DNA of 64,000 bases from Diphasiastrum complanatum (Eukaryota; Streptophyta; Lycopodiopsida; Lycopodiales; Lycopodiaceae): positions 53,695,824 to 53,759,823 of the forward strand of contig CM055098.1 in the NCBI GenBank assembly GCA_029204225.1. Direction: 5' to 3'. Below the pieces are notes generated by a model. The model ran no database searches and was not told the DNA's origin. It saw nothing but the letters and a program-made list of their open reading frames with translations. A program made the translations under genes and the position numbers. Below are positions 1-64,000 of this stretch, one piece after another. The stretch's first letter is position 1. Every line of letters starts with the position of its first letter.

Positions 1-219
1 CACCAATCACCCCACCCACCCGACACCATAGTTACCATTGTTCCTTCACATCAGTCACCATCTGCATAATCACTATGTTCATGTTTTTTCATCAGTGATA
101 TCCATTTGTTAAATCCACCTGTTACTGTGACTTTCTATTTTTGTTGTTTATATTTTTTCATCCACACTGATCAATTTTTTATTTACTTCTTTTTTCTTGC
201 CGAGTTTGTCAGATTAACT

Positions 220-1171
220 TCATTTCAGATGTTTCCTGATGAGTCAGTTCAACAATACACATGACAATTGTGCTATATGGTGAAAGATAATGATCTACTG
301 AGCCTAGAGACCATAATGAAGAACTACTATATCGGACTATTCGACAAGATCAAGTCTGGTATGAAGAAGTTTGCATTCTACAGTTCACTGCCATAGATCT
401 ATCAAGATGCAGTCATTGCAATTCAAGTTCAGGATGTCCTCAAGCTCAAGCTCGCAAGGCAAAGTTTCTTGAAAAGGATGAATGTACATACTGCTTGAGG
501 ACCATTTAAGTACAAGATGTCCAATCAAGTATCCACGCTTATTACAAAGACAAAATGTAGAGCAACAAGTTCAACAGCAAGATCCGGTGGTTCAAAGATC
601 ACAAATAAAATCAAGCCGACAAGGATTTCACCAAGTGGATGGATGTCAAAGTGATCCATCTGAATCACAACTTTCTCCAATGAAAGGTGGCCAAGTGAAA
701 GTCCTGGTCATATCATCTTGCATGTCACCAAGCTCACAAGAAGACCATAGTAGACTACCGGTTTACTTTGTGAAGATCCTAAGGGACGTCCATTACCTAT
801 GTATGCTTATCAACTCCGAGGAGATGGTATACTACACACGGTACGATGCTTTGGATGTGGAGGAAGACATCGCCGAGCCGAATGCCCACATTAAGGTGAT
901 TCGTCAACATTCGAACCTATGTGTGGACAATCTGGAGTTAACTATCCATGCTTGGATTGTGTCACAAATAGCCAATAGGCATTTGGCATATGTAGATCAA
1001 CATGCACCTGTGTTGTCTAGTCCACACACGGACTTCATGTGCTATAAGCGAAAAATCTTAGTGCCACCTGAGTATGAAACAAGTGAGGAAGTCAATTTAA
1101 CAAAAGTTCCAAGTACGCAGATGCACCCATGGGCAAACCGACAAGAACATCACAGAAGACAGAGCTGGTAG
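220..1171 (+). pseudogene. Unrecognised ORF, possibly retrotransposon gag-derived
   Basis: The longest open frame is 482-1171 (229 codons). In another frame just upstream (about 470-500) a short CTYC motif looks like the first half of a gag zinc knuckle, and the sequence before it (about 230-470) reads as a broken, gag-like helical segment. The later part of the ORF has no motif I recognise. Nearby DNA is all retrotransposon debris, so an old element is the likeliest source. A host gene cannot be excluded. No start codon context or promoter is evident. Confidence 0.25.
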
Positions 1172-1884
1172 AATATATCAAGCCAATGGTAACTGAGAAA
1201 GTCAAGAAATTGGCAACCGATGAAGTCCAAAGGATTTTACCAAGTCTCTTGGCAAAATCATTGCACAGATTTCTTGTTGATGAATTACAAAGGGAGCCTG
1301 TGTCGATAGAGCAACGTACAGGCAACTCATCACAAGGTCTTAGGTGTTTCAAATCAGAGCATGCACATAAGCAATCACACAGGAGAAGAGAAGAGAGAGA
1401 ACACCATGGCTTGTATTTATAGAAAGCACAATACAATGAGAGTGAGTACATGAGAGAGAGATAGAGAGGAATTTGTGTCCCATCACATCTAACCAGTTCA
1501 AAATAACCAGTTTCACATTGTAAGGACTCACAAAATAGCTTGAGGTACATTAGGCCTATTTTCCTAAATAGTAGCATTTGGCACGTAGGCCCTTTACTAG
1601 TGAATAACCAAAGATGGATATTACTGATATTCTAACACCCTCTCTTAATGACAACTTGGTTGAGCATTAATATTATCATGTCTATTGTTAATGCACAAAA
1701 TCTCTACATTACTATTACATGATTTTATCCCTCATCATCTTGTGTATATCAAGATCATTTCATTTCTCATGATTACATACAACGACTACAATCATTTGTC
1801 CTACCATGTAAAATCTATCTTGCTATCATATACATCCAAGATGCTTCCAAGTGTACATTAGAGACATGTTATTTCAGTAAGCAA
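1172..1884. other. Intergenic, nothing recognised
   Basis: AT-rich sequence with a short purine-rich GAGA stretch near 1440-1470. The open frames on either strand here are short and have no family motif. I see no gene. Confidence 0.4.
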
Positions 1885-2640
1885 TTAGAAAGGTATGTCT
1901 TTCTCAAATTGAGCAAACAAATCAGTTTCCTGACTTGATGAAGATTGCCCTTTCACACTATCATCATAGGCCTTTTTCCAGTATTTATTAACAACATGAC
2001 CAAATTTGTGACAATAAGTACATTTTTCCTTGTTCTTAGCTTTAGCTCGATCATCTATATTTGTTGATTTACTTTTGAATTGGTGCTTACTCTTATCCTT
2101 AGTAAATAAAGCAGCTTCAACAAGAACAATATCTTTAGATTTACCTCTTCTTAGCTCCTCTTGGATGAGTGATGCCGACACACTTGTTACACTTAATCCA
2201 GATACTAGACTTGAAACAATGGAAGTGTAATAGTCATTATGAAGGAGGTAAGCTACCAAGAATAGTCATTATCACTTCATCAACATTCGTCTCAATTCCA
2301 ATAGCAGCTAACTGATCAAGAAGAGCTTGTACTGAAGAAAGATGATCTGCACTGAGTAAATTACCTTCATTCATCTTTAATTGCATCAATTTCCTCTTCA
2401 CGTACAGTTTGTTAGCCCATAATAAATCAACTAATGCTCCCACATGGCTTTAGAAGTTGTAAATTTACTAATTTGAAGAAGTAAACTATCTGATAAGCTC
2501 AACTGAATTAGTGCTCTAGCTTTATTATCTTTTTTCATCCAAACTTTAGCAGCATCACCTTCACTGGGTTCAATTTCGCCAATAACAATTGACCATAGAT
2601 CCTTTTCCACAAGAATAGCCTGCATTTTTCAATTTCCATA
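1885..2640 (-). pseudogene. Ty1/copia gag polyprotein fragment
   Basis: Read on the minus strand, three successive frames (2625-2431, 2443-2237, 2259-1885) form one copia-type gag. The N-terminal part has the WSIV...AKAMWEHL-like helices of UBN2-type gag. The last part ends in a zinc knuckle CTYCHKFGHVVNKYW, of the form C-X2-C-X4-H-X4-C except that the last cysteine is tyrosine. At least two frameshifts and the altered knuckle show that it is dead. In a working element this protein packages the RNA into virus-like particles. No pol region follows in the expected direction (below 1885), so only gag survives. Confidence 0.75.
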
Positions 2641-4800
2641 TCAGAAAATTCTCTCCATTCAATTTTTTGAAAGACATTGTATCTCTTAGCATATGATCAG
2701 CCATTTTAACTTAGCTAAATAATCAGTATTTACGCGTAACCGAGGGAGAGGGCATAAGACGTCACCTCGACTAGAAAACACTAGTTATTTAGATAGTAAA
2801 ATCTATCTCTGAAAATTGTCGAGAAAAATTGAAATGCCAATAGAGACTATTACGACAATTGTGCACAACTATAAATACATGTAATTCATCAATGTTTTAA
2901 GTTGGTTAAAAGAAGTTGATATTGTAGCAGATTATTCAGTGAGTTAGGATCACGATCCATTATAGATTGGAATATATAGAGATGCAGTAGTGACTACCTT
3001 TATAGAATTTAAGTCTAAATTAGATTTTTTTCTAATAAAAGCAGTGTACATTGCCTAGTTCCAATTATATTTTGTTTCTTTATGATCTATATTCCGAGCA
3101 AATGTATGATCTTCTCGAAGTCTAATTTAGCTTTAAAATTTGCAATTTCATAATATTATTTCATAGCAATTTTAGATTAGGTAGATGTGTTGTTTGAGAG
3201 ATTGTGCATTTATAATTTTCCAGTAGAGTTGCCACAAAAAATGTACTTAAGCTAGTTTTTGAGATTTATTAATGCAATATCTTGTTAGAGTTATGCAACT
3301 GCTTGTGAGCTTCCAAATTGCCAATCCTTTTATTTGAATGAGGCCAACAATGGAGGTAGACTCCCCTTGTATCTTAACAATTAGCTCAGATGATTTGAAG
3401 ACTTGCCCACCATTGTTGGCTTTTTCAAAAATTATAAAGCCCTCTTTCCACATGAAGTTTTGCTAGGGCAACTTGGGCAAACAAGGGCCATGACTATTTG
3501 GGCAAGGTATTATGGTTTGGGCCGGGCAATCTAAGAATTTCTAGAACTTTGATTGGGCTTTATGCATGGTAAAGACATGTTCTAGGGACTCTACCTTGTA
3601 CATTCAATCATGTCACGTTTTCTAAATTAACCTTTGAAAAGCACCCAAGTGGCAAGTATCCAATGGGTAGAGCAAAACTTAAAGTTGTCATTGGGCATAA
3701 AGTACCCATTGCCATTAAGCCCCAACTCTAGCCCCCTACATGTGGCCAACTTGTGTGTGTGTGTGTGTGTGTGTGTTTTGTGTGTGAAGTGGGGTCCCTC
3801 TTATCTAAGGAGCATGAGCATGGTTTGCCCCCGGGGCATCCTCAACCAAATGTTAAAAGAATAAAAAATAAAAAAATGGCTGCTTGAGCCGCACGTGTCC
3901 GGGCAGCCAAAAGATTATCGCATATGCATTTTGATGGGATTTTTGCAAAGACATATCTAGTCACGCATATCTCTATGCGTCTGTGAGTGCCCGGCGCAAC
4001 CAGGGTCCACGCGCTGGACCCGCCCTGCCCGGCACCCAGCCCATCCTTGAGTTTTTTGAGCCTGGTTACTAGATGTGCACTGAGAACTCTAGCACTTCCT
4101 GAGTGTGCAAAAAAGCGCATCTGGGCTATGCTGCCACAGCTAGGGACTGGCTCACCAAAGCCAGTTTCCAACACCAATTCCTAGATGCACAGCCAGGATT
4201 GGCTTCATTCATGTGGCGAGAGAAAGAGAGAGACAGAGTGTGTGTGTGTGTGTGTTTGTTTTAGAACCATGTGAAAGATTTGAAGAGTTCTTCTTGGATA
4301 GAAAGATTAAAGAGTTCAAAATAGGCATTTCACAAAATGTTAAATATTATCAACAAAACACCACACAAAAAAAAAAAGTTGAAAATAGGCATTTCCCCTA
4401 ATTTAGCCTTTTAGAAGTCATATCTAAACACTGGGTTTCCTCAAGTACTTAGCAATCCTCACAGAAAAACACCAAAGAGCTGAAAATGGCCATTAACAAA
4501 TGTCATGTCTCAAAAGCATTATTGAACATTTTAGAACTCAATCTGACAGAGTGTATTTCCTCAAGTAGTGAGAGTAGAATTTGTTACAAGATAATAACGT
4601 GAAACAGTTGCTTCCTTCTGGCAAAGGAGAAGATTGAATTTGAAAGCTATCATACATTTGCTGCTGAGCAGCATGCTATTGATTGATATTGTTAAAGGTT
4701 GTCTGGAATATCATGACATTTCAAAGAAATGCTGTCATTTTGTTTACGTGGAACCTTTGCAGCTGGTATACAAACTGTTATTATAGCCTTGATGCTTACA
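2641..4800. other. Non-coding stretch with simple repeats
   Basis: No supported gene. It contains (TG)n runs at 3754-3777 and about 4237-4257. The segment 3880-4180 is distinctly richer in G+C than its surroundings, contains GCCCGGC-type runs, and is open on both strands only because of that composition. This may be old repeat sequence or the distal 3' flank of the SMXL gene. Confidence 0.4.
3754..3777. repeat. (TG)n microsatellite
   Basis: A pure TG dinucleotide run of about a dozen units, followed by TTTTGTGTGTG. Confidence 0.9.
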
Positions 4801-4813
4801 AGGCAGGGGCAAT

Positions 4814-6904
4814 TTAAACGCCTGCTGACCCAATTGAGATGGATTTAGGCAAGCCTGAGATAGTAAAACAATCTTTTGAAAGAGCACTTTTTTCAGATAC
4901 CAATTTCATCACCATGCCTGGTAACACTTTGCTGTTTTGAAATAAGTTAGAAATGCTTGGTTTCAAAACTTCCTCTGCCCAATTTTCAAGGCCTAGTTTG
5001 TCACACAATCCCTCCCAAACAGCGGCAACCAAATGTTCAATCACTGTAATATCAATCTCCATGGAAGCCCTTGAAACTCTCACTACAGATGTAGTTCTGT
5101 TCAGCAGATCAAGGACATTGTTGGCGATTTCGTCAAAATTAAAAGACTGAAAGGTTACAACGCTGTCAAATAGATTACCGAAGTCTTTCATCAGACAATG
5201 CTGTGCACGATCTTGTACAGCATCTGAAAGATTCTGGTTAGAAGCCAGAAAGGAAGAAGCAGATACTTCCTCATCATTCACAGGAAGATTCAGATCGAGT
5301 TCTAATAGTCGTCCTGCAGGATTTTCTTTTGTCCTTTTTTTCTCTTGATCGCATGTTGCTTCAATCCCCGTATTGGCTTTTCGTTTAGAACAGGCTACAA
5401 GTGGAGCTGATTGATTTACACCTCCTTGCGAATTTTGCTCCAAATTTGCATAATCCACAACTGATATGTGGTTGCTATTCAAGATAAACAAACCTTTGCC
5501 GGATTCTTTTTCAAACGATACCCTCATTCCACAACCTAAAGATGTTAGTAGCCTCTCTTCAGAGAATCTAATGTTCATACTGCACGGATGCTTAGGACAA
5601 TTTTCTGCACCTACACTTGCGGTCATGGCAACAATTACATTTGAGAAATTAACTTCCCTTCCATTTGACTCTTGTAACCTGCCTTTCTCCATAGCTCTAT
5701 TCAAAGCATTTCTTGTCACGTTGTCTGCCTTATCAATGTCTTCCAACAACACAACAGAAAGAGGGTTTAACCTCACGGCTTCTGCAATTCTATCTAAAAT
5801 CGTCTTGCCTCTATTTGATACTCGGATCTCGTCCGGATTGTTTTCCTGGGAATCTCCCCAAAAAGGGAAATTTGCATCTTCTTGCTTAAAACTTATCCTA
5901 AAAAGTTTCCTTTGAGATCCGAAGACAGATTCAGCAAGAGCTTTGGCCATATTTCTTTTGCCTATACAATCTGAGCCAAGGAACAATAACCACGTATCTT
6001 TCTTTACATTGATTCCCCTTCTCTTCCCGGTGCCTGATCTGCATTGCAATACGGCTGTGGCAATTGCTTTGATAGCTTCCTTCTGCCAAGGAACTTTAGC
6101 ATCCAACTTTGTTTGCAGATCCTTTACTGCATCTCCTTCGACTTGCTTCATTTCCCGGAAAGGAAAAGAGTTATGCTTAAACTTGTCAGCTATATCATTT
6201 GATGGACGGATGTCTGTAGGCAAGGATACAGGTATAGATCTAAGGCGATCTTTCCAAGGAAACATGGGCATCTCTGCCGTTCGCGTAGCGATCTTGTTAT
6301 TTCTAATTGTTAGTGGTTTATAGAAAGCATTACGTCCTCCAAGCAGAATGGTGCTAGCACTATCAGCACTACCTTTAGCTTGTTCCACCGATCTGCCCAG
6401 AGCTAAATCTGTCTGAACGGTCAACTCGGACTCCTGCTGATCAAGCTTTTCCGCTGAATAGCTGTAACTCAAATCTTCCTTTTGAGAGATGCTTCGTTCA
6501 GAATCTCGCAGACAAACTGCTGAGGTTGCAAGAGATCCAGCACGGCCCATCTCACTTATGTTCAGTTCACCTGCACTGCCAATAAGAACTTCGGATGTGG
6601 GCTGGGGTTGCAAAGAGAGCCATGTCGGCTTTGTGGCTATGGAAAGCTTATGGCATCCTCTTCCCAATTCCGAACTAGCTCCAGACACATCTAGAGAAGT
6701 ACATCTCGGGCTCTCCGGATGCAATCTCTCATCGAAAAATTTCCCGCCAGGATTTTTGCTTGATGAAGAAGCCGATTCATGAAGTAGGATTGGAGTTGCT
6801 TGCATAGAATTGTGGAACTCCTTATGCTGGGTATGGCATATACTGTTCCACTTACCCCTCAAGTTCCTCAACTTCTGTGCCAATGAAGACGACTGTCTAT
6901 CCAA
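4814..6904 (-). CDS. SMXL exon 3 (second ATPase-like region, RGKT, EAR)
   Basis: The acceptor is TTCAAAAACAG|TTGGATAG on the minus strand. The exon starts with the LRGKWNSIC helix typical of the family, then a serine-rich linker, then the P-loop-like GSDCIGKR at 5977-5954, RGKT at 5812-5801, the Walker-B-like VVLLEDIDKAD, the LDLNLP EAR at 5299-5282, and a C-terminal helical region. The stop is at 4814-4816. Confidence 0.88.
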   Translation of the reverse strand: MDRQSSSLAQKLRNLRGKWNSICHTQHKEFHNSMQATPILLHESASSSSKNPGGKFFDERLHPESPRCTSLDVSGASSELGRGCHKLSIATKPTWLSLQPQPTSEVLIGSAGELNISEMGRAGSLATSAVCLRDSERSISQKEDLSYSYSAEKLDQQESELTVQTDLALGRSVEQAKGSADSASTILLGGRNAFYKPLTIRNNKIATRTAEMPMFPWKDRLRSIPVSLPTDIRPSNDIADKFKHNSFPFREMKQVEGDAVKDLQTKLDAKVPWQKEAIKAIATAVLQCRSGTGKRRGINVKKDTWLLFLGSDCIGKRNMAKALAESVFGSQRKLFRISFKQEDANFPFWGDSQENNPDEIRVSNRGKTILDRIAEAVRLNPLSVVLLEDIDKADNVTRNALNRAMEKGRLQESNGREVNFSNVIVAMTASVGAENCPKHPCSMNIRFSEERLLTSLGCGMRVSFEKESGKGLFILNSNHISVVDYANLEQNSQGGVNQSAPLVACSKRKANTGIEATCDQEKKRTKENPAGRLLELDLNLPVNDEEVSASSFLASNQNLSDAVQDRAQHCLMKDFGNLFDSVVTFQSFNFDEIANNVLDLLNRTTSVVRVSRASMEIDITVIEHLVAAVWEGLCDKLGLENWAEEVLKPSISNLFQNSKVLPGMVMKLVSEKSALSKDCFTISGLPKSISIGSAGV

Positions 6905-9453
6905 CTGTTTTTGAATATAACACTTCGTTCGTTAGTTTCATGAGGAGGCACAAGAATAAAAAGTTTGATGGCTCTAGAAAGAACAATGCAAAATTTTCTG
7001 GGATTGTTGCTGCAAAATGGCGAGTTGTTGAGTTTCAAGGGGAGACATATGATCAGTATGGCAGAATCTATTTCCGAAAGCAATCTAAAAAAAGTCTAGA
7101 CTCTAAAATAAGATCCCAAGAGTCACCTTATCGGACATTGCCTCCTTTGGATGGTGAATATCAAACTTCGACTGCAGCCAAGTTGATAGAATTGCAGGCT
7201 CAGCATACAAAGGCTTTTCGCCGAATATATCCACTGGTGAAGAGGAGGAATGGACAGATTCCGGGTTGGATGTTAGCTCTTGTTCTTGCAACAAAGTGCA
7301 CTCGTTTTCAAAATTGGATATGCACTCAGGGCAGCACCTCAAATCATCTGGACAGTCGTCCAACAATCTAAGTAAATTGATGGGCGATTTTGCTTGGGAC
7401 CAACCACCACGCAAGGAAACTTCAGATGCTTCAGCCTTATCAGCTGGATGCTCGAATCTGCAGCAGTCGAACAACACAAGCTTAGAATTTATTTTCCTTA
7501 AAATCTGTCACTCCATTTTGCTACTTCGCTTGATTTTTCTGAAATTTTTGTTTCTAGTTACGTATAATGTTTCCTGGAATCTACCATTGATCGCACACAG
7601 TTTACAGTTTATCACTGACAAAATCGAAAAAATGGCATTATCGCCTTGTATCATACACGTGCAGCACGTGCATGACGCTACCTTCAGATTGATGAGGAGC
7701 AACAACGGATAGTGACTATAAAACTTTCACGAAGGCATGCGGCTAGCTACTGTTTCACTCTTTCATATATGAAGCAAATAACCTTTATCAGCAGTTATTA
7801 CGATGCCTAACTTGATGGACGATAAACAACCTGAACTCAAAATTCACAAGAAGTAATTTGTGGTTGCAGGCGAAATTTTCGATATCAGATCAAACAGGAA
7901 CGGAGAGAAATGATCACTAGGAATTAGCTGTCCGTCAGAGAAAATACCGAAAGAGTTACAATGGAAGGTACAAGCTGCAACGGAGAATGGAGTATTTGCA
8001 AATCAAGAAATCAGCTCTGGATGTTATCTCTAGGACGAAAGGTTAAATGTCTTTTGATTATAATTTTACCAACGCTCGAATAGGTGAATGTGGGTGGCAG
8101 GTGCAGAAGAAGTTGACTTCAGAAATTGAGAAACAGGACGAAATCCAACCTTGGAAGCATTCTTACGTTGGATCCAAGAGAGATCCGCACAGGCTGAAAT
8201 CCCCACTCAATTTCCAGTGAAGGATTCCGTCCTTGACAACGCAAATAGGTCTGGCTTGTTGCCGTGCCCATGAACCACAAGCGTCCACGGCCTCCGTAGT
8301 GCAATAGAAGCCGTTCCAGTTCGTCAGCTGCCTGCTGTGCCAAACTGTTGGCAACTCCCATAGCCATCCGATCCACAAGCCACTGCACGTCACCTAGAAA
8401 CACGATGACTCCTGAGGATAGGTTCTGGTCCACCACCCTTCTAAGATGCAGGAACTCCTGTTCCATTTCCTCCTTGCTTTGATAACTGGTAGAGAGCTGC
8501 GGAGAGACAAGCTTGACTCCCTTGAGTTTGGCATCAATATCACCTCTCTCCAAGTGCTCAAGCAGCTCTTTAACAACTGCATTGGTGGCCATCTCTGGTT
8601 CACCGACTATGAGAGGATTTCTCTTATGCTGTCTCGTGAGAACCTCAACAACGTCCCTCACCGCTTGTTCTCTGGAACCTCCAAGCTCAACCTCTGAAGC
8701 TCTTCCAAGCAAGTTTGATGCTATGGAGCTTCTATGCTGCTCACTTTGAAATACAGGTAGAAGAAAAGTAGTACAATCTCTAGCCTGGCTTATCCCTATA
8801 CTTGATAATCCTCCTATATCCGAATTGTGAAAAGCACCTGCATGTTTTGCCAAGCTGCCAACACCTCCTAGCTTCAAACCAATTGGCTCCGCGTAGCTGA
8901 ATTTCAGATGTGACAAATCTACATTTGCTGAGGAATGCATGGAGGACGATCCTATTGCTTCCTCGAGACTATTCTTCACGTAAGTACTGGAAAAACCAGC
9001 CTCACGCATCACTCTACTTACACTTGGATCATCAAGGATCGATATGATCAGCTGCTCCATTTCCACCTTCACTGCTAAAAGAGGCACCTGCTGCTGTTCC
9101 GGACACCCCCTTCGCTGATGTGCCTGCGCCCGTTTTAGCGCGGCAACGAGAGCGTTTGAGAAAGAAGGCTGAGGAGCAGCCACATGTGACGCTTGCACCG
9201 TGGGCAGGCGCTCCAGAGCTACATTGAAGCAGAGCTCCAGAGCTCGGCACTGCAGTGGATGCGGCATATGGCGGTGAGATTGAAGGCATGCCTGCCGTAG
9301 CATACTTCCACTGATCGTCAAAAGAGATGAGGCAACATGCAGTGGGGTAATCTGAGCATGGCCACGCCTCTGAGCATCCGAAACAGCATGCTTCAGCACA
9401 CTTGCTGCCTCTGCTGTCAACGTCTGCTGAGCAATCGCCACTGAAGCTCGCAT
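4814..9453 (-). CDS. SMAX1/D53-like (SMXL) ClpB-related repressor
   Basis: Three exons on the minus strand, 9453-8150, 7457-7127 and 6904-4814, join in frame to 1241 codons. The family acts in the nucleus as transcriptional co-repressors that the F-box protein MAX2/D3 and a karrikin or strigolactone receptor mark for degradation. Visible parts are a double Clp N-domain (about residues 1-170), a degenerate first ATPase region, a CCxxC motif in exon 2, a second ATPase-like region with GSDCIGKR (about residue 855), the RGKT motif tied to degradation in the family (about 910), and an LDLNLP EAR repression motif (about 1081). Introns are GT-AG. I chose the start MRASVAIAQQ because family members begin MRA; an upstream in-frame ATG at 9465 adds four residues. 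It is longer than the roughly 1000 residues typical of SMAX1. No stop interrupts it. It is isolated among repeats. Confidence 0.9.
7127..7457 (-). CDS. SMXL exon 2
   Basis: The acceptor is GACTGCTGCAG|ATTCGAG and the donor is GATAAG|GTGACT on the minus strand. It carries CCPECISNFENE, matching the cysteine-bearing segment that follows the first ATPase-like region in SMAX1 proteins, and ends at a tryptophan-leucine segment before the linker. The phases (2 entering, 0 leaving) agree with both neighbouring exons. Confidence 0.82.
8150..9453 (-). CDS. SMXL exon 1 (Clp N-domain and first ATPase-like region)
   Basis: It encodes 434 codons plus two bases. It holds both Clp N-repeats and the region with NPLIVGEPEMATNAVV, where a Walker A glycine-lysine-threonine would sit in a true ClpB; the lysine is missing, so nucleotide binding here is unlikely. 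The splice donor lies in CCAAG|GTTGG on the minus strand. Reading on past it gives only nine extra codons before a stop, which fits the splice call. Confidence 0.85.
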
Positions 9454-9465
9454 CGCGCCCAACAA

Positions 9466-9986
9466 AGCTTATAATCTTTATCCAAACCTTCCAACCTTTT
9501 CTTCCCTCAAACGTTTCTGTCAGCTTTAACACCCCTATCAACTATTTCCCACATCGATGCAAAGAAAAACCATCTCATACTCTCAACCGATCTTCTCACC
9601 TCTTAGATTTCGATTCATGTCACCATGAAACCAAATTCTGAGCTCTTAGATTTCAATTTATGTCACCATATTCATGAATTAACCTCGAGATAACAGAAAG
9701 CATCTGTAGCTTTCTATTCACAATTGAAAGAGCTGATGCCAGAGACATGGATCAGTTACAGTACTGATCAAGTTATTATTAAGTTGTTGTATGTTACTTT
9801 TACACACCGATCAGGAGTCAGGATGCTCTGCCTGTGCATATGATCTAGTATGAGCCATAGCCATTAAAGCGTTGAAGAAAGTAAGCGAGGTCGTAGATTC
9901 AAAGTCTCTCCTTACTAATTTAATGAAACTGCTTGATGGGTTGTAAATGGCCATGGGGAAGTGACAAAATTTAGTTACTGTATCGT
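9466..9986. promoter_or_regulatory. Upstream region of the SMXL gene
   Basis: This AT-rich sequence lies directly 5' of the SMXL start. It must hold the 5' untranslated region and promoter if the gene is expressed, but I cannot point to a confident TATA box or binding site. Confidence 0.35.
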
Positions 9987-10400
9987 CTACTTTTGAGCTT
10001 TACGGAATTTTGGCACGTCCTGTGTCGAGCGACCGCTGAGTTTCCTCGAGACGTGCCTAAGTCCCCGTCCGGGGGACCCACAAGGAGACGGGGACGGGGA
10101 CCCAAAGTCCTTTCTATTTTCTATAAAGTTTCTGCAGCAGGTGGCAAGGCTGAGCACAACACACCCGGTTTTCCAGTCACCGTTAGTAGGTGAGAGCTGC
10201 TGGCATCCCAATCCCCCCTGCCCCTGCCTGGCCCTTCCACATTTCACTCCAATGGGAAATAACACTTTATGCACATGGGCCACCTCCTTTCCAGTGTTGG
10301 GTGACCGAGTTCCTCGCGCGCTGCTACGGCTTTATGGCCATGAGGGGGGCCCCCCAGAGCTCAGAGAGCACGACTCGACGCCGCCCTTATCGAGCGTAAG
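9987..10400. other. GC-rich island with an inverted repeat
   Basis: Composition changes sharply to GC-rich. At about 10062-10110 the bases TCCCCGTCC and GGACGGGGA form an inverted repeat that could fold as a hairpin with a GC-rich loop. Open frames on both strands are explained by composition. It may be part of an old repeat, or an untranslated or regulatory region upstream of the SMXL gene. Confidence 0.35.
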
Positions 10401-11014
10401 TATCGCAATTCATTTTCAATTTTCTATTTGAAATGTGTGTCGACTTTTTGTTGGTTTGAGCAAGAGAGCACCACCTTTTCCAAATTTTTTAAACATGTCA
10501 CTATTTAATTTGTTAAAGTTGTCGAGCATGTTATGCCACCAAGTCATGAGCTTGGTGGGCGTAAAGCCCTTTACTCTCCCATGGCCTTTAACTATAAAGC
10601 TTTGAGTAGGAGGGATTTCTACCACCAAAAGCCTACAAATTTGAACTAAGAAAGTTGCTCGAGATTCTGTGATGATGTAGTGTTTTAAAGTTGGCACCAG
10701 TGCCAGCCCGCAACCTCGCTCCCAATGCCAAAATCACCAACATTGTTCTCAGTGCCACTAGCATAAACCATTCTAGCAGTTCTAGAGAGCTCCATTTAGT
10801 GCCACCACCTAGCATTACCTAGGCAAGAATAAAGGAAGCCTTGTGAACAATAGATTTTAAAGAGAGAAAAACCTTACCAAAATTAGACGTTACAACTTGT
10901 TTTAAGAGGATGCAAATAATGGCATCAAATCTATAGGGCAATGTAGATGTGACTAGTGATGAGCTCCAATCAAGACTCCCCTTCTTTAAATGTTGCTGTT
11001 TTGGCATTAGTCAT

Positions 11015-11140
11015 GTGCCCATGGCCTTGAAGGCTAGGGCAGGGTCGGTCCCACACTTGAAATGTATCTTCTTAATAAAGTGAAATTTTCTCAAAAAAAA
11101 TGATTACTTCTTGGGTTTTAAGTGTTTTATAGAAATGCCA
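11015..11140 (+). repeat. LTR-like repeat tail (copy of 60045-60165)
   Basis: The sequence around GGTCGGTCCCACACTTGAAA, followed by an AATAAAG signal and a poly-pyrimidine and A-rich stretch, matches 60045-60165 with scattered differences. The AATAAA and the position suggest the end of an LTR or another transcribed repeat. Confidence 0.5.
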
Positions 11141-12299
11141 ATTGAAAGGTCACTAGATATTTTATCCAATCACGGGAGTGAAGGTTATCTTTGTTGACAC
11201 TTTCAGTATAATTTTAAGACAATTTGATTCTTAGAATTAATATATATCTTCAAGACCCTATGATCTAGGCCTAGCTGTCAATACATGTGTTTCTACTTGT
11301 GGCTCTAAGTGTACCTTGCATGAATGTGAGTTTTTGAAGCACTAGGAAAATGCTCTAGTAATGACCTATTGATTGAGTTAGATGGAAATGACTTATTTAT
11401 AGCTACCCAATTTGTCAATGGTGCTATGTTGGTTTCCGACGATCGCCACATAGTTGAGTTGGTTAAATCTATATGACAATCATCATGCAAATTTATGTAG
11501 CCATGTTGGATGCTTGTATGTTGGGTAGCTTGGAAGGGAGAATGTCAAACATGGGAAGCCATGTTGGTGTCCTCAACTCCCTTTGAGGTGCCTTTGTTAC
11601 ATCTAGTATCATAGCCAACTAGTATGTAGATGATGCTAGCCTTTCATCGGGACCCTTGGATAAGAGATATGGACATAAAAAGTTCCAAGTGTGTTGCGCT
11701 ACTGGAAAATTGTAAGCATGCGTAGACTCAATACCAAATAACAATTAGACCTCCGCAAGGTGTCTTCCTGGAGGCCATTGCAACAATTTGTTGCCTAAAA
11801 GGGTGTAAGCACAAATGGCACTCATTTTGGTGAGGGGTTATAAGATCACATGTATAGAGGCTCAAGAGACAATATGCTACTTACTCACGTGTAAGCAAAG
11901 TCAAACCTTAACAATGCATATTGGCTATTAATATTCCAACTATCTGTAATAAGGAGTTATAAGTCAGTGTGTTGCCAATGATCCCCAAAGATCAAACCTA
12001 CAATAGCAATTTAAAGGAGACAGTGGAGCCAAACCACTTCTTGCAGAAGATAAAGCCTATGGTAATCTATGCATGATGACGTGCAATCCCCATGCAGTCT
12101 TCTCTCACTCTATAACCAAGGTAGAGTCTCTTCACATGCATGCAATTATCACATACCATGTGCAGCTTCACATGTCACTATAGGAGTGTTTGGATCCTCA
12201 AAAGGTTATTAATATTTACAAAATTGACCTTGAATGGAATTTTCAGGCAAAATTCATAATCTTGACAGTAGGGGGCTTAATATCCATGTCAACTATTAT
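11141..12299. other. Non-coding stretch, nothing recognised
   Basis: AT-rich sequence with many short frames and no domain or repeat that I can identify. Confidence 0.4.
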
Positions 12300-12890
12300 T
12301 CCAAATCCTCATAACCCAATATGGGCATAACATTCTTCTCCCCTTGAACTGCTTATGTCCTTAGAAATGAAAATTAGAAAATCTTTTCTTTTCCAAGAGT
12401 CATTATCCTCAGTCCAACTTCCCCATCTGATCAAACACTTAAAAGTACTACGATTTCTCAATTGTTTATATCTTTTCGGGACTACTTTTCTAGCTTCCAA
12501 ATGTACACTAAACGATAGAACTTGTACTTGCCAATGGGCTAGATCCTTTTCAAATCCCAGTGTATCACCTTCATATAAACTCAATTTCAATCAATGTACA
12601 TAAAATGCGGTGAGTCATGGATTTGCCTTGAAGATCAAGTTCATAACCCAAAGATACAACTTTTCTTATAATCCAAAATGGTCCATACTATCTAGTAGAC
12701 AATTTATAATGCTTGCAAGTACCCAATACCCTAGAATCTTTTAAAATTCTAAGATAAATCCAATCATCAATTTTAAAATCAATCGGAGTTTAGAATAATG
12801 TCTTGCCCAATTTTGAGCATTGTGAATACTCTCATGAGCTACTTGCAACATTTCTTGTATTTCATATAGTTGACAAAGCTCTTTTCACTC
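12300..12890 (-). pseudogene. Ty3/gypsy integrase C-terminal fragment
   Basis: Read on the minus strand with several frame changes, it gives EMLQVAHESI, a KLR...DFKIDDW-like segment, KHYKLST and YELDLQGK. It parallels the plus-strand integrase tail at about 37180-37490 segment by segment, so both come from one gypsy family. In a working element this region follows the catalytic core and contacts DNA or chromatin. Stops and frameshifts show that it is dead. The catalytic core is not present next to it. Confidence 0.7.
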
Positions 12891-15780
12891 ATGGAAAGGG
12901 GGCAAAGGCAAAGCAAAAAGCCCATTTTAGAAAAAGGATGAGCTGAAAGTGATGACCAACCATTAGTTTCATCACCCACTATCGGAAAGGAGGACATATC
13001 CAAGTTGTCATATTACTTTAATGGTAAAATAATGACACTTTGCATTTGAATGACACGAGAAAAAAGGAATGTCATAAACAAGATAATCTTTCAAATGAAG
13101 GTGAGGAGAGTAATCATGAAAATTCTCTCAAATGGAGACAGAGAGATGGCAAAGCATTTGCCTTAATCACTCTGAATATTAAAGACTCTCAAATCAGCCA
13201 TATTTGAGTTGCTCAGAGCACTAAGGATGCATGGGACATTTCTTATCTAGTTTTTGCTCTCTCCATATGTATAGTTCCAATAGCAAATGTCGCAAATCCA
13301 AGCATCCATTTCATATTCTAGCACTCTCAACCATATTTGTAGAAGAGATACAAGGGGATCATTATTCCCTTGACCTACAAACAAGCTCAAGAAACTCATG
13401 GGTTTGGTAATTTACTAAAAAGTTCATCTATATCTCAAATAGATGTGTGGAATTGAAATAATGTAAGTGATAGGTTGCAAGTTGGTCTATATTTCATGTA
13501 GATGTGTGGAATTGAATTAGTGTCAATGCTAGGTGGAAAGTTGAAAGATGAAGCTTGCCACTTCCACCACCTAGGGCTAGGATGAAAGACTTGTTGGCGA
13601 GAAATAAAAAAATTTGGTCATTATGTTGGCAATATCATCATTGCTTAATGTCTCATCACTTTTGATTGACCTCAAGAAACCATATTGCCTTTAGATCCCC
13701 ACCACCTATAATAACCTGTATTTACTAGTTTTGTCTTTGATATATTTGATAATGGCCTTTACATTATTTATGCTACAATATTTGGTCATACAAAATTACT
13801 AATGTGACTATATAGTTGTTAAGATAGGTGACAATATCTTACAATTTGAAACAACATAGACATTTGATCTATATCTTACTTCTTGAATGTTTGTTAGACT
13901 CATGTATTGACAAGGATGACTCAACTTCAATAGGATATAGTGTGAAATTTATTTATAAAGCACGCAATGCAGTCCATGCTAGAAAATTTATTGTTGATTG
14001 ATGTCATGAATGTGTTCTTTTGAATGAGGGTGGTTTTCTGAAGTTGTATCTCTCCAAGTCATAACAATATTAGTTGTCTATTGAGCTCATTAAACAAGAA
14101 AATGGCATATCCTTGTATTTTTTTTATGTATAACATTGGATTTCAAATGTATGGGCCTGATTATGTACATCCATATATAGACACCATGTTTTGGAAGATG
14201 ATGTGCCTAGGTTTCCTTTTTCCATAGCATCTAGGACTCAAATGTGGGTCTTCATGGACATAATAGTCACTCTTTTCCACTTTGGCTATTGTGGGGGAGT
14301 ATATATTCATCTAGTGAGGAATTTTACGGTATCTACTAAGTATAATTGATGAAACACGTGTAGTGAGCATATGCAATTGAAAGATTGAAGTAAGATCTTT
14401 GTCTTTGTCTAGCTTCATGCAAGTTTAATTGTTTGATTTAAGACTTATATTTCATTATTTACTAGAGGCTCCTCCCATGAGTACTATTTGATCTACTTTA
14501 CTTTTGGTCATATATCATTGTCTTTAACTTAATTAACATTATGTACAGTTTGGTTATAATAAAAAGAAATACAAGAAAATTCCCTCTAGTTTTCTTCTAA
14601 ACTAAAATAGCAATTATTAAGTCACTAGTTACTCTAGATACTAGAAAACATTGCTAGGGTACTTTAAGTGATTGGGATCATTAGTGTATAACAATTGACA
14701 TCTCTAAATTTTCAATAAAAGTCAAAACATCAAATTGTCAATTGACTCAATGAATTAAGAAGTAATTGCATAAGCATGTAGAAAATTTCAAAAACTTTGA
14801 CAATTTTGATATTGGTGATAACATCTAAGTATAGTTTTTGGCTAGATACTAAAAAGCAAAAATCATTGTAATTAAGAAATAATAGTTACAACAATAACAA
14901 GAAAATCTTTTGCATTTGCCACATACTTTGGAAAGTTAATGTTCTAGATTGAAACATTACATAAACTCTATATTTTAGTAGAATTTCATAAAACTATGCT
15001 ATCTCATAGTGAACATGTTTGAGGTAATACCTTTGTGCATGATGACCCACCGCTTTTTTTTGCACAAAAGTTCCAAGCATACATAACATTGACAAGTACA
15101 AAAAATCAACTTTTCAAGTTTGAAAAAGTTAATAAGATGATGTTGCATATATAATTTTAATTGTTATTTTTTACACTTAATCTTAATTGAGAGTATCTAG
15201 TACATAATGATTGATTGAAGAGTATAGCACATGTTGTGCACTCAATGAGAGACATGATATTTATTAGCTATGAAATATTTTCTAATGCAATTGCTTGCAT
15301 TTTGTTGCATTACAACTACTAAGTGGATGCAACTAATGGAAGAAAAAAAAAATTTACATCAGATTTTAATGCAGTTTGAAAGGGGTGTCTTTCATCAGAC
15401 AATGAGCATAATCTTATTAGAGTAGATCATCAAAAAAACATATTGAAATAATCAAATGACAACAAAAAAGCCATTAGTTCTATAGTTTTCCAAACTACAA
15501 AGAAGAAAGTGAGCAAGGGAACCACTGAATCCAAGTACTACACTTTTTTCTTGATACATTCACTCAATATACTTTCTAATCTATATTCTAGACTCTTAGG
15601 ATACAATGAAATATAGTGGAGGATGAAAGGAAGGATGATTGTCAAAAGCCAACAAGAGAAATCATTTTCATCAGCAAAGGAAACTATATACCATAAATAG
15701 AGACATTGGCAGAGCGTTGGTAGCATCCATAAAAAAGTACTCACTTTTTTTTTCAATTCATTTATCCATAGAGTCATTGT
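12891..15780. other. Long AT-rich stretch without genes
   Basis: No supported coding region. There are two near copies of a GATGTGTGGAATTGAA segment (about 13441 and 13501), which look like a small local duplication. The rest is probably decayed transposon sequence. Confidence 0.4.
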
Positions 15781-17551
<1,771 letters not shown>

Positions 17552-19127
17552 TATATCAATAATCTATCACAGAACATTGTTTGATTTTCATCATCATCCT
17601 CTTCAAGATTCAAACGGATGGTATTGTCATGAAGGAATAATTTTCTTTCATATGGATCCAAAAATTCTAAATTTTTCCTTTTGGTCATATCTACGTAACC
17701 CGAATAAAGGGCCATTGGAGATGATCTTTTTGTAGTATCATTGGGAGTATAACCCAATATTTCAATGGACAAATCTCTTTTCACAAAAACTATTTTATAT
17801 GTTCCTCTGGAGTAAGTATGGCCTCCTAAACTAGCAGATAATGACTTGATGGCCATAATGACAGTGGCATCATATGGATTAAAAGATCAATGATATATAC
17901 AAATCTTATTTTCTTGAAATTTTTCAGATAATGAGAAAGAGACATATCCTTTCTCCCATGTGATACACTTCGAAGGCCTCCATGTCTCATACAAAAGGCA
18001 CCTAGTTCAAGAGCATCATGTAAAAGAGTCAAGAAAATAAATTTAGCATGATAGATAACAAAATAACCTCAAACTTCAACATTTGTTTGAAAAAAAAAAA
18101 AACAACACAATATCAATACCAATATACTATCTACTTACCAGATCATTATCATCGTATTCAACGATGTCTTTTCTGCTAATGTCATGTCCTCCAATGGCCT
18201 CTACACTACTTGAGGGGATATATTGAATCTTGGAGGATATTGTTTTTGAAATTCCCAAAATTCCTCCTCAGTAGGCAAAGTTTTTTCATAGGCTTTCGAT
18301 TTTTCAATTATGGCCTTTAATGCCTCCTTGCCAGATTTTCAATTGTCATCTTTATCATAATCTATCTCACTTTCAAGATCATTATAAGTGTAATCAATAA
18401 TGTTAGAAAATGCTGATAAATGTTGTGCAAACATTGAGAGAATTTCATCCTCTCATATATTCAAAACATCTTCTATATCGTTAAAAGAATTATAACTATC
18501 ATTATTTATAAAGTATACGAGAACATCGAGTAGAATTAATGGATTAATGGGAGTTGCAGTTGGAAGCGAGCCAGAGAGGATTATAGAATGAGGGAGAGTT
18601 TGCTCATAATCTGAAGCCATGGATGCTTCGGCTTCAATTCCTATATCAGTATCTACTTCATCTACATCATCTGGAGAAGATGTGGATGCTTCAATTATGG
18701 GAACAACAGAAGATTCAACAGACTCGTCATCTAGAGTTTCTATAGATATATAAAAGACAAATGCCATGCCTTTGATCAGAAGGCGACATTTTCTCTTGTG
18801 GATATCGCAATATATATTTCTCTTAAAATGTTCATGCAAGTTAGTGTACTTTCTATCACGTTTGTGCTTAGAGGATGGTTGAGAATATACAAGGTCATGA
18901 AAATGAACGAAACAAAAACTATCTATATCTCTAACAACCGTAGTAATAATTTGAGAAATATTATCAATAAGAGAAATTAAATTATAATGATTCTCATAAA
19001 CTAGCTTATCGATATCAAAAGGTGCAAAAACAATAGTGGAAAAATACTCCAATTTCTCAGATGGAATGTCACTGCCATTCAAAAAATCTAGAAGTTTGTC
19101 GTATGAGAACCTTGAAGAACTAGCCAT

Positions 19128-19887
19128 ATTGTACCTAATATCGGTTCAACGTGCGTGAATGATTCTGGTCGGGGCCCCACCCTTGAACAAGGCACGTGTT
19201 GATTCAATATTCAATTCTAAAGCTTCAACAAGGGCGTGCGCTAAACCGATATTACAGTTCTGCAAATCTACTATCGGTTCAGTGCACCCCATAGATGAAT
19301 GATCAGTTCAGATACTGATGACACATGTCAATTCGATATCGTAGTGGAAAAAGGATCTTGAAATCATGACAATATTAATTTTCCTGATATTTATGGCCTA
19401 TCTCAATCAGTCTCAGCCATACAAGACATGAATTGCAATCTGGGGCCTTAAATGTCATCTAATCATTGTACATGTACCTGGAATGTAATTATTGGTCCAT
19501 AATTAGTCTTTTCAATTAATCATGAGTGCTGACCCACAAACATTTATTAATGATTTGATTTTCAAGATTACAAAAGATTTCGAATTTGATGATCATCGTA
19601 TTCCATACCTCGATATCTACAATGTCCACGAGGGCAATCATTATGGATTATCGCCCTATATAAACACAAACATGATTGTAAAATTTTTTACTTTCAGCAT
19701 TTGACCAGCATGACATCAGTTCAGCGCACCCAACCCGATTGTGATATTTTTGTTCTACACTCCCACGCGTCCATTCGCTATCATCTATTTTTTGACTTTT
19801 CTGTCTGATATCGGTTCGGTGCGCCTGAACTACATTCGTAACTGGGGACCTTTCTACACGCATGTTGATTTGATATTGGGTCTGTGA
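19128..19887. promoter_or_regulatory. E1 divergent promoter with repeated 16-bp motif
   Basis: This region lies between the start of gene 2 (-) and the H3-like gene (+). It carries five copies of a motif close to TATCGGTTCAGTGCRC: 19139-19155 (+, one extra base), 19236-19251 (-), 19272-19287 (+), 19715-19730 (+, weaker) and 19809-19824 (+). The equivalent region of E3 has a closely related motif of the same length. Confidence 0.65.
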
Positions 19888-20424
19888 ATGGCCTTCATGA
19901 AGCAAACAACACAGATTGATCCTGGAAGTGTCCCAATGCAAGGAGGTTGCCAGGGAAATCTACCACTACTTTCTAGTCCAAGGGGCAGACCACATGATCT
20001 GCCATGGCTGAAGGATATCCGGAGGCTTCAGAAGACAAATAATCTTTTGATTCTGAAAGCTCACATCCAGATATCAATCAGACAGGTAACAAGAAGCCTC
20101 TCTCATAATGTGAGATGGAAAATCATGATAGTTGAAGCTCTGCACATAACTTATGAGGATTTCCAGGTGAAATTCTTTTTAGATTCTATTGTTGCAGCAG
20201 TTCATGCCAAGAGAGTGACTATTATGTCGAAGTATTTCACCATTGTGTTCAGGCTACGGAACACATATGGCAAATTTGTTGAGTACTTCAGACCAGTTCC
20301 ATCCTCTCCTTCAAAACCAGCTGTAGAAATTCAAAATTCTATTCATTTTTTAATGATAATTCATTTAGGAATTATCTATATCACTTCTTGCACCCCCTAC
20401 ACTTGCATTTGTAACTTCTCCTAA
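19888..20424 (+). pseudogene. E1 histone H3-like protein, diverged
   Basis: The ORF starts MAFMKQTTQ, aligning KQT with residues 4-6 of histone H3. A histone-fold region follows: DIRRLQKTNNLLI (alpha-N/alpha-1), a diverged alpha-2 with the AVHAKRVTIM signature of the L2 loop, then RLRNTYGKF. H3 proteins carry AIHAKRVTIM at this place, so the call rests on a strong signature at a fixed spacing. The tail is short and lacks most H3 lysines. After about 20285 a serine-proline linker begins. A decayed stretch to 20650 resembles the E2/E3 linker (YVQYEQ, then a GP...SF segment). No ULP1 part remains. It lies divergent from gene 2. Divergence from E2/E3 is high but the fold signature is kept. Confidence 0.75.
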
Positions 20425-20835
20425 ATATGTACAGTATGAACAATTGAAAAATACACATCTTAAATCTCTAGGTCCTACATAGAGTTTTAAGATGACGAAG
20501 ACCAATATAGGTCTTCCTCTTAATAAATTAGATACATGTAAATTAGAAAATAAGGATAACATATTAGGCGACAATGTAGGAGCGGGGCCATTCAATATTG
20601 GATGGAGTTTTTTCAGACCCCAATTTTTATAGAAATTTCATTGTTTCCAATACACTTCATGGTTGCATTTGCTTTTTCTGATTTTAAAACCCTGCACGTT
20701 GGTATACTTAAATACGTTTCATGAAGTACATCAGTTGCTACGGTGCTGGGACTTGATGCGCCTGACCAGATGTAGAGAGCTAAGCGAAGATCATTTTCAT
20801 CTTGTCAACATGCTGAATAGCTTGTTGCCATCCCA
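20425..20835 (+). other. E1 decayed linker and junction with copia sequence
   Basis: Up to about 20650 a frame with one stop shows weak similarity to the linker between H3 and ULP1 in E2/E3. After that the sequence is no longer recognisable as the element, and the copia gag fragment begins. Confidence 0.35.
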
Positions 20836-21229
20836 TCACAAGCTTTGTAGTTGATTGTGGAGGTGCATCACTAACACGGCTGTCCTCACTTCATACTTCT
20901 GTTTTAGCTTCTCAAACGCTTCATGGCCACTTTCGCAATCTTCAATCTGCATGAGGATTTTTTCATATATGGAGGATACGATGATCGCCATTGCGTGCTC
21001 ATCCTTCCTTATCCATTGCGCGCTCATCCTTCCTCATCCATTCTTCTCTATTTGAGTCTTCCTCTGGAGGCTTTCGTTTTGTGAGATTGGTCACTAGCCA
21101 TATCCCTTTACCTTTTAGAAGCGTTTTGATTTTAAACTTCCATACACAATAATTTGCACCAACAAGGTCTAAATAACTAACATACCCGAGACATGCCCTC
21201 AAGTATAGCATAACAAAACCAAAATCCAT
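20836..21229 (-). pseudogene. Ty1/copia gag fragment
   Basis: On the minus strand, LVGANYCVWKFKIKTLLK followed by WMRKDERAM, IVSSIYEKILMQI and GHEAFEKLKQKYEV is the N-terminal UBN2-type gag domain of copia elements. Two frames overlap because a segment of about 20 bases, TGCGYGCTCATCCTTCC, is duplicated near 21000. No zinc knuckle or pol is attached. Confidence 0.75.
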
Positions 21230-21323
21230 TATACAGGCTAATTTTCTACCAATATGGCTACTCGGCTAACCCAAGTAGCCGGCTACGGGATCAATGCTCG
21301 ACTGATATGATGATACATTAGAG

Positions 21324-21350
21324 GAGTTCTCAATATCAAAAAGACCCTTT
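21324..21350 (+). repeat. E2 left terminal inverted repeat
   Basis: 27 bp, exact reverse complement of 26801-26827, starting GAGTTCTC. The preceding CATTAGAG is shared with the left flank of E3. Confidence 0.9.
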
Positions 21351-21840
21351 AAGGAATGCCATGTAGGATATACAAAAATATCAAAATAAATAAAACAATA
21401 TCGTTTATTTGCTTGCCCACACCACTCCCAAGGCCTCCCCAACTCCCAATGATCTAACCACAGTGTCTATAGTCACAGTTAAGAACTGTTAACAGTTTGC
21501 AGTATAACTTGACTAAATTCAAAAATATTCCCTCCATTGGTTACGAAAAGGGCAATATTTTCACTCGATCTAGAATATGACCGCCATCCCCAAATTTGAA
21601 TCAGGAAAAATGCAAAATGTTTACATATGCATTCCTTCCACGAGAATGGAAATATGAGCGGCAACTATCTATTGAAATGAAAAAATGAGCGGCATTTCCA
21701 AATTTGAATCAAGCATACAAGCATGGAGATTGGATTGATTGTACATAGTATATAATATAATCAAAGATGAGTATTTTGTTTTGCTTCATAGAATCTGGTC
21801 ATAGTACTTTGATGCAACTGATTACTCTATTATTTTTTTG
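21351..21840 (+). promoter_or_regulatory. E2 5' region of the transposase gene
   Basis: Non-coding sequence between the left terminus and the first ATG. It is nearly identical to 28368-28859 in E3, which suggests recent common origin. It should contain the transposase promoter; no element is certain. Confidence 0.4.
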
Positions 21841-23045
21841 ATGATGACATTATATCATCTACATGTGGATATCCCTATTGATTTGGCACCTTTGTAGAGA
21901 AGAGGAGGCAAAGGAGTTCAAATATCCGCTGAAGATTGTTCTTGTTACAGGGCAGAAGGAAAGAAAAACGTGGATTTGTGGACAGATGGAACATTATATC
22001 CACAAGATCCAAGCACTTTGACACATCCCACATTCTCTTCAATAACTCATTTAGTTACATGGATATGCAATGGGCATAGTGGATTACTAGGATATTGTGA
22101 AAGATTCCAAAACCATGGAAAACAACTTTATATGAATAAAGTTCACTTTTTAGAAGGTGAGTTAATTCGGATATCCTCTTATTGTCAGAATAGAGATTGT
22201 CATCTCCAAAAGACGTTAGAAGAAAATGAACAACTTAAAAAAAATAATGAATTATTACAGAAGATAGCAATTGATATAAAATCAGAAATAGAGCAAATGC
22301 AATCAGTCTTACAGTCTATTCGTATTGAAAACTTACAATTATTAAAGGATGTAGATTTGGTAAAGAAGAAGGCTGAAAGTAAGAAGCGAAAGCGACAAAG
22401 TTGCAAGGATATTCAAACGCTTTCAAAAGGAGTTTATCGAAATAGAAGGATCTGTGCATTCAAGTAAGCATATTCTAAATTTTGTAAGTTTTTCAATGAC
22501 ATTTGGATTTAATTTTAGCTATGGTGATATTTAGTTAACTATCTGTTTCTTTTGCAGATCTGCATTAGTAGCTCCTCGGAATATTAAAGACAATGCTTCA
22601 CTAGGAATGTCATTGGGCACAATATTGACTTGCAAATCCACTAAGCGTATCATGATGAACAATAGGATTTCAAATGTAAAGTGTAAAATAGCAGAGTCTT
22701 TGATGGTGGACCTTTAAAATATTTTAGATAAGACTATAGTTCAGGGTGCTTGTGATTTTGCAGGTATTAGTAGGGAAGCATATGCAACAATACTTAAACT
22801 AATTAGAGAAGCTTTTAAGCAAGTTCAAATTAGAAAAGTCCCAATTCCTAGGACATATCACTTGAAGAAAGAGAGGGATACATTAAACATAGGTATGCAT
22901 AAGATCACTGGAACTCCATTTCATATTGAGGAGTTGTATGAAACTGATGGAAGATCGATATTCTATAATTCATCAAACAATTTATTTGTTGATCTAAATT
23001 ACTTGCTGAGATCCATCGTCACATTCTATGATATAACCTATGAAA
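21841..23045 (+). pseudogene. E2 putative transposase, 5' half
   Basis: Exon 1 (21841-22463) and exon 2 (from 22558, after TTTTGCAG) match E3. Exon 1 keeps 82 codons that E3 lacks: a segment with CERFQ and CQNRDC followed by a coiled coil of charged heptads (about 22160-22330) and a basic KKRKRQSCKD stretch that could be a nuclear signal. Exon 2 carries SALVAPRN, the CDFAGISREAY region, and ends in VTFYDITYE. The candidate catalytic residues lie beyond the break. Stops at 21894 (CAG in E3 is TAG here) and near 22716 disable it. From 22862 the frame runs without a stop into the H3 fold. Confidence 0.7.
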
Positions 23046-23071
23046 GGTGTCCGGTATCACATAGTTCACGC

Positions 23072-24801
23072 CCATGGATAGGAGAAAGCAGACAAGGAGA
23101 GACTTCTTCTCTCCTAGCTCATCCTCATCCTAGACCTAGAACGCGCAACCGCAGCAGGTGGCTCTCTGAGATACGCAAGTATCAGAGGTCAACAGCTCTG
23201 TTGATCCCAAGAGCTTCATTCTACCGTGCTATCCTGAACATAACAAGAAATGATCTCGGACAACACGTTAGATTCACACCGAGTGCTCTTCAGTGTCTTC
23301 AAGAGGCTGCTGAAGATTATATTAGCCTTTTTTTTGAGGATTCTTTTTTGCTTGCCATCCATACCAAGAGGGTTACCATAATGCCCAAGGATTTTCAGCT
23401 TCTGATGAGAATGAGGGATAGGTACTGTAGGTTACATGTATCTCAGCCTGCTGCTCCTAGACCAACTCTTGTAGATAGGACTCATCTTCCTACGAAGCGT
23501 CCTAGGAAGCAGACAGCCCCCAAGCGTGCTCCTAAGAAAGTGAAGCCTAACCCTTCAGATTCTGTGAAGCCTATCCCAGAATCCATTGTAGATAATGTTG
23601 TTGTTGATAATGCTGTAAATATAGCTACCTCTGTTTTGGATACTCCTATAATTGCTATGGATACTACACATCCACCTCCTCCTCCTCCTCCTCCTCCCAA
23701 TTTCTATACATATATAAATTCGGATGATTATCTTAAATTTGAGAAAGACATATCGGATGCTATAGATACAATTGGTACTCCTTTTTCTTTTAGAATAGAT
23801 GAACTTGATTTTAGTATTAATTTTAGAGTTCTAGATTGCCTGGATCTCAAAGACAGACGGGATTCTATCAGTGATCCTGTGATAGAGTCCGGACTGACAC
23901 TCTTGCAATTTGACATTGCAAGAGATTCATCAAACAAGTTGTTGGTGCTGAGTAACTTTCTGCTCTAGGCCTTCAAGGAGAATAATGACACATGGTCACA
24001 GTGTCTGACAAGTGAATTCACACCAACAACAAAGCATCTGGTCATTCTTTATCATACCAAGTAAGATATATTAAGTGCTTTTTTCTGTTTTATGCATTAC
24101 ATTTTCAATTTAAATAGTTCTCAGAATTGCCGCTAAAGTACTTTCAATCTAATTTTGCAGTGGCCACTGGAGTTTAAACCTGATCTCTATTAAGAAAATT
24201 GTAAATAATATTATTAAATGTTCTTGTGTCAAGATGAATTTGGCAAGAAATATGCATAAGGATGTAGATATATACATTCCATATCTAAGTAAATATATTC
24301 CTACAGATGTTCCCCATTCCGTGGACTGGCAGATCGTTAGCTTGGAGGTAAATTCTGTCTTTCTTAATAGCATTTTGAAATCAGTATTCTAATGAAATAT
24401 TTTCAATCTAATTCATTCTGTTTCATAATTGATTTCTTGTGTGCTGAATTATTTTGCAGTCACCCCAGCAAAATGATTCATTCAACTGTGGGTGGTACAC
24501 ATTGTACAATGCCAAGTTGTTTTTTCAGTGGTTCATCCTTCAACAAGATGTTGATATTTCTAAGGTAATAAATTTTGTTTATTCTTATTTTGAAATCATG
24601 ATTAGTTTTCTATCCCGGTGATGTTATTGGCCATTACTAATACATGAATGTTCTATTTTGCAGTTTACACTTCCTGAGTACACATCAAGCTAGGTGTACA
24701 GATTTAGACAAGAAATTATCCTGAGTATACTGGCTAGGGCAAGGCTTCAGCCTCCCATTATTGATGATGGTGCAAAGGATGATGTAGTTGTACTAAATTA
24801 A
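23072..24801 (+). pseudogene. E2 histone H3 - ULP1 protease fusion gene
   Basis: Four exons: to 24060, 24161-24347, 24460-24564 and 24664-24801, all with GT-AG introns. The original ATG (23072) gives MDRRKQTRRDFF, then a frameshift; the H3 fold is read in the frame open from 22862. It has KYQRSTALLIP, QEAAEDYI, FFEDSF and AIHTKRVTIMPKDFQL. A basic linker (KRPRKQTAPKRAPKK), eight prolines and an acidic region follow. The C-terminal part is ULP1/C48-like: GHWSLNLI (catalytic His) is made by joining exons 1 and 2, then VDWQIVSLE, SPQQ (oxyanion Gln) and FNCGWYTL (catalytic Cys). The expected Asp is not clear; Asn may stand there. Known relatives cleave SUMO or NEDD8. In-frame stops at about 23966 and 24693 show decay. 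Confidence 0.8.
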
Positions 24802-24995
24802 GATAGAAAAAATATAGATAGCATAGAACAAAAATACATGTATAGACTTCATAGAAAAATATACATTGATATATCATATGTTGCTCCAGTTTATGAATTT
24901 GGGAGCACAAAATACATGTATAGATGCCCAACTTGGGCTTTCATTTATTGAATGAAAGGGTGTATACACAGATTTTTACTAAAGTTTATTTGAAA

Positions 24996-26369
24996 CTATT
25001 GTTCTCCCACAATGGTGATTGTTGTAGGTAGATCTTTGTAGCACATTATCAGCTCCTGTCTTTTTCGCATCTGTGACATGGCAAATATTAGTGAATGTGC
25101 AATTGTAAATGATGACATTTTCTATTATTTTGTTCTATTTTGAAATGGCAATAAACATAAAGTACTTACGAGTCTTCCGTTGATGATAAATCTGAAATAT
25201 GTTGGTAGATTGGTTTGTAATAGCATGAGTTCTGTTTTGATAAAATCAAGCTTCCAGTGCTCTTCCACCTCAACCATAGTCAAATATTCCTCATTGTAGA
25301 TAATGCTTATCTCCATTCGGTTTGTGTGATCATTTAGTTCAAAGTCTTGATCCAGTGGTAGCCATGTACCTTCAATTTTCTTGTATCTCTGGTAGCTAAA
25401 TGTGAGACTGAGCATTTGCTTTTCGATATGATAACGAAAGATCATTGAGGACTTTTTAATCCTGCATTCTATGTCATTATTTGTTTTACTATCCCAGCCT
25501 TGATCCATGAGATCTGACAAAGTCTCATCTGATAAATCCTTGCAAACAAATAAAGTTGGTGTCCTACGAACACTAGCACTCGAGAAAAAATCAACAAATG
25601 TATGCAAATGAGATAAACCAACTTAGGTGAACAATTTTCGAGCCTGTGCTTATCTTCATAGCATTTTTAATATCAATGAGTAGCTTGCATCTCAAGGATT
25701 CAGAAACAATGCTGTCAGGAGTAGGCCACTCATCACTTTGAAAACTAGGCAATGGAATTGCTTCGAGCTTGCCAAAACCTCCATTTGTTTGTGGCGTATA
25801 TAAAGATTCATAAAAATAGATACCACAATCTACAAGTTCCTTTGGACTTCTTCCTCTGTATTGTAGCTTTCCAACATCAGAGTGAATCACATCTAATATT
25901 CCTGCAAGTGATTGTGCGGGCTCCCATTCACTTATGCATGATGGATATGAATCTGAAAGAAAAAAACAATGTTGAAGCATTTAAATCATAATCTGAAGAG
26001 CATCAATAAAGGAAATCACCTATGATTGTTGTAGAGTGCATATGTTTTGATATACTTACAATTACATTTTTTATGATCATGATAATTGATATCATGTACT
26101 TTGATTTCTGAATGCATATATACATGTTGCACTAAGAATTCTGATATCCATTGATCTCTCGGGGTAGTCTTAAACTCCAAAATTTTTGCTTTCCAATAAG
26201 ATTTGTAAGTCATTTTTGCTCTTTTCTTTTGTCAAAAATTGCCCTTTGATGATGGATGCAGCAATACCCATGAGTTCTTCGTATATTTTGTTGGCTTCCA
26301 GTTATCAGCTTCATCTTTCTCATTGTAAAGAATCACAGAATCGATTGTAGATCTGGGTCTCCTCGCCAT
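24996..26369 (-). pseudogene. E2 gene 4: unrecognised protein by the right terminus
   Basis: It starts MARRPRSTIDSV at 26369 on the minus strand. The exons I infer are 26369 to about 26080, 25952 to about 25640, about 25577 to 25170, and 25070-24996, with GT-AG junctions such as AATT|GTAAGTAT and ACTC|GTAAGTAC. Two frame changes occur in exon 1. Segments include WEPAQSLAGILDVIHSDVG, LVDCGIYFYESLY, TPTLFVCKDLSDETLSDLM and WLPLDQDFELNDHTN. It ends ...TITIVGEQ. It converges with the H3-ULP1 gene (stop at 24801). I recognise no domain. Its place inside the termini and consistent splice sites argue that it is part of the element. No copy exists in E1 or E3, which are cut short. Confidence 0.55.
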
Positions 26370-26800
26370 TGCTATTTTCAAAGCTTGGGCGCCAAAAATC
26401 TCTCTGATATGTTACTTAATTTTAATTTTTCATATCACATTTAATCTAATGTGAATGCCAACATAGTCACAGTTACTGCGTATACCATATTTTATGTAAC
26501 TGTACATACTATATTTCTATAACTGTAACTAGTATAGTTAGAAAATTTCATTATACTAACCAGCATAGTAAAGTAAATTTAACTTGAGATATTGACGTCG
26601 GACAGATTAGCACGTGTCGGGCAGGAAGAAGAAACCAATGGGATACGTCCATGCTGCCTGGACACAAATTTCAAAGTTTTCTATACTGCATTTTTATTTT
26701 TTACTTAATTTGAACTACGTTACGTAGATTTCAAATCTATTCATTTTGATTGGGCCTGGTGACGGTCGAAACTAAAGAAAAAAAATAAAAGTATCTTTAC
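26370..26800. promoter_or_regulatory. E2 subterminal region upstream of gene 4
   Basis: Non-coding sequence between the gene 4 start and the right inverted repeat, with repeated short ACTGTAACTAGTATAG-like words around 26470-26560. It presumably holds the gene 4 promoter and subterminal transposase sites. Confidence 0.35.
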
Positions 26801-27492
<692 letters not shown>

Positions 27493-28258
27493 CGACCCAC
27501 ATCCTGAAGTAGTGCCGATCCCTCGGCACTCTGCCGATTCAGTAAAAGGAGCACTTGGCTCGCCACTAGTTGATCAGATATGTTGTCACATCTTCCATGA
27601 AGTTTGTGAAAATTGTCAACATTTCCTAGCTAGTTTGAGACCTTAATTGGCAATTTTTGTACATAGTTTTGGTATTGGAGTTTTACACGTGTGAACCAGG
27701 CCTAAAGTTTTTTATTTACTGTATTTTTTCAGTATGGAAAAGTGTCAAACTTTAGACCCTTCATGAGACCATTTTGATGTATTTTGGTCATATATGTCAT
27801 TTTTAGCTATTTTTCCTGTATAAGGAATATTTAGGGTCAAGTACCTTTTAGAGAGAGGAGAGAGAGTCATCTTCCTCATCCATAAATAGTAGAAAATGTG
27901 TGGAGAAACAGGCTAGAGAAACTTATTGTATTGTTGAGAGAGATCAATAAATCATTGTCACAGTTTCTTCCTCCATTGTAAGCATTGTTTTGTGTATTGT
28001 CTTCAAGCTCTTGTGTATGATCTTAGGTGCTATCCAAAAGTGCTAGGGTGCTATTCCACGACCTGTTTGCTATTATTTTTTGTTTCCATTAGTATCTTTC
28101 ATAAGTTTCTTTTGTCTCTTGAATGCTTTGTCAAGTTCATGTGTATCAAAGGTAGCATTAGGATGCTTTGCCATTTCTAGCTTTTGTAGCTTGTTGTGCA
28201 AAGATCTTAGCCAAAACATTTGGGATCTTAGATCCATTCAAGATCCACTTTTTCCACA
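27493..28258 (+). mobile_element. Copia-type LTR remnant
   Basis: Ends in ...TTTTTCCACA and is followed by TGATATCAGAGC (28259-28270), one base off the initiator-tRNA-Met primer-binding site TGGTATCAGAGC. The layout resembles the LTR end at 35048. The start is not clear. It is cut by E3 soon after. Confidence 0.5.
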
Positions 28259-28270
28259 TGATATCAGAGC
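28259..28270 (+). other. Primer-binding site (tRNA-Met type)
   Basis: TGATATCAGAGC directly after the LTR end CCACA. Confidence 0.6.
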
Positions 28271-28340
28271 TGGCTAGTCGCTATTTTTAGTAAGGTTTTC
28301 ATTTATGGCGATGCTTGGATGTGTGTTCAAGTTCATTAGA

Positions 28341-28367
28341 GGAGTTCTCAATATCAAAAAGACCCTT
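28341..28367 (+). repeat. E3 left terminal repeat
   Basis: Identical to the E2 left terminus over 27 bp. Confidence 0.88.
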
Positions 28368-28859
28368 TAAGGAATGCCATGTAGGATATAGAAAAATATC
28401 AAAATAAAAAAAATAATATTGTTTATTTGCTTGTCCCCACCACTCCCAAGGCCTCCCCAACTCCCAATGATCTAACCATAGTGTTTATAGTCACAGTTAA
28501 GAACTGTAAACAGTTCGCAATATAACTTGACTAAATTCAAAAATATTCTCTCCATTGGTTACGAAAAGGGCAATATTTTCACTGGATCTAGAATATGACC
28601 GTCATCCCCAAATCCGAATCAGGAAAAATTGCAAAATGTTTACATATGCATTCCTTCCACGAGAATGGAAATATGAGTGCCAACTACCTATTGGAATGAA
28701 AAAATGAGCGGCATTTCCAAATTTGAATCAAGCATACAAGAATGGAGATTGGATTGATCGTACATAGTATATAATATAATCAAAGATGAGTATTTTGTTT
28801 TGCTTCATATAATCTAGTCATAGTACTTTGATGAAACTGATTACTCTATTGTTTTTTTG

Positions 28860-31250
28860 ATGATGGCATTGTATCATCTACATGTGGATATCCCTATTGA
28901 TTTGGCACCTTTGCAGAGAAGAGGAGGCAAAGGAATTCAAATATCTGTTGAGGATCGTTCTCGTTTCAGGGCAGAAGGAAAAAAAAACTTGGATTTGTGG
29001 ATAGATGGAATATTATATTTACAAGATCCAAACACTTTGACACATCCCACATTCTCTTCAATAACTCATTTAGTTACATGGATATGCAATGGGCATATTG
29101 AAAACTTACAATTATTGAAAGATGTGGATTTGGCAAAGAAAAAGGCTACAGGTAAGAAGCAAAAGCGACAAAGTTGCAAGGATATTCAAACGCTTTCAAA
29201 AGGAGGTTATCGAAATAGAAGAATCTGTGCATTCAAGTAAGCATATTCTAATTTTTGTATGTTTTTTAATGACATTTGGATTTAATTTAAGCTATGGTGA
29301 TATTATGTTAACTATCTGTTTTTTTTGCAGATCTGCATTAGTAGCTCCTCGGAATATTAAAGACAATGTTTCACTAGGAATGTCATTGGGCACAATATTG
29401 ACTTGCAAATCCACTGAGTGTATCATGATGAACAATAGGATTTCAAATGTAAAGTTTAAAATAGCAGAGTCTTTGATGGTGGACATTCAAATTTTTTTAG
29501 ATAAGACTATAGTTCAGGGTGCTTGTGATTTTGCAGGTATTAGTAGGGAAGCATATGCAACAATATTTAAACTAATTAGAGAAGCTTTTAAACAAGTTCA
29601 AATTAGAAAACTCCCAATCCCTAGGACATATCACTTGAAGAAAGAGAGAGATACATTAAACATAGGTATGCATAAGATCACTGGAACTCTATTTCATATT
29701 GAGGAGGTGTATGAAACTGATGGAAGATCGATATCTATAATTCATCAAACAACTTATTTGTTGATCTAAATTACTTGCTGAGATACATCGTCACATTCTA
29801 TGATATAACCTATGAAAAGGTGAATGAAAAAATAATCATATTACTTAAGTTAGATGAGTCAGAAATAGTGAAAGGGCAGAAGATGGAGAGAGTTAGTATA
29901 ACTCTCATGAATGGCGCTCTATCACAAACGGAGAACCAAGAAGATTTCAGATTCAGTGTCCAGTTAGAAAATGATATATGGTGGTAGGTAGCATTTCAGA
30001 TAACTAGCCTCATTATTACATTACATTCATTGAATAGTATTAAATCATTGTAAACTAAGTCTGATTAATTCTTTGGACAGGTTCTGAAGGAGGATCATGA
30101 TATATTATCATGGATATTCTCAAAGACACCTTATCCTAGGATCATCAAGAACCATATGGATGGAGGACTTCTCAATGTTCCAGGAGTTGGAGACTTCAAT
30201 GTTGAATGGCACTTGGTAGGTGATTTGAAAACATTGAAATGTATGTATAATGTCTCTCACGGTGCTACATCAAAACACCCTTGTTTGTACTGCATGAAAA
30301 TGGCAAAAGATATAACTAGGAGTACAGGAATCAGTAGAGAATATGCAGATCCAAATTGGAAGCCTGTGCTGTCTATCCCCTTGAAAAATGTGCATGTTTG
30401 CACTCTTCATGCAAAAGTTAGATTAATAGAAAAGCTCATTATATTCATATAGTTTTTGCTTGGAATACTAAGCTAGCATCATTAGCAAAGGAAGCTATCT
30501 CTCGATTAGAAGATGTTTTATCAAAAGCAGGACTCCATAAGGGACATGTCAAAATTCAAAAAGATGAAAAGCTTTCAGGAAAGAATGGGAACATGCCAAC
30601 TAAGCCAAGCATAGGAGGAGCAAAAGCACGTCGTTTCCTATCAAATCATATTGGTAAGGCTTCTAATATTCAACACTCAGTCTGGACAGATATTATTGTT
30701 GTCACTCAGGACTTCAAAAAAGACAGTAAAACTAGAGTACTAAAAGTTGATATATGGAAGAAGCTTGATAGTATGATTGCTATTTTAAAAAAAGAAAAAT
30801 ACTCTGATATTGATAAGAAAGCTGTCCAAAGGACTTGTGTCAAGTTTGTTAATGCAATATCAAAAGCATGGGGAGAAGATCACATCACTCATTACATGGT
30901 TAGTATAAAATTTTCAAGATGCTTTCAATTTTTCATATATATTTAGATCCAAACATAAGACTAACATTATGATTTTGACATATGCAGCACATACTAAGAG
31001 ATCATACAACATTTTTTGCAAACACATATGTAAGCTTGAGTATATGGTCATCACAAGGGATGGAGAAGTCACATTGGCAAGCATGAGCAACATTTCATCG
31101 AAATACACAACATGGAGGAACCAATGAAAAATGAAACTACATTTGTCAATTGTTTCAATGCTTCTACCGTAGTGTTCAGATTAACAAAGTCTACACAATA
31201 CAACAAGTTTAGAAAAGCATGCAAGTTCATACAGGAAGAGAAAACTAGAT
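28860..31250 (+). pseudogene. E3 putative transposase
   Basis: Exons about 28860-29236, 29331-29997, 30081-30899 and 30988-31250. Motifs in order: KKQKRQSCKD (basic), SALVAPRN, CDFAGISREAY, LLKLDESEIVKGQKMERVS (about 29845-29900), WHLVGDLKTLKCMYNVSHGA with HPCLYCMK (about 30205-30300), HAKVRLIEKLI, IGGAKARRFLSNH, and SIWSSQGMEKSHWQA (about 31035-31085). Asp, Asp and Glu in these motifs are plausible catalytic residues, and HPCxYC may bind zinc. The broad pattern (GDLK...CxYC...GMEKSH) reminds me of unnamed transposase-like proteins in other eukaryotes, but I cannot name the superfamily. Frameshifts near 29732 and 30450 and stops at about 29986 and 31086 disable it. Exon 1 lacks 82 codons found in E2. 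Confidence 0.7.
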
Positions 31251-31386
31251 GATTGCTGAGTAGAAGATCATCATTGTCATCAAATCATGACATGTTCAAA
31301 ATTGCTTTGCAAATTCATTGAACAAGAGAGGAGAAATACTCAATGTAAATGTATTGATTGTATTATAACAAAATACAAAGTGTCAA

Positions 31387-32903
31387 CTATTCATCATCAG
31401 ATCGTGTATCAGATTCTATGGTAGTATTGTCATGAAGAAATTCTCTGCTAACGTATGCATCTAATAGATGTGCATTATTCTTATTTCCACTAAGCTCAAT
31501 ATGAGTGGAATACAATGAATAATGAGAGTTCCTTAAAGGAACATTCCCATTAGTAAAACCTAAATGTTCAAAACATAAAATCTTTTGACAAAAATGATCT
31601 TATTTGTCTTAACAAATTTATGTCCTCCTAGGTAAAATGATAAAGCTTTAACTGCCATTATCAGATTCTCCCCAACTAGGCTCAACTTGGAATGAGCAAT
31701 ACAGATCTCATTCTTCAGGAAATGCCTAAGATAGTGGCCAAGTCCACTATTCCTCTGGAACGAGGATGCGTGTTGTCTGAAACGACCTCGTCTCGCAGCA
31801 AAGTCATCAAATATGAGAGCATCCTGCAATAGGAAATATGTTAGCAAAAACACGTTTAGTGATTAAAAACATTGTAATGCAAGGAAGTTTAAACACTTAC
31901 ACATTTTTCATCATCAGCAGCAACCAGATCAAGATGATCAATATAATGACCACGTACTGAAGTGGAATCATCAGCGAAATGCATTAATGATGGATGAGGG
32001 AAGTCCATCTGGGATTGAAATGTCGTGAATTCTTCATTGGATGGTCTGCCTCGTCCATCCTTAGCAATATTTGATAAAGCCTTAGTCAGACATTCTTCAC
32101 CGATCATAAGTCCCTCCTCATCATCAAAATCAATACCAGCAACAAGGTCATCTGTTTCAAAATCTACAAAGTCGGAGAATTCAAAAATTGTGTCAGATAA
32201 TAAACATAGAACCTCATCTTCACAATAGTCAAAAAATTTACATAAATCAGCAGTAGTAAATTATACATTGTCATTAATATAATATACAGACAAATTGAAA
32301 AAGACATTTAGACTCCTCTATCGGGATGTATTCATCAGCAGATGTATTTTGGCCGATAAAAGAATCGCGGAGAACATCAGTATTTACATCAATAAAGTCA
32401 CTTTCCTTATCAGGAGTGTCAATAAGGAAGTGATTGATATCCTTAATAGCTGACTGAACAGAGGATAATGCAAAAGGATGGTCAGCAATAGATACTTCCT
32501 CATCATCTGGAATCTGAACTAAAAGGAAAAGTACAAAATCATTCTGATATTCTACCAATCGACATTTCTTGTTGCAATAAGGACACATTGAACTGCTTTT
32601 GAAAAGATCAAACAATTTGGTGAACATTCTATGTAGTCTATGTCTGAAAGCTGGAAAGAAATGAACAAGATTAGTATAATGCATGTACTGGAGTGAACCT
32701 ATGGAGAAAACAGGGTTACTAAGTATATCTCTGAATTTAACATAATGTTCATAAAATACATTAGAATTTGGTTGTGCATTCCTGAAAACATGTAGATATG
32801 GCCTGAATAGGCTGTGAAAGTAGTCTAGATTTTCAGTAATCCCAAATTCACTAAGAAATGAACTCAAGCCTGAATCTCGTGAGGATCCTGAGGAAGAGGC
32901 CAT
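31387..32903 (-). pseudogene. E3 gene 2: unrecognised acidic protein
   Basis: It starts MASSSGSSRDSG at 32903 on the minus strand, chosen over the in-frame upstream ATG at 32951 because E1 starts the same way. The protein has a CPYCNKKCRLVEY segment (a CxxC that may bind metal), an acidic middle (DDEEVSIADH; FSDFVDFETDDL), an intron around 31854-31888, DALIFDDFAARRGRFRQ, IMAVKALSFYLGGHK, and ends FLHDNTTIES...DDE at 31387. One frameshift and a stop lie near 32250-32290. It is convergent with the transposase and divergent from H3. Conserved blocks shared with E1 indicate a selected role in the element, which I cannot define. Confidence 0.62.
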
Positions 32904-33710
32904 GGAAATAATGTAGATATCACACTTGTGCACGAGGGAGAACTGAAACAAAACTAACTATCAAGATTGCGCACAAGAGAGATATATACGGCAGGTAGAT
33001 ACCGAATATCGCACTTGTGCGCAACTAGGTAGCGTTGGAAGCAAATAGACAACAATGTGCGCGCACAAGACCGATATGCCGCGAATTTTGAGAACAGAAA
33101 AAGTAAAAAATTAATCGAGTTTTGTGCCCTTTATACTAAATTTTTGCACGTGTGGTAAACGGTCAAAGGACATGTGTCTACTTTCAGTTGGACTACAGGA
33201 ACTGGCACGTGTGAGGTGACACCTGGACACGTGTGAAATGATAACTGTACACATGTCTCATGTTCATTCGTGTGTTCGACAACACGTGTCGCTCGCGCAT
33301 TCGTTCGTACAAATCTCACACGTGTAAAGTGATAGAGTGACATGTGTCGCTCTTGCATTGGACCATACAACTCCCACACGTGTGACAGGACGTTCTTTTG
33401 CACGTGCGAACCGCGATATAAAATCACAAATTTCGATGAATTTTTTTCACTTTTTTTTCGCTCCGCATATCGCACTTGTGCACATTCTTCACAATCGATA
33501 TTTTTCTTAATGCCTTCCATGCGTACAGGTCCGATACATCTGCCTACGTGTCTCCTTGTATCGCACTTGTGCACCTTTCTTCAATACTAATCTATCTCTC
33601 TTGTAATAACCTCGCACAGGTCCGATATACCGTACATTTTGTCCATACATATCGGTCTTCTGTTCATCCTAGCCGTCATGCACAACTTCACTATCCCATA
33701 GTACACGTCC
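32904..33710. promoter_or_regulatory. E3 divergent promoter with repeated 16-bp motif
   Basis: Between gene 2 (-) and H3 (+). It has eight copies of a motif near TATCGSWCYTGTGCRC: 32918-32933 (+), 32969-32984 (-), 33007-33022 (+), 33061-33076 (-), 33468-33483 (+), 33521-33536 (-), 33559-33574 (+) and 33612-33627 (-), plus a partial one at 33650. They cluster in two groups, one beside each gene start. Between the groups lies a row of CACGTGT-type words. Confidence 0.7.
33145..33405. repeat. Cluster of CACGTGT (G-box-like) words
   Basis: About nine ACACGTGT or near-identical words occur in 260 bp (for example near 33149, 33204, 33225, 33283, 33317, 33374 and 33399), at spacings of about 20-60 bp. 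CACGTG is the core of the plant G-box bound by bHLH and bZIP factors. The words sit in the middle of the divergent promoter. Confidence 0.6.
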
Positions 33711-34720
33711 ATGGATAGGAAAAAGCAGACAAGGAGGGACTTCTTCTCTGCTAGCTCGTCCTCAGCTCCTGTGGTTGCCATTACACCTCCTGCAGACCTA
33801 GAACGTGCAACCGCAGTAGGTGGCTCTCTGAGATACATTAAGTATCAAAGATCCACCACTCTGTTGATTCCAAGAGCTCCATTCTACCGTGCTGTAAGAA
33901 ACATAACTAGAAATGATTTCGAACAGTTGGTTAGATTCACACCCAGTGCTTTTCAGTGCCTTCAGGAGGCTGTTGAAGATTACATAAGCCCGTTTTTCGA
34001 AGATTCATTTTTGCTGGCAATCCATTCCAAGAGAGTCACCATAATGCCCAAGGATTTTCAGCTCCCGATGAGAATGAGAGAGAGGTTTTGCAAATTGCAC
34101 GTATCTTAGCCTGCTGCTCCCAAACCAACTCCTCTAGATAGGATTGATCTTCCTACCAAGAGACCTCGGAAGCAGGCAGCACCAAAGAGAGCTCCAAAGA
34201 AAGTAAGGAGGGTAGACACCACAGAAACCCTAAACCCTAACTCGGAATCAATTGTAGATAACACTGCTCTTGATATTGTTGTACATATAGCTACATCTGC
34301 TTTGGATACCCCTTCAATCCCTGTAGATACTACACATCCACCACCTCCTCCTCCTCCCTCAAATCTTTATACATATATAGATTCCGATGACTATCTTAAA
34401 TTTGAGAAGGAAATATCCGATGCTATAGATACAATTGGTACTCCTTTTTGTTTTAGACTAGATAAACTTGATTTTAGTATAAATTATAGAGTTCTTGATT
34501 GTTTGGATCTCAAAGACAGACGGGCTTCTATTAGTGATCCTGTGATAGAGCCCGAGCTTACACTCTTGCAATATGACATTGCAAGAGATTCATCTAACGA
34601 GTTGTTGGTGCTGAGTAATTTTTTGCTTCGGGCCTTCAAGGAGAATAATGACACATTGTCACAGTGTCTGACTAGTGGATTCACACCAGCAACAAAATAT
34701 CTGCTCATCCCTTATCATAC
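33711..34720 (+). pseudogene. E3 histone H3-like protein with linker (ULP1 part lost)
   Basis: The ORF starts MDRKKQTRRDFF, aligning KQT with H3 residues 4-6. A short tail leads to the fold: LRYIKYQRSTTLLIP, FYRAVRNITRNDF, VRFTPSAFQCLQEAVEDYI, FFEDSFLLAIHSKRVTIMPKDFQL, MRMRERF. LLIP, R-x-IT, EDY and KDFQL are more like centromeric H3, while KRVTIMPKD is canonical; loop 1 has no insertion. A TAG at 34108 replaces the CAG of E2. The same frame then continues through the basic linker, a run of prolines, the DYLKFEKEISDAI region, and KYLLIPYHT, the strand just before the ULP1 histidine. The catalytic exons are lost at the copia junction. Confidence 0.85.
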
Positions 34721-35048
34721 ATCATTAAGCAACACCAATCTTGGTTTTGGAGTCAATTCTTGTCAAATTTATCATTTGTCTTGACTATTCTTGATAGTTT
34801 TGAGTTCCTATCATATTGTAATTTGATTTCAGGCTACAGTCCATACTCTGACAAAATTTCACATGTGTGAAACCAGCAAGTACAATTCCCTTTCATTTAT
34901 GATTGTTCTTGTTAGATTTTCTCATCGAAATTTGATCTAGATTGATCTAAATCTTGTGTAGATTGATAGATCAATTGTATCTAACATCCAATCACTCTTG
35001 TGGATCATTTTAGGATCCATTCTTGGTCCAATTTTGTAGATTCCCACA
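34721..35048 (+). mobile_element. Copia-type LTR (3' part)
   Basis: It interrupts E3 and ends in TTCCCACA, directly followed by a perfect TGGTATCAGAGC primer-binding site. The start of the LTR could not be fixed. Confidence 0.6.
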
Positions 35049-35060
35049 TGGTATCAGAGC
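35049..35060 (+). other. Primer-binding site (initiator tRNA-Met)
   Basis: TGGTATCAGAGC immediately after the LTR end CCACA, as usual for copia elements. Confidence 0.8.
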
Positions 35061-35309
35061 CAAGTACAAGAAGATTTATTGAGATTTGATGGAGTTGATC
35101 CAAAACTAAGCCCAAATTAGCAAGTCTTAGTTAATTTTGATGTGGCTAGTTGGATAGGATAGATATACTCAAAATTTATGGACAAAAACTTGTTGTGGGC
35201 TGTAGAGGTACCAGTTTTGGAGCCTTACGTTTCAGTTTGATGCTAAATCTCCCAAATTAGCAAGTTTGTGAAAACTAGCTAATTTTAGGTAGAGAGTTTG
35301 AATTTTAGA

Positions 35310-35422
35310 GATTGATTGGATGCTTCTACTTGGTTGGGTGGTTTCTCCACAGTGTGTTATCCTTTTGTGTTTAGGATTTGTAGGCAGGATCTAAGGAGCT
35401 TCCCTTATAGTGGTATCAGAGC
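35310..35422 (+). mobile_element. Second LTR end with primer-binding site
   Basis: GATTGATTGGATGCTTCTAC through AAGGAGCTTCCCTTATAG, followed by TGGTATCAGAGC at 35411-35422. The block is repeated at 45762-45865 without the primer site, so it is the end of a different LTR family nested here. Confidence 0.6.
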
Positions 35423-36590
35423 AAGGCTTACAAGCTTGGAGAGGTGGTGCTTTTCATTGGAGCTTGGTGGCATTCAACTAGTATTCTCATCCAAGGAGAG
35501 GAGCAAGGTTGCAAGTTGGTGGATCTTTCCAAATTCAATTTGCATGTTCCATATCTCTCTCAAATTCATTGTGGTTTATGGAGAATTGTGCTAGGAAATA
35601 AATTTTGGTGTCTTTTTTGGAGTTTTGCATGTGTAGCTCAAAACTAGTGAAGGATCTGAAATTTCCAGCAAGTTAATTCACTTTGAAGTAGTTGAAATTC
35701 AGGTTGCATGTTGGATCTTCCCATGTATTTGGATTCTAGGCTCTTTTGTAGCCAAATTTGGCTTGTTTTCCATTATTTTGGCACAAAATTGAGGGTAGAA
35801 TTCAAAATCCAGCAAGATCAAATCAATTGGTTGCTTATAACTCTGTATTTTGGATTGCATGTGGTTTTGGAAAATGTTCTTGCCATTGATCTCCAATTGT
35901 GCATGGTGAAAAAACCAAGGAAGGGCTAAAATTCATGATTTTTTCTTGTTTTTTTCATGGAATTGGATGGTAGGAGGTTGTTGAACATCAATTGAAGCTG
36001 GAAAAAAATGAATTATAGTCTTTTGAAGCTGTCCTAGAAGTTAGAGCCAAGAATTCTAGCAGTTGGGTTTGTAGGAAGTCAAAAAGTGTCAAAAATTGAC
36101 CAATTTTGGTGAATTTTGGGGATGGATTTTTCTAAATCCATAAGGGGATCATTCTGGATTTTTTCCATCATGATTTATTTTTCTTTTTACCTTCCCAGCA
36201 AGCTATCAAACATGTAAATTGATGGGTAGAGGCTTATATTTCAATTCCATCAAGTTTGTACAATTTTGACTTCTAGAAACCAAGAATTCATGGTTTCCAG
36301 CCCATACTGCTTCATAGGATCTGTATGAAGGCTTCATGAAACTCTTAGAGACCATTTGAGATTGTTTGGATCATCACTTTTAGGCTTGGTTGAGTGTTTG
36401 CATGTTTTTTGACATATAGGTCTTGAAAAAGTGCACCCTCCTACAACTTGATTGGCTGTTCTGAACTCGCACATGTGAGTCCTAGGTGGCAGGCTGACAT
36501 GGCAAGTGTCTTTTTCATTGGGTCTCCCTCTGTACTGAGCTTTATAGCACCCAAATTGGTGTCCTGTAGCCAAAGATATGAGCATATGAA
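35423..36590. other. Retrotransposon internal debris, no ORF
   Basis: Sequence after the primer-binding sites and before the gypsy integrase. Only short frames are open; no domain is recognised. Confidence 0.4.
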
Positions 36591-36599
36591 GTTTTGCAA

Positions 36600-37496
36600 A
36601 GGCTGGTCGTTTGTTGCATCCGTTAGATATCCCAGATAAGAAATGGGAAAGCATATCTATGATTTTGTAGTTGGACCTACAAAGACCCAACAATAAAATG
36701 ATTCTATTTGGGTTGTAATGGATCGGTTAACTAAGTTAGCTGCATTCATACCAGTCAAGTCAACTATAAAGGCTTCTGATTTAGCCTAGATCTTTGTTGA
36801 AAGATTATTTCGGTTGTATGGTCTGCCAAGTGACATTGTTAGTGATAGAGATCCTAAGTTCACAGGTCATGTTTGGTTAGCAGTATTCCATAAATCGAAA
36901 ACTTTTGCGAGTTTAAGTTCTTCTGATCATCCTGAATCAGATGGCCAGACAGAAAGGACTAATCAAACTATGGAAGATATTTTGAGGATGTATGGTTCTC
37001 ACATGAAATCTCATTGGGAAGATTATCTCCCACTGGTTGAGTTTGTATATAATAGTAGAAAACAATCTGCTACAGGTTACAGTCCTTTTATGCTTATGTA
37101 CGGTTTTCAACCTAGATCTCCAGTAAATGTTGAGACGAAGTCTATTAAGATCCAGAAGGTTGCTGATTTTTTGCATGATATGCAAGAAATGTTGCAAGTG
37201 GCTAAGGATAGTATCCGAAGTGCTCAGGATAGTGCTGAACACTATACCGATCTTAAGAGATCTCCAAGAGATTTTAAAGTTGATGACTGGGTATATCTTA
37301 GGAATCCAAAAGATTTTAAGACATTACGTACATGAAAGCATTATAAGCTGTCTACCCGTTATTGAGGACCTTTCAGGATTGTATGTAGAATTGGTTCTTT
37401 GGCGTACGAACTCGATCTTCAAGGAAAATTGAATGCATACCTAGTGTTTCATGTAAGTCGTTTGAAACTAAGTTTACATGATGGTGATACAGTGTA
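36600..37496 (+). pseudogene. Ty3/gypsy integrase (core and C-terminal region)
   Basis: Reading starts at LLHPLDIP, the linker after the zinc domain, and continues YDFVVGP, VMDRLTKLAAFIPV, then the open frame 36814-37335: LYGLPSDIVSDRDPKFTG, SSDHPESDGQTERTNQTMED. These carry the D, D and E of the catalytic core. The C-terminal part has KHYKLST, GPFRIVCRIGSLAYELDL and VFHVSRLKLS. The family role is to insert element cDNA. Frameshift and stops (about 36660-36790, 37335 and 37365) kill it. No RT or LTR of the same element is adjacent. Confidence 0.8.
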
Positions 37497-38600
37497 AAAA
37501 TTACAGCAAATAAGGATCCTAAAACACTTGAAATGATGAGGGAAACAATAGATTATGATTTCATAAGATTAGCACAAGTTGAACCATCAAAATCCATCAA
37601 AAATCTATGCTTGAACCTCACTAAATGGCCCAAATCCTTGAAGAAGGCTTCACACGTGTGAAAGTACGGCCTCCCACAGTCTGAGTACTGTACACCAGAC
37701 CTACATTCAATCCTATAATAATTAGTAATCACAAGTACTCAAACAATTATGAACATAGAGAGCAATTGCACCATTATGAGAGAAAAAACATGAAATTGCT
37801 TGATTAATTTTGGTGAGATATCATCACCTATATATACATGATCCATCACGGTTTTGGGCAGGTATGAGTAGCCCTAAACCTATCCCTAATGCTAATTTTG
37901 GTGGATCTTTCATCCCTACCAAGTTAGGGTTGGAATCTTGGAGATCCCTCAACAATGCAAAAATTACCAAAAATAGCTCCTATTTTTTCTCCCTTGTATC
38001 TAAGCATAATTTGGACTCATTCCAAAGGTTCTAACACTTAGGTCTACTTGAGAACATCCTTATGAATGGAATCCTATGCTATTTGGCACGTGTGACAAGC
38101 CACATCATGACCATCTAACTATTTACAAGTCATATGACCAAAACTAGTCAAGCTAGAATTGTGAATTTTTAACATACAGTTGGATCGGATGAGGATTTAT
38201 CCCATTTGGAAGATTTGTCGCTTAGTGTACCTTTGAAATTTGAGAAAGTGCTCAGAACCAGAGATAAACAATTGAGAAATCGTTTTATCTCTGAGTGCTT
38301 AATTCGGTGGAAGGGTCAGACGATGATGATTCGAATGAGAAAGTTGATAACATTGTTGACAGATCCCCACCTCTAGAGGATCTGTTGGTACCTTTTTTTT
38401 CTTTATTTCTTGCTTACGGCTTAACGGCTAGTATTCTGCCTGTCAGCAAAGGCTGTGGGCACTTCTTGAGATTATCGTTCTTATTTAAAGGCCCAAATTA
38501 GGGAGAAGGGACGGATTGGTCATTTTAGTGTAGATTTGTCCTGCCTTTCAGAGGATAACTCAAGGATGAACTCTCTTGAACGCACTTACATTCATACAAA
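37497..38600. other. Non-coding debris
   Basis: No supported ORF. Near 38170-38360 a short frame (LEDLSLSVPLKFEKVL...) resembles the tail after gypsy integrases, so this may be the 3' end of the element above. Confidence 0.35.
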
Positions 38601-38607
38601 GATGCAA

Positions 38608-39530
38608 GCCAAGAACGTTCATTCACAGATCAGCATACAGCCCAAATGAACGTTCAATGGATTCTACAGCTACCTACTCTAGAACGAACTGAATCAGAGC
38701 CTGCATTATACTAACACTGAGCTACACTTGCATAAATTGACAAAACAAGAACCAAAAACTAATCTACAGCATTTTAGAAGTCCAAGAATCAAGAAACCAA
38801 CCAGTCTATTGATTCTTGACATCCCAAGAACATCAAGAACTGGAATGTTAGAGAATATGCAAGATTTACACCACAGATCCAGCCTATTTAGTTTACTTGA
38901 ATGTTGGTTCCTACATTATTCCACAAAAAAGAAAAGAAACTAATCCACTCTAGGAAAGCAGCAAATCTAATCCACTCTACAGTCCACAACCACACACAAA
39001 AGGAGGGAAGAGCAAGATTATAAATGCATCACTCAAGAAACAAGTATGATCAAGGAGCTCAATGGATGCACCAAACTCGTGAAGGCTCTTCTCATTTCAG
39101 CATGGAGTTGATACAATTCACAAAAAGCTCCTCTACTCAAAGAAGGAGTCTCTTAAATAAGCAAGAGAGCTTCTTAGGTGGCATCCTAGTGGAATTTCCA
39201 CATTTCACAAATTACGAGTGGAATAATGCTCTCCACTAGAGGTCACCATCAAAAGGTGGCTCACTCTACTTTCTTTAAGAGGGTTCTACTTGCATTTAAT
39301 AAATTTGCCTAGAAATACTAGTTCCTACATGGTCATTCCATCTTCCGGGATTCACCACGAGGCTTACACAGTTCTTGCTTGCCATTCCTAACTAGCATTT
39401 CTCGGCTCTCATACTCGGCTCTCAGTCTTCGTTGGTTTTGTCTTCTCAGAGACCTCCTCGGTTTAAGGTGAGAGGTGCTCTTGAGTTGGTCTGTCCAAGT
39501 ATTTTGGGGATTCGTCAGAATCAGCCAACA
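38608..39530 (-). repeat. 3' LTR of the gag-only element
   Basis: It ends (plus strand) ...CGTCAGAATCAGCCAACA and matches 44657-45292 closely, apart from a segment of about 290 bp absent there. The outer edge is approximate. Confidence 0.6.
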
Positions 39531-41470
39531 TCATCTCACCCCTAATGTGTTGCAGGACCCACTGCAACTCATATTGGATGATGTCGCTTCGCTTTGCATT
39601 GGCATCTTCGGTCGTCACTTGGAAAAGCGTAGATCCTCGTTCGCTTATATAAAACCAAGTGCTTATTGTCGCCAGTCTTTATCACAAAAATTGTTTTCAT
39701 GAATTGCCACAGTTTAACCAGAATGTCTTATTGCTGCAATTGGTTGACATTCTCAAAATTGGAGAGCTCTCAACAGCTTCACAACTTGCATGCTCAAGTG
39801 CTTTTCATGTGTCTCTTTGTTTTGTCACTTGTATCTGCCATTAACGGTTTCATCTTTGGTTTCTTGGTAGATTCTATCTTCTGGGAGGTCTGTATCCTCC
39901 ATTTGCTTTTGTGTGTTTTCGCAGTTCTTCTCTCAGTTGAAGTTTCAGTCTCAAGGAAAACCTTCAATCTACAGGTCACACAAACTTTGATTATCAGTCT
40001 CAAGGGGATGGTTTCATCAAAAATTGGTGGTAGGAACAGTTTTGGATGGACAGTTTGGTAACGGTAAGGAGACATGATGAAGACTTGGTGGTAGGGTGAA
40101 GGAACTGAGTTCTACAGTTGCAGCCTTGGACCTTTGCAATGTCGAGATTTGACCACCACTTGCTGGGTGAGGAGCTTGCTTTATTTGCAGGTTCACGGTT
40201 GTCTTCATCTTATTTTTTCTGCAGCTCTTCCTTTTGATCCGTTACTTTTGGATCTCTTTGGGCTTCATAAGAGGGGATTCAACTATCATTACTCTAGAGA
40301 TTTCTTTTGATCAAGATTGATCTGACTCATCTGTTGCTTAAGTTTTGTCCTTTCCTCCTCAGCTTCCTGGATCTTTCTCTTTATTTCTTCTAGCTGTTTT
40401 GCTTGCTTTTGTAGGTCTTTTTCGGCTGAACAACCAATATAGGTGGTAGTTGGTCTCTGCAAGACACTTGCAATGATCTATCAGCTGCTTCGGTAAGACT
40501 ATCAAAAACTGGAAATTTATCAGAAGAATAGTAAACTGATGATAAACAAACAGATGGAAGGAAGGGTGGTAGTGACAACGGTAGATGGTGTGGGCGATAG
40601 GCATGAGAATGGATGCAGATGTATGACGAGAGGTTGGTTGAAGAAGGAGACTGATTTCCCCATGCTTGTGTTTCTCTTTTCTGAAGGATCTTCGTCATGA
40701 CTAGAATACTTCTTCTAATTCATTCTCTTCGGATTATCCATTTGTCTTCTTAGCCTTGTTGTTGTCGACTTTGGGTTTGTGACCTTGGCTGTCGATCTTG
40801 CTAGTGTTGTTGTTGGCAGCGTAACTGCTCCAGTGGATCCAAGCAGATCCACTCTCTCTCCCTCCCAAAATCTGTTGGTGGGGATGTTGTTGCTGGTAAC
40901 TGTTCATGCTCAAGATTGGAGCGGCGTGTGAAACACGTAGTTGAAACTCGTTGAACATGCGACTGGACTAAAGATTGAACAAATTTTAACTAGATTTGTT
41001 TCGATCTTGCTGTAGTTGACTCAAAAAATAATATGGCAATGAGATACAGGAATCAACTCTAATTTGATATGTACTTCTCATATTTCTCAAAAATTTTAAA
41101 TTGCTGTACAATGGAATCTGAAGATAGATAGATGAATGAAAATGTGTTCTAGAGATGCTCTACAGAAGACTCTCGTGCAATAGCTATTCCTCATGCAAAA
41201 ATCAATCACACAAAGTAGGTGAAGAGAAACAAGGAAATAAACAAACATGACAAAGAGTGAGAACTGTATAGCACTTGTCGAACAAAATTTGCATTCATCA
41301 ACATTGATAATTTACCTTGACAGTTGCAATATGCCATTGTTTTGTAGAGTGATGAAACTTACTCTGACATGCCCTTGTCAAAACAAGGCAGGGTAGGTGA
41401 CACGAACATCTACTATCATTGATAGCAGATGTTGTAAGATATAGCTTGAGATGCAGGTGTGGTTGAGGTA
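39531..41470. other. Internal region of gag-only element without coding
   Basis: No RT, RNase H or integrase motif in any frame. Short frames only. This lies where pol would be in a complete element. Confidence 0.45.
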
Positions 41471-41879
41471 CTATGTCCTGAGAACCTCGTTGAACAAGAG
41501 ATTCAGAACCGAATCTCTATATGAATTTCCAAATCGTAGATTTATTATGGATTGGCACATTGGAAATCTGATCAGCATGTGTAAAGACAAATAAATTTGA
41601 GGTTGTAGAAGGGGAGAAAGACTGTCAATTCCCTGTGGAGGTTGCTCTTGGTTGGACATTGGAGCAGATGACGGAATATCGGTTTCACTTTCTTTTGACA
41701 AGGACTCATTTCATATTAGTGTCTGTTTGCAGGATGGAGCTGGTGTAGTAGTTGGTAATGCAAAAATTTGCAAGTGAGCAGCAGGTTGAGCTTTTGGGTG
41801 CTATGGTGCTCGTGTTGTGTTGTCGTGAGGATCCTATTGTGATTCATAACTGACGTGACGAGCATGTAGGACCTTAGTT

Positions 41880-43186
41880 GGTTGTTTTGGACAGTCTTTG
41901 AAACTATGTTTTCTGATACAATCTGGACACTCAGCATGGTACTGGGTCTTAACTGGACAATCAACCATGAAGTGGTCGGTTTCACCACAGATGAAACATC
42001 TAGTGTGCAGTGGCCCGTGTATAATGGCGTAGCCATCTTGTATGGCTAGTGGGTCTGGACTTTCCGGGTGGGTAGTTATGATAAGTCAAGGAATGTCTAG
42101 ACTGTGATGGTTGTTCTTCATATTGTTGAACTGTATGTGCTTGGATAGGCCGATAACAAGGACAAGCATCAACATGATGCGTAGCCTGGCAGTGTGGGCA
42201 CCATATTGTTTTTCGTCTATAAGGTACATGTGTAGGGTTTGACTGACCAGACATACTGCTTTGGATAGACTTGAAGGTAGCTTGAAACTCATTGGTGAGT
42301 TTCTCCATCTGTAGTTGGTGTTGCTTATTAAACAACTCCAACTGGGATTTCCAAAGCTGATCTCGGGTATCCTTGATCGGCTTCAACTCATGGAGAGGAG
42401 CACGTGGTGCTTGTCTTTCCCTAGATTCGTCAACATCTAATCATTCGTCTTCTTCCTTGATGGCATCGGACGTAGCTAACTTTAGGCTTGTATATTCGTC
42501 ATTTGATTTAAGCTCGCGTCTAATCCATCTTGGAAGTCCGACTAAAAAGCAGATGATGAGCATCTGTCGGAGGACTGTTCTTGTACTTGACTTTTGAGGC
42601 GTTTGAAATGCTTGATATAGTCTCATACACATTCATCTTTTGTCATTTTGATGTTACTCAATTTGACAAAAGGAATCTCTATCAAACGAAAGGGCTTAAA
42701 ATGCTTGACAAAGGACTCTTTCAAAATTGACCAGTCTATCTTTTCGTCACGATCAAGGTTAAAAAACCAATCACGTGCTTTAGCGATCATGGTCATTGAA
42801 AACAGTTGGACCATAGCATCGGGAGATGTTTCGCCATACACATCACCTGCATTCTCAAAGATTTGCAAAAATCTTTGAGGGTCCGAAGTACCGTCAAACT
42901 TTGGTAGATCGAGCTTGGGTGTACGTCTCTCAAGATGAGCTTTGTGGGTAGCAAAAACTCTATTAGGGTTGGTTCTGACCTGTGAGGGCTCAACACCAAG
43001 AAAATGGGCTCGTGCTAGTGAAGACTCGACTCTCTCAGGTTTTTGTCCCTTGAATGGGTTTGTGGATGGCTCTTGGATTTCGGCCCGCATTCGGTAGAAC
43101 CTATGGCGTCTGATTTGTTCAGCTACAAGGGACCTGACCTCGTATGGATAATCGTCTGCAATTTCAGGGTCTTTTTGTTGGTCCAT
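41880..43186 (-). pseudogene. Ty3/gypsy gag
   Basis: It starts MDQQKDPEIADDYP at 43186 on the minus strand. The open part to 42623 contains the retrotransposon gag core: LDLPKFDGTSDPQRFLQIFE, MTMIAKARDWFFNL and SILKESFVKHF. Further frames add three zinc knuckles: WCPHCQATHHVDACP (about 42210), CFICGETDHFMVDC (about 42000) and CPDCIRKHSFKDC (about 41930), all C-X2-C-X4-H-X4-C types. It would form the particle and bind RNA. Frameshifts at about 42630, 42430 and 42010 break it, but the number of recognisable motifs shows only moderate decay. Confidence 0.78.
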
Positions 43187-43289
43187 TGAGTACTAGTGTG
43201 TCTTGTTATTGTTTTAGATTTTCCGAGTTTTTTGGTGTTTTTGGAAAAAAAAAAATTTTTTGGTTTTTGCGTTCCCTACGGTTTGCAGT

Positions 43290-43850
43290 TTGTGGTGCGG
43301 TGCGGGTAATTGCGATCTAATGCGGTTGATGGATGGTGGCAGTTAGTTGCGTTTGGTTACGTTCAGCTGCTATTGATTGCGGTTGCGGTGGCTATGGTAG
43401 ATTGCAGTCTAATGCGATTGAGGACGGAGGGATGCGGACTGGTGCAGTCAGTGGCGGTGTCAACGGTCGATTACGGTTGTAGCGGGCGAGTGCAGTTGCA
43501 GCGGTGGTTGTGGTTGTGGCGGGCGATTGCAGTTGTGACAGTCGATTGCGATGTCAACAGTCGATGGCGGTTGCTATGATGGATGTGGGGAATGCGATGG
43601 TTGCAAAGTAATGCGGTGGTAGGGCAAGGTGATCGTTCCTGGGAGGATACAGTTGAATGCGGTGTCCATGTGTTGCGGTAAAGGTGGCCGATGGTAGTCG
43701 TAGTGCGGATGAATGTGGTCTATATGTGGCTGCGACAGGCGAATGTGGTTGGGTGGAGAGTTGTTGTAATAGTATGCAATGGAGGTGGAGGGTTGGGTTT
43801 CTGTGATGCAATGCAGCTAGTTGCGGTGTAATGTGTGTAAGGCAGAGTGC
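43290..43850. repeat. Degenerate GCGGTTG-rich tandem region
   Basis: Words like GATTGCGGTTG, GCGGTGG and TGCAGTCAATG recur in short irregular order between the gag start and the 5' LTR. It looks like a decayed minisatellite in the 5' leader of the gag-only element. Confidence 0.55.
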
Positions 43851-44059
43851 ATCAGATGCAAATGGGGATAGACAGAGTCAGATGTAAACGAAGGTAGAGG
43901 GAGACAGATGTAAAGAAAATGGAGAAGCGATGTTGTGTGTGGTATCTGATGGCTAGTGTGCTCATTGTTTGGCATGGATGTGGTCCGGCTAAGATGGTGA
44001 TAGGTTGCAGCGGAAGGGTTTGTGGGCCGTCGTAAGGTGGTGAGAGGGTGGTTAGTTGT

Positions 44060-44656
44060 GGTGGACCTGATTGCTTCGGTTGAGATCTGATCAAATTCCT
44101 TCGGTCGAGATCTGATAGGGACTCGTCGGTCAAGATCTGTTCGAAAACCGTCAGTCGAGATCTAACACAGGAGGCGTCAGTTGAGAGCTGACTGATGGCG
44201 TCGATCGATATCTAACTGATGGCGTTGGTCGAAATCTAATTGATGGTGTCGGTCGAGATTTGACTGATAGCATTGGTCGAGATCTGACACAGGAGGTGTC
44301 GGTCAAGATCTGATTGATGGCATCAGTCGAGATCTAACTGATGGCATTGGTCGAGATGAAATCTGACTGATGGCTTCGGTTGAGATCTAACGCAGGGCCG
44401 TCGGTTGAGATCTGATTGATGTCGTCAGTTGAGATTTTACTGAGGGCCGTTAGTCAAGATTTCACAGGGCACCGTCGGTTGAGATTTGATTGAGGGCCAT
44501 CGGTTGAGATTTCACAAGGCACCGTCGGTTGAGATTTGATTGAGGGCCGTCGGTCGAGATTTCACAGGGCACCGTCCATTGAGATTTGATTGAGAACCGT
44601 CGGTCAAGATTTGAGAGAGGGCACCATCGGTCGAGATTTGAGAGAGGGCACCATCG
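44060..44656. repeat. Minisatellite of about 30 bp in the 5' leader
   Basis: Units of the type GTCGGTCGAGATCTGACTGA are repeated about 18 times with substitutions and small length changes, ending at the 5' LTR edge. The last units (from 44460) vary as GGGCACCGTCGGTTGAGATT. The minus-strand translation gives a repetitive peptide with no meaning of its own. Confidence 0.8.
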
Positions 44657-45292
44657 GCCAAGAACATTCATTCATAGATCAACATAAGACAAGAAAAGAA
44701 ATTAATCCACTCTAGGAAAGCACCAAATTTAATCCACTCTACAGTCCACAACCACACACAAAAGGAGGGAAGGGCAAGATCATAAATGCATCACTCAAGA
44801 AACAAGCATGATCAAGGAGCTCAATGGATGCACCAAACTCATGAAGGCTCTTCTCATTTCAGCATGGAGTTGATACAATTCACAAAAAGCTCTTCTACTC
44901 AAAGAGGGAGTCTCTTAAATAAGCAAGAGAGCTTCTTAGGTGGCATCCTAGTGGAATTTCCACATTTCACAAATTACAAGTGGAATAATGCTCTCCACTA
45001 GAGGTCACCATCAAAAGGTGGCTCACTCTACTTTCTTTAAGAGGGGTCTACTTGTATTTAATACATTTGCCTAGAAATACTAGTTCCTACATGGTCATTC
45101 CATCTTCTGGGGTTCACCACGAGGCTTACACAGTTCTTGCTTGCCATTCCTAACTAGCATTTCTTGGCTCTCATACTCGGCTCTCAGTCTTCGTTGGTCT
45201 CGTCTTCTCAGAGACCTCCTTGGTCTAAGGTGAGAGGTGCTCTTGAGTTGCTCTGTCCAAGTATGTTGGGGATTCGTCAGAATCAGCCAACA
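44657..45292 (-). repeat. 5' LTR of the gag-only element
   Basis: Direct copy of about 38608-39530 with an internal loss. Ends (plus strand) GAATCAGCCAACA. The following AAGCATAAAG is flanking sequence. Confidence 0.6.
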
Positions 45293-45761
45293 AGCATAAA
45301 GAAGAATTTCTCGAATTCTAGTTTGTAAGGATAGAAATAGTGTTATGTCCATGGCCAGTACATAGGATACAATATACTCCTAGTCTTGGATACACGGTAT
45401 TCCAGTGAAACAAGCCGTTAGTTATGCCACGTCATACTGGACGTGACCCGAAAGTAACTAGTATTCTTGTGAGGCCCAGAACACACTAAATGGAGTTTAG
45501 ACAAGGTATGAGATAGTGTATGCATGTGTAGAGTTATCAATAGCAATTCTATGAATAGTTGGTCCATGCATAGGACTCTATTATAGGTGAATCTATGTAT
45601 AGGGAACATAGGACTATGCATGGCTATGTGCCCAGGATACTTTTGGCTCTATATAAGAGGTCCAAACTCGTCCTACTCCTCATCATGGTTCTTGATTCAT
45701 TGCCAAGCTCTCACTCTACTTTCATGCTTCTTGTTCCTTGGCTTGGGGGTGAGGCTTCTAG

Positions 45762-45865
45762 AGATTGATTGGATGCTTCTACTTGGGTTGGGTGGTTTCT
45801 CCATAGTGTGTTATCCGTTTGTGTTTAGGATTTGTAAGCAGGATTTAAGGAGCTTCCCTTATATC
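45762..45865 (+). mobile_element. LTR end copy (same family as 35310-35410)
   Basis: GATTGATTGGATGCTTCTAC through AGGAGCTTCCCTTATA nearly repeats 35310-35409. The primer-binding site that follows at 35411 is missing; instead ATCAAGAGTGAG follows. Confidence 0.55.
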
Positions 45866-46489
45866 AAGAGTGAGATTCTTTGGGGATTCCAAAAGGGGTA
45901 ACTGGATTTTAATTTTATGTGTTTGAATCAAATGTACATGTCAAGTTTGAGTGATCTAGTGTAGATCCTATGTTTTGTGAAAATTGGTGGTATAGTATGT
46001 TGTCAAATCAAATCAAATTCATTTTAAATCTCAAGAGTGAGATTATTTGGGTCAAGAGTGAGTCCAAAAAAAGTGATTAAGTTTGATTTTCATGTGTTTG
46101 AAACAAAACCCATCTTTTGTTCAAGAATCTCAAGTGTTGAGAGAACTAGTCAAGTGAAAAGGAAAATCTAGGTATCAAATCTTTTTATATCCATTTCAAC
46201 TCTCAAAAGAAAGAGTCATTGGAATTTTTTGAGTCCAATAGGAGTGTTTGGATCTGATTTCTTTTGTGATTTGATTCAAAAATGTTGTGCTATTGTCTTA
46301 GTGATAAAAGCAAAGTTTCCAAGTGACTAATCATTAGTGTGAAGATTGATTCTTAGATTTGTGAGCTAGATCTTTTGTAGATCCTTCTAAATTAATGAAT
46401 ATGTTCAAATCTAGTCTCTTGAGAGTCACAAATTATATTTGTAGAATCATATCACAAGGTTTTTGTCTTATCATGGCATCAATAGGTGG

Positions 46490-48052
46490 CATCCTATTGA
46501 AGGAAAGTAAGGATCCTAAGTGCAACCTTTGTGGCAAGGGAGGATATTTTTCCTCAAGATGCTACAAAAAGAAGACCAATCCATCCAAGGACAACCAAAT
46601 CAAGGGGGCCGAGGTGAAGGATGGAGCTTGCTTCAAGTTCGAAATGCAAATACAAGAAGGACAAATCCAAGGAAAGGTGTTTCCTTTGTGGAAAATTGAA
46701 TGAGGCTTGGAGTCTCACAAGGACTTGCAAGATTTGCCTTCAAAAGTCCATCACAACACAAGTCGGACCTTTTAAATTTTTTTATTTGGAAGTGCATTGT
46801 TTGGTTCAAGATGCAAAGGTAGATGTCACTTACATGAAAGTAACTTGGATTTATTTCATGTCCTTGGAAAGTAGTTTGCTTGGAACTTTGGATAAGTTCA
46901 AAGTTATTGTTATTATCCAAGAGAAATTGATCAAGAATAAGGAGGAGCAATCACAAAATGAAAATAGTTTCATTTATGCTCTCATGTCAACTTATGAAGA
47001 TCTATTTTTCTTTGAAGAGATTTTTGTATCTCAAAGGTGGATTAAGGCAATACTAGTTGAGTGTGATGCCTTGAAAGATAGCAAAACATGTTTTCCTTGT
47101 AAACTTACATTAGATATGAAATCAAGAAAATGAAAATGTCTTCATAACGTAAATTCTTTTGGTTTCAATAAGATCATGAATGATGTGTTCATTCATAAAG
47201 ATGAAAATTGTAAGTTTTCAATCTTAAAGACAAGTTGTAAACTTCTTATGAGAATAAGCGAAGCATCTAAAGCGGACACTTATATTCATAAGCAAATAGT
47301 TAGCCTTATTGAGATGGAAATACCTTTTGATTTCAATATTAGAAAAATCATGCCAAGTTGTGGTTATTTTTGGACTTATGTTTCTAGCATAAGTAATCTT
47401 GATAATCATAGGAAGTGCTATTATATGGTCATGGTTGTTTTGATCATTATGAGACATGGAGGTCTCGGATTTCCATCAAGAAGGAGCACCATGAAGAGGA
47501 TCTTAAGGAGTCATCTCAAGGTTCAAGTATGCCAATGATTGAGGATGAGAGTCCTTCTCAAGGTTCAAGTGTGCCAAGGATTGAGGAGGAGAGACCTTCT
47601 CAAGTTGTGATTCCAAGAAGAATCTCAAGAAACATGGTTGAGCCCAAGTGGCTCACATTTCAAGGGAAAGAGGAGCATATCTCAGGTGGTATACATCTCA
47701 TACTTACTTCTCTCAAAATTGGAGTAAAGCCATACTAGTTGAGTATGAAGTCTCTCTTGAGAACATAGATGATGTTCTTAAAAGTTTGAAATTGATTTTA
47801 AATCAATTAGAAAGAAAATGGTTATTTCATCAAATGTATGCTCTTGATTCATGCAAGAGCAAAAGTGATTTGTTCACTCATAGTTTAAAAATTTGTCTTT
47901 TTTCAAGTATTGAGGCGAATTGTAAACTCTTTATGAGAGTAAGTGAATCATCTTCTAAAGACACTTATCTCCATAATGAAGTATTTAGCCTCATAAGATC
48001 TGAGATTAGCATGGTGAACAAGCATGAAGATATGATGAAAACACTTTTTTAG
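46490..48052 (+). pseudogene. Retrotransposon polyprotein of uncertain type, duplicated domain
   Basis: Several frames. At about 46516-46560 there is CNLCGKGGYFSSRC, a zinc-knuckle-like motif with Tyr for His; a second degenerate one (CFLCGK) is near 46680. At 47500-47650 two acidic repeats (SQGSSMPMIEDE and SQGSSVPRIEEE) lead to VIPRRISRNMVEPKWL, which resembles the linker before reverse transcriptase in copia polyproteins. An unrecognised segment appears twice: CKLLMRISEASKADTYIHK (about 47233) and CKLFMRVSESSSKDTYLHN (about 47923), each preceded by KAILVE. No catalytic core is visible. It is dead by several frameshifts. Confidence 0.45.
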
Positions 48053-48059
48053 TATAGCA

Positions 48060-51000
48060 TGCATAGTCTTGCCAATTTGGATGAGTCTCTAGATCGTGGT
48101 AACATGATGTTGGCTATTTGTGATCCTAGTAAGTCAATAATAAATCTTTATTTCCTCATGGAGGAGCATGCACATGAAGAAGGAACAAGCCTCAAGGTCA
48201 AGCATCTACATGAAATTTGAAAGGAATCAATTTTGGAGGTGCTAGGATGGTGCAAAGCTCTCAAGTTCATCAAAGATGTCAACATCAAAGAAGCATTATC
48301 ATGGATATGCTGATCTCGGATCAACATAAAGCTCATTGGCTGATCTTCACACCTTTTGATCCAGTAAAGACCAATTCAGCCCATGGAGTCAATTTCAAGA
48401 ACATCATGTTTTTTATCAAGCTAGATTTACCAAGGTAGAATTTTTGAGGAGTGTGAAAAATGCAAAAATTATGCTTGGTCAAGGCCAAATCTATGTATAT
48501 AGGATGATTACACATGTGTGGAGCCTGTTCCCACGTGTGAAATAAATTTACTTTTCATGTAGTACAATCATATAGCTTGTACATATAGTTTAAATCAAGT
48601 TCTATTGGCTAAAAAGGCCAAAAACATGTTTTTTAGTCATATGCCACATGTGGAATAAGCCGAGGAAGTCAAATTTGCACTTCTAGAAGAGTTTTTCCTA
48701 GTTCTCTACATTGAAGAAAAATGGACCAAAAGTGCTCAAAATAGAAGGTTTTGTCCAAGTGTCAATATTGCATGATGAATCATCACATGACAAAGCACCC
48801 TCACACATGTCTGCAGGATCGAGTAGGCTTGAGCCTTGCTTCATGATCTATTAAGAGCAACTTTATACTTACATATACAAAGAGATTGAGTTCTACTTAT
48901 AGCAAGACTAGAAGGCAATTGAATAATCTCTTTGAACTCAATTTTTCCTAAAACTTTTGGATTTGGATTTTGTTTTCTTATGCACTTATGTAAAAAATTT
49001 ACTTAGTAATTCCTTCCAAAGAAAAAAAAATGTTCTGTGATGTTTGTAAACATTTGTATGATAGTTCATACATTTATGATTTTTATTTATTTTTTGCTTT
49101 TCATTTCACAATTTGCCTAATCAATGCCAGACAACTTGCAAATTCCAAGTTAGCAAGTGATTCAATGATGAAATCAATCAAAATAATTGATGTATATTTA
49201 CATGTGATGATTGTGGGAAGTTGTTTGATAAGTTTTTGAGACCATAAAGGATGCTCTTGGTTGCATTCTTGCAATCTTTTTCTTTTTATGCAATCCATGA
49301 AAGATCTAAAAGCAAATGATGAATTGTCAAAGTGACATGTGCTCATTATGTTGGCACAATGGTATGAATATTGAGTTTTTTTCAAAGGTCCATAAACAAG
49401 TTGTAAAAGGTTAATAATGGGTATTATAGCTCATGAAAGTCCAAGGCTGTAGCCAAAAAAGATTAAAAGACACAAATAAAATCATTCTTATCCTCCTCTA
49501 CACTTAGAAACGAATCTCGAGTGACCTTCCCACTAGGTTCAATGTCACAATTATGGCAATGTTACTCCATAATTATATGGTCATTTTACACATGGACAAG
49601 TCATAAAATTTTTGCCCTTTCTAGGTATATTCATAGATGACATCATATACAATGTTGGGTGGTTATATAGGTGCACAACTTGTTTCAAAACCAACATGGA
49701 CAATATGAGTCTTTGTGATACTAGAACAACTACTTGGTATTGGCCTTGGGAGTACTTGGGTCATATAGTTTTGGCCCAAGCAATACTAGGCCAAAAACTC
49801 GAGTTGGAGAGGGTCATGGCTCATGCACAAGTTATGCACCTTGCGCATACCTAAACTTGTGATTAAGGCAAAGGTCCGTGATTATTGAGAGAAAATTTTC
49901 TACATTCCTCTTAAAATGAAAGAAACAAATTTGCAACACAATTCTCCTTGTATGACATCTATGCTCATAGGCTTGTGAATTGGAGGCTCAATTCTTAAGT
50001 CCCTTGTTTTTTTCCCCATCGCTATAGGGTTGTGATCATTCATACCCAAGTTCATTATTGGACGATATCATCCTTGCAATGCCAAATCTAGTTCCTAAAA
50101 GTGTAAAACTCATATGCTTGTAATGTTATTTGCTGCATATCAAAAACGTAATACTATTTACTACCATGGATTTTTTTGGTTTTGAAAAATAAGAAATCTT
50201 CCAACGATGGTATTAAAACCAATCATATCCTACCTACCTAGAGTCTAGTTAGATTAACACAAACTAGACTCAAGTAAGTAGTTAGATTAAGCACAAACTA
50301 GACCCATGTAAGTAGGTATGTAGTTAGGTGGATAAGTAATGTCCAAATATATCACTAAGGATGATGGGTTTAAAATTCACATAATTTGCGACTTTTTTAG
50401 TGTGCTCAAATTATGAAGATTTTGAGTATGTGTGTTTAAAGATTCCCCCTCTACAATGCCCAATTTTGAGAAATAAATATGATGTTGCCCAACCATTTAG
50501 TACAAAAGTAGCTATTGGGCAAAATTGTGAGCACCCCTATATAGGAAGGGAGTAGAAAAAAAATGAAACACCCCATTCATTATCGGATTATCCATACAAC
50601 TTAGAAGCATCTCATAGATAAATGAGGTGGTAAAATTTGACTCGTGATTCGATGAAGTTATAATATCTGTGTAATGAGTCAATCAGCTCTTGAGAGTTGG
50701 GCCTTGGCATCCATATCTGACAAATAATTGTGGTTAAACCCAACAAATTGAGTACAATCTACCTTTGAAGAAGGACGACTTGTATTTAGCAACGAAAGTT
50801 GTTTGAGGAATCTCTTTGGATAATAACTTATAAGTACATGATTTGACAAGGGGGATGCATTCAATGAATCAAAAGGTTAAAGTCCATGTGCCATGAGAGG
50901 TCAGGAGTCAGGACTCTGTATCCACACAAAGCGGTCCATTTTAAAGGTACTCGTCGGAATAATGGATGTAGAATTTCCAGTTTGAGGAAAATCTATAAAT

Positions 51001-53690
51001 CATGGAAGAATCGCCATATTTACTTTATGATGCTACTTTTAGAGGTCATCATCAGTACCTCGTACCCCACAAAAGTTTTTAATAGGTAAGCTGCTGCCTG
51101 CTGCTGTGTGATTGCTAGGCCTAGTGGGATGTGTAGTGTGTAATCCGAGAAATTGAGAAATGATTCGGGAAAGCCGGCAATATGTGTAAATGGAACTGGG
51201 ATAGTTTTTTTTTTTGTTAATACCGGCTTTCCCGAGAAAGTTTGTGTGTGGATTTTGCAAGAATGTGTTCTAATTTCTAGACACTCAAACTAAATACTCC
51301 AAAATGTGAGAGCCATTCGTGGCTTGGTGGTGATGGGACTTCCGAATTGACAGCAACCATCTTTTTGGAAGAAACTTCGTGGGTTTTGTTGCAACTTTGC
51401 ACGGGTCTTTAATGATGGAAGATCGCCAAAAGATTGCAGCCTTTTTTGAAATTTTCTACAAGTTCAATTCACCTTTTTGGTAGCTATTCCTTTACATCAC
51501 AAAAGTGTGTCCATAAACAACATCGCTTTCCGATTCAACCTTTTTGCTTTAATCACATGAAAGATCTGTCAAGTTCCAACCAAGTTCAAATTTCATGACT
51601 TTATGGGAAAAAAGGAAGTTGAAAAGCACCTCCACACCATATAATTACAAAAAAGGACTCTGTTTTCTAATCCGAAAGTAATTGTTTATTTAAGTCTTTC
51701 AACCCACATGCCAAATGTTATTGTAAAAAGGATCAAGGCTTTTGAAATTTGCCTTGACTCTTGAAGCTTGAGCTCTCTCCTAAAGTTACAACTTACAACT
51801 AAAGGTTTACCCATGATTAACATAAACCTAGGAGATAGTGTCATTTGCAAGTTGCCACAGCTGGGCCCAGGCATCAGCAGGCTGCTCATCAGATTCTCAG
51901 AACTATTTTAAAGCAAAGCAGAGTACTCTGACCATCTTATTCAAGCTAAGGATATTAGATAGCTTGTCCCCTAACTTTTTCAATTGATGAGTACAAGTAC
52001 CTACTGCTAGCATCCTAGATTCCCTAGCCCTTTCTCGCCTTTTCTCCCACCAAAAGGCTGCCCAAAATTATAAAGAAACATAAAAAGGCAAACTCGTCCT
52101 TTCTGTGGGTCTCAAGAGCCAGGGCGGCGCCTTTGGCAGGCCGGTGCACCAATCAGGGGCCCCACTTTGATGGCCAATTAAAAGGTGCAAAGCAGTGGTT
52201 TGCGGTAGGGGGTCCCCCAGGACGAATCAAATTTTAGGTGGGACCTTTTTCAGACCAATCTACCGACCAATCTCTCAAACAAATTCAAAAGGAAGCCTAA
52301 ACTACTCTTTTGCATAGCTTTTTCAGGCCTGAGGCTATATCATACAATAATTCACAAAAAAAAACACACTTTCTCCAAGCTCCTTTTGGATTTAGCTTCA
52401 ATTTCCCCCAACAACTAAATGCTGGAGTTCACTTGGATCCATATGGATTCTTAGCATCCTTTTGGCCTAAAATTTGCTTTTGACTAGCGGTTTCAACTCA
52501 ATATTACCTAGACTCCATTGGACATTTGGATTTGCTTTTGGCTCTTATTGTTGACTAGCTCAACTCACTACTAACCATAGTTTGGTGAACCGACTCCCGA
52601 GTTTCTTTTCAATGCTCTTTGAAATATTTTCAAGCCAAACTTGTAAACAAGCTAGATGAAAGTCTTAAACCATAAGAACAAAACCTAATAATTGTAAAAT
52701 CTATATGTCCAATTATATAGTTATATATTTTTTATCAAAAAATCACCTACAAATTGTACAATGAATATGTAAAATGCCAATTTTCACAATTGCCATACAA
52801 AACTTTATCATTTTTTGGTGAGCACAAGAGTTTTTTTTCATAATAGCATATTTTCAAGAATGACTTAAGTGGCATTCAAGGTCCCCCCATAATTCAAGAA
52901 TGTAGGCTGGTGCATGATGGAGAGATCTTTCTTCTACCTAAGAAGTCCCCACCACTTTTGGATGAGCATTGAGACCACAACGTCTACTCACAAGCAATCT
53001 TGGTTGAAAATACCCTTTTTTCTTTTTTCCTAAAACCTATACTTCAACCTCTTGACTTGCTCCACACTAGACTCCAATAGACCTTTCAAGTTTGGAGTTT
53101 TGTACACCTTTTTGGTTTGGCATTAACAATTTGTGATGTAATGTCTGTATGATGATGCATATCCTAGGGTTCTTTTTTCCCCCACAAAAGCTACTTTGAC
53201 AATAAAATCTGTACAAAGTACTATAAGACCATAAATCCTCATCAACATTCTTAGAAAAAATGCGTTCACACACACTAGCTATGTAGTCTTCCATCACTTG
53301 GGCCTATATATTGTGGAGTCTCCATGCAACCACTTTGATGTTTCCTTTTCGTTTCCTGATTCTCTTGCTTTTTACCTCTTCCATATATTCTAGAGTAATA
53401 AGGATTTGGACATATTCCATAATCGTGAGACCTCACCATTTGTTCTCAACATTATATAGGGCAAGTGATGGGTTTAAACTTGAAGTAGAAGTGTAATAAA
53501 TGGTTTTGTTGACAACCAAAGAATAACACAAAAGCAAGTCTTTCTCAGTCTTGTTGATACTATAAATTCTATTGACATTGCCTTTGTAATTACATTTAAG
53601 GGCAAGAGATTGTTGAAGGATTCTCAAAGAATTTTTTTTTTGCTTGCCACCTTAGTTATTTCGGCATTTTCTATTTTCCTTGTCTAAACA
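48060..53690. other. Long gene-poor AT-rich region
   Basis: No supported gene in either strand. Short frames at 49030-49240, 49612-49854, 50886-51089 and 53067-53297 carry no motif. At 52120-52230 there is a local GC-rich patch. The region is most likely old, unrecognisable transposon sequence. Confidence 0.4.
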
Positions 53691-53702
53691 CTAGGTTGAT
53701 TA

Positions 53703-53930
53703 TTGGAGTCGCAATCAATATTGAGTCAGGTTATTTTGAGTCATGATTATGCACTTTCAACCAATGTGAGTACTTCAAATGCCCAATTATGGCATCAAAG
53801 ATTACGACATTTAAATATGAGATCTATCTTGTACATGCATCACAATAGTATGGTTAAGGATCTAAGCATTAATGTTGCCTCCACTGTGTAGGGTTAAGGA
53901 TCTAAGCATTAATGTTGCCTCCTCTGTGTA
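53703..53930 (+). pseudogene. Copia gag-pre-integrase fragment with a 41-bp tandem duplication
   Basis: NAQLWHQRLRHLNMRS matches the LWHxRLGH motif of the zinc domain that precedes the copia integrase (here Gly is Arg). The stretch GTTAAGGATCTAAGCATTAA and what follows it, to TGTGTAGG, occurs twice in tandem (about 53852-53892 and 53893-53933). The fragment is cut at 53926 by a gypsy LTR. Confidence 0.7.
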
Positions 53931-54506
53931 GGGGGTATTCCCAACACAACGTGAGCAAAGGGATAAATTTAATAATAAATGTGTTGCGAGGGCATGGCTT
54001 CCTACGTGTATAAGTCCATGGCCCAATGAGCACGTGAGCTAATCATAAATTGAAATAATAGACTTGGGCCCTTTATAATTAAAATAAAGCTTGAGGCCCA
54101 AAGTCATTTTAAAACTTAGAGTTTACTTTTAAGAGTTGGGTCCACTTTTGTACTCACATGAATCTTGTGAATTCTAATGTACTTTTTATGGACCCTTGGA
54201 TCAAGTTGGGTCCAAGATGAATGGATAGGATCATTGTGAATATTAGCCAATAGGATTTTGGGGCAAGGGCCTTCCCCATTCATAAAAAGGCCATTTGTAC
54301 TCTATTTGCATGCTTAATGAGAAGGAGGAAACTCTACTATTTTTGGAAGAGAAACATCCTCATTTGCTATTCAATGCTTGCTATTGCTCTTGTTGTTTTC
54401 ATTTGCTTTCAAGTTCATGCTTTGTTGGTTTCATTAGTTTATGTTTCTCCCTTAGCAAGTACAATGAGCAAGTGAGCTACCCTCCCTCCTCACACACACA
54501 CACACA

Positions 54507-54548
<42 letters not shown>

Positions 54549-54799
54549 TCTGAGTCTACCTTCTATGCTCCTTCTATTCATTTTACTCTCTTTCTCTCCC
54601 TCTCTTTCACTACAAATTATGTGGAATGCTAATTTAGTGGAGTAAGTTAGTGGGGGTAGTGTTGAAGGTGGTAGTGTTAGTGAAAGAAGTAGAGAACTAT
54701 TTAAAAGTAGTATCTTTACATAGTTAGGTACCTATCCAGTGTTCTAACCCTTGTTGATAGGCGGGAGGGCTACTACTACGCAAGATCTTCGACCCTGCA
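53927..54799 (+). mobile_element. Gypsy LTR, nearly complete
   Basis: It begins TGTAGGGGGTATTCCC and ends CGACCCTGCA, one base before TGGCGCCATTGCCGAGG. That primer-binding site type is common in plant gypsy elements. The LTR carries a (CA)n(CT)n tract at 54491-54547. Its inverted, truncated relative is at 26928-27492. Confidence 0.7.
54491..54547. repeat. (CA)n(CT)n microsatellite in LTR
   Basis: Compound dinucleotide run within the gypsy LTR. Confidence 0.92.
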
Positions 54800-54800
54800 G

Positions 54801-54817
54801 TGGCGCCATTGCCGAGG
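54801..54817 (+). other. Primer-binding site (gypsy type)
   Basis: TGGCGCCATTGCCGAGG differs little from the TGGCGCCGTTGCCGGGG site usual after plant gypsy LTRs. It follows the LTR end CTGCA after one base. Confidence 0.75.
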
Positions 54818-55146
54818 ATAGGTTCTCACTAACTAGTATAGCTACATTTTAGTTATTTCTTGCTTTTTAGAGTAGTTTTAGGTGAATTTTGGGGTAGGAA
54901 GAATTAGTTTTCTGTATTTTCTTGTGTTTGGACTATTCTCAGCTAGCGGAGGAGGTGTGAGAGGATAGAGGAGGCCTTGAACAGTCTCTAAAGGCTTGAC
55001 ATCCAAACCAAAATTTGAGAAAATCCAAAAAACACACCAATCTGCATTTTGGAGGGAAAAAAAGCCAAATTTTCCATCAAATTTTGTTTTCTCCAGAAGC
55101 AGTGAGAGATAGCCCTCGCATGACTGTCAGCAGCTCTAGGGTATTG

Positions 55147-55370
55147 TAGGAAAAATAGTAATTATTCTTCCACAGAGAACACAATGGAAATAAGTCAAAC
55201 TAATATCAGTGTCTTCAATCGGGTCTGTTTCTTATCTATGTACTAATAGGATAGTTTTGTCTTGATTGAGTATAGCGAGCGGAATTAATATGCGAAATTA
55301 AGAGACAGCTTAGGACAATTTTAGACAAACAAAAACTATTGATCAAAAACAAATTTTTATATCGACTCTA
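55147..55370 (-). repeat. LTR segment, copy 1 of a direct repeat
   Basis: The sequence from AGGAAAAATAGTAATTATTC to about 55368 is repeated at 55548-55765 with roughly ten percent difference. With the primer-site units between, it reads as two LTR 3' ends (minus strand) separated by an array. Confidence 0.6.
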
Positions 55371-55373
55371 TAT

Positions 55374-55547
55374 GATCTGATACCACTGTATCAACTCTAA
55401 TTCGCTTTGATACCACTATATCAGCACAATATGCTCTGATACCATTGTATTAGCTCTGATTTTATATGCTCTGATACCGTTGTATCAACACAATATGCTC
55501 TGATACCACTATATCAGCTTTAATCCTGTACGCTCTGATACCACTAT
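55374..55547 (-). repeat. Tandem array of primer-binding-site-like units
   Basis: Six units of the type GCTCTGATACCAC-TNTATCA, spaced about 30 bp (starting near 55373, 55404, 55433, 55468, 55498 and 55532). The reverse complement of each contains TGGTATCAGAGC or a close variant, the copia primer-binding site. The last unit lies next to an LTR edge. Confidence 0.75.
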
Positions 55548-55900
55548 AGGAAAAATAGTAATTATTCTTCCACAGAGAATACGATGAAAGTTTGAATAAA
55601 TCAAACTAATATCAATGTCTTCAATAGGGTCTGTTCCTAATCTATGTACCAATAGAATAGTTTTGTCTTGATTGAATATAGCGTGTGGAATTAATATGTG
55701 GAATTAAGAGACAACTTAAGACAATTTTAGACAAATAGAAACTATTGGTCAAAAATGAATTTTTATAACTCTGAATTTGAATCACCAATATACATCTCTT
55801 GCTATCTTAACTCATTGTTGTGTCTCTGATTGAATGAGTCTAAGAGTCTCTTCAGCATGAGAGTGTGTTTACAACAAGTAGTGCACATGTATTTATATTT
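55548..55900 (-). mobile_element. Copia-type LTR end, minus orientation
   Basis: The plus-strand start AGGAAAAATAG directly follows the primer-site array. The first 215 bp repeat 55147-55370. It continues through a region with GTGTGTTTACAACAAG to about 55900. The other edge is not defined. Confidence 0.5.
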
Positions 55901-56369
55901 TTTACAAGTAGAGTTGAGGAAGTCCTCCAAATCCAAGGTAGAGCCTCCAAAAGCAACCTGCAAGCTTCAAGATGCTCCCCAACTCCAAGCTAGGATGCCT
56001 CCACCTGCAAGTAAGGATCTGCAAGCCTCCAAGGATCTCTCCTCCACCTGTGTCCCTACTCTTTAAACACAAAGATAGATAACAAGCTGGCCTCAAGTAT
56101 TCACCACCCAACCATAGCTAGATCCAAGCTCCAAGCAAGACCTATCTAGCACCCCCTTGCTAATCATAAACAAATCACAAGCATACCACAACACTCCATA
56201 GCATTCTCAAGATCCAAACCCTACTTATGTCCCATATCGTAAGCAAGATCCAAACCTCAAGCATACTACCACAAGAAAGCACTCTACACACTAGTAGCAA
56301 CACTAGAGCATAAGCAAAGAAAACAAGAGAGATCTCTCCTCCCCCTCCCCCCCAATGGGCACCCTACTA

Positions 56370-56660
56370 CCCTCATATGGATGGCCCATGGACCCCTCCA
56401 ATGCTTATGGATGCGCAGGACATCCGGGTATACAAAGAACGCTTGACTTAGTTCAAAGGCAATTTTGGTGTCCTAAGATTAAAAGTCAGGTAGAGGCCTA
56501 TGTACTTAAATGTACTAAGTGCCAGTTAAATAAAGTAGAGAGGCTAAAAGCTAGTGGCCTGTTACATCCTTTAGATATTCCTACTGGAAAGTGGGAAAGT
56601 ATATTTATGGATTTTGTGGTCGGGCTACATTCGGATATTCATGGAATTACTACAATTAGC
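56370..56660 (+). pseudogene. Gypsy integrase zinc domain and linker
   Basis: GHPGIQRTLDLVQRQFWCPK, then YVLKCTKCQL, form the His-Cys zinc domain (first His region partly lost). LLHPLDIPTGKWESIFMDFV follows and matches 36600-36660. It ends abruptly in SNSEAKMYVTFIDDF, where copia sequence starts. Confidence 0.75.
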
Positions 56661-57285
56661 AATAGTGAAGCTAAGATGTATGTAACTTTCATTGATGATT
56701 TTTGTAGATTTTGTTGATCTATCTATTAAAGAGAAAAGATGAAGTGTATGATGTCTTGTTAAGTTCAAGAATGCAAGGGAGAGCCAATTTTCCACAAAGA
56801 TCAAGTGCTTAAAGAGTGACAATGTTGGAGAATACATATTTACCAAGTTTAAGGCTTTTTGTGATGAGCATGGGATCAAGAGGGAGTATACAACACCAAG
56901 CAAAATAGAGTGGCCGAGAGGAAGAATAGGACTTTATGTGAAAGTGCCAAAGCCATGAGGTTAAGTGCTAATCTTTATAAGCCATTTTGGGATCAAGCTT
57001 TGTTGTGTGCTAATTTCTTGTGCTATAGGTGGCCGAGTGCTGTTTTGGATGGAAGGACACCTTTTGAGATGCTTAAAACTTTTGGATGCACATGCTATGT
57101 CAATATAACTCTTGATGATAGGACCAAGGAGGATCCATCTTCAAGGAAAGATATATTCATTGGATATAGTGAGGTGAGTAAAGCCTACAAGATTTACATT
57201 CCTACTACTAATAAGGTTTTATTGGTAGAGATGTCATTTTTGATGAGGGGAATACTCCAAAGGTTTCTTCAAGTGATGATGTTGT
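56661..57285 (+). pseudogene. Copia integrase core fragment
   Basis: MYVTFIDDFCRF (first Asp motif), frame changes, then REYTTPS-like and VAERKNRTLCESAKAM (the Glu motif region), PFWDQALLCANFL, GRTPFEMLKTFGCTCYV and SSRKDIFIGYSEVSKAYKIY, typical of copia integrases. At least three frameshifts between 56715 and 56905. It joins directly to gypsy sequence at about 56660. Confidence 0.75.
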
Positions 57286-57779
57286 AGATGGATCTAACAT
57301 TGAAATGACTTCCTTCTATCTTGCAAATTATGGCGAATCTCCGCAAAATATTCTGCAAGGTTTCGCTCCTAATCCACATATAGACTGAATAATTCCGGAT
57401 AAGCCATATTGATATTTATTAGCAAACCTGCATCATTGAATACGTCTAAATATGCAACCGCTTGTGGTTTGTATAGCTGAAACTGCGACTTTCGCTTCCA
57501 AAAATGTCGCTTATTATCTTCGTTTCACAAAAATTGAAGTTCTTTGATACGGATATATTCGCAAGCATACATAGCCGAAGAGCCTATGTATAACTCTACC
57601 GATCCGAAAGGTACAACCTGGAATTTACCCTGGATTATGCCCCAACAGAGACATCCTTTCTGCTTGATAGTGAATTGGCCCATAACCAGAGAAAGTCATC
57701 CTTCTCCCATGCTCGCTTCCAGTCGTCGAAGGCGATCCCTACTGCGCCTGGTAGCATCATGTAATCCACACACCATGAC

Positions 57780-58548
57780 TGTCCTCAACCGCAAAAGCGG
57801 ATTGGTTATGTACCATTATGTTCGAATTGCAGAGAGCCTGGCCACAAGTATCCTGATTGCCCTCAGCCGCAGAAGCCGCAACCCAAATATCAGTATGTAG
57901 CAACACCAGCTGCTGCAGACACAAAAGTGAAAGCTGCGACTGATGCTGTTGTGCAAAGAATTGATGTTATTGAGGGAAAACTGGCAAAGACAGAAGATCA
58001 GTCCTGGCCAAGTGACGTGGAGAAATTATTCAAAGTCACAACGAGAAGCAAAAGCTCCTCGAAACCTGATCAGAAATCTTCAACAAAATGCTAAAAATCC
58101 TCGAAGAATAAATCCTCTAGCAAAACAACGAACAAATCTACGACTAAGGAAGATCTCAAAGATGACCGTGACTATGACCGCAATGCTGCGAAGTTATTTG
58201 CAAAAGATATCTCAGCAGAAACAAAGGAAATCATCAACGCTGAACTTTCGACAGCTGCTGCAGAAAAGGTGGTCACTTTCGAGGATGAGGACGAAGAAAT
58301 CGCGAAGACGAAATTGTCTAGTGTTGTTATCGATAAACCAACCTTGAAATCAAAGACGAAAGAATATGACATCGTGACTGATATTGGATCGCTTCATCCG
58401 AACATTACTTTTGAACAGCTGTTGGCAGATAACACTTATTACAGAAAGCAACTAAAAGGTCTTTCTGTTCTCAAAAAGAAGAAAAAAATTTCTCTGCCAG
58501 ATGCTGGTGTTTTGTCTATCGATTTAGGTGATCAAAAAATTGCCAATT
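57780..58548 (+). pseudogene. Gypsy gag (zinc knuckle to C-terminus)
   Basis: CSNCREPGHKYPDC (57822-57863) is a perfect C-X2-C-X4-H-X4-C knuckle between proline-glutamine repeats. Beyond it the frame continues, with one stop near 58092, through a lysine- and serine-rich segment to the open frame 58269-58550, which leads to the protease. The N-terminal capsid part is not recognisable upstream. Confidence 0.7.
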
Positions 58549-59388
58549 GACTCTGGTTTTTGTGTAAATATAATAACAAAAGACACATCTCATGCTCAAG
58601 GGCTGATTGACATTCAACCGATATAGCGAAACATCAAGTTAGCTGATTTGACACGACAAAAACTTGTTGGAGAACTGAAAGATGTCACTGTCTACATTCA
58701 AGCCAAGCCATTCACAATGAATTTTATTGTTATCAAACCAATCGATTTGTCATCTTATTCTGTGCTGATTGGACGACCTTGGCTTTATCAATCAAACGCA
58801 AGTGTACATTGGAAATCCAGAGAGCTGAGATTTCAGACTGGTGAGACCAATAACCGAGGTAAGCTAGCAGAACAAGTCATAACCTGGAGTTGTGACAATT
58901 ATGAAGGTGAAACTCCTTTGTTCGACACCAATTTTACATCAGAAGAATCTTTGTATGCCTTGAATATTTTTCCCAATGGATCTGATATTGAAGTGCAGTA
59001 CTTTGAATGTTATGAGAATGCTGATGACGAAGAATTCTTCGATGCCTGCGACGCTGAAGCGGATGTTTCGTATGAAGAGATTAACGTTGCAGAAACGAAT
59101 TCGAAAGAGTCTAACGATTCGAGTGACAAATCTGAACACGAATTTGGTAACAAGAACCAGGTTGACGACAAGAAAACATCTGTGGAGTCAACCATGCGTG
59201 AAATACATGGCCATACCAAGGCCAATATGACAGAAGACATCATTTTACCAGATTCTACTCAACTGATTGAACTTGCACCTGGCAGATTTGTGCATGTTTC
59301 GAAGTCACTTGGAGAATCAGAGTTAGTGGAATTCACTGAACTATTGAAGGAGTATCAGGACATTTTTGCCTGGTCGCTCGACGTTTGA
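58530..59388 (+). pseudogene. Gypsy aspartic protease and start of RT
   Basis: LPIDSGFCVNII (about 58540) resembles the protease active-site D-S/T-G motif. A stop near 58624 precedes the open frame 58648-59388, with LADLTRQKLVGELKDV, SYSVLIGRPWL and then an acidic linker. ELTELLKEYQDIFAWSLDV-like sequence at 59330-59388 is the segment that opens the gypsy RT. The frame ends where the insertion begins. Confidence 0.7.
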
Positions 59389-59394
59389 AGGGTA

Positions 59395-60167
59395 TATGTT
59401 GTAAAGCTACCTTTCCAAGCTTTACTTTCGGCACCACTGGCGCCAGCATTGTCCCCGACGCCAGCAGCGCCCCTGCTGCTCCCGGCGCCAATGGCGCCGG
59501 CGCCGCTCCCGGTGCCACTGTGACTAGAATCCAGCTGGCGCCAAGTTCTCATGGCTGAAAATCTTTGATCGATTCTAGCGAAGTCCAGAGAGCTCAGATC
59601 GATGTGCAATCACCTCACACGATCTAGGCATGATTAAAGGAAGCCTGGGGATCCATAAAATCTAGAGAGAGAAAATGACTTTCTAGAGAGAGAAAATCTT
59701 AGAGAGAGAAAAACGTGCTTCACCAGCCTGGGTAGAGTGCTTGGTATGAGGGGGGGTGCAGAGCTCAGATCGATGTGCAATCACCTTACACGATCTAGGC
59801 ATGATTAAAGGAAGCTTGGGGATCAATAGAATTTAGAGAGAGAAAATGACTTTCCAGAGAGAAAATTCTAGAGAGAGAAAAATGTGCTTTACCAGCCTGG
59901 GTAGAGTGCTTGGTTTGAGGGGGGTGCCAAATCCCACCAATACTATAAGGGAGTGCGGGTTGCGACTCAGGGCGAGCTCCAACCAAGTCTCAGCCTCCCT
60001 TGCTGGAATGTTGTCCTGGCACTCTCCTTGGCATGCCAGCTCCCCAGAGACTAAGGTCGGTCACACACTTGAAATGTAACCTTCTCAGATTTATCAATAA
60101 AGTGGGATTTTTCTCAAACTGACTCTGATTACCTTCTGGGTTTCAGTGTTCGGTAAAAGCGCCAGTT
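59395..60167 (+). mobile_element. Insertion replacing the RT core, with internal tandem duplication
   Basis: It separates the RT start (AWSLDV) from its NAPATFQRIM motif. It contains a GC-rich run of GGCGCC-type words (59440-59535), a tandem duplication (about 59597-59760 and 59763-59925, both with GAGAGAGAAAATGACTTTC), and the AATAAA-bearing tail that matches 11015-11140. It is probably an LTR-like or non-autonomous repeat. About 150 codons of RT have been lost as well. Confidence 0.6.
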
Positions 60168-61147
60168 GTAACGCTCCAGCGACTTTTCAGCGAATTATGA
60201 TGTTAATCTTTGCTGCCTTCCTGAGAACTTTTCTTGCAATATTTATTGATGATTTCTGTGTATACAGTGATATAAAGACACACCTGCAGAAACTGAAATT
60301 AACATTGCAATGGTGTTGAGATACTTGTTTATCTCTTCATCCAGAGAAATGTTTTTTTGGTATGAAAGAAGGAATATTGCTCGGACACAGAATATCTAAT
60401 AGAGAAATAGAAGTCGACAAAGATAAAGTCGAGCTTATAAAAAATCTTCAGATACCAACCAATTTACGTGAACTAAGAGCTTTCTTAGGACATGTTGGCT
60501 ATTACAGGAGATTTATTCAAAATCATGCTTCTATTGTTGCCTCTCTTACACATCTACTAAAGAAACAAGTAGAATACTTGTGGACGAATGAACAGCAGAA
60601 AGCATTCGAAGATCTTAAGCAAAGGTTGATTAATGCTCCTATTCTGAGACCACCCAACTAGGCTATTTTATTTCACAGCTATGTGGATGTTTCTACATTT
60701 GCTATTGGCATCTTTCTAAGCCAGAAGGACGACCAGAAGAAGGATTATCCCATCTACTATGCGAGTCGACAACTCAGTGCATCAGAGAAGAATTTTTCGG
60801 CTACAGAAAGGGAAGCACTTGGCACGATTTTCACTGTTAAAAAATTTTGACATTATTTGTTGGGATATGCATTTATTTTTCATGTGGATCATTATGTTCT
60901 TAAGTATCTTGTAAATAAACCAGATCTATCAGGACGAATTGCTCGATGGATTCTACTTCTGCAAGAATTTACTTATCAAGTAGAGCTTCGTCAAGGAAAA
61001 TATCATACGAATGCTGATTATCTATCGCGACTCAACACCGGAAAAATTGAAGACCCTATCAGTGATGATTTTCTAACCGAACATTTATTCGAAATTTCAT
61101 CTACAAATTTGTTATATTCTGATATTATTATTTATTTAAAGGATTAG
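60168..61147 (+). pseudogene. Gypsy RT C-terminal part and RNase H
   Basis: NAPATFQRIM, then FIDDF (the catalytic YxDD box, here F-I-D-D), LHPEKCFFG, LLGHRIS, LRELRAFLGHVGYYRRFI and HLLKK complete RT. RNase H follows with YVDVSTFAIG, YPIYYASRQLS, ATEREALG and HVDHYVLKYL, and ends with ADYLSRL. Stops at about 60319, 60659 and 60848. Confidence 0.8.
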
Positions 61148-61209
61148 ATATATTTGGATGGTTACGATTTGGAACAAAAGACAGTTTTTCAATATAAGGT
61201 AGCACCTTA

Positions 61210-62361
61210 TACAATTATTAGTAGCACCTTATACAATTATTAACAATGTTCTGTACAAGCTTGGTGCTGACTATCAACTACGAAGATGTCTCGAAACTGA
61301 AGACATTAAAAAGGTTGTTGAAGCCTTACACTCAAAAGATGCTGGTGGACATTTTGCTTTGAAGAATACTATTAATAAGATATTGACTGCCAAGTATTGG
61401 TGGCCAACAATGTTCAAGGATGTATCAAATTTTATTCGTTCATGTGATCCATGCCAGAGATTTGGTAAGCCTACAAAAGCAATGAATTGGCCATTGACAC
61501 CAATCTTGCCTCTAGCACCATTCTAGAAGTGGGGGATTGACTTTGTCGGTCCAATCAAACCTGTTACCCGACATACGAAATGTTGTTATATTCTAGTTGC
61601 CATAGATTATGCTACCAAGAACGTTGAAGCAGAGGCGACGAACGAAACGATGCGAAAACTGTCGCGACGTTCTTATTCAAAAGTATAATCACAAGATATG
61701 GTTGTCCACTTGAATTAGTAAGTGACCGAGGAACAAATTTTCTAAATGATACGATATGGTTGCTGACAACCTATTTTCTGATCAAACAAAGAAAAACTAC
61801 ACCGTATAATCCAAAAGCAAACGGGTTGACAGAAAGAGCTAATGGAATCTTATGTAAGATCCTGACTAAAATTACTAAATAGCACATGCAACAAATTGGG
61901 ATCAGAAACTACCATCAGTTCTCTGGGCTTATCGCAACACAGAGAAAATCACGTCAAAACAGACACCATATTTCCTTACATATGGTATGCATCCTATCTT
62001 GCCAATTGAATTCGAGGTGAAAACCTTTCGTATTCAAGCTCAATGAACAAATGCAAAATTAATAAATGAAAGGTTGACTAATATTGAAGAACTAGTTGAA
62101 GCTCAAGAGACTTCACAAAAACTAACGGAGGAAATCCAGAAACAAAAAAAGAAGAAATATGACAATCATATAAAAAAATGTGATCTTAAAGCTGATGATT
62201 ATGCGCTAATATATGACAGTCGCCATCAAAATTTCCCTGGAAAACTCCATATGCGATGGCTTGGACCATATAAAGTCATAGAGGTGTTTGACAATAGTTT
62301 TGTGCAACTTCAATCACTTGAAGGTGAACTATTACCGACATGTAATAACGGTGCAGACTAA
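61210..62361 (+). pseudogene. Gypsy integrase
   Basis: Zinc domain: ALHSKDAGGHFA and CDPCQRFGKP. Core: WGIDFVGPI (first Asp), VSDRG-like after a frameshift (about 61720) and PKANGLTERANG-like (about 61815) in other frames. The C-terminal open frame 62074-62361 has a lysine-rich coiled segment, LKADDYALIYDSRHQNFPG and MRWLGPYKVIEV. The missing frames between 61540 and 62060 show decay. Confidence 0.75.
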
Positions 62362-62880
62362 AGAAATATTACCTTTGACCAGAATTTTTTTTATTCTGAT
62401 TATTTTCTAGTATTTTTCTGAAAATAATCGCGAATTTTCTTTTATTTTTTTTCTTTCTAGAAATTTTTCAGAAATTTTCGAGAAATTTTCTTGACTTCTC
62501 TCAATCTTTCAATATCATTTTAAAAGTATTTTCGAGAATTTTTTGAGAGACTTTTTAACATTATCTCCAGTTTCTTGAGAAATTTTTGTGAGTTTCTGTA
62601 CATTGTTTTTAAGATCCTTCGAGAAAGTTTTGCGAAACTTTCTAGAATCTTTCTAGCATATTTTTGAGAATCTCTCTACCTACTTTTTGTATCCCTCCAT
62701 TAAAGATGATGGCCACGTGATCATCATTATTCACACGTGTGTATGCTCACAGATATTGTTTTTTTTTTCTTAATTTATTTTTTTTCTTTTTACAAACGAT
62801 CTTCCTTCATTAAAGATCGATCTGGCAAATTATAGTTTCAAACACTGAGCCATGCACGTCCTCCATAAATGGAAGTGACA
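62362..62880. other. T-rich region between pol and the next ORF
   Basis: Repeated words of the type GAATTTTTTGAGA and TCTAGAAATTTTTC, with a poly-T-rich stretch at 62758-62790. It may be the leader of the next ORF or the 3' leader of the gypsy element. Confidence 0.4.
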
Positions 62881-63067
62881 GATGTCAAGTCACATGTCAC
62901 ATGATCATCCCTTTCACACCGCTACTGCTTATCAGAGTTATTTACTACTTTTTCTCTTTACACTTTCTACCTGCGAAGTTTACGCTTTTCTGCGTTCATT
63001 CTTTGCGATCAAAGGATCTTTTTGCGAACTATTGCGATCTACGAAGCTATCGTTCAACATTCAAACA

Positions 63068-64000
63068 ATGGCTTCCGCATCAGGTTCGAGCTCTAATATT
63101 ATTTGGAAAGCACGTGCAGGAATCTGTCTGGCATCCATCCAGTCCTTTTTGGATCGATGCAGGTTGGGTGATTTGAAAGTGGACCCCTTTATCATCCTCT
63201 CTGAAGTCAGTACTGGTGAACTCCATCCATTCAATTTCGGAGGTGGACTTCAAAGTTCACGTACGAGGCCAATTCTTCACTATCACTGAAGACCTGTTCT
63301 GCACAGCTCTCGGATTACCTCTGGATGGGAAGCTGCTTTCAACTAACAAAGATTCGGTGGATGAAGCTGCCCATTTTTTAAGCAACTGTTTCGTACCCAC
63401 GAAGGGGTACAAAATCTCTATGATCCGAGATACAACATTCAAGCTGTTTTGTAAATATGCAAACCAAGCAATCTTTTTTATGGATGCAGATGCTACCATT
63501 TCAGTTCAAAATTTTGGGTATATATTAGATGCTCTTGCTGGTACTCCAGTGTGCTTCGGCGTTATCACAGACAAAGCCTTTTTGCGTTGGAGCCCATGTA
63601 TCTCGACTCTGTGCTCATTTTGACATATTGAGCGATCAAGAGAAAACCATGCTGACAAGAAAATTGTTGGTTCCCAAGCCAATAGATCTTTCCAGCATCC
63701 TTTCTATACCTATTCTGGTTCCAGTCGATGCTGCACCAACAATCGAAGTAGCAACCACCACTGGTATGGAAACTGAGGCTGTGGCAATGGACATTGATGG
63801 AGCTACTGCTGCTGTGGATTCTTCAAAGCCAGCATTTGCTTCCACATCTCAGAAGCAGCCAAGCGCATCCACCTCTGAGGGTGACACAATCCAGTTAGAT
63901 ACATCAGACAAGGGATGCGTAGCTGCTGAAGGCAACACTGGGGCACATGTGGCAGATGACGAAGAACCAGACGACCAGCCCCAGTGGTTTCGATCCATGA
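63068..64000 (+). pseudogene. Extra retrotransposon ORF, runs off the window
   Basis: It starts MASASGSSSNIIWKARAG at 63068. Frame changes near 63240 and 63590 join three pieces: the start, then VDFKVHVRGQFFTITEDLFC with GLPLDGKLLS, then AHVSRLCAHFDILSDQEKTM with KLLVPKPIDLSS and an acidic, Thr/Ala-rich tail. The middle piece looks like the uncharacterised ORFs annotated as putative plant transposon protein near gypsy elements. It reads in the same direction as the gypsy pol. Whether it belongs to that element or to another cannot be told because the window ends. Confidence 0.5.

Follow-up and report, generated by a model that had tools for sequence, protein, structure and literature searches.

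Why does a DNA transposon carry a gene for histone H3? The question is raised by a 64,000-nucleotide stretch of contig CM055098.1 of Diphasiastrum complanatum (the window), where an earlier note had recognised an H3 fold in three copies of a repeated element and had taken it for a cargo or functional gene of that element, not a host gene that happens to adjoin it. The fold is confirmed: the open frame at 33711-34109 (+) matches the Pfam Histone model (PF00125) at E=1.2e-24 over residues 43-123, and its sister copies, one within the ORF at 22862-23968 and one at 19888-20424, match at 3e-25 and 4.5e-11, respectively. The transposon H3 exceeds the curated cut-off of this model and is closest to H3 among the core histones, and the best 60 matches listed in each search of solved structures (PDB) are all H3. 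The 27-bp repeat that had been proposed as the terminus of the copies is likewise exact at 21324-21350 (+), 28342-28368 (+) and 26801-26827 (-), and it forms the inner portion of a 35-bp end, CATTAGAGGAGTTCTCAATATCAAAAAGACCCTTT.

Three element copies in the window

E1, E2 and E3 in this window are almost certainly three copies of a CMCT-clade DNA transposon that has several genes, one of them for its own H3 variant; all three are damaged. E3 begins with a 35-bp left terminal inverted repeat at 28334-28368 (+), identified by sequence match and genome count. Behind it lies a frame-damaged transposase gene of several exons at 28824-31249 (+), in which we located a catalytic D in KLDESEIVKGQK (29847-29882, +), a D plus C(2)C (30222-30293, +), an H(4)H (30390-30410, +) and an E in SIWSSQGMEKSHWQA (31039-31083, +). 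Gene M, which has several exons and encodes a putative protein unmatched in Pfam, follows at 31390-32957 (-), and the H3-like gene at 33711-34784 (+), with its fold at about 33840-34100 (+). An in-frame TAG stands behind the fold at 34107-34109, and the frame is open beyond it to 34784, which the C-terminal extension reaches.

When the region is blasted against itself, E2 (21316-26827) proves to be an E3 copy with an internal deletion of the segment equivalent to E3 29823-33691. It retains a 35-bp left terminal inverted repeat (21316-21350, +) and the 5' part of the transposase (21898-23049, +), the remainder being gone in the deletion, whose junction is at 23049/23055. The H3-like gene of E2 (23074-24061, +) has its tail, MDRRKQTRRDFF, at 23074 and its fold at 23177-23443, with a frameshift between them; it is followed by gene R (25125-26231, -), again of several exons with a putative, Pfam-unmatched protein, and by a right terminal inverted repeat (26801-26827, -) that keeps 27 of the 35 bp, the outermost 8 bp being replaced by an AG repeat. 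The same comparison shows E1 to be a diverged relative of E3, with transposase, M and H3 in the lineage A arrangement described below at 30-62% amino acid identity. Its transposase (16053-17548, +) matches lineage A in three pieces at 46-62%, its M gene (17479-19145, -) matches four of four E3 M pieces in the same order at 30-48%, and its H3-like gene (19888-20424, +) starts with the tail MAFMKQTTQ. We sought an R gene in this single decayed copy and found none. A match of one E1 transposase piece to BLYB (E 0.0006) fails that family's cut-off and was not used.

Several other features share the window. A 366-bp inverted pair (27128-27493 / 53926-54291), 92% complementary and 26 kb apart with E3 in between, is accompanied by a second arm pair at 26870-27087 / 54329-54546. 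A host gene of the SMAX1/SMXL type occupies 4814-9465 (-), with Clp_N, NBD_SMAX1 and AAA_2 domains, and a minisatellite-like array with a 24-25-bp unit lies at 44074-44637. ORFs at 36814-37335 and 42623-43186 resemble retroelement integrase and gag pieces by eye and have no Pfam match at E<=0.001.

The histone as part of a high-copy element

A search of the 1.745-Gb assembly (5,176 contigs) with the Pfam Histone model gave at least 153 matches (150 of 6,325 candidates scored), of which 13 score 163 bits or more while the other listed matches fall at 82.8-109.5 bits. Eight genes of the top-scoring group were read, and these are ordinary host H3, separate from the transposon H3. Among the lower-scoring loci we took 20, picked for long open frames, from 16 contigs and read 10 kb at each. 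At every one of them, element DNA or at least one other element gene lies beside the histone: 14 have a transposase match, the one at L024 probably belonging to a neighbouring copy, and the remainder have M, R or element sequence by the histone. Seven of these loci belong to one lineage (A) and 13 to another (B).

A second sample was meant to avoid choice by the histone, and comprised 20 of at least 61 scored transposase places, each read over 2.3 kb at the expected H3 site. An H3 fold, whole or in part, stands at the predicted place in 12 of the 20 (A, 5 of 10; B, 7 of 10), and is complete and stop-free in two of the 12 (L045 and L048). H3 is absent from the remaining eight windows: L053 is a B element with its histone region deleted, and the other seven have no alignment there to the reference elements L018 or L022. 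The other genomic copies thus support the view that H3 belongs to the element, a view that the earlier note would have given up had all of them lacked the gene; H3 is present in many copies genome-wide. A functional gene and an old cargo are both compatible with these copies.

The complete lineage A element (L018, 8,681 bp) carries, from its left end, transposase (+), M (-), H3 (+) and R (-), whereas the complete lineage B element (L022 with its extension L033, 8,955 bp) carries, in the same orientation, transposase (+), M (+), H3 (-) and R (-). Gene set and order are therefore common to the two lineages, which differ in the strands that M and H3 occupy. In L022, M was assigned because of where it lies and because of a match that is weak (29% over 80 aa, E 0.005); ten of the 13 B loci have an M exon match at the equivalent site, at 30-34% identity. 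Between A and B, R is about 30-37% identical and the H3 folds are 49% identical; for the transposase cores, L015 against L022, identity is 40% across 295 residues and 59% across 64. Lineages that have diverged this far thus both combine H3 with transposase, M and R. For M and R, Pfam gave only sub-threshold matches; a BAH-like domain suspected by eye in R was dropped for want of Pfam support, and the AlphaFold model of an R exon is poor (pLDDT 53). One lineage A element, L019, contains a tandem histone pair (5929-6978 and 7080-7610 of the oriented locus).

Transposase and termini

The element transposase is a RAG1-like DDE enzyme and belongs to the CMCT clade, among whose members are Transib and RAG1. 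Its likeness to RAG1 lies in the fold of a relative, P0009, and in its motifs, the aligned core being 12-16% identical to RAG1, Transib and ProtoRAG. In P0009, D411 and E785 were placed by motif and D508 is present in 40 of 40 aligned relatives; we infer catalytic roles for these three acidic residues. Between the second D and the E lie C(2)C (C528 in 37 of 40 relatives, C531 in 39 of 40) and H(3-4)H (H586 and H591 in 40 of 40). Among IMG/VR viral contigs, 19 stretches match the transposase pattern and none of them encodes a relative.

The 35-bp end of lineage A occurs exactly 544+540 times in the genome, and the exact termini of lineage B 287+281 times, with no occurrence of the reversed control in either case. 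Both lineages end in CATTAG..CTAATG, which is the CMCT-type 5'-CA..TG-3'. We examined the flanks of nine pairs of terminal inverted repeats for target-site duplications (TSDs), two of the pairs having been read whole and seven paired by spacing and strand. An exact 3-bp duplication is present in two of the nine (TCA and AAT), one-mismatch duplications occur at 3 bp (L066) and 4 bp (L060), and exact duplications of 2, 4 or 5 bp are found in none. In two pairs a mere 1 kb or so separates the ends, a spacing like that of derivatives with internal deletions. B termini at this spacing, which are probable non-autonomous derivatives, lie at C1:67871296-67872435, where the AAT duplication was seen, and at C4:15745948-15746971.

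These features place the element within the CMCT clade and apart from Transib, EnSpm/CACTA and ESTA. Transib termini start with CAC, and EnSpm/CACTA elements have CACTA termini and a 3-bp TSD; with termini that read CAT and CATTA, no exact 5-bp TSD and a 3-bp match in two of nine pairs, the element fits neither, nor does it fit ESTA, whose TA duplication would be 2 bp long. It differs from RAG1, Transib and ProtoRAG in the same two respects, termini other than CAC and the absence of an exact 5-bp TSD from the nine pairs, the Transib TSD being given as 5 bp in PMC8355894. The clade as a whole, listed in PMC12730594 as EnSpm/CACTA, Mirage, Chapaev, Transib, Plavaka, ESTA and Lanisha, shares with our element the order of the DDE residues, C(2)C, H(3-4)H and the CA..TG termini; its TSDs are 2-5 bp long. 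The CATTAG termini and the extra genes M, R and H3 set the element apart; as to a TSD, two of nine pairs show an exact 3-bp match. No RAG2-like gene was recognised in the element, M and R having no Pfam match over the cut-off.

The histone protein and its possible role

What kind of histone does the element encode? The lineage A protein has about 330 residues, arranged as the tail MDRRKQTRRDFF, the fold, a basic stretch and a C-terminal part. The lineage B protein (412 aa in L009) starts with MARTKQTARDPRV and ends in the fold, the two being joined by a long linker that contains SR runs and proline runs. Neither is a canonical H3 of about 136 aa with its full conserved tail, because A has its great length and C-terminal extension, B has its long linker, and the tail is kept only in its first eight residues, in B. 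Those eight residues, ARTKQTAR, are identical to the start of the eight host H3 genes although 7-8 of the 8 codons differ. Of the B copies, 5 of 13 in the histone-chosen sample and 3 of 10 in the transposase-chosen one read exactly MARTKQTARD at the start. In 17 tails (10 from B, 6 from A including E3, and E1), position 9 holds D 14 times, G twice, I once and never K; the constancy of K4 in these tails is not evidence, because the search pattern itself demanded KQT. The pattern yielded no tail from five of the 20 histone-chosen copies (L015, L019, L020, L021 and L024).

The nucleosome-forming residues of the fold are kept. R83, H113, K115, R116, T118, K122 and R129 are retained in A, B and E1 (one to three sequences per lineage), and D123 and L126 are retained in A and B and missing from E1, a single decayed copy. 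We take the retained residues to be DNA, H4/H3 and chaperone contacts, with H113, D123 and L126 presumably serving pairing and chaperone binding.

The lineage A fold is under constraint. Its dN/dS is 0.174 among histone-chosen copies (8 rows, 7 loci; histone-chosen sets are biased to good folds), 0.187 in 8 rows from five transposase-chosen loci plus E2 and E3 of the window, and 0.156 in an earlier 10-row run of histone-chosen copies and the window. For lineage B the constraint is weak, with dN/dS of 0.377 among histone-chosen copies (13 rows) and 0.720 among transposase-chosen ones (7 rows, of which L044 has a frame-broken stretch); divergence among B copies is low (pS 0.07-0.09), so changes accumulated since insertion have a large influence there. 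Rows of less than 70% identity or fewer than 40 residues were excluded from the histone-chosen and transposase-chosen sets of the two lineages. Outside the folds, dN/dS is 0.38 in the A C-terminal part and 0.685 in the B linker. Five A copies of the transposase-chosen sample have a histone. In L035, L037, L038 and L041 the codon of H3 E105 is a stop (three TAG, one TAA), while L039 has a damaged frame, so that an intact histone in cis is not needed. Either these copies represent a stop-bearing subfamily that is mobilised in trans, or the histone is dispensable.

A protein search with the A-type histone returned six proteins, whose folds are divergent or resemble H3.3, and among them we recognised no relative from a transposon. 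A further protein, P0048, is close to canonical H3. Another, P0049 from the fern Adiantum nelumboides, is 51% identical to lineage B over 98 residues and, like it, joins an H3 fold to a long, non-canonical N-terminal part. It is possibly a relative of the B histone.

With a probability of about 0.6, we read these data as a CMCT-clade transposon with its own H3 variant, which would enter host chromatin and may help the element to resist H3K9 silencing. The histone quite probably has a selected function, and resistance to silencing as its mechanism stands somewhat below even odds. The transposase would cut at the CATTAG ends, as its fold and motifs suggest, and the variant, to judge from its kept contacts, would pair with host H4 and enter nucleosomes or an H3-H4 dimer. 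H3K9 methylation silences plant transposons. Because the variant keeps the K4 module but has neither K9 nor the remainder of the canonical tail, H3K9 methylation would be unable to mark chromatin, or transposition complexes, that contain it; its nucleosomes would be poor substrates for that mark, and the element would thereby resist silencing. In B, the K4 module could still receive an active mark, and the K4-type tail may be shown to chromatin readers that open the site. The histone probably acts in trans, so broken copies would still be able to move.

How else might the histone be explained? Its presence through the chance insertion of a host H3 gene or pseudogene into the repeat, or beside it, draws on nothing but the general abundance of H3 genes and has practically no probability, since both locus samples refute it: all 20 histone-chosen loci, spread over 16 contigs, have the histone in element DNA, 12 of the 20 loci chosen by transposase have it where it was predicted, and the eight host H3 genes are distinct. 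A derivation from centromeric CENH3, by which the histone would direct the element, or the sites where it inserts, to the chromatin of centromeres, is improbable. Plant CENH3 has A65 and S107 in common with A, B and E1, P63 also with A and B, and D98 and F124 also with A and E1, and A has one extra loop 1 residue; yet loop 1 lacks any insertion in B and in E1, and the single residue of A is placed elsewhere than the two-residue insertion of Arabidopsis CENH3. Moreover, B starts with the canonical ARTKQTAR and not with a CENH3 tail, the identity of the fold to host H3 (53%) is not below that to CENH3 (48-50%), and our tree of H3 folds gives no CENH3 placement, deciding neither on that link nor between one and several captures.

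Alternatively, the H3-like protein might have a structural part in the transpososome, bending the ends or wrapping them, with no action via host chromatin. RAG-type systems use accessory partners, the transposase here is RAG1-like, and the DNA-contact residues of the fold are kept, but H113, D123 and L126, kept in A and B, and the exact H3 tail of B suggest use as a histone, and we consider such a subunit a long shot. There is a small though real chance that the histone is a passenger, a host H3 gene captured once, amplified by hitch-hiking and useless to the element. A stop in the fold is common to several A copies, constraint in B is weak, and there is a fungal hAT precedent in which 784 H3-like copies in 471 elements of a single fungus are inactivated (PMC6710886). 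However, a pure passenger would be expected to decay, whereas the A fold has a dN/dS of 0.17-0.19 and the B tail is maintained although 7-8 of its 8 codons have changed; A and B both combine the transposase with H3, M and R across the divergence of cores and folds given above, and a third lineage, E1, also has H3, M and transposase.

Resistance to silencing through an H3 variant, the reading that we prefer, leads to a further and tentative proposal, which we hold to be rather doubtful: that the element represents a new RAG1-akin plant transposon superfamily in which the variant keeps the K4 module and has aspartate for K9, so that nucleosomes on the element's own DNA would escape H3K9 marking or would be read by the transposase complex, as RAG2 reads H3K4me3. 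RAG2 is described as a reader of the H3K4me3 tail in PMC8355894, and other transposons carry anti-silencing genes, which makes a link between reader and tail in a RAG1-like element worth testing.

In the literature searched (transposon-encoded H3 and RAG-like plant elements), we found no conserved H3 gene in a RAG1-like plant element. Core histones are regarded as strictly host proteins, and a mobile element that keeps its own H3 through deep divergence would represent a new answer to chromatin silencing. The element also offers a natural experiment on the parts that an H3 requires, with the K4-type tail and the H4/H3 contact surface kept and K9 discarded. A RAG1-like transposase family that is absent from Pfam and present in a plant bears, in addition, on the origin of the Transib/RAG1 lineage. 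A second fungal genome paper, on transduplication (PMC3538342), reportedly uses the term H3-like.

The nearest published case that we found is the fungal hAT element with a transduplicated histone H3 in Pseudocercospora fijiensis and its relatives, a passive capture in which, according to PMC6710886, H3 came from a transcript or retrocopy and was inactivated by RIP, and the TSD is 8 bp. Both are DNA transposons with an H3-like sequence in hundreds of copies; our element lacks a hAT transposase domain and is not a member of that group. The element differs in its RAG1-like transposase, its three diverged H3 lineages, its further conserved genes and the constraint on lineage A. DNA transposons with epigenetic genes are described in PMC12730594: TET/JBP in fungi, SET in several lineages, and the Vandal anti-silencing proteins. 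In those elements the gene likely counters chromatin silencing, as it may in ours, but theirs encode enzymes or regulators, whereas the element of Diphasiastrum complanatum encodes a component of the nucleosome.
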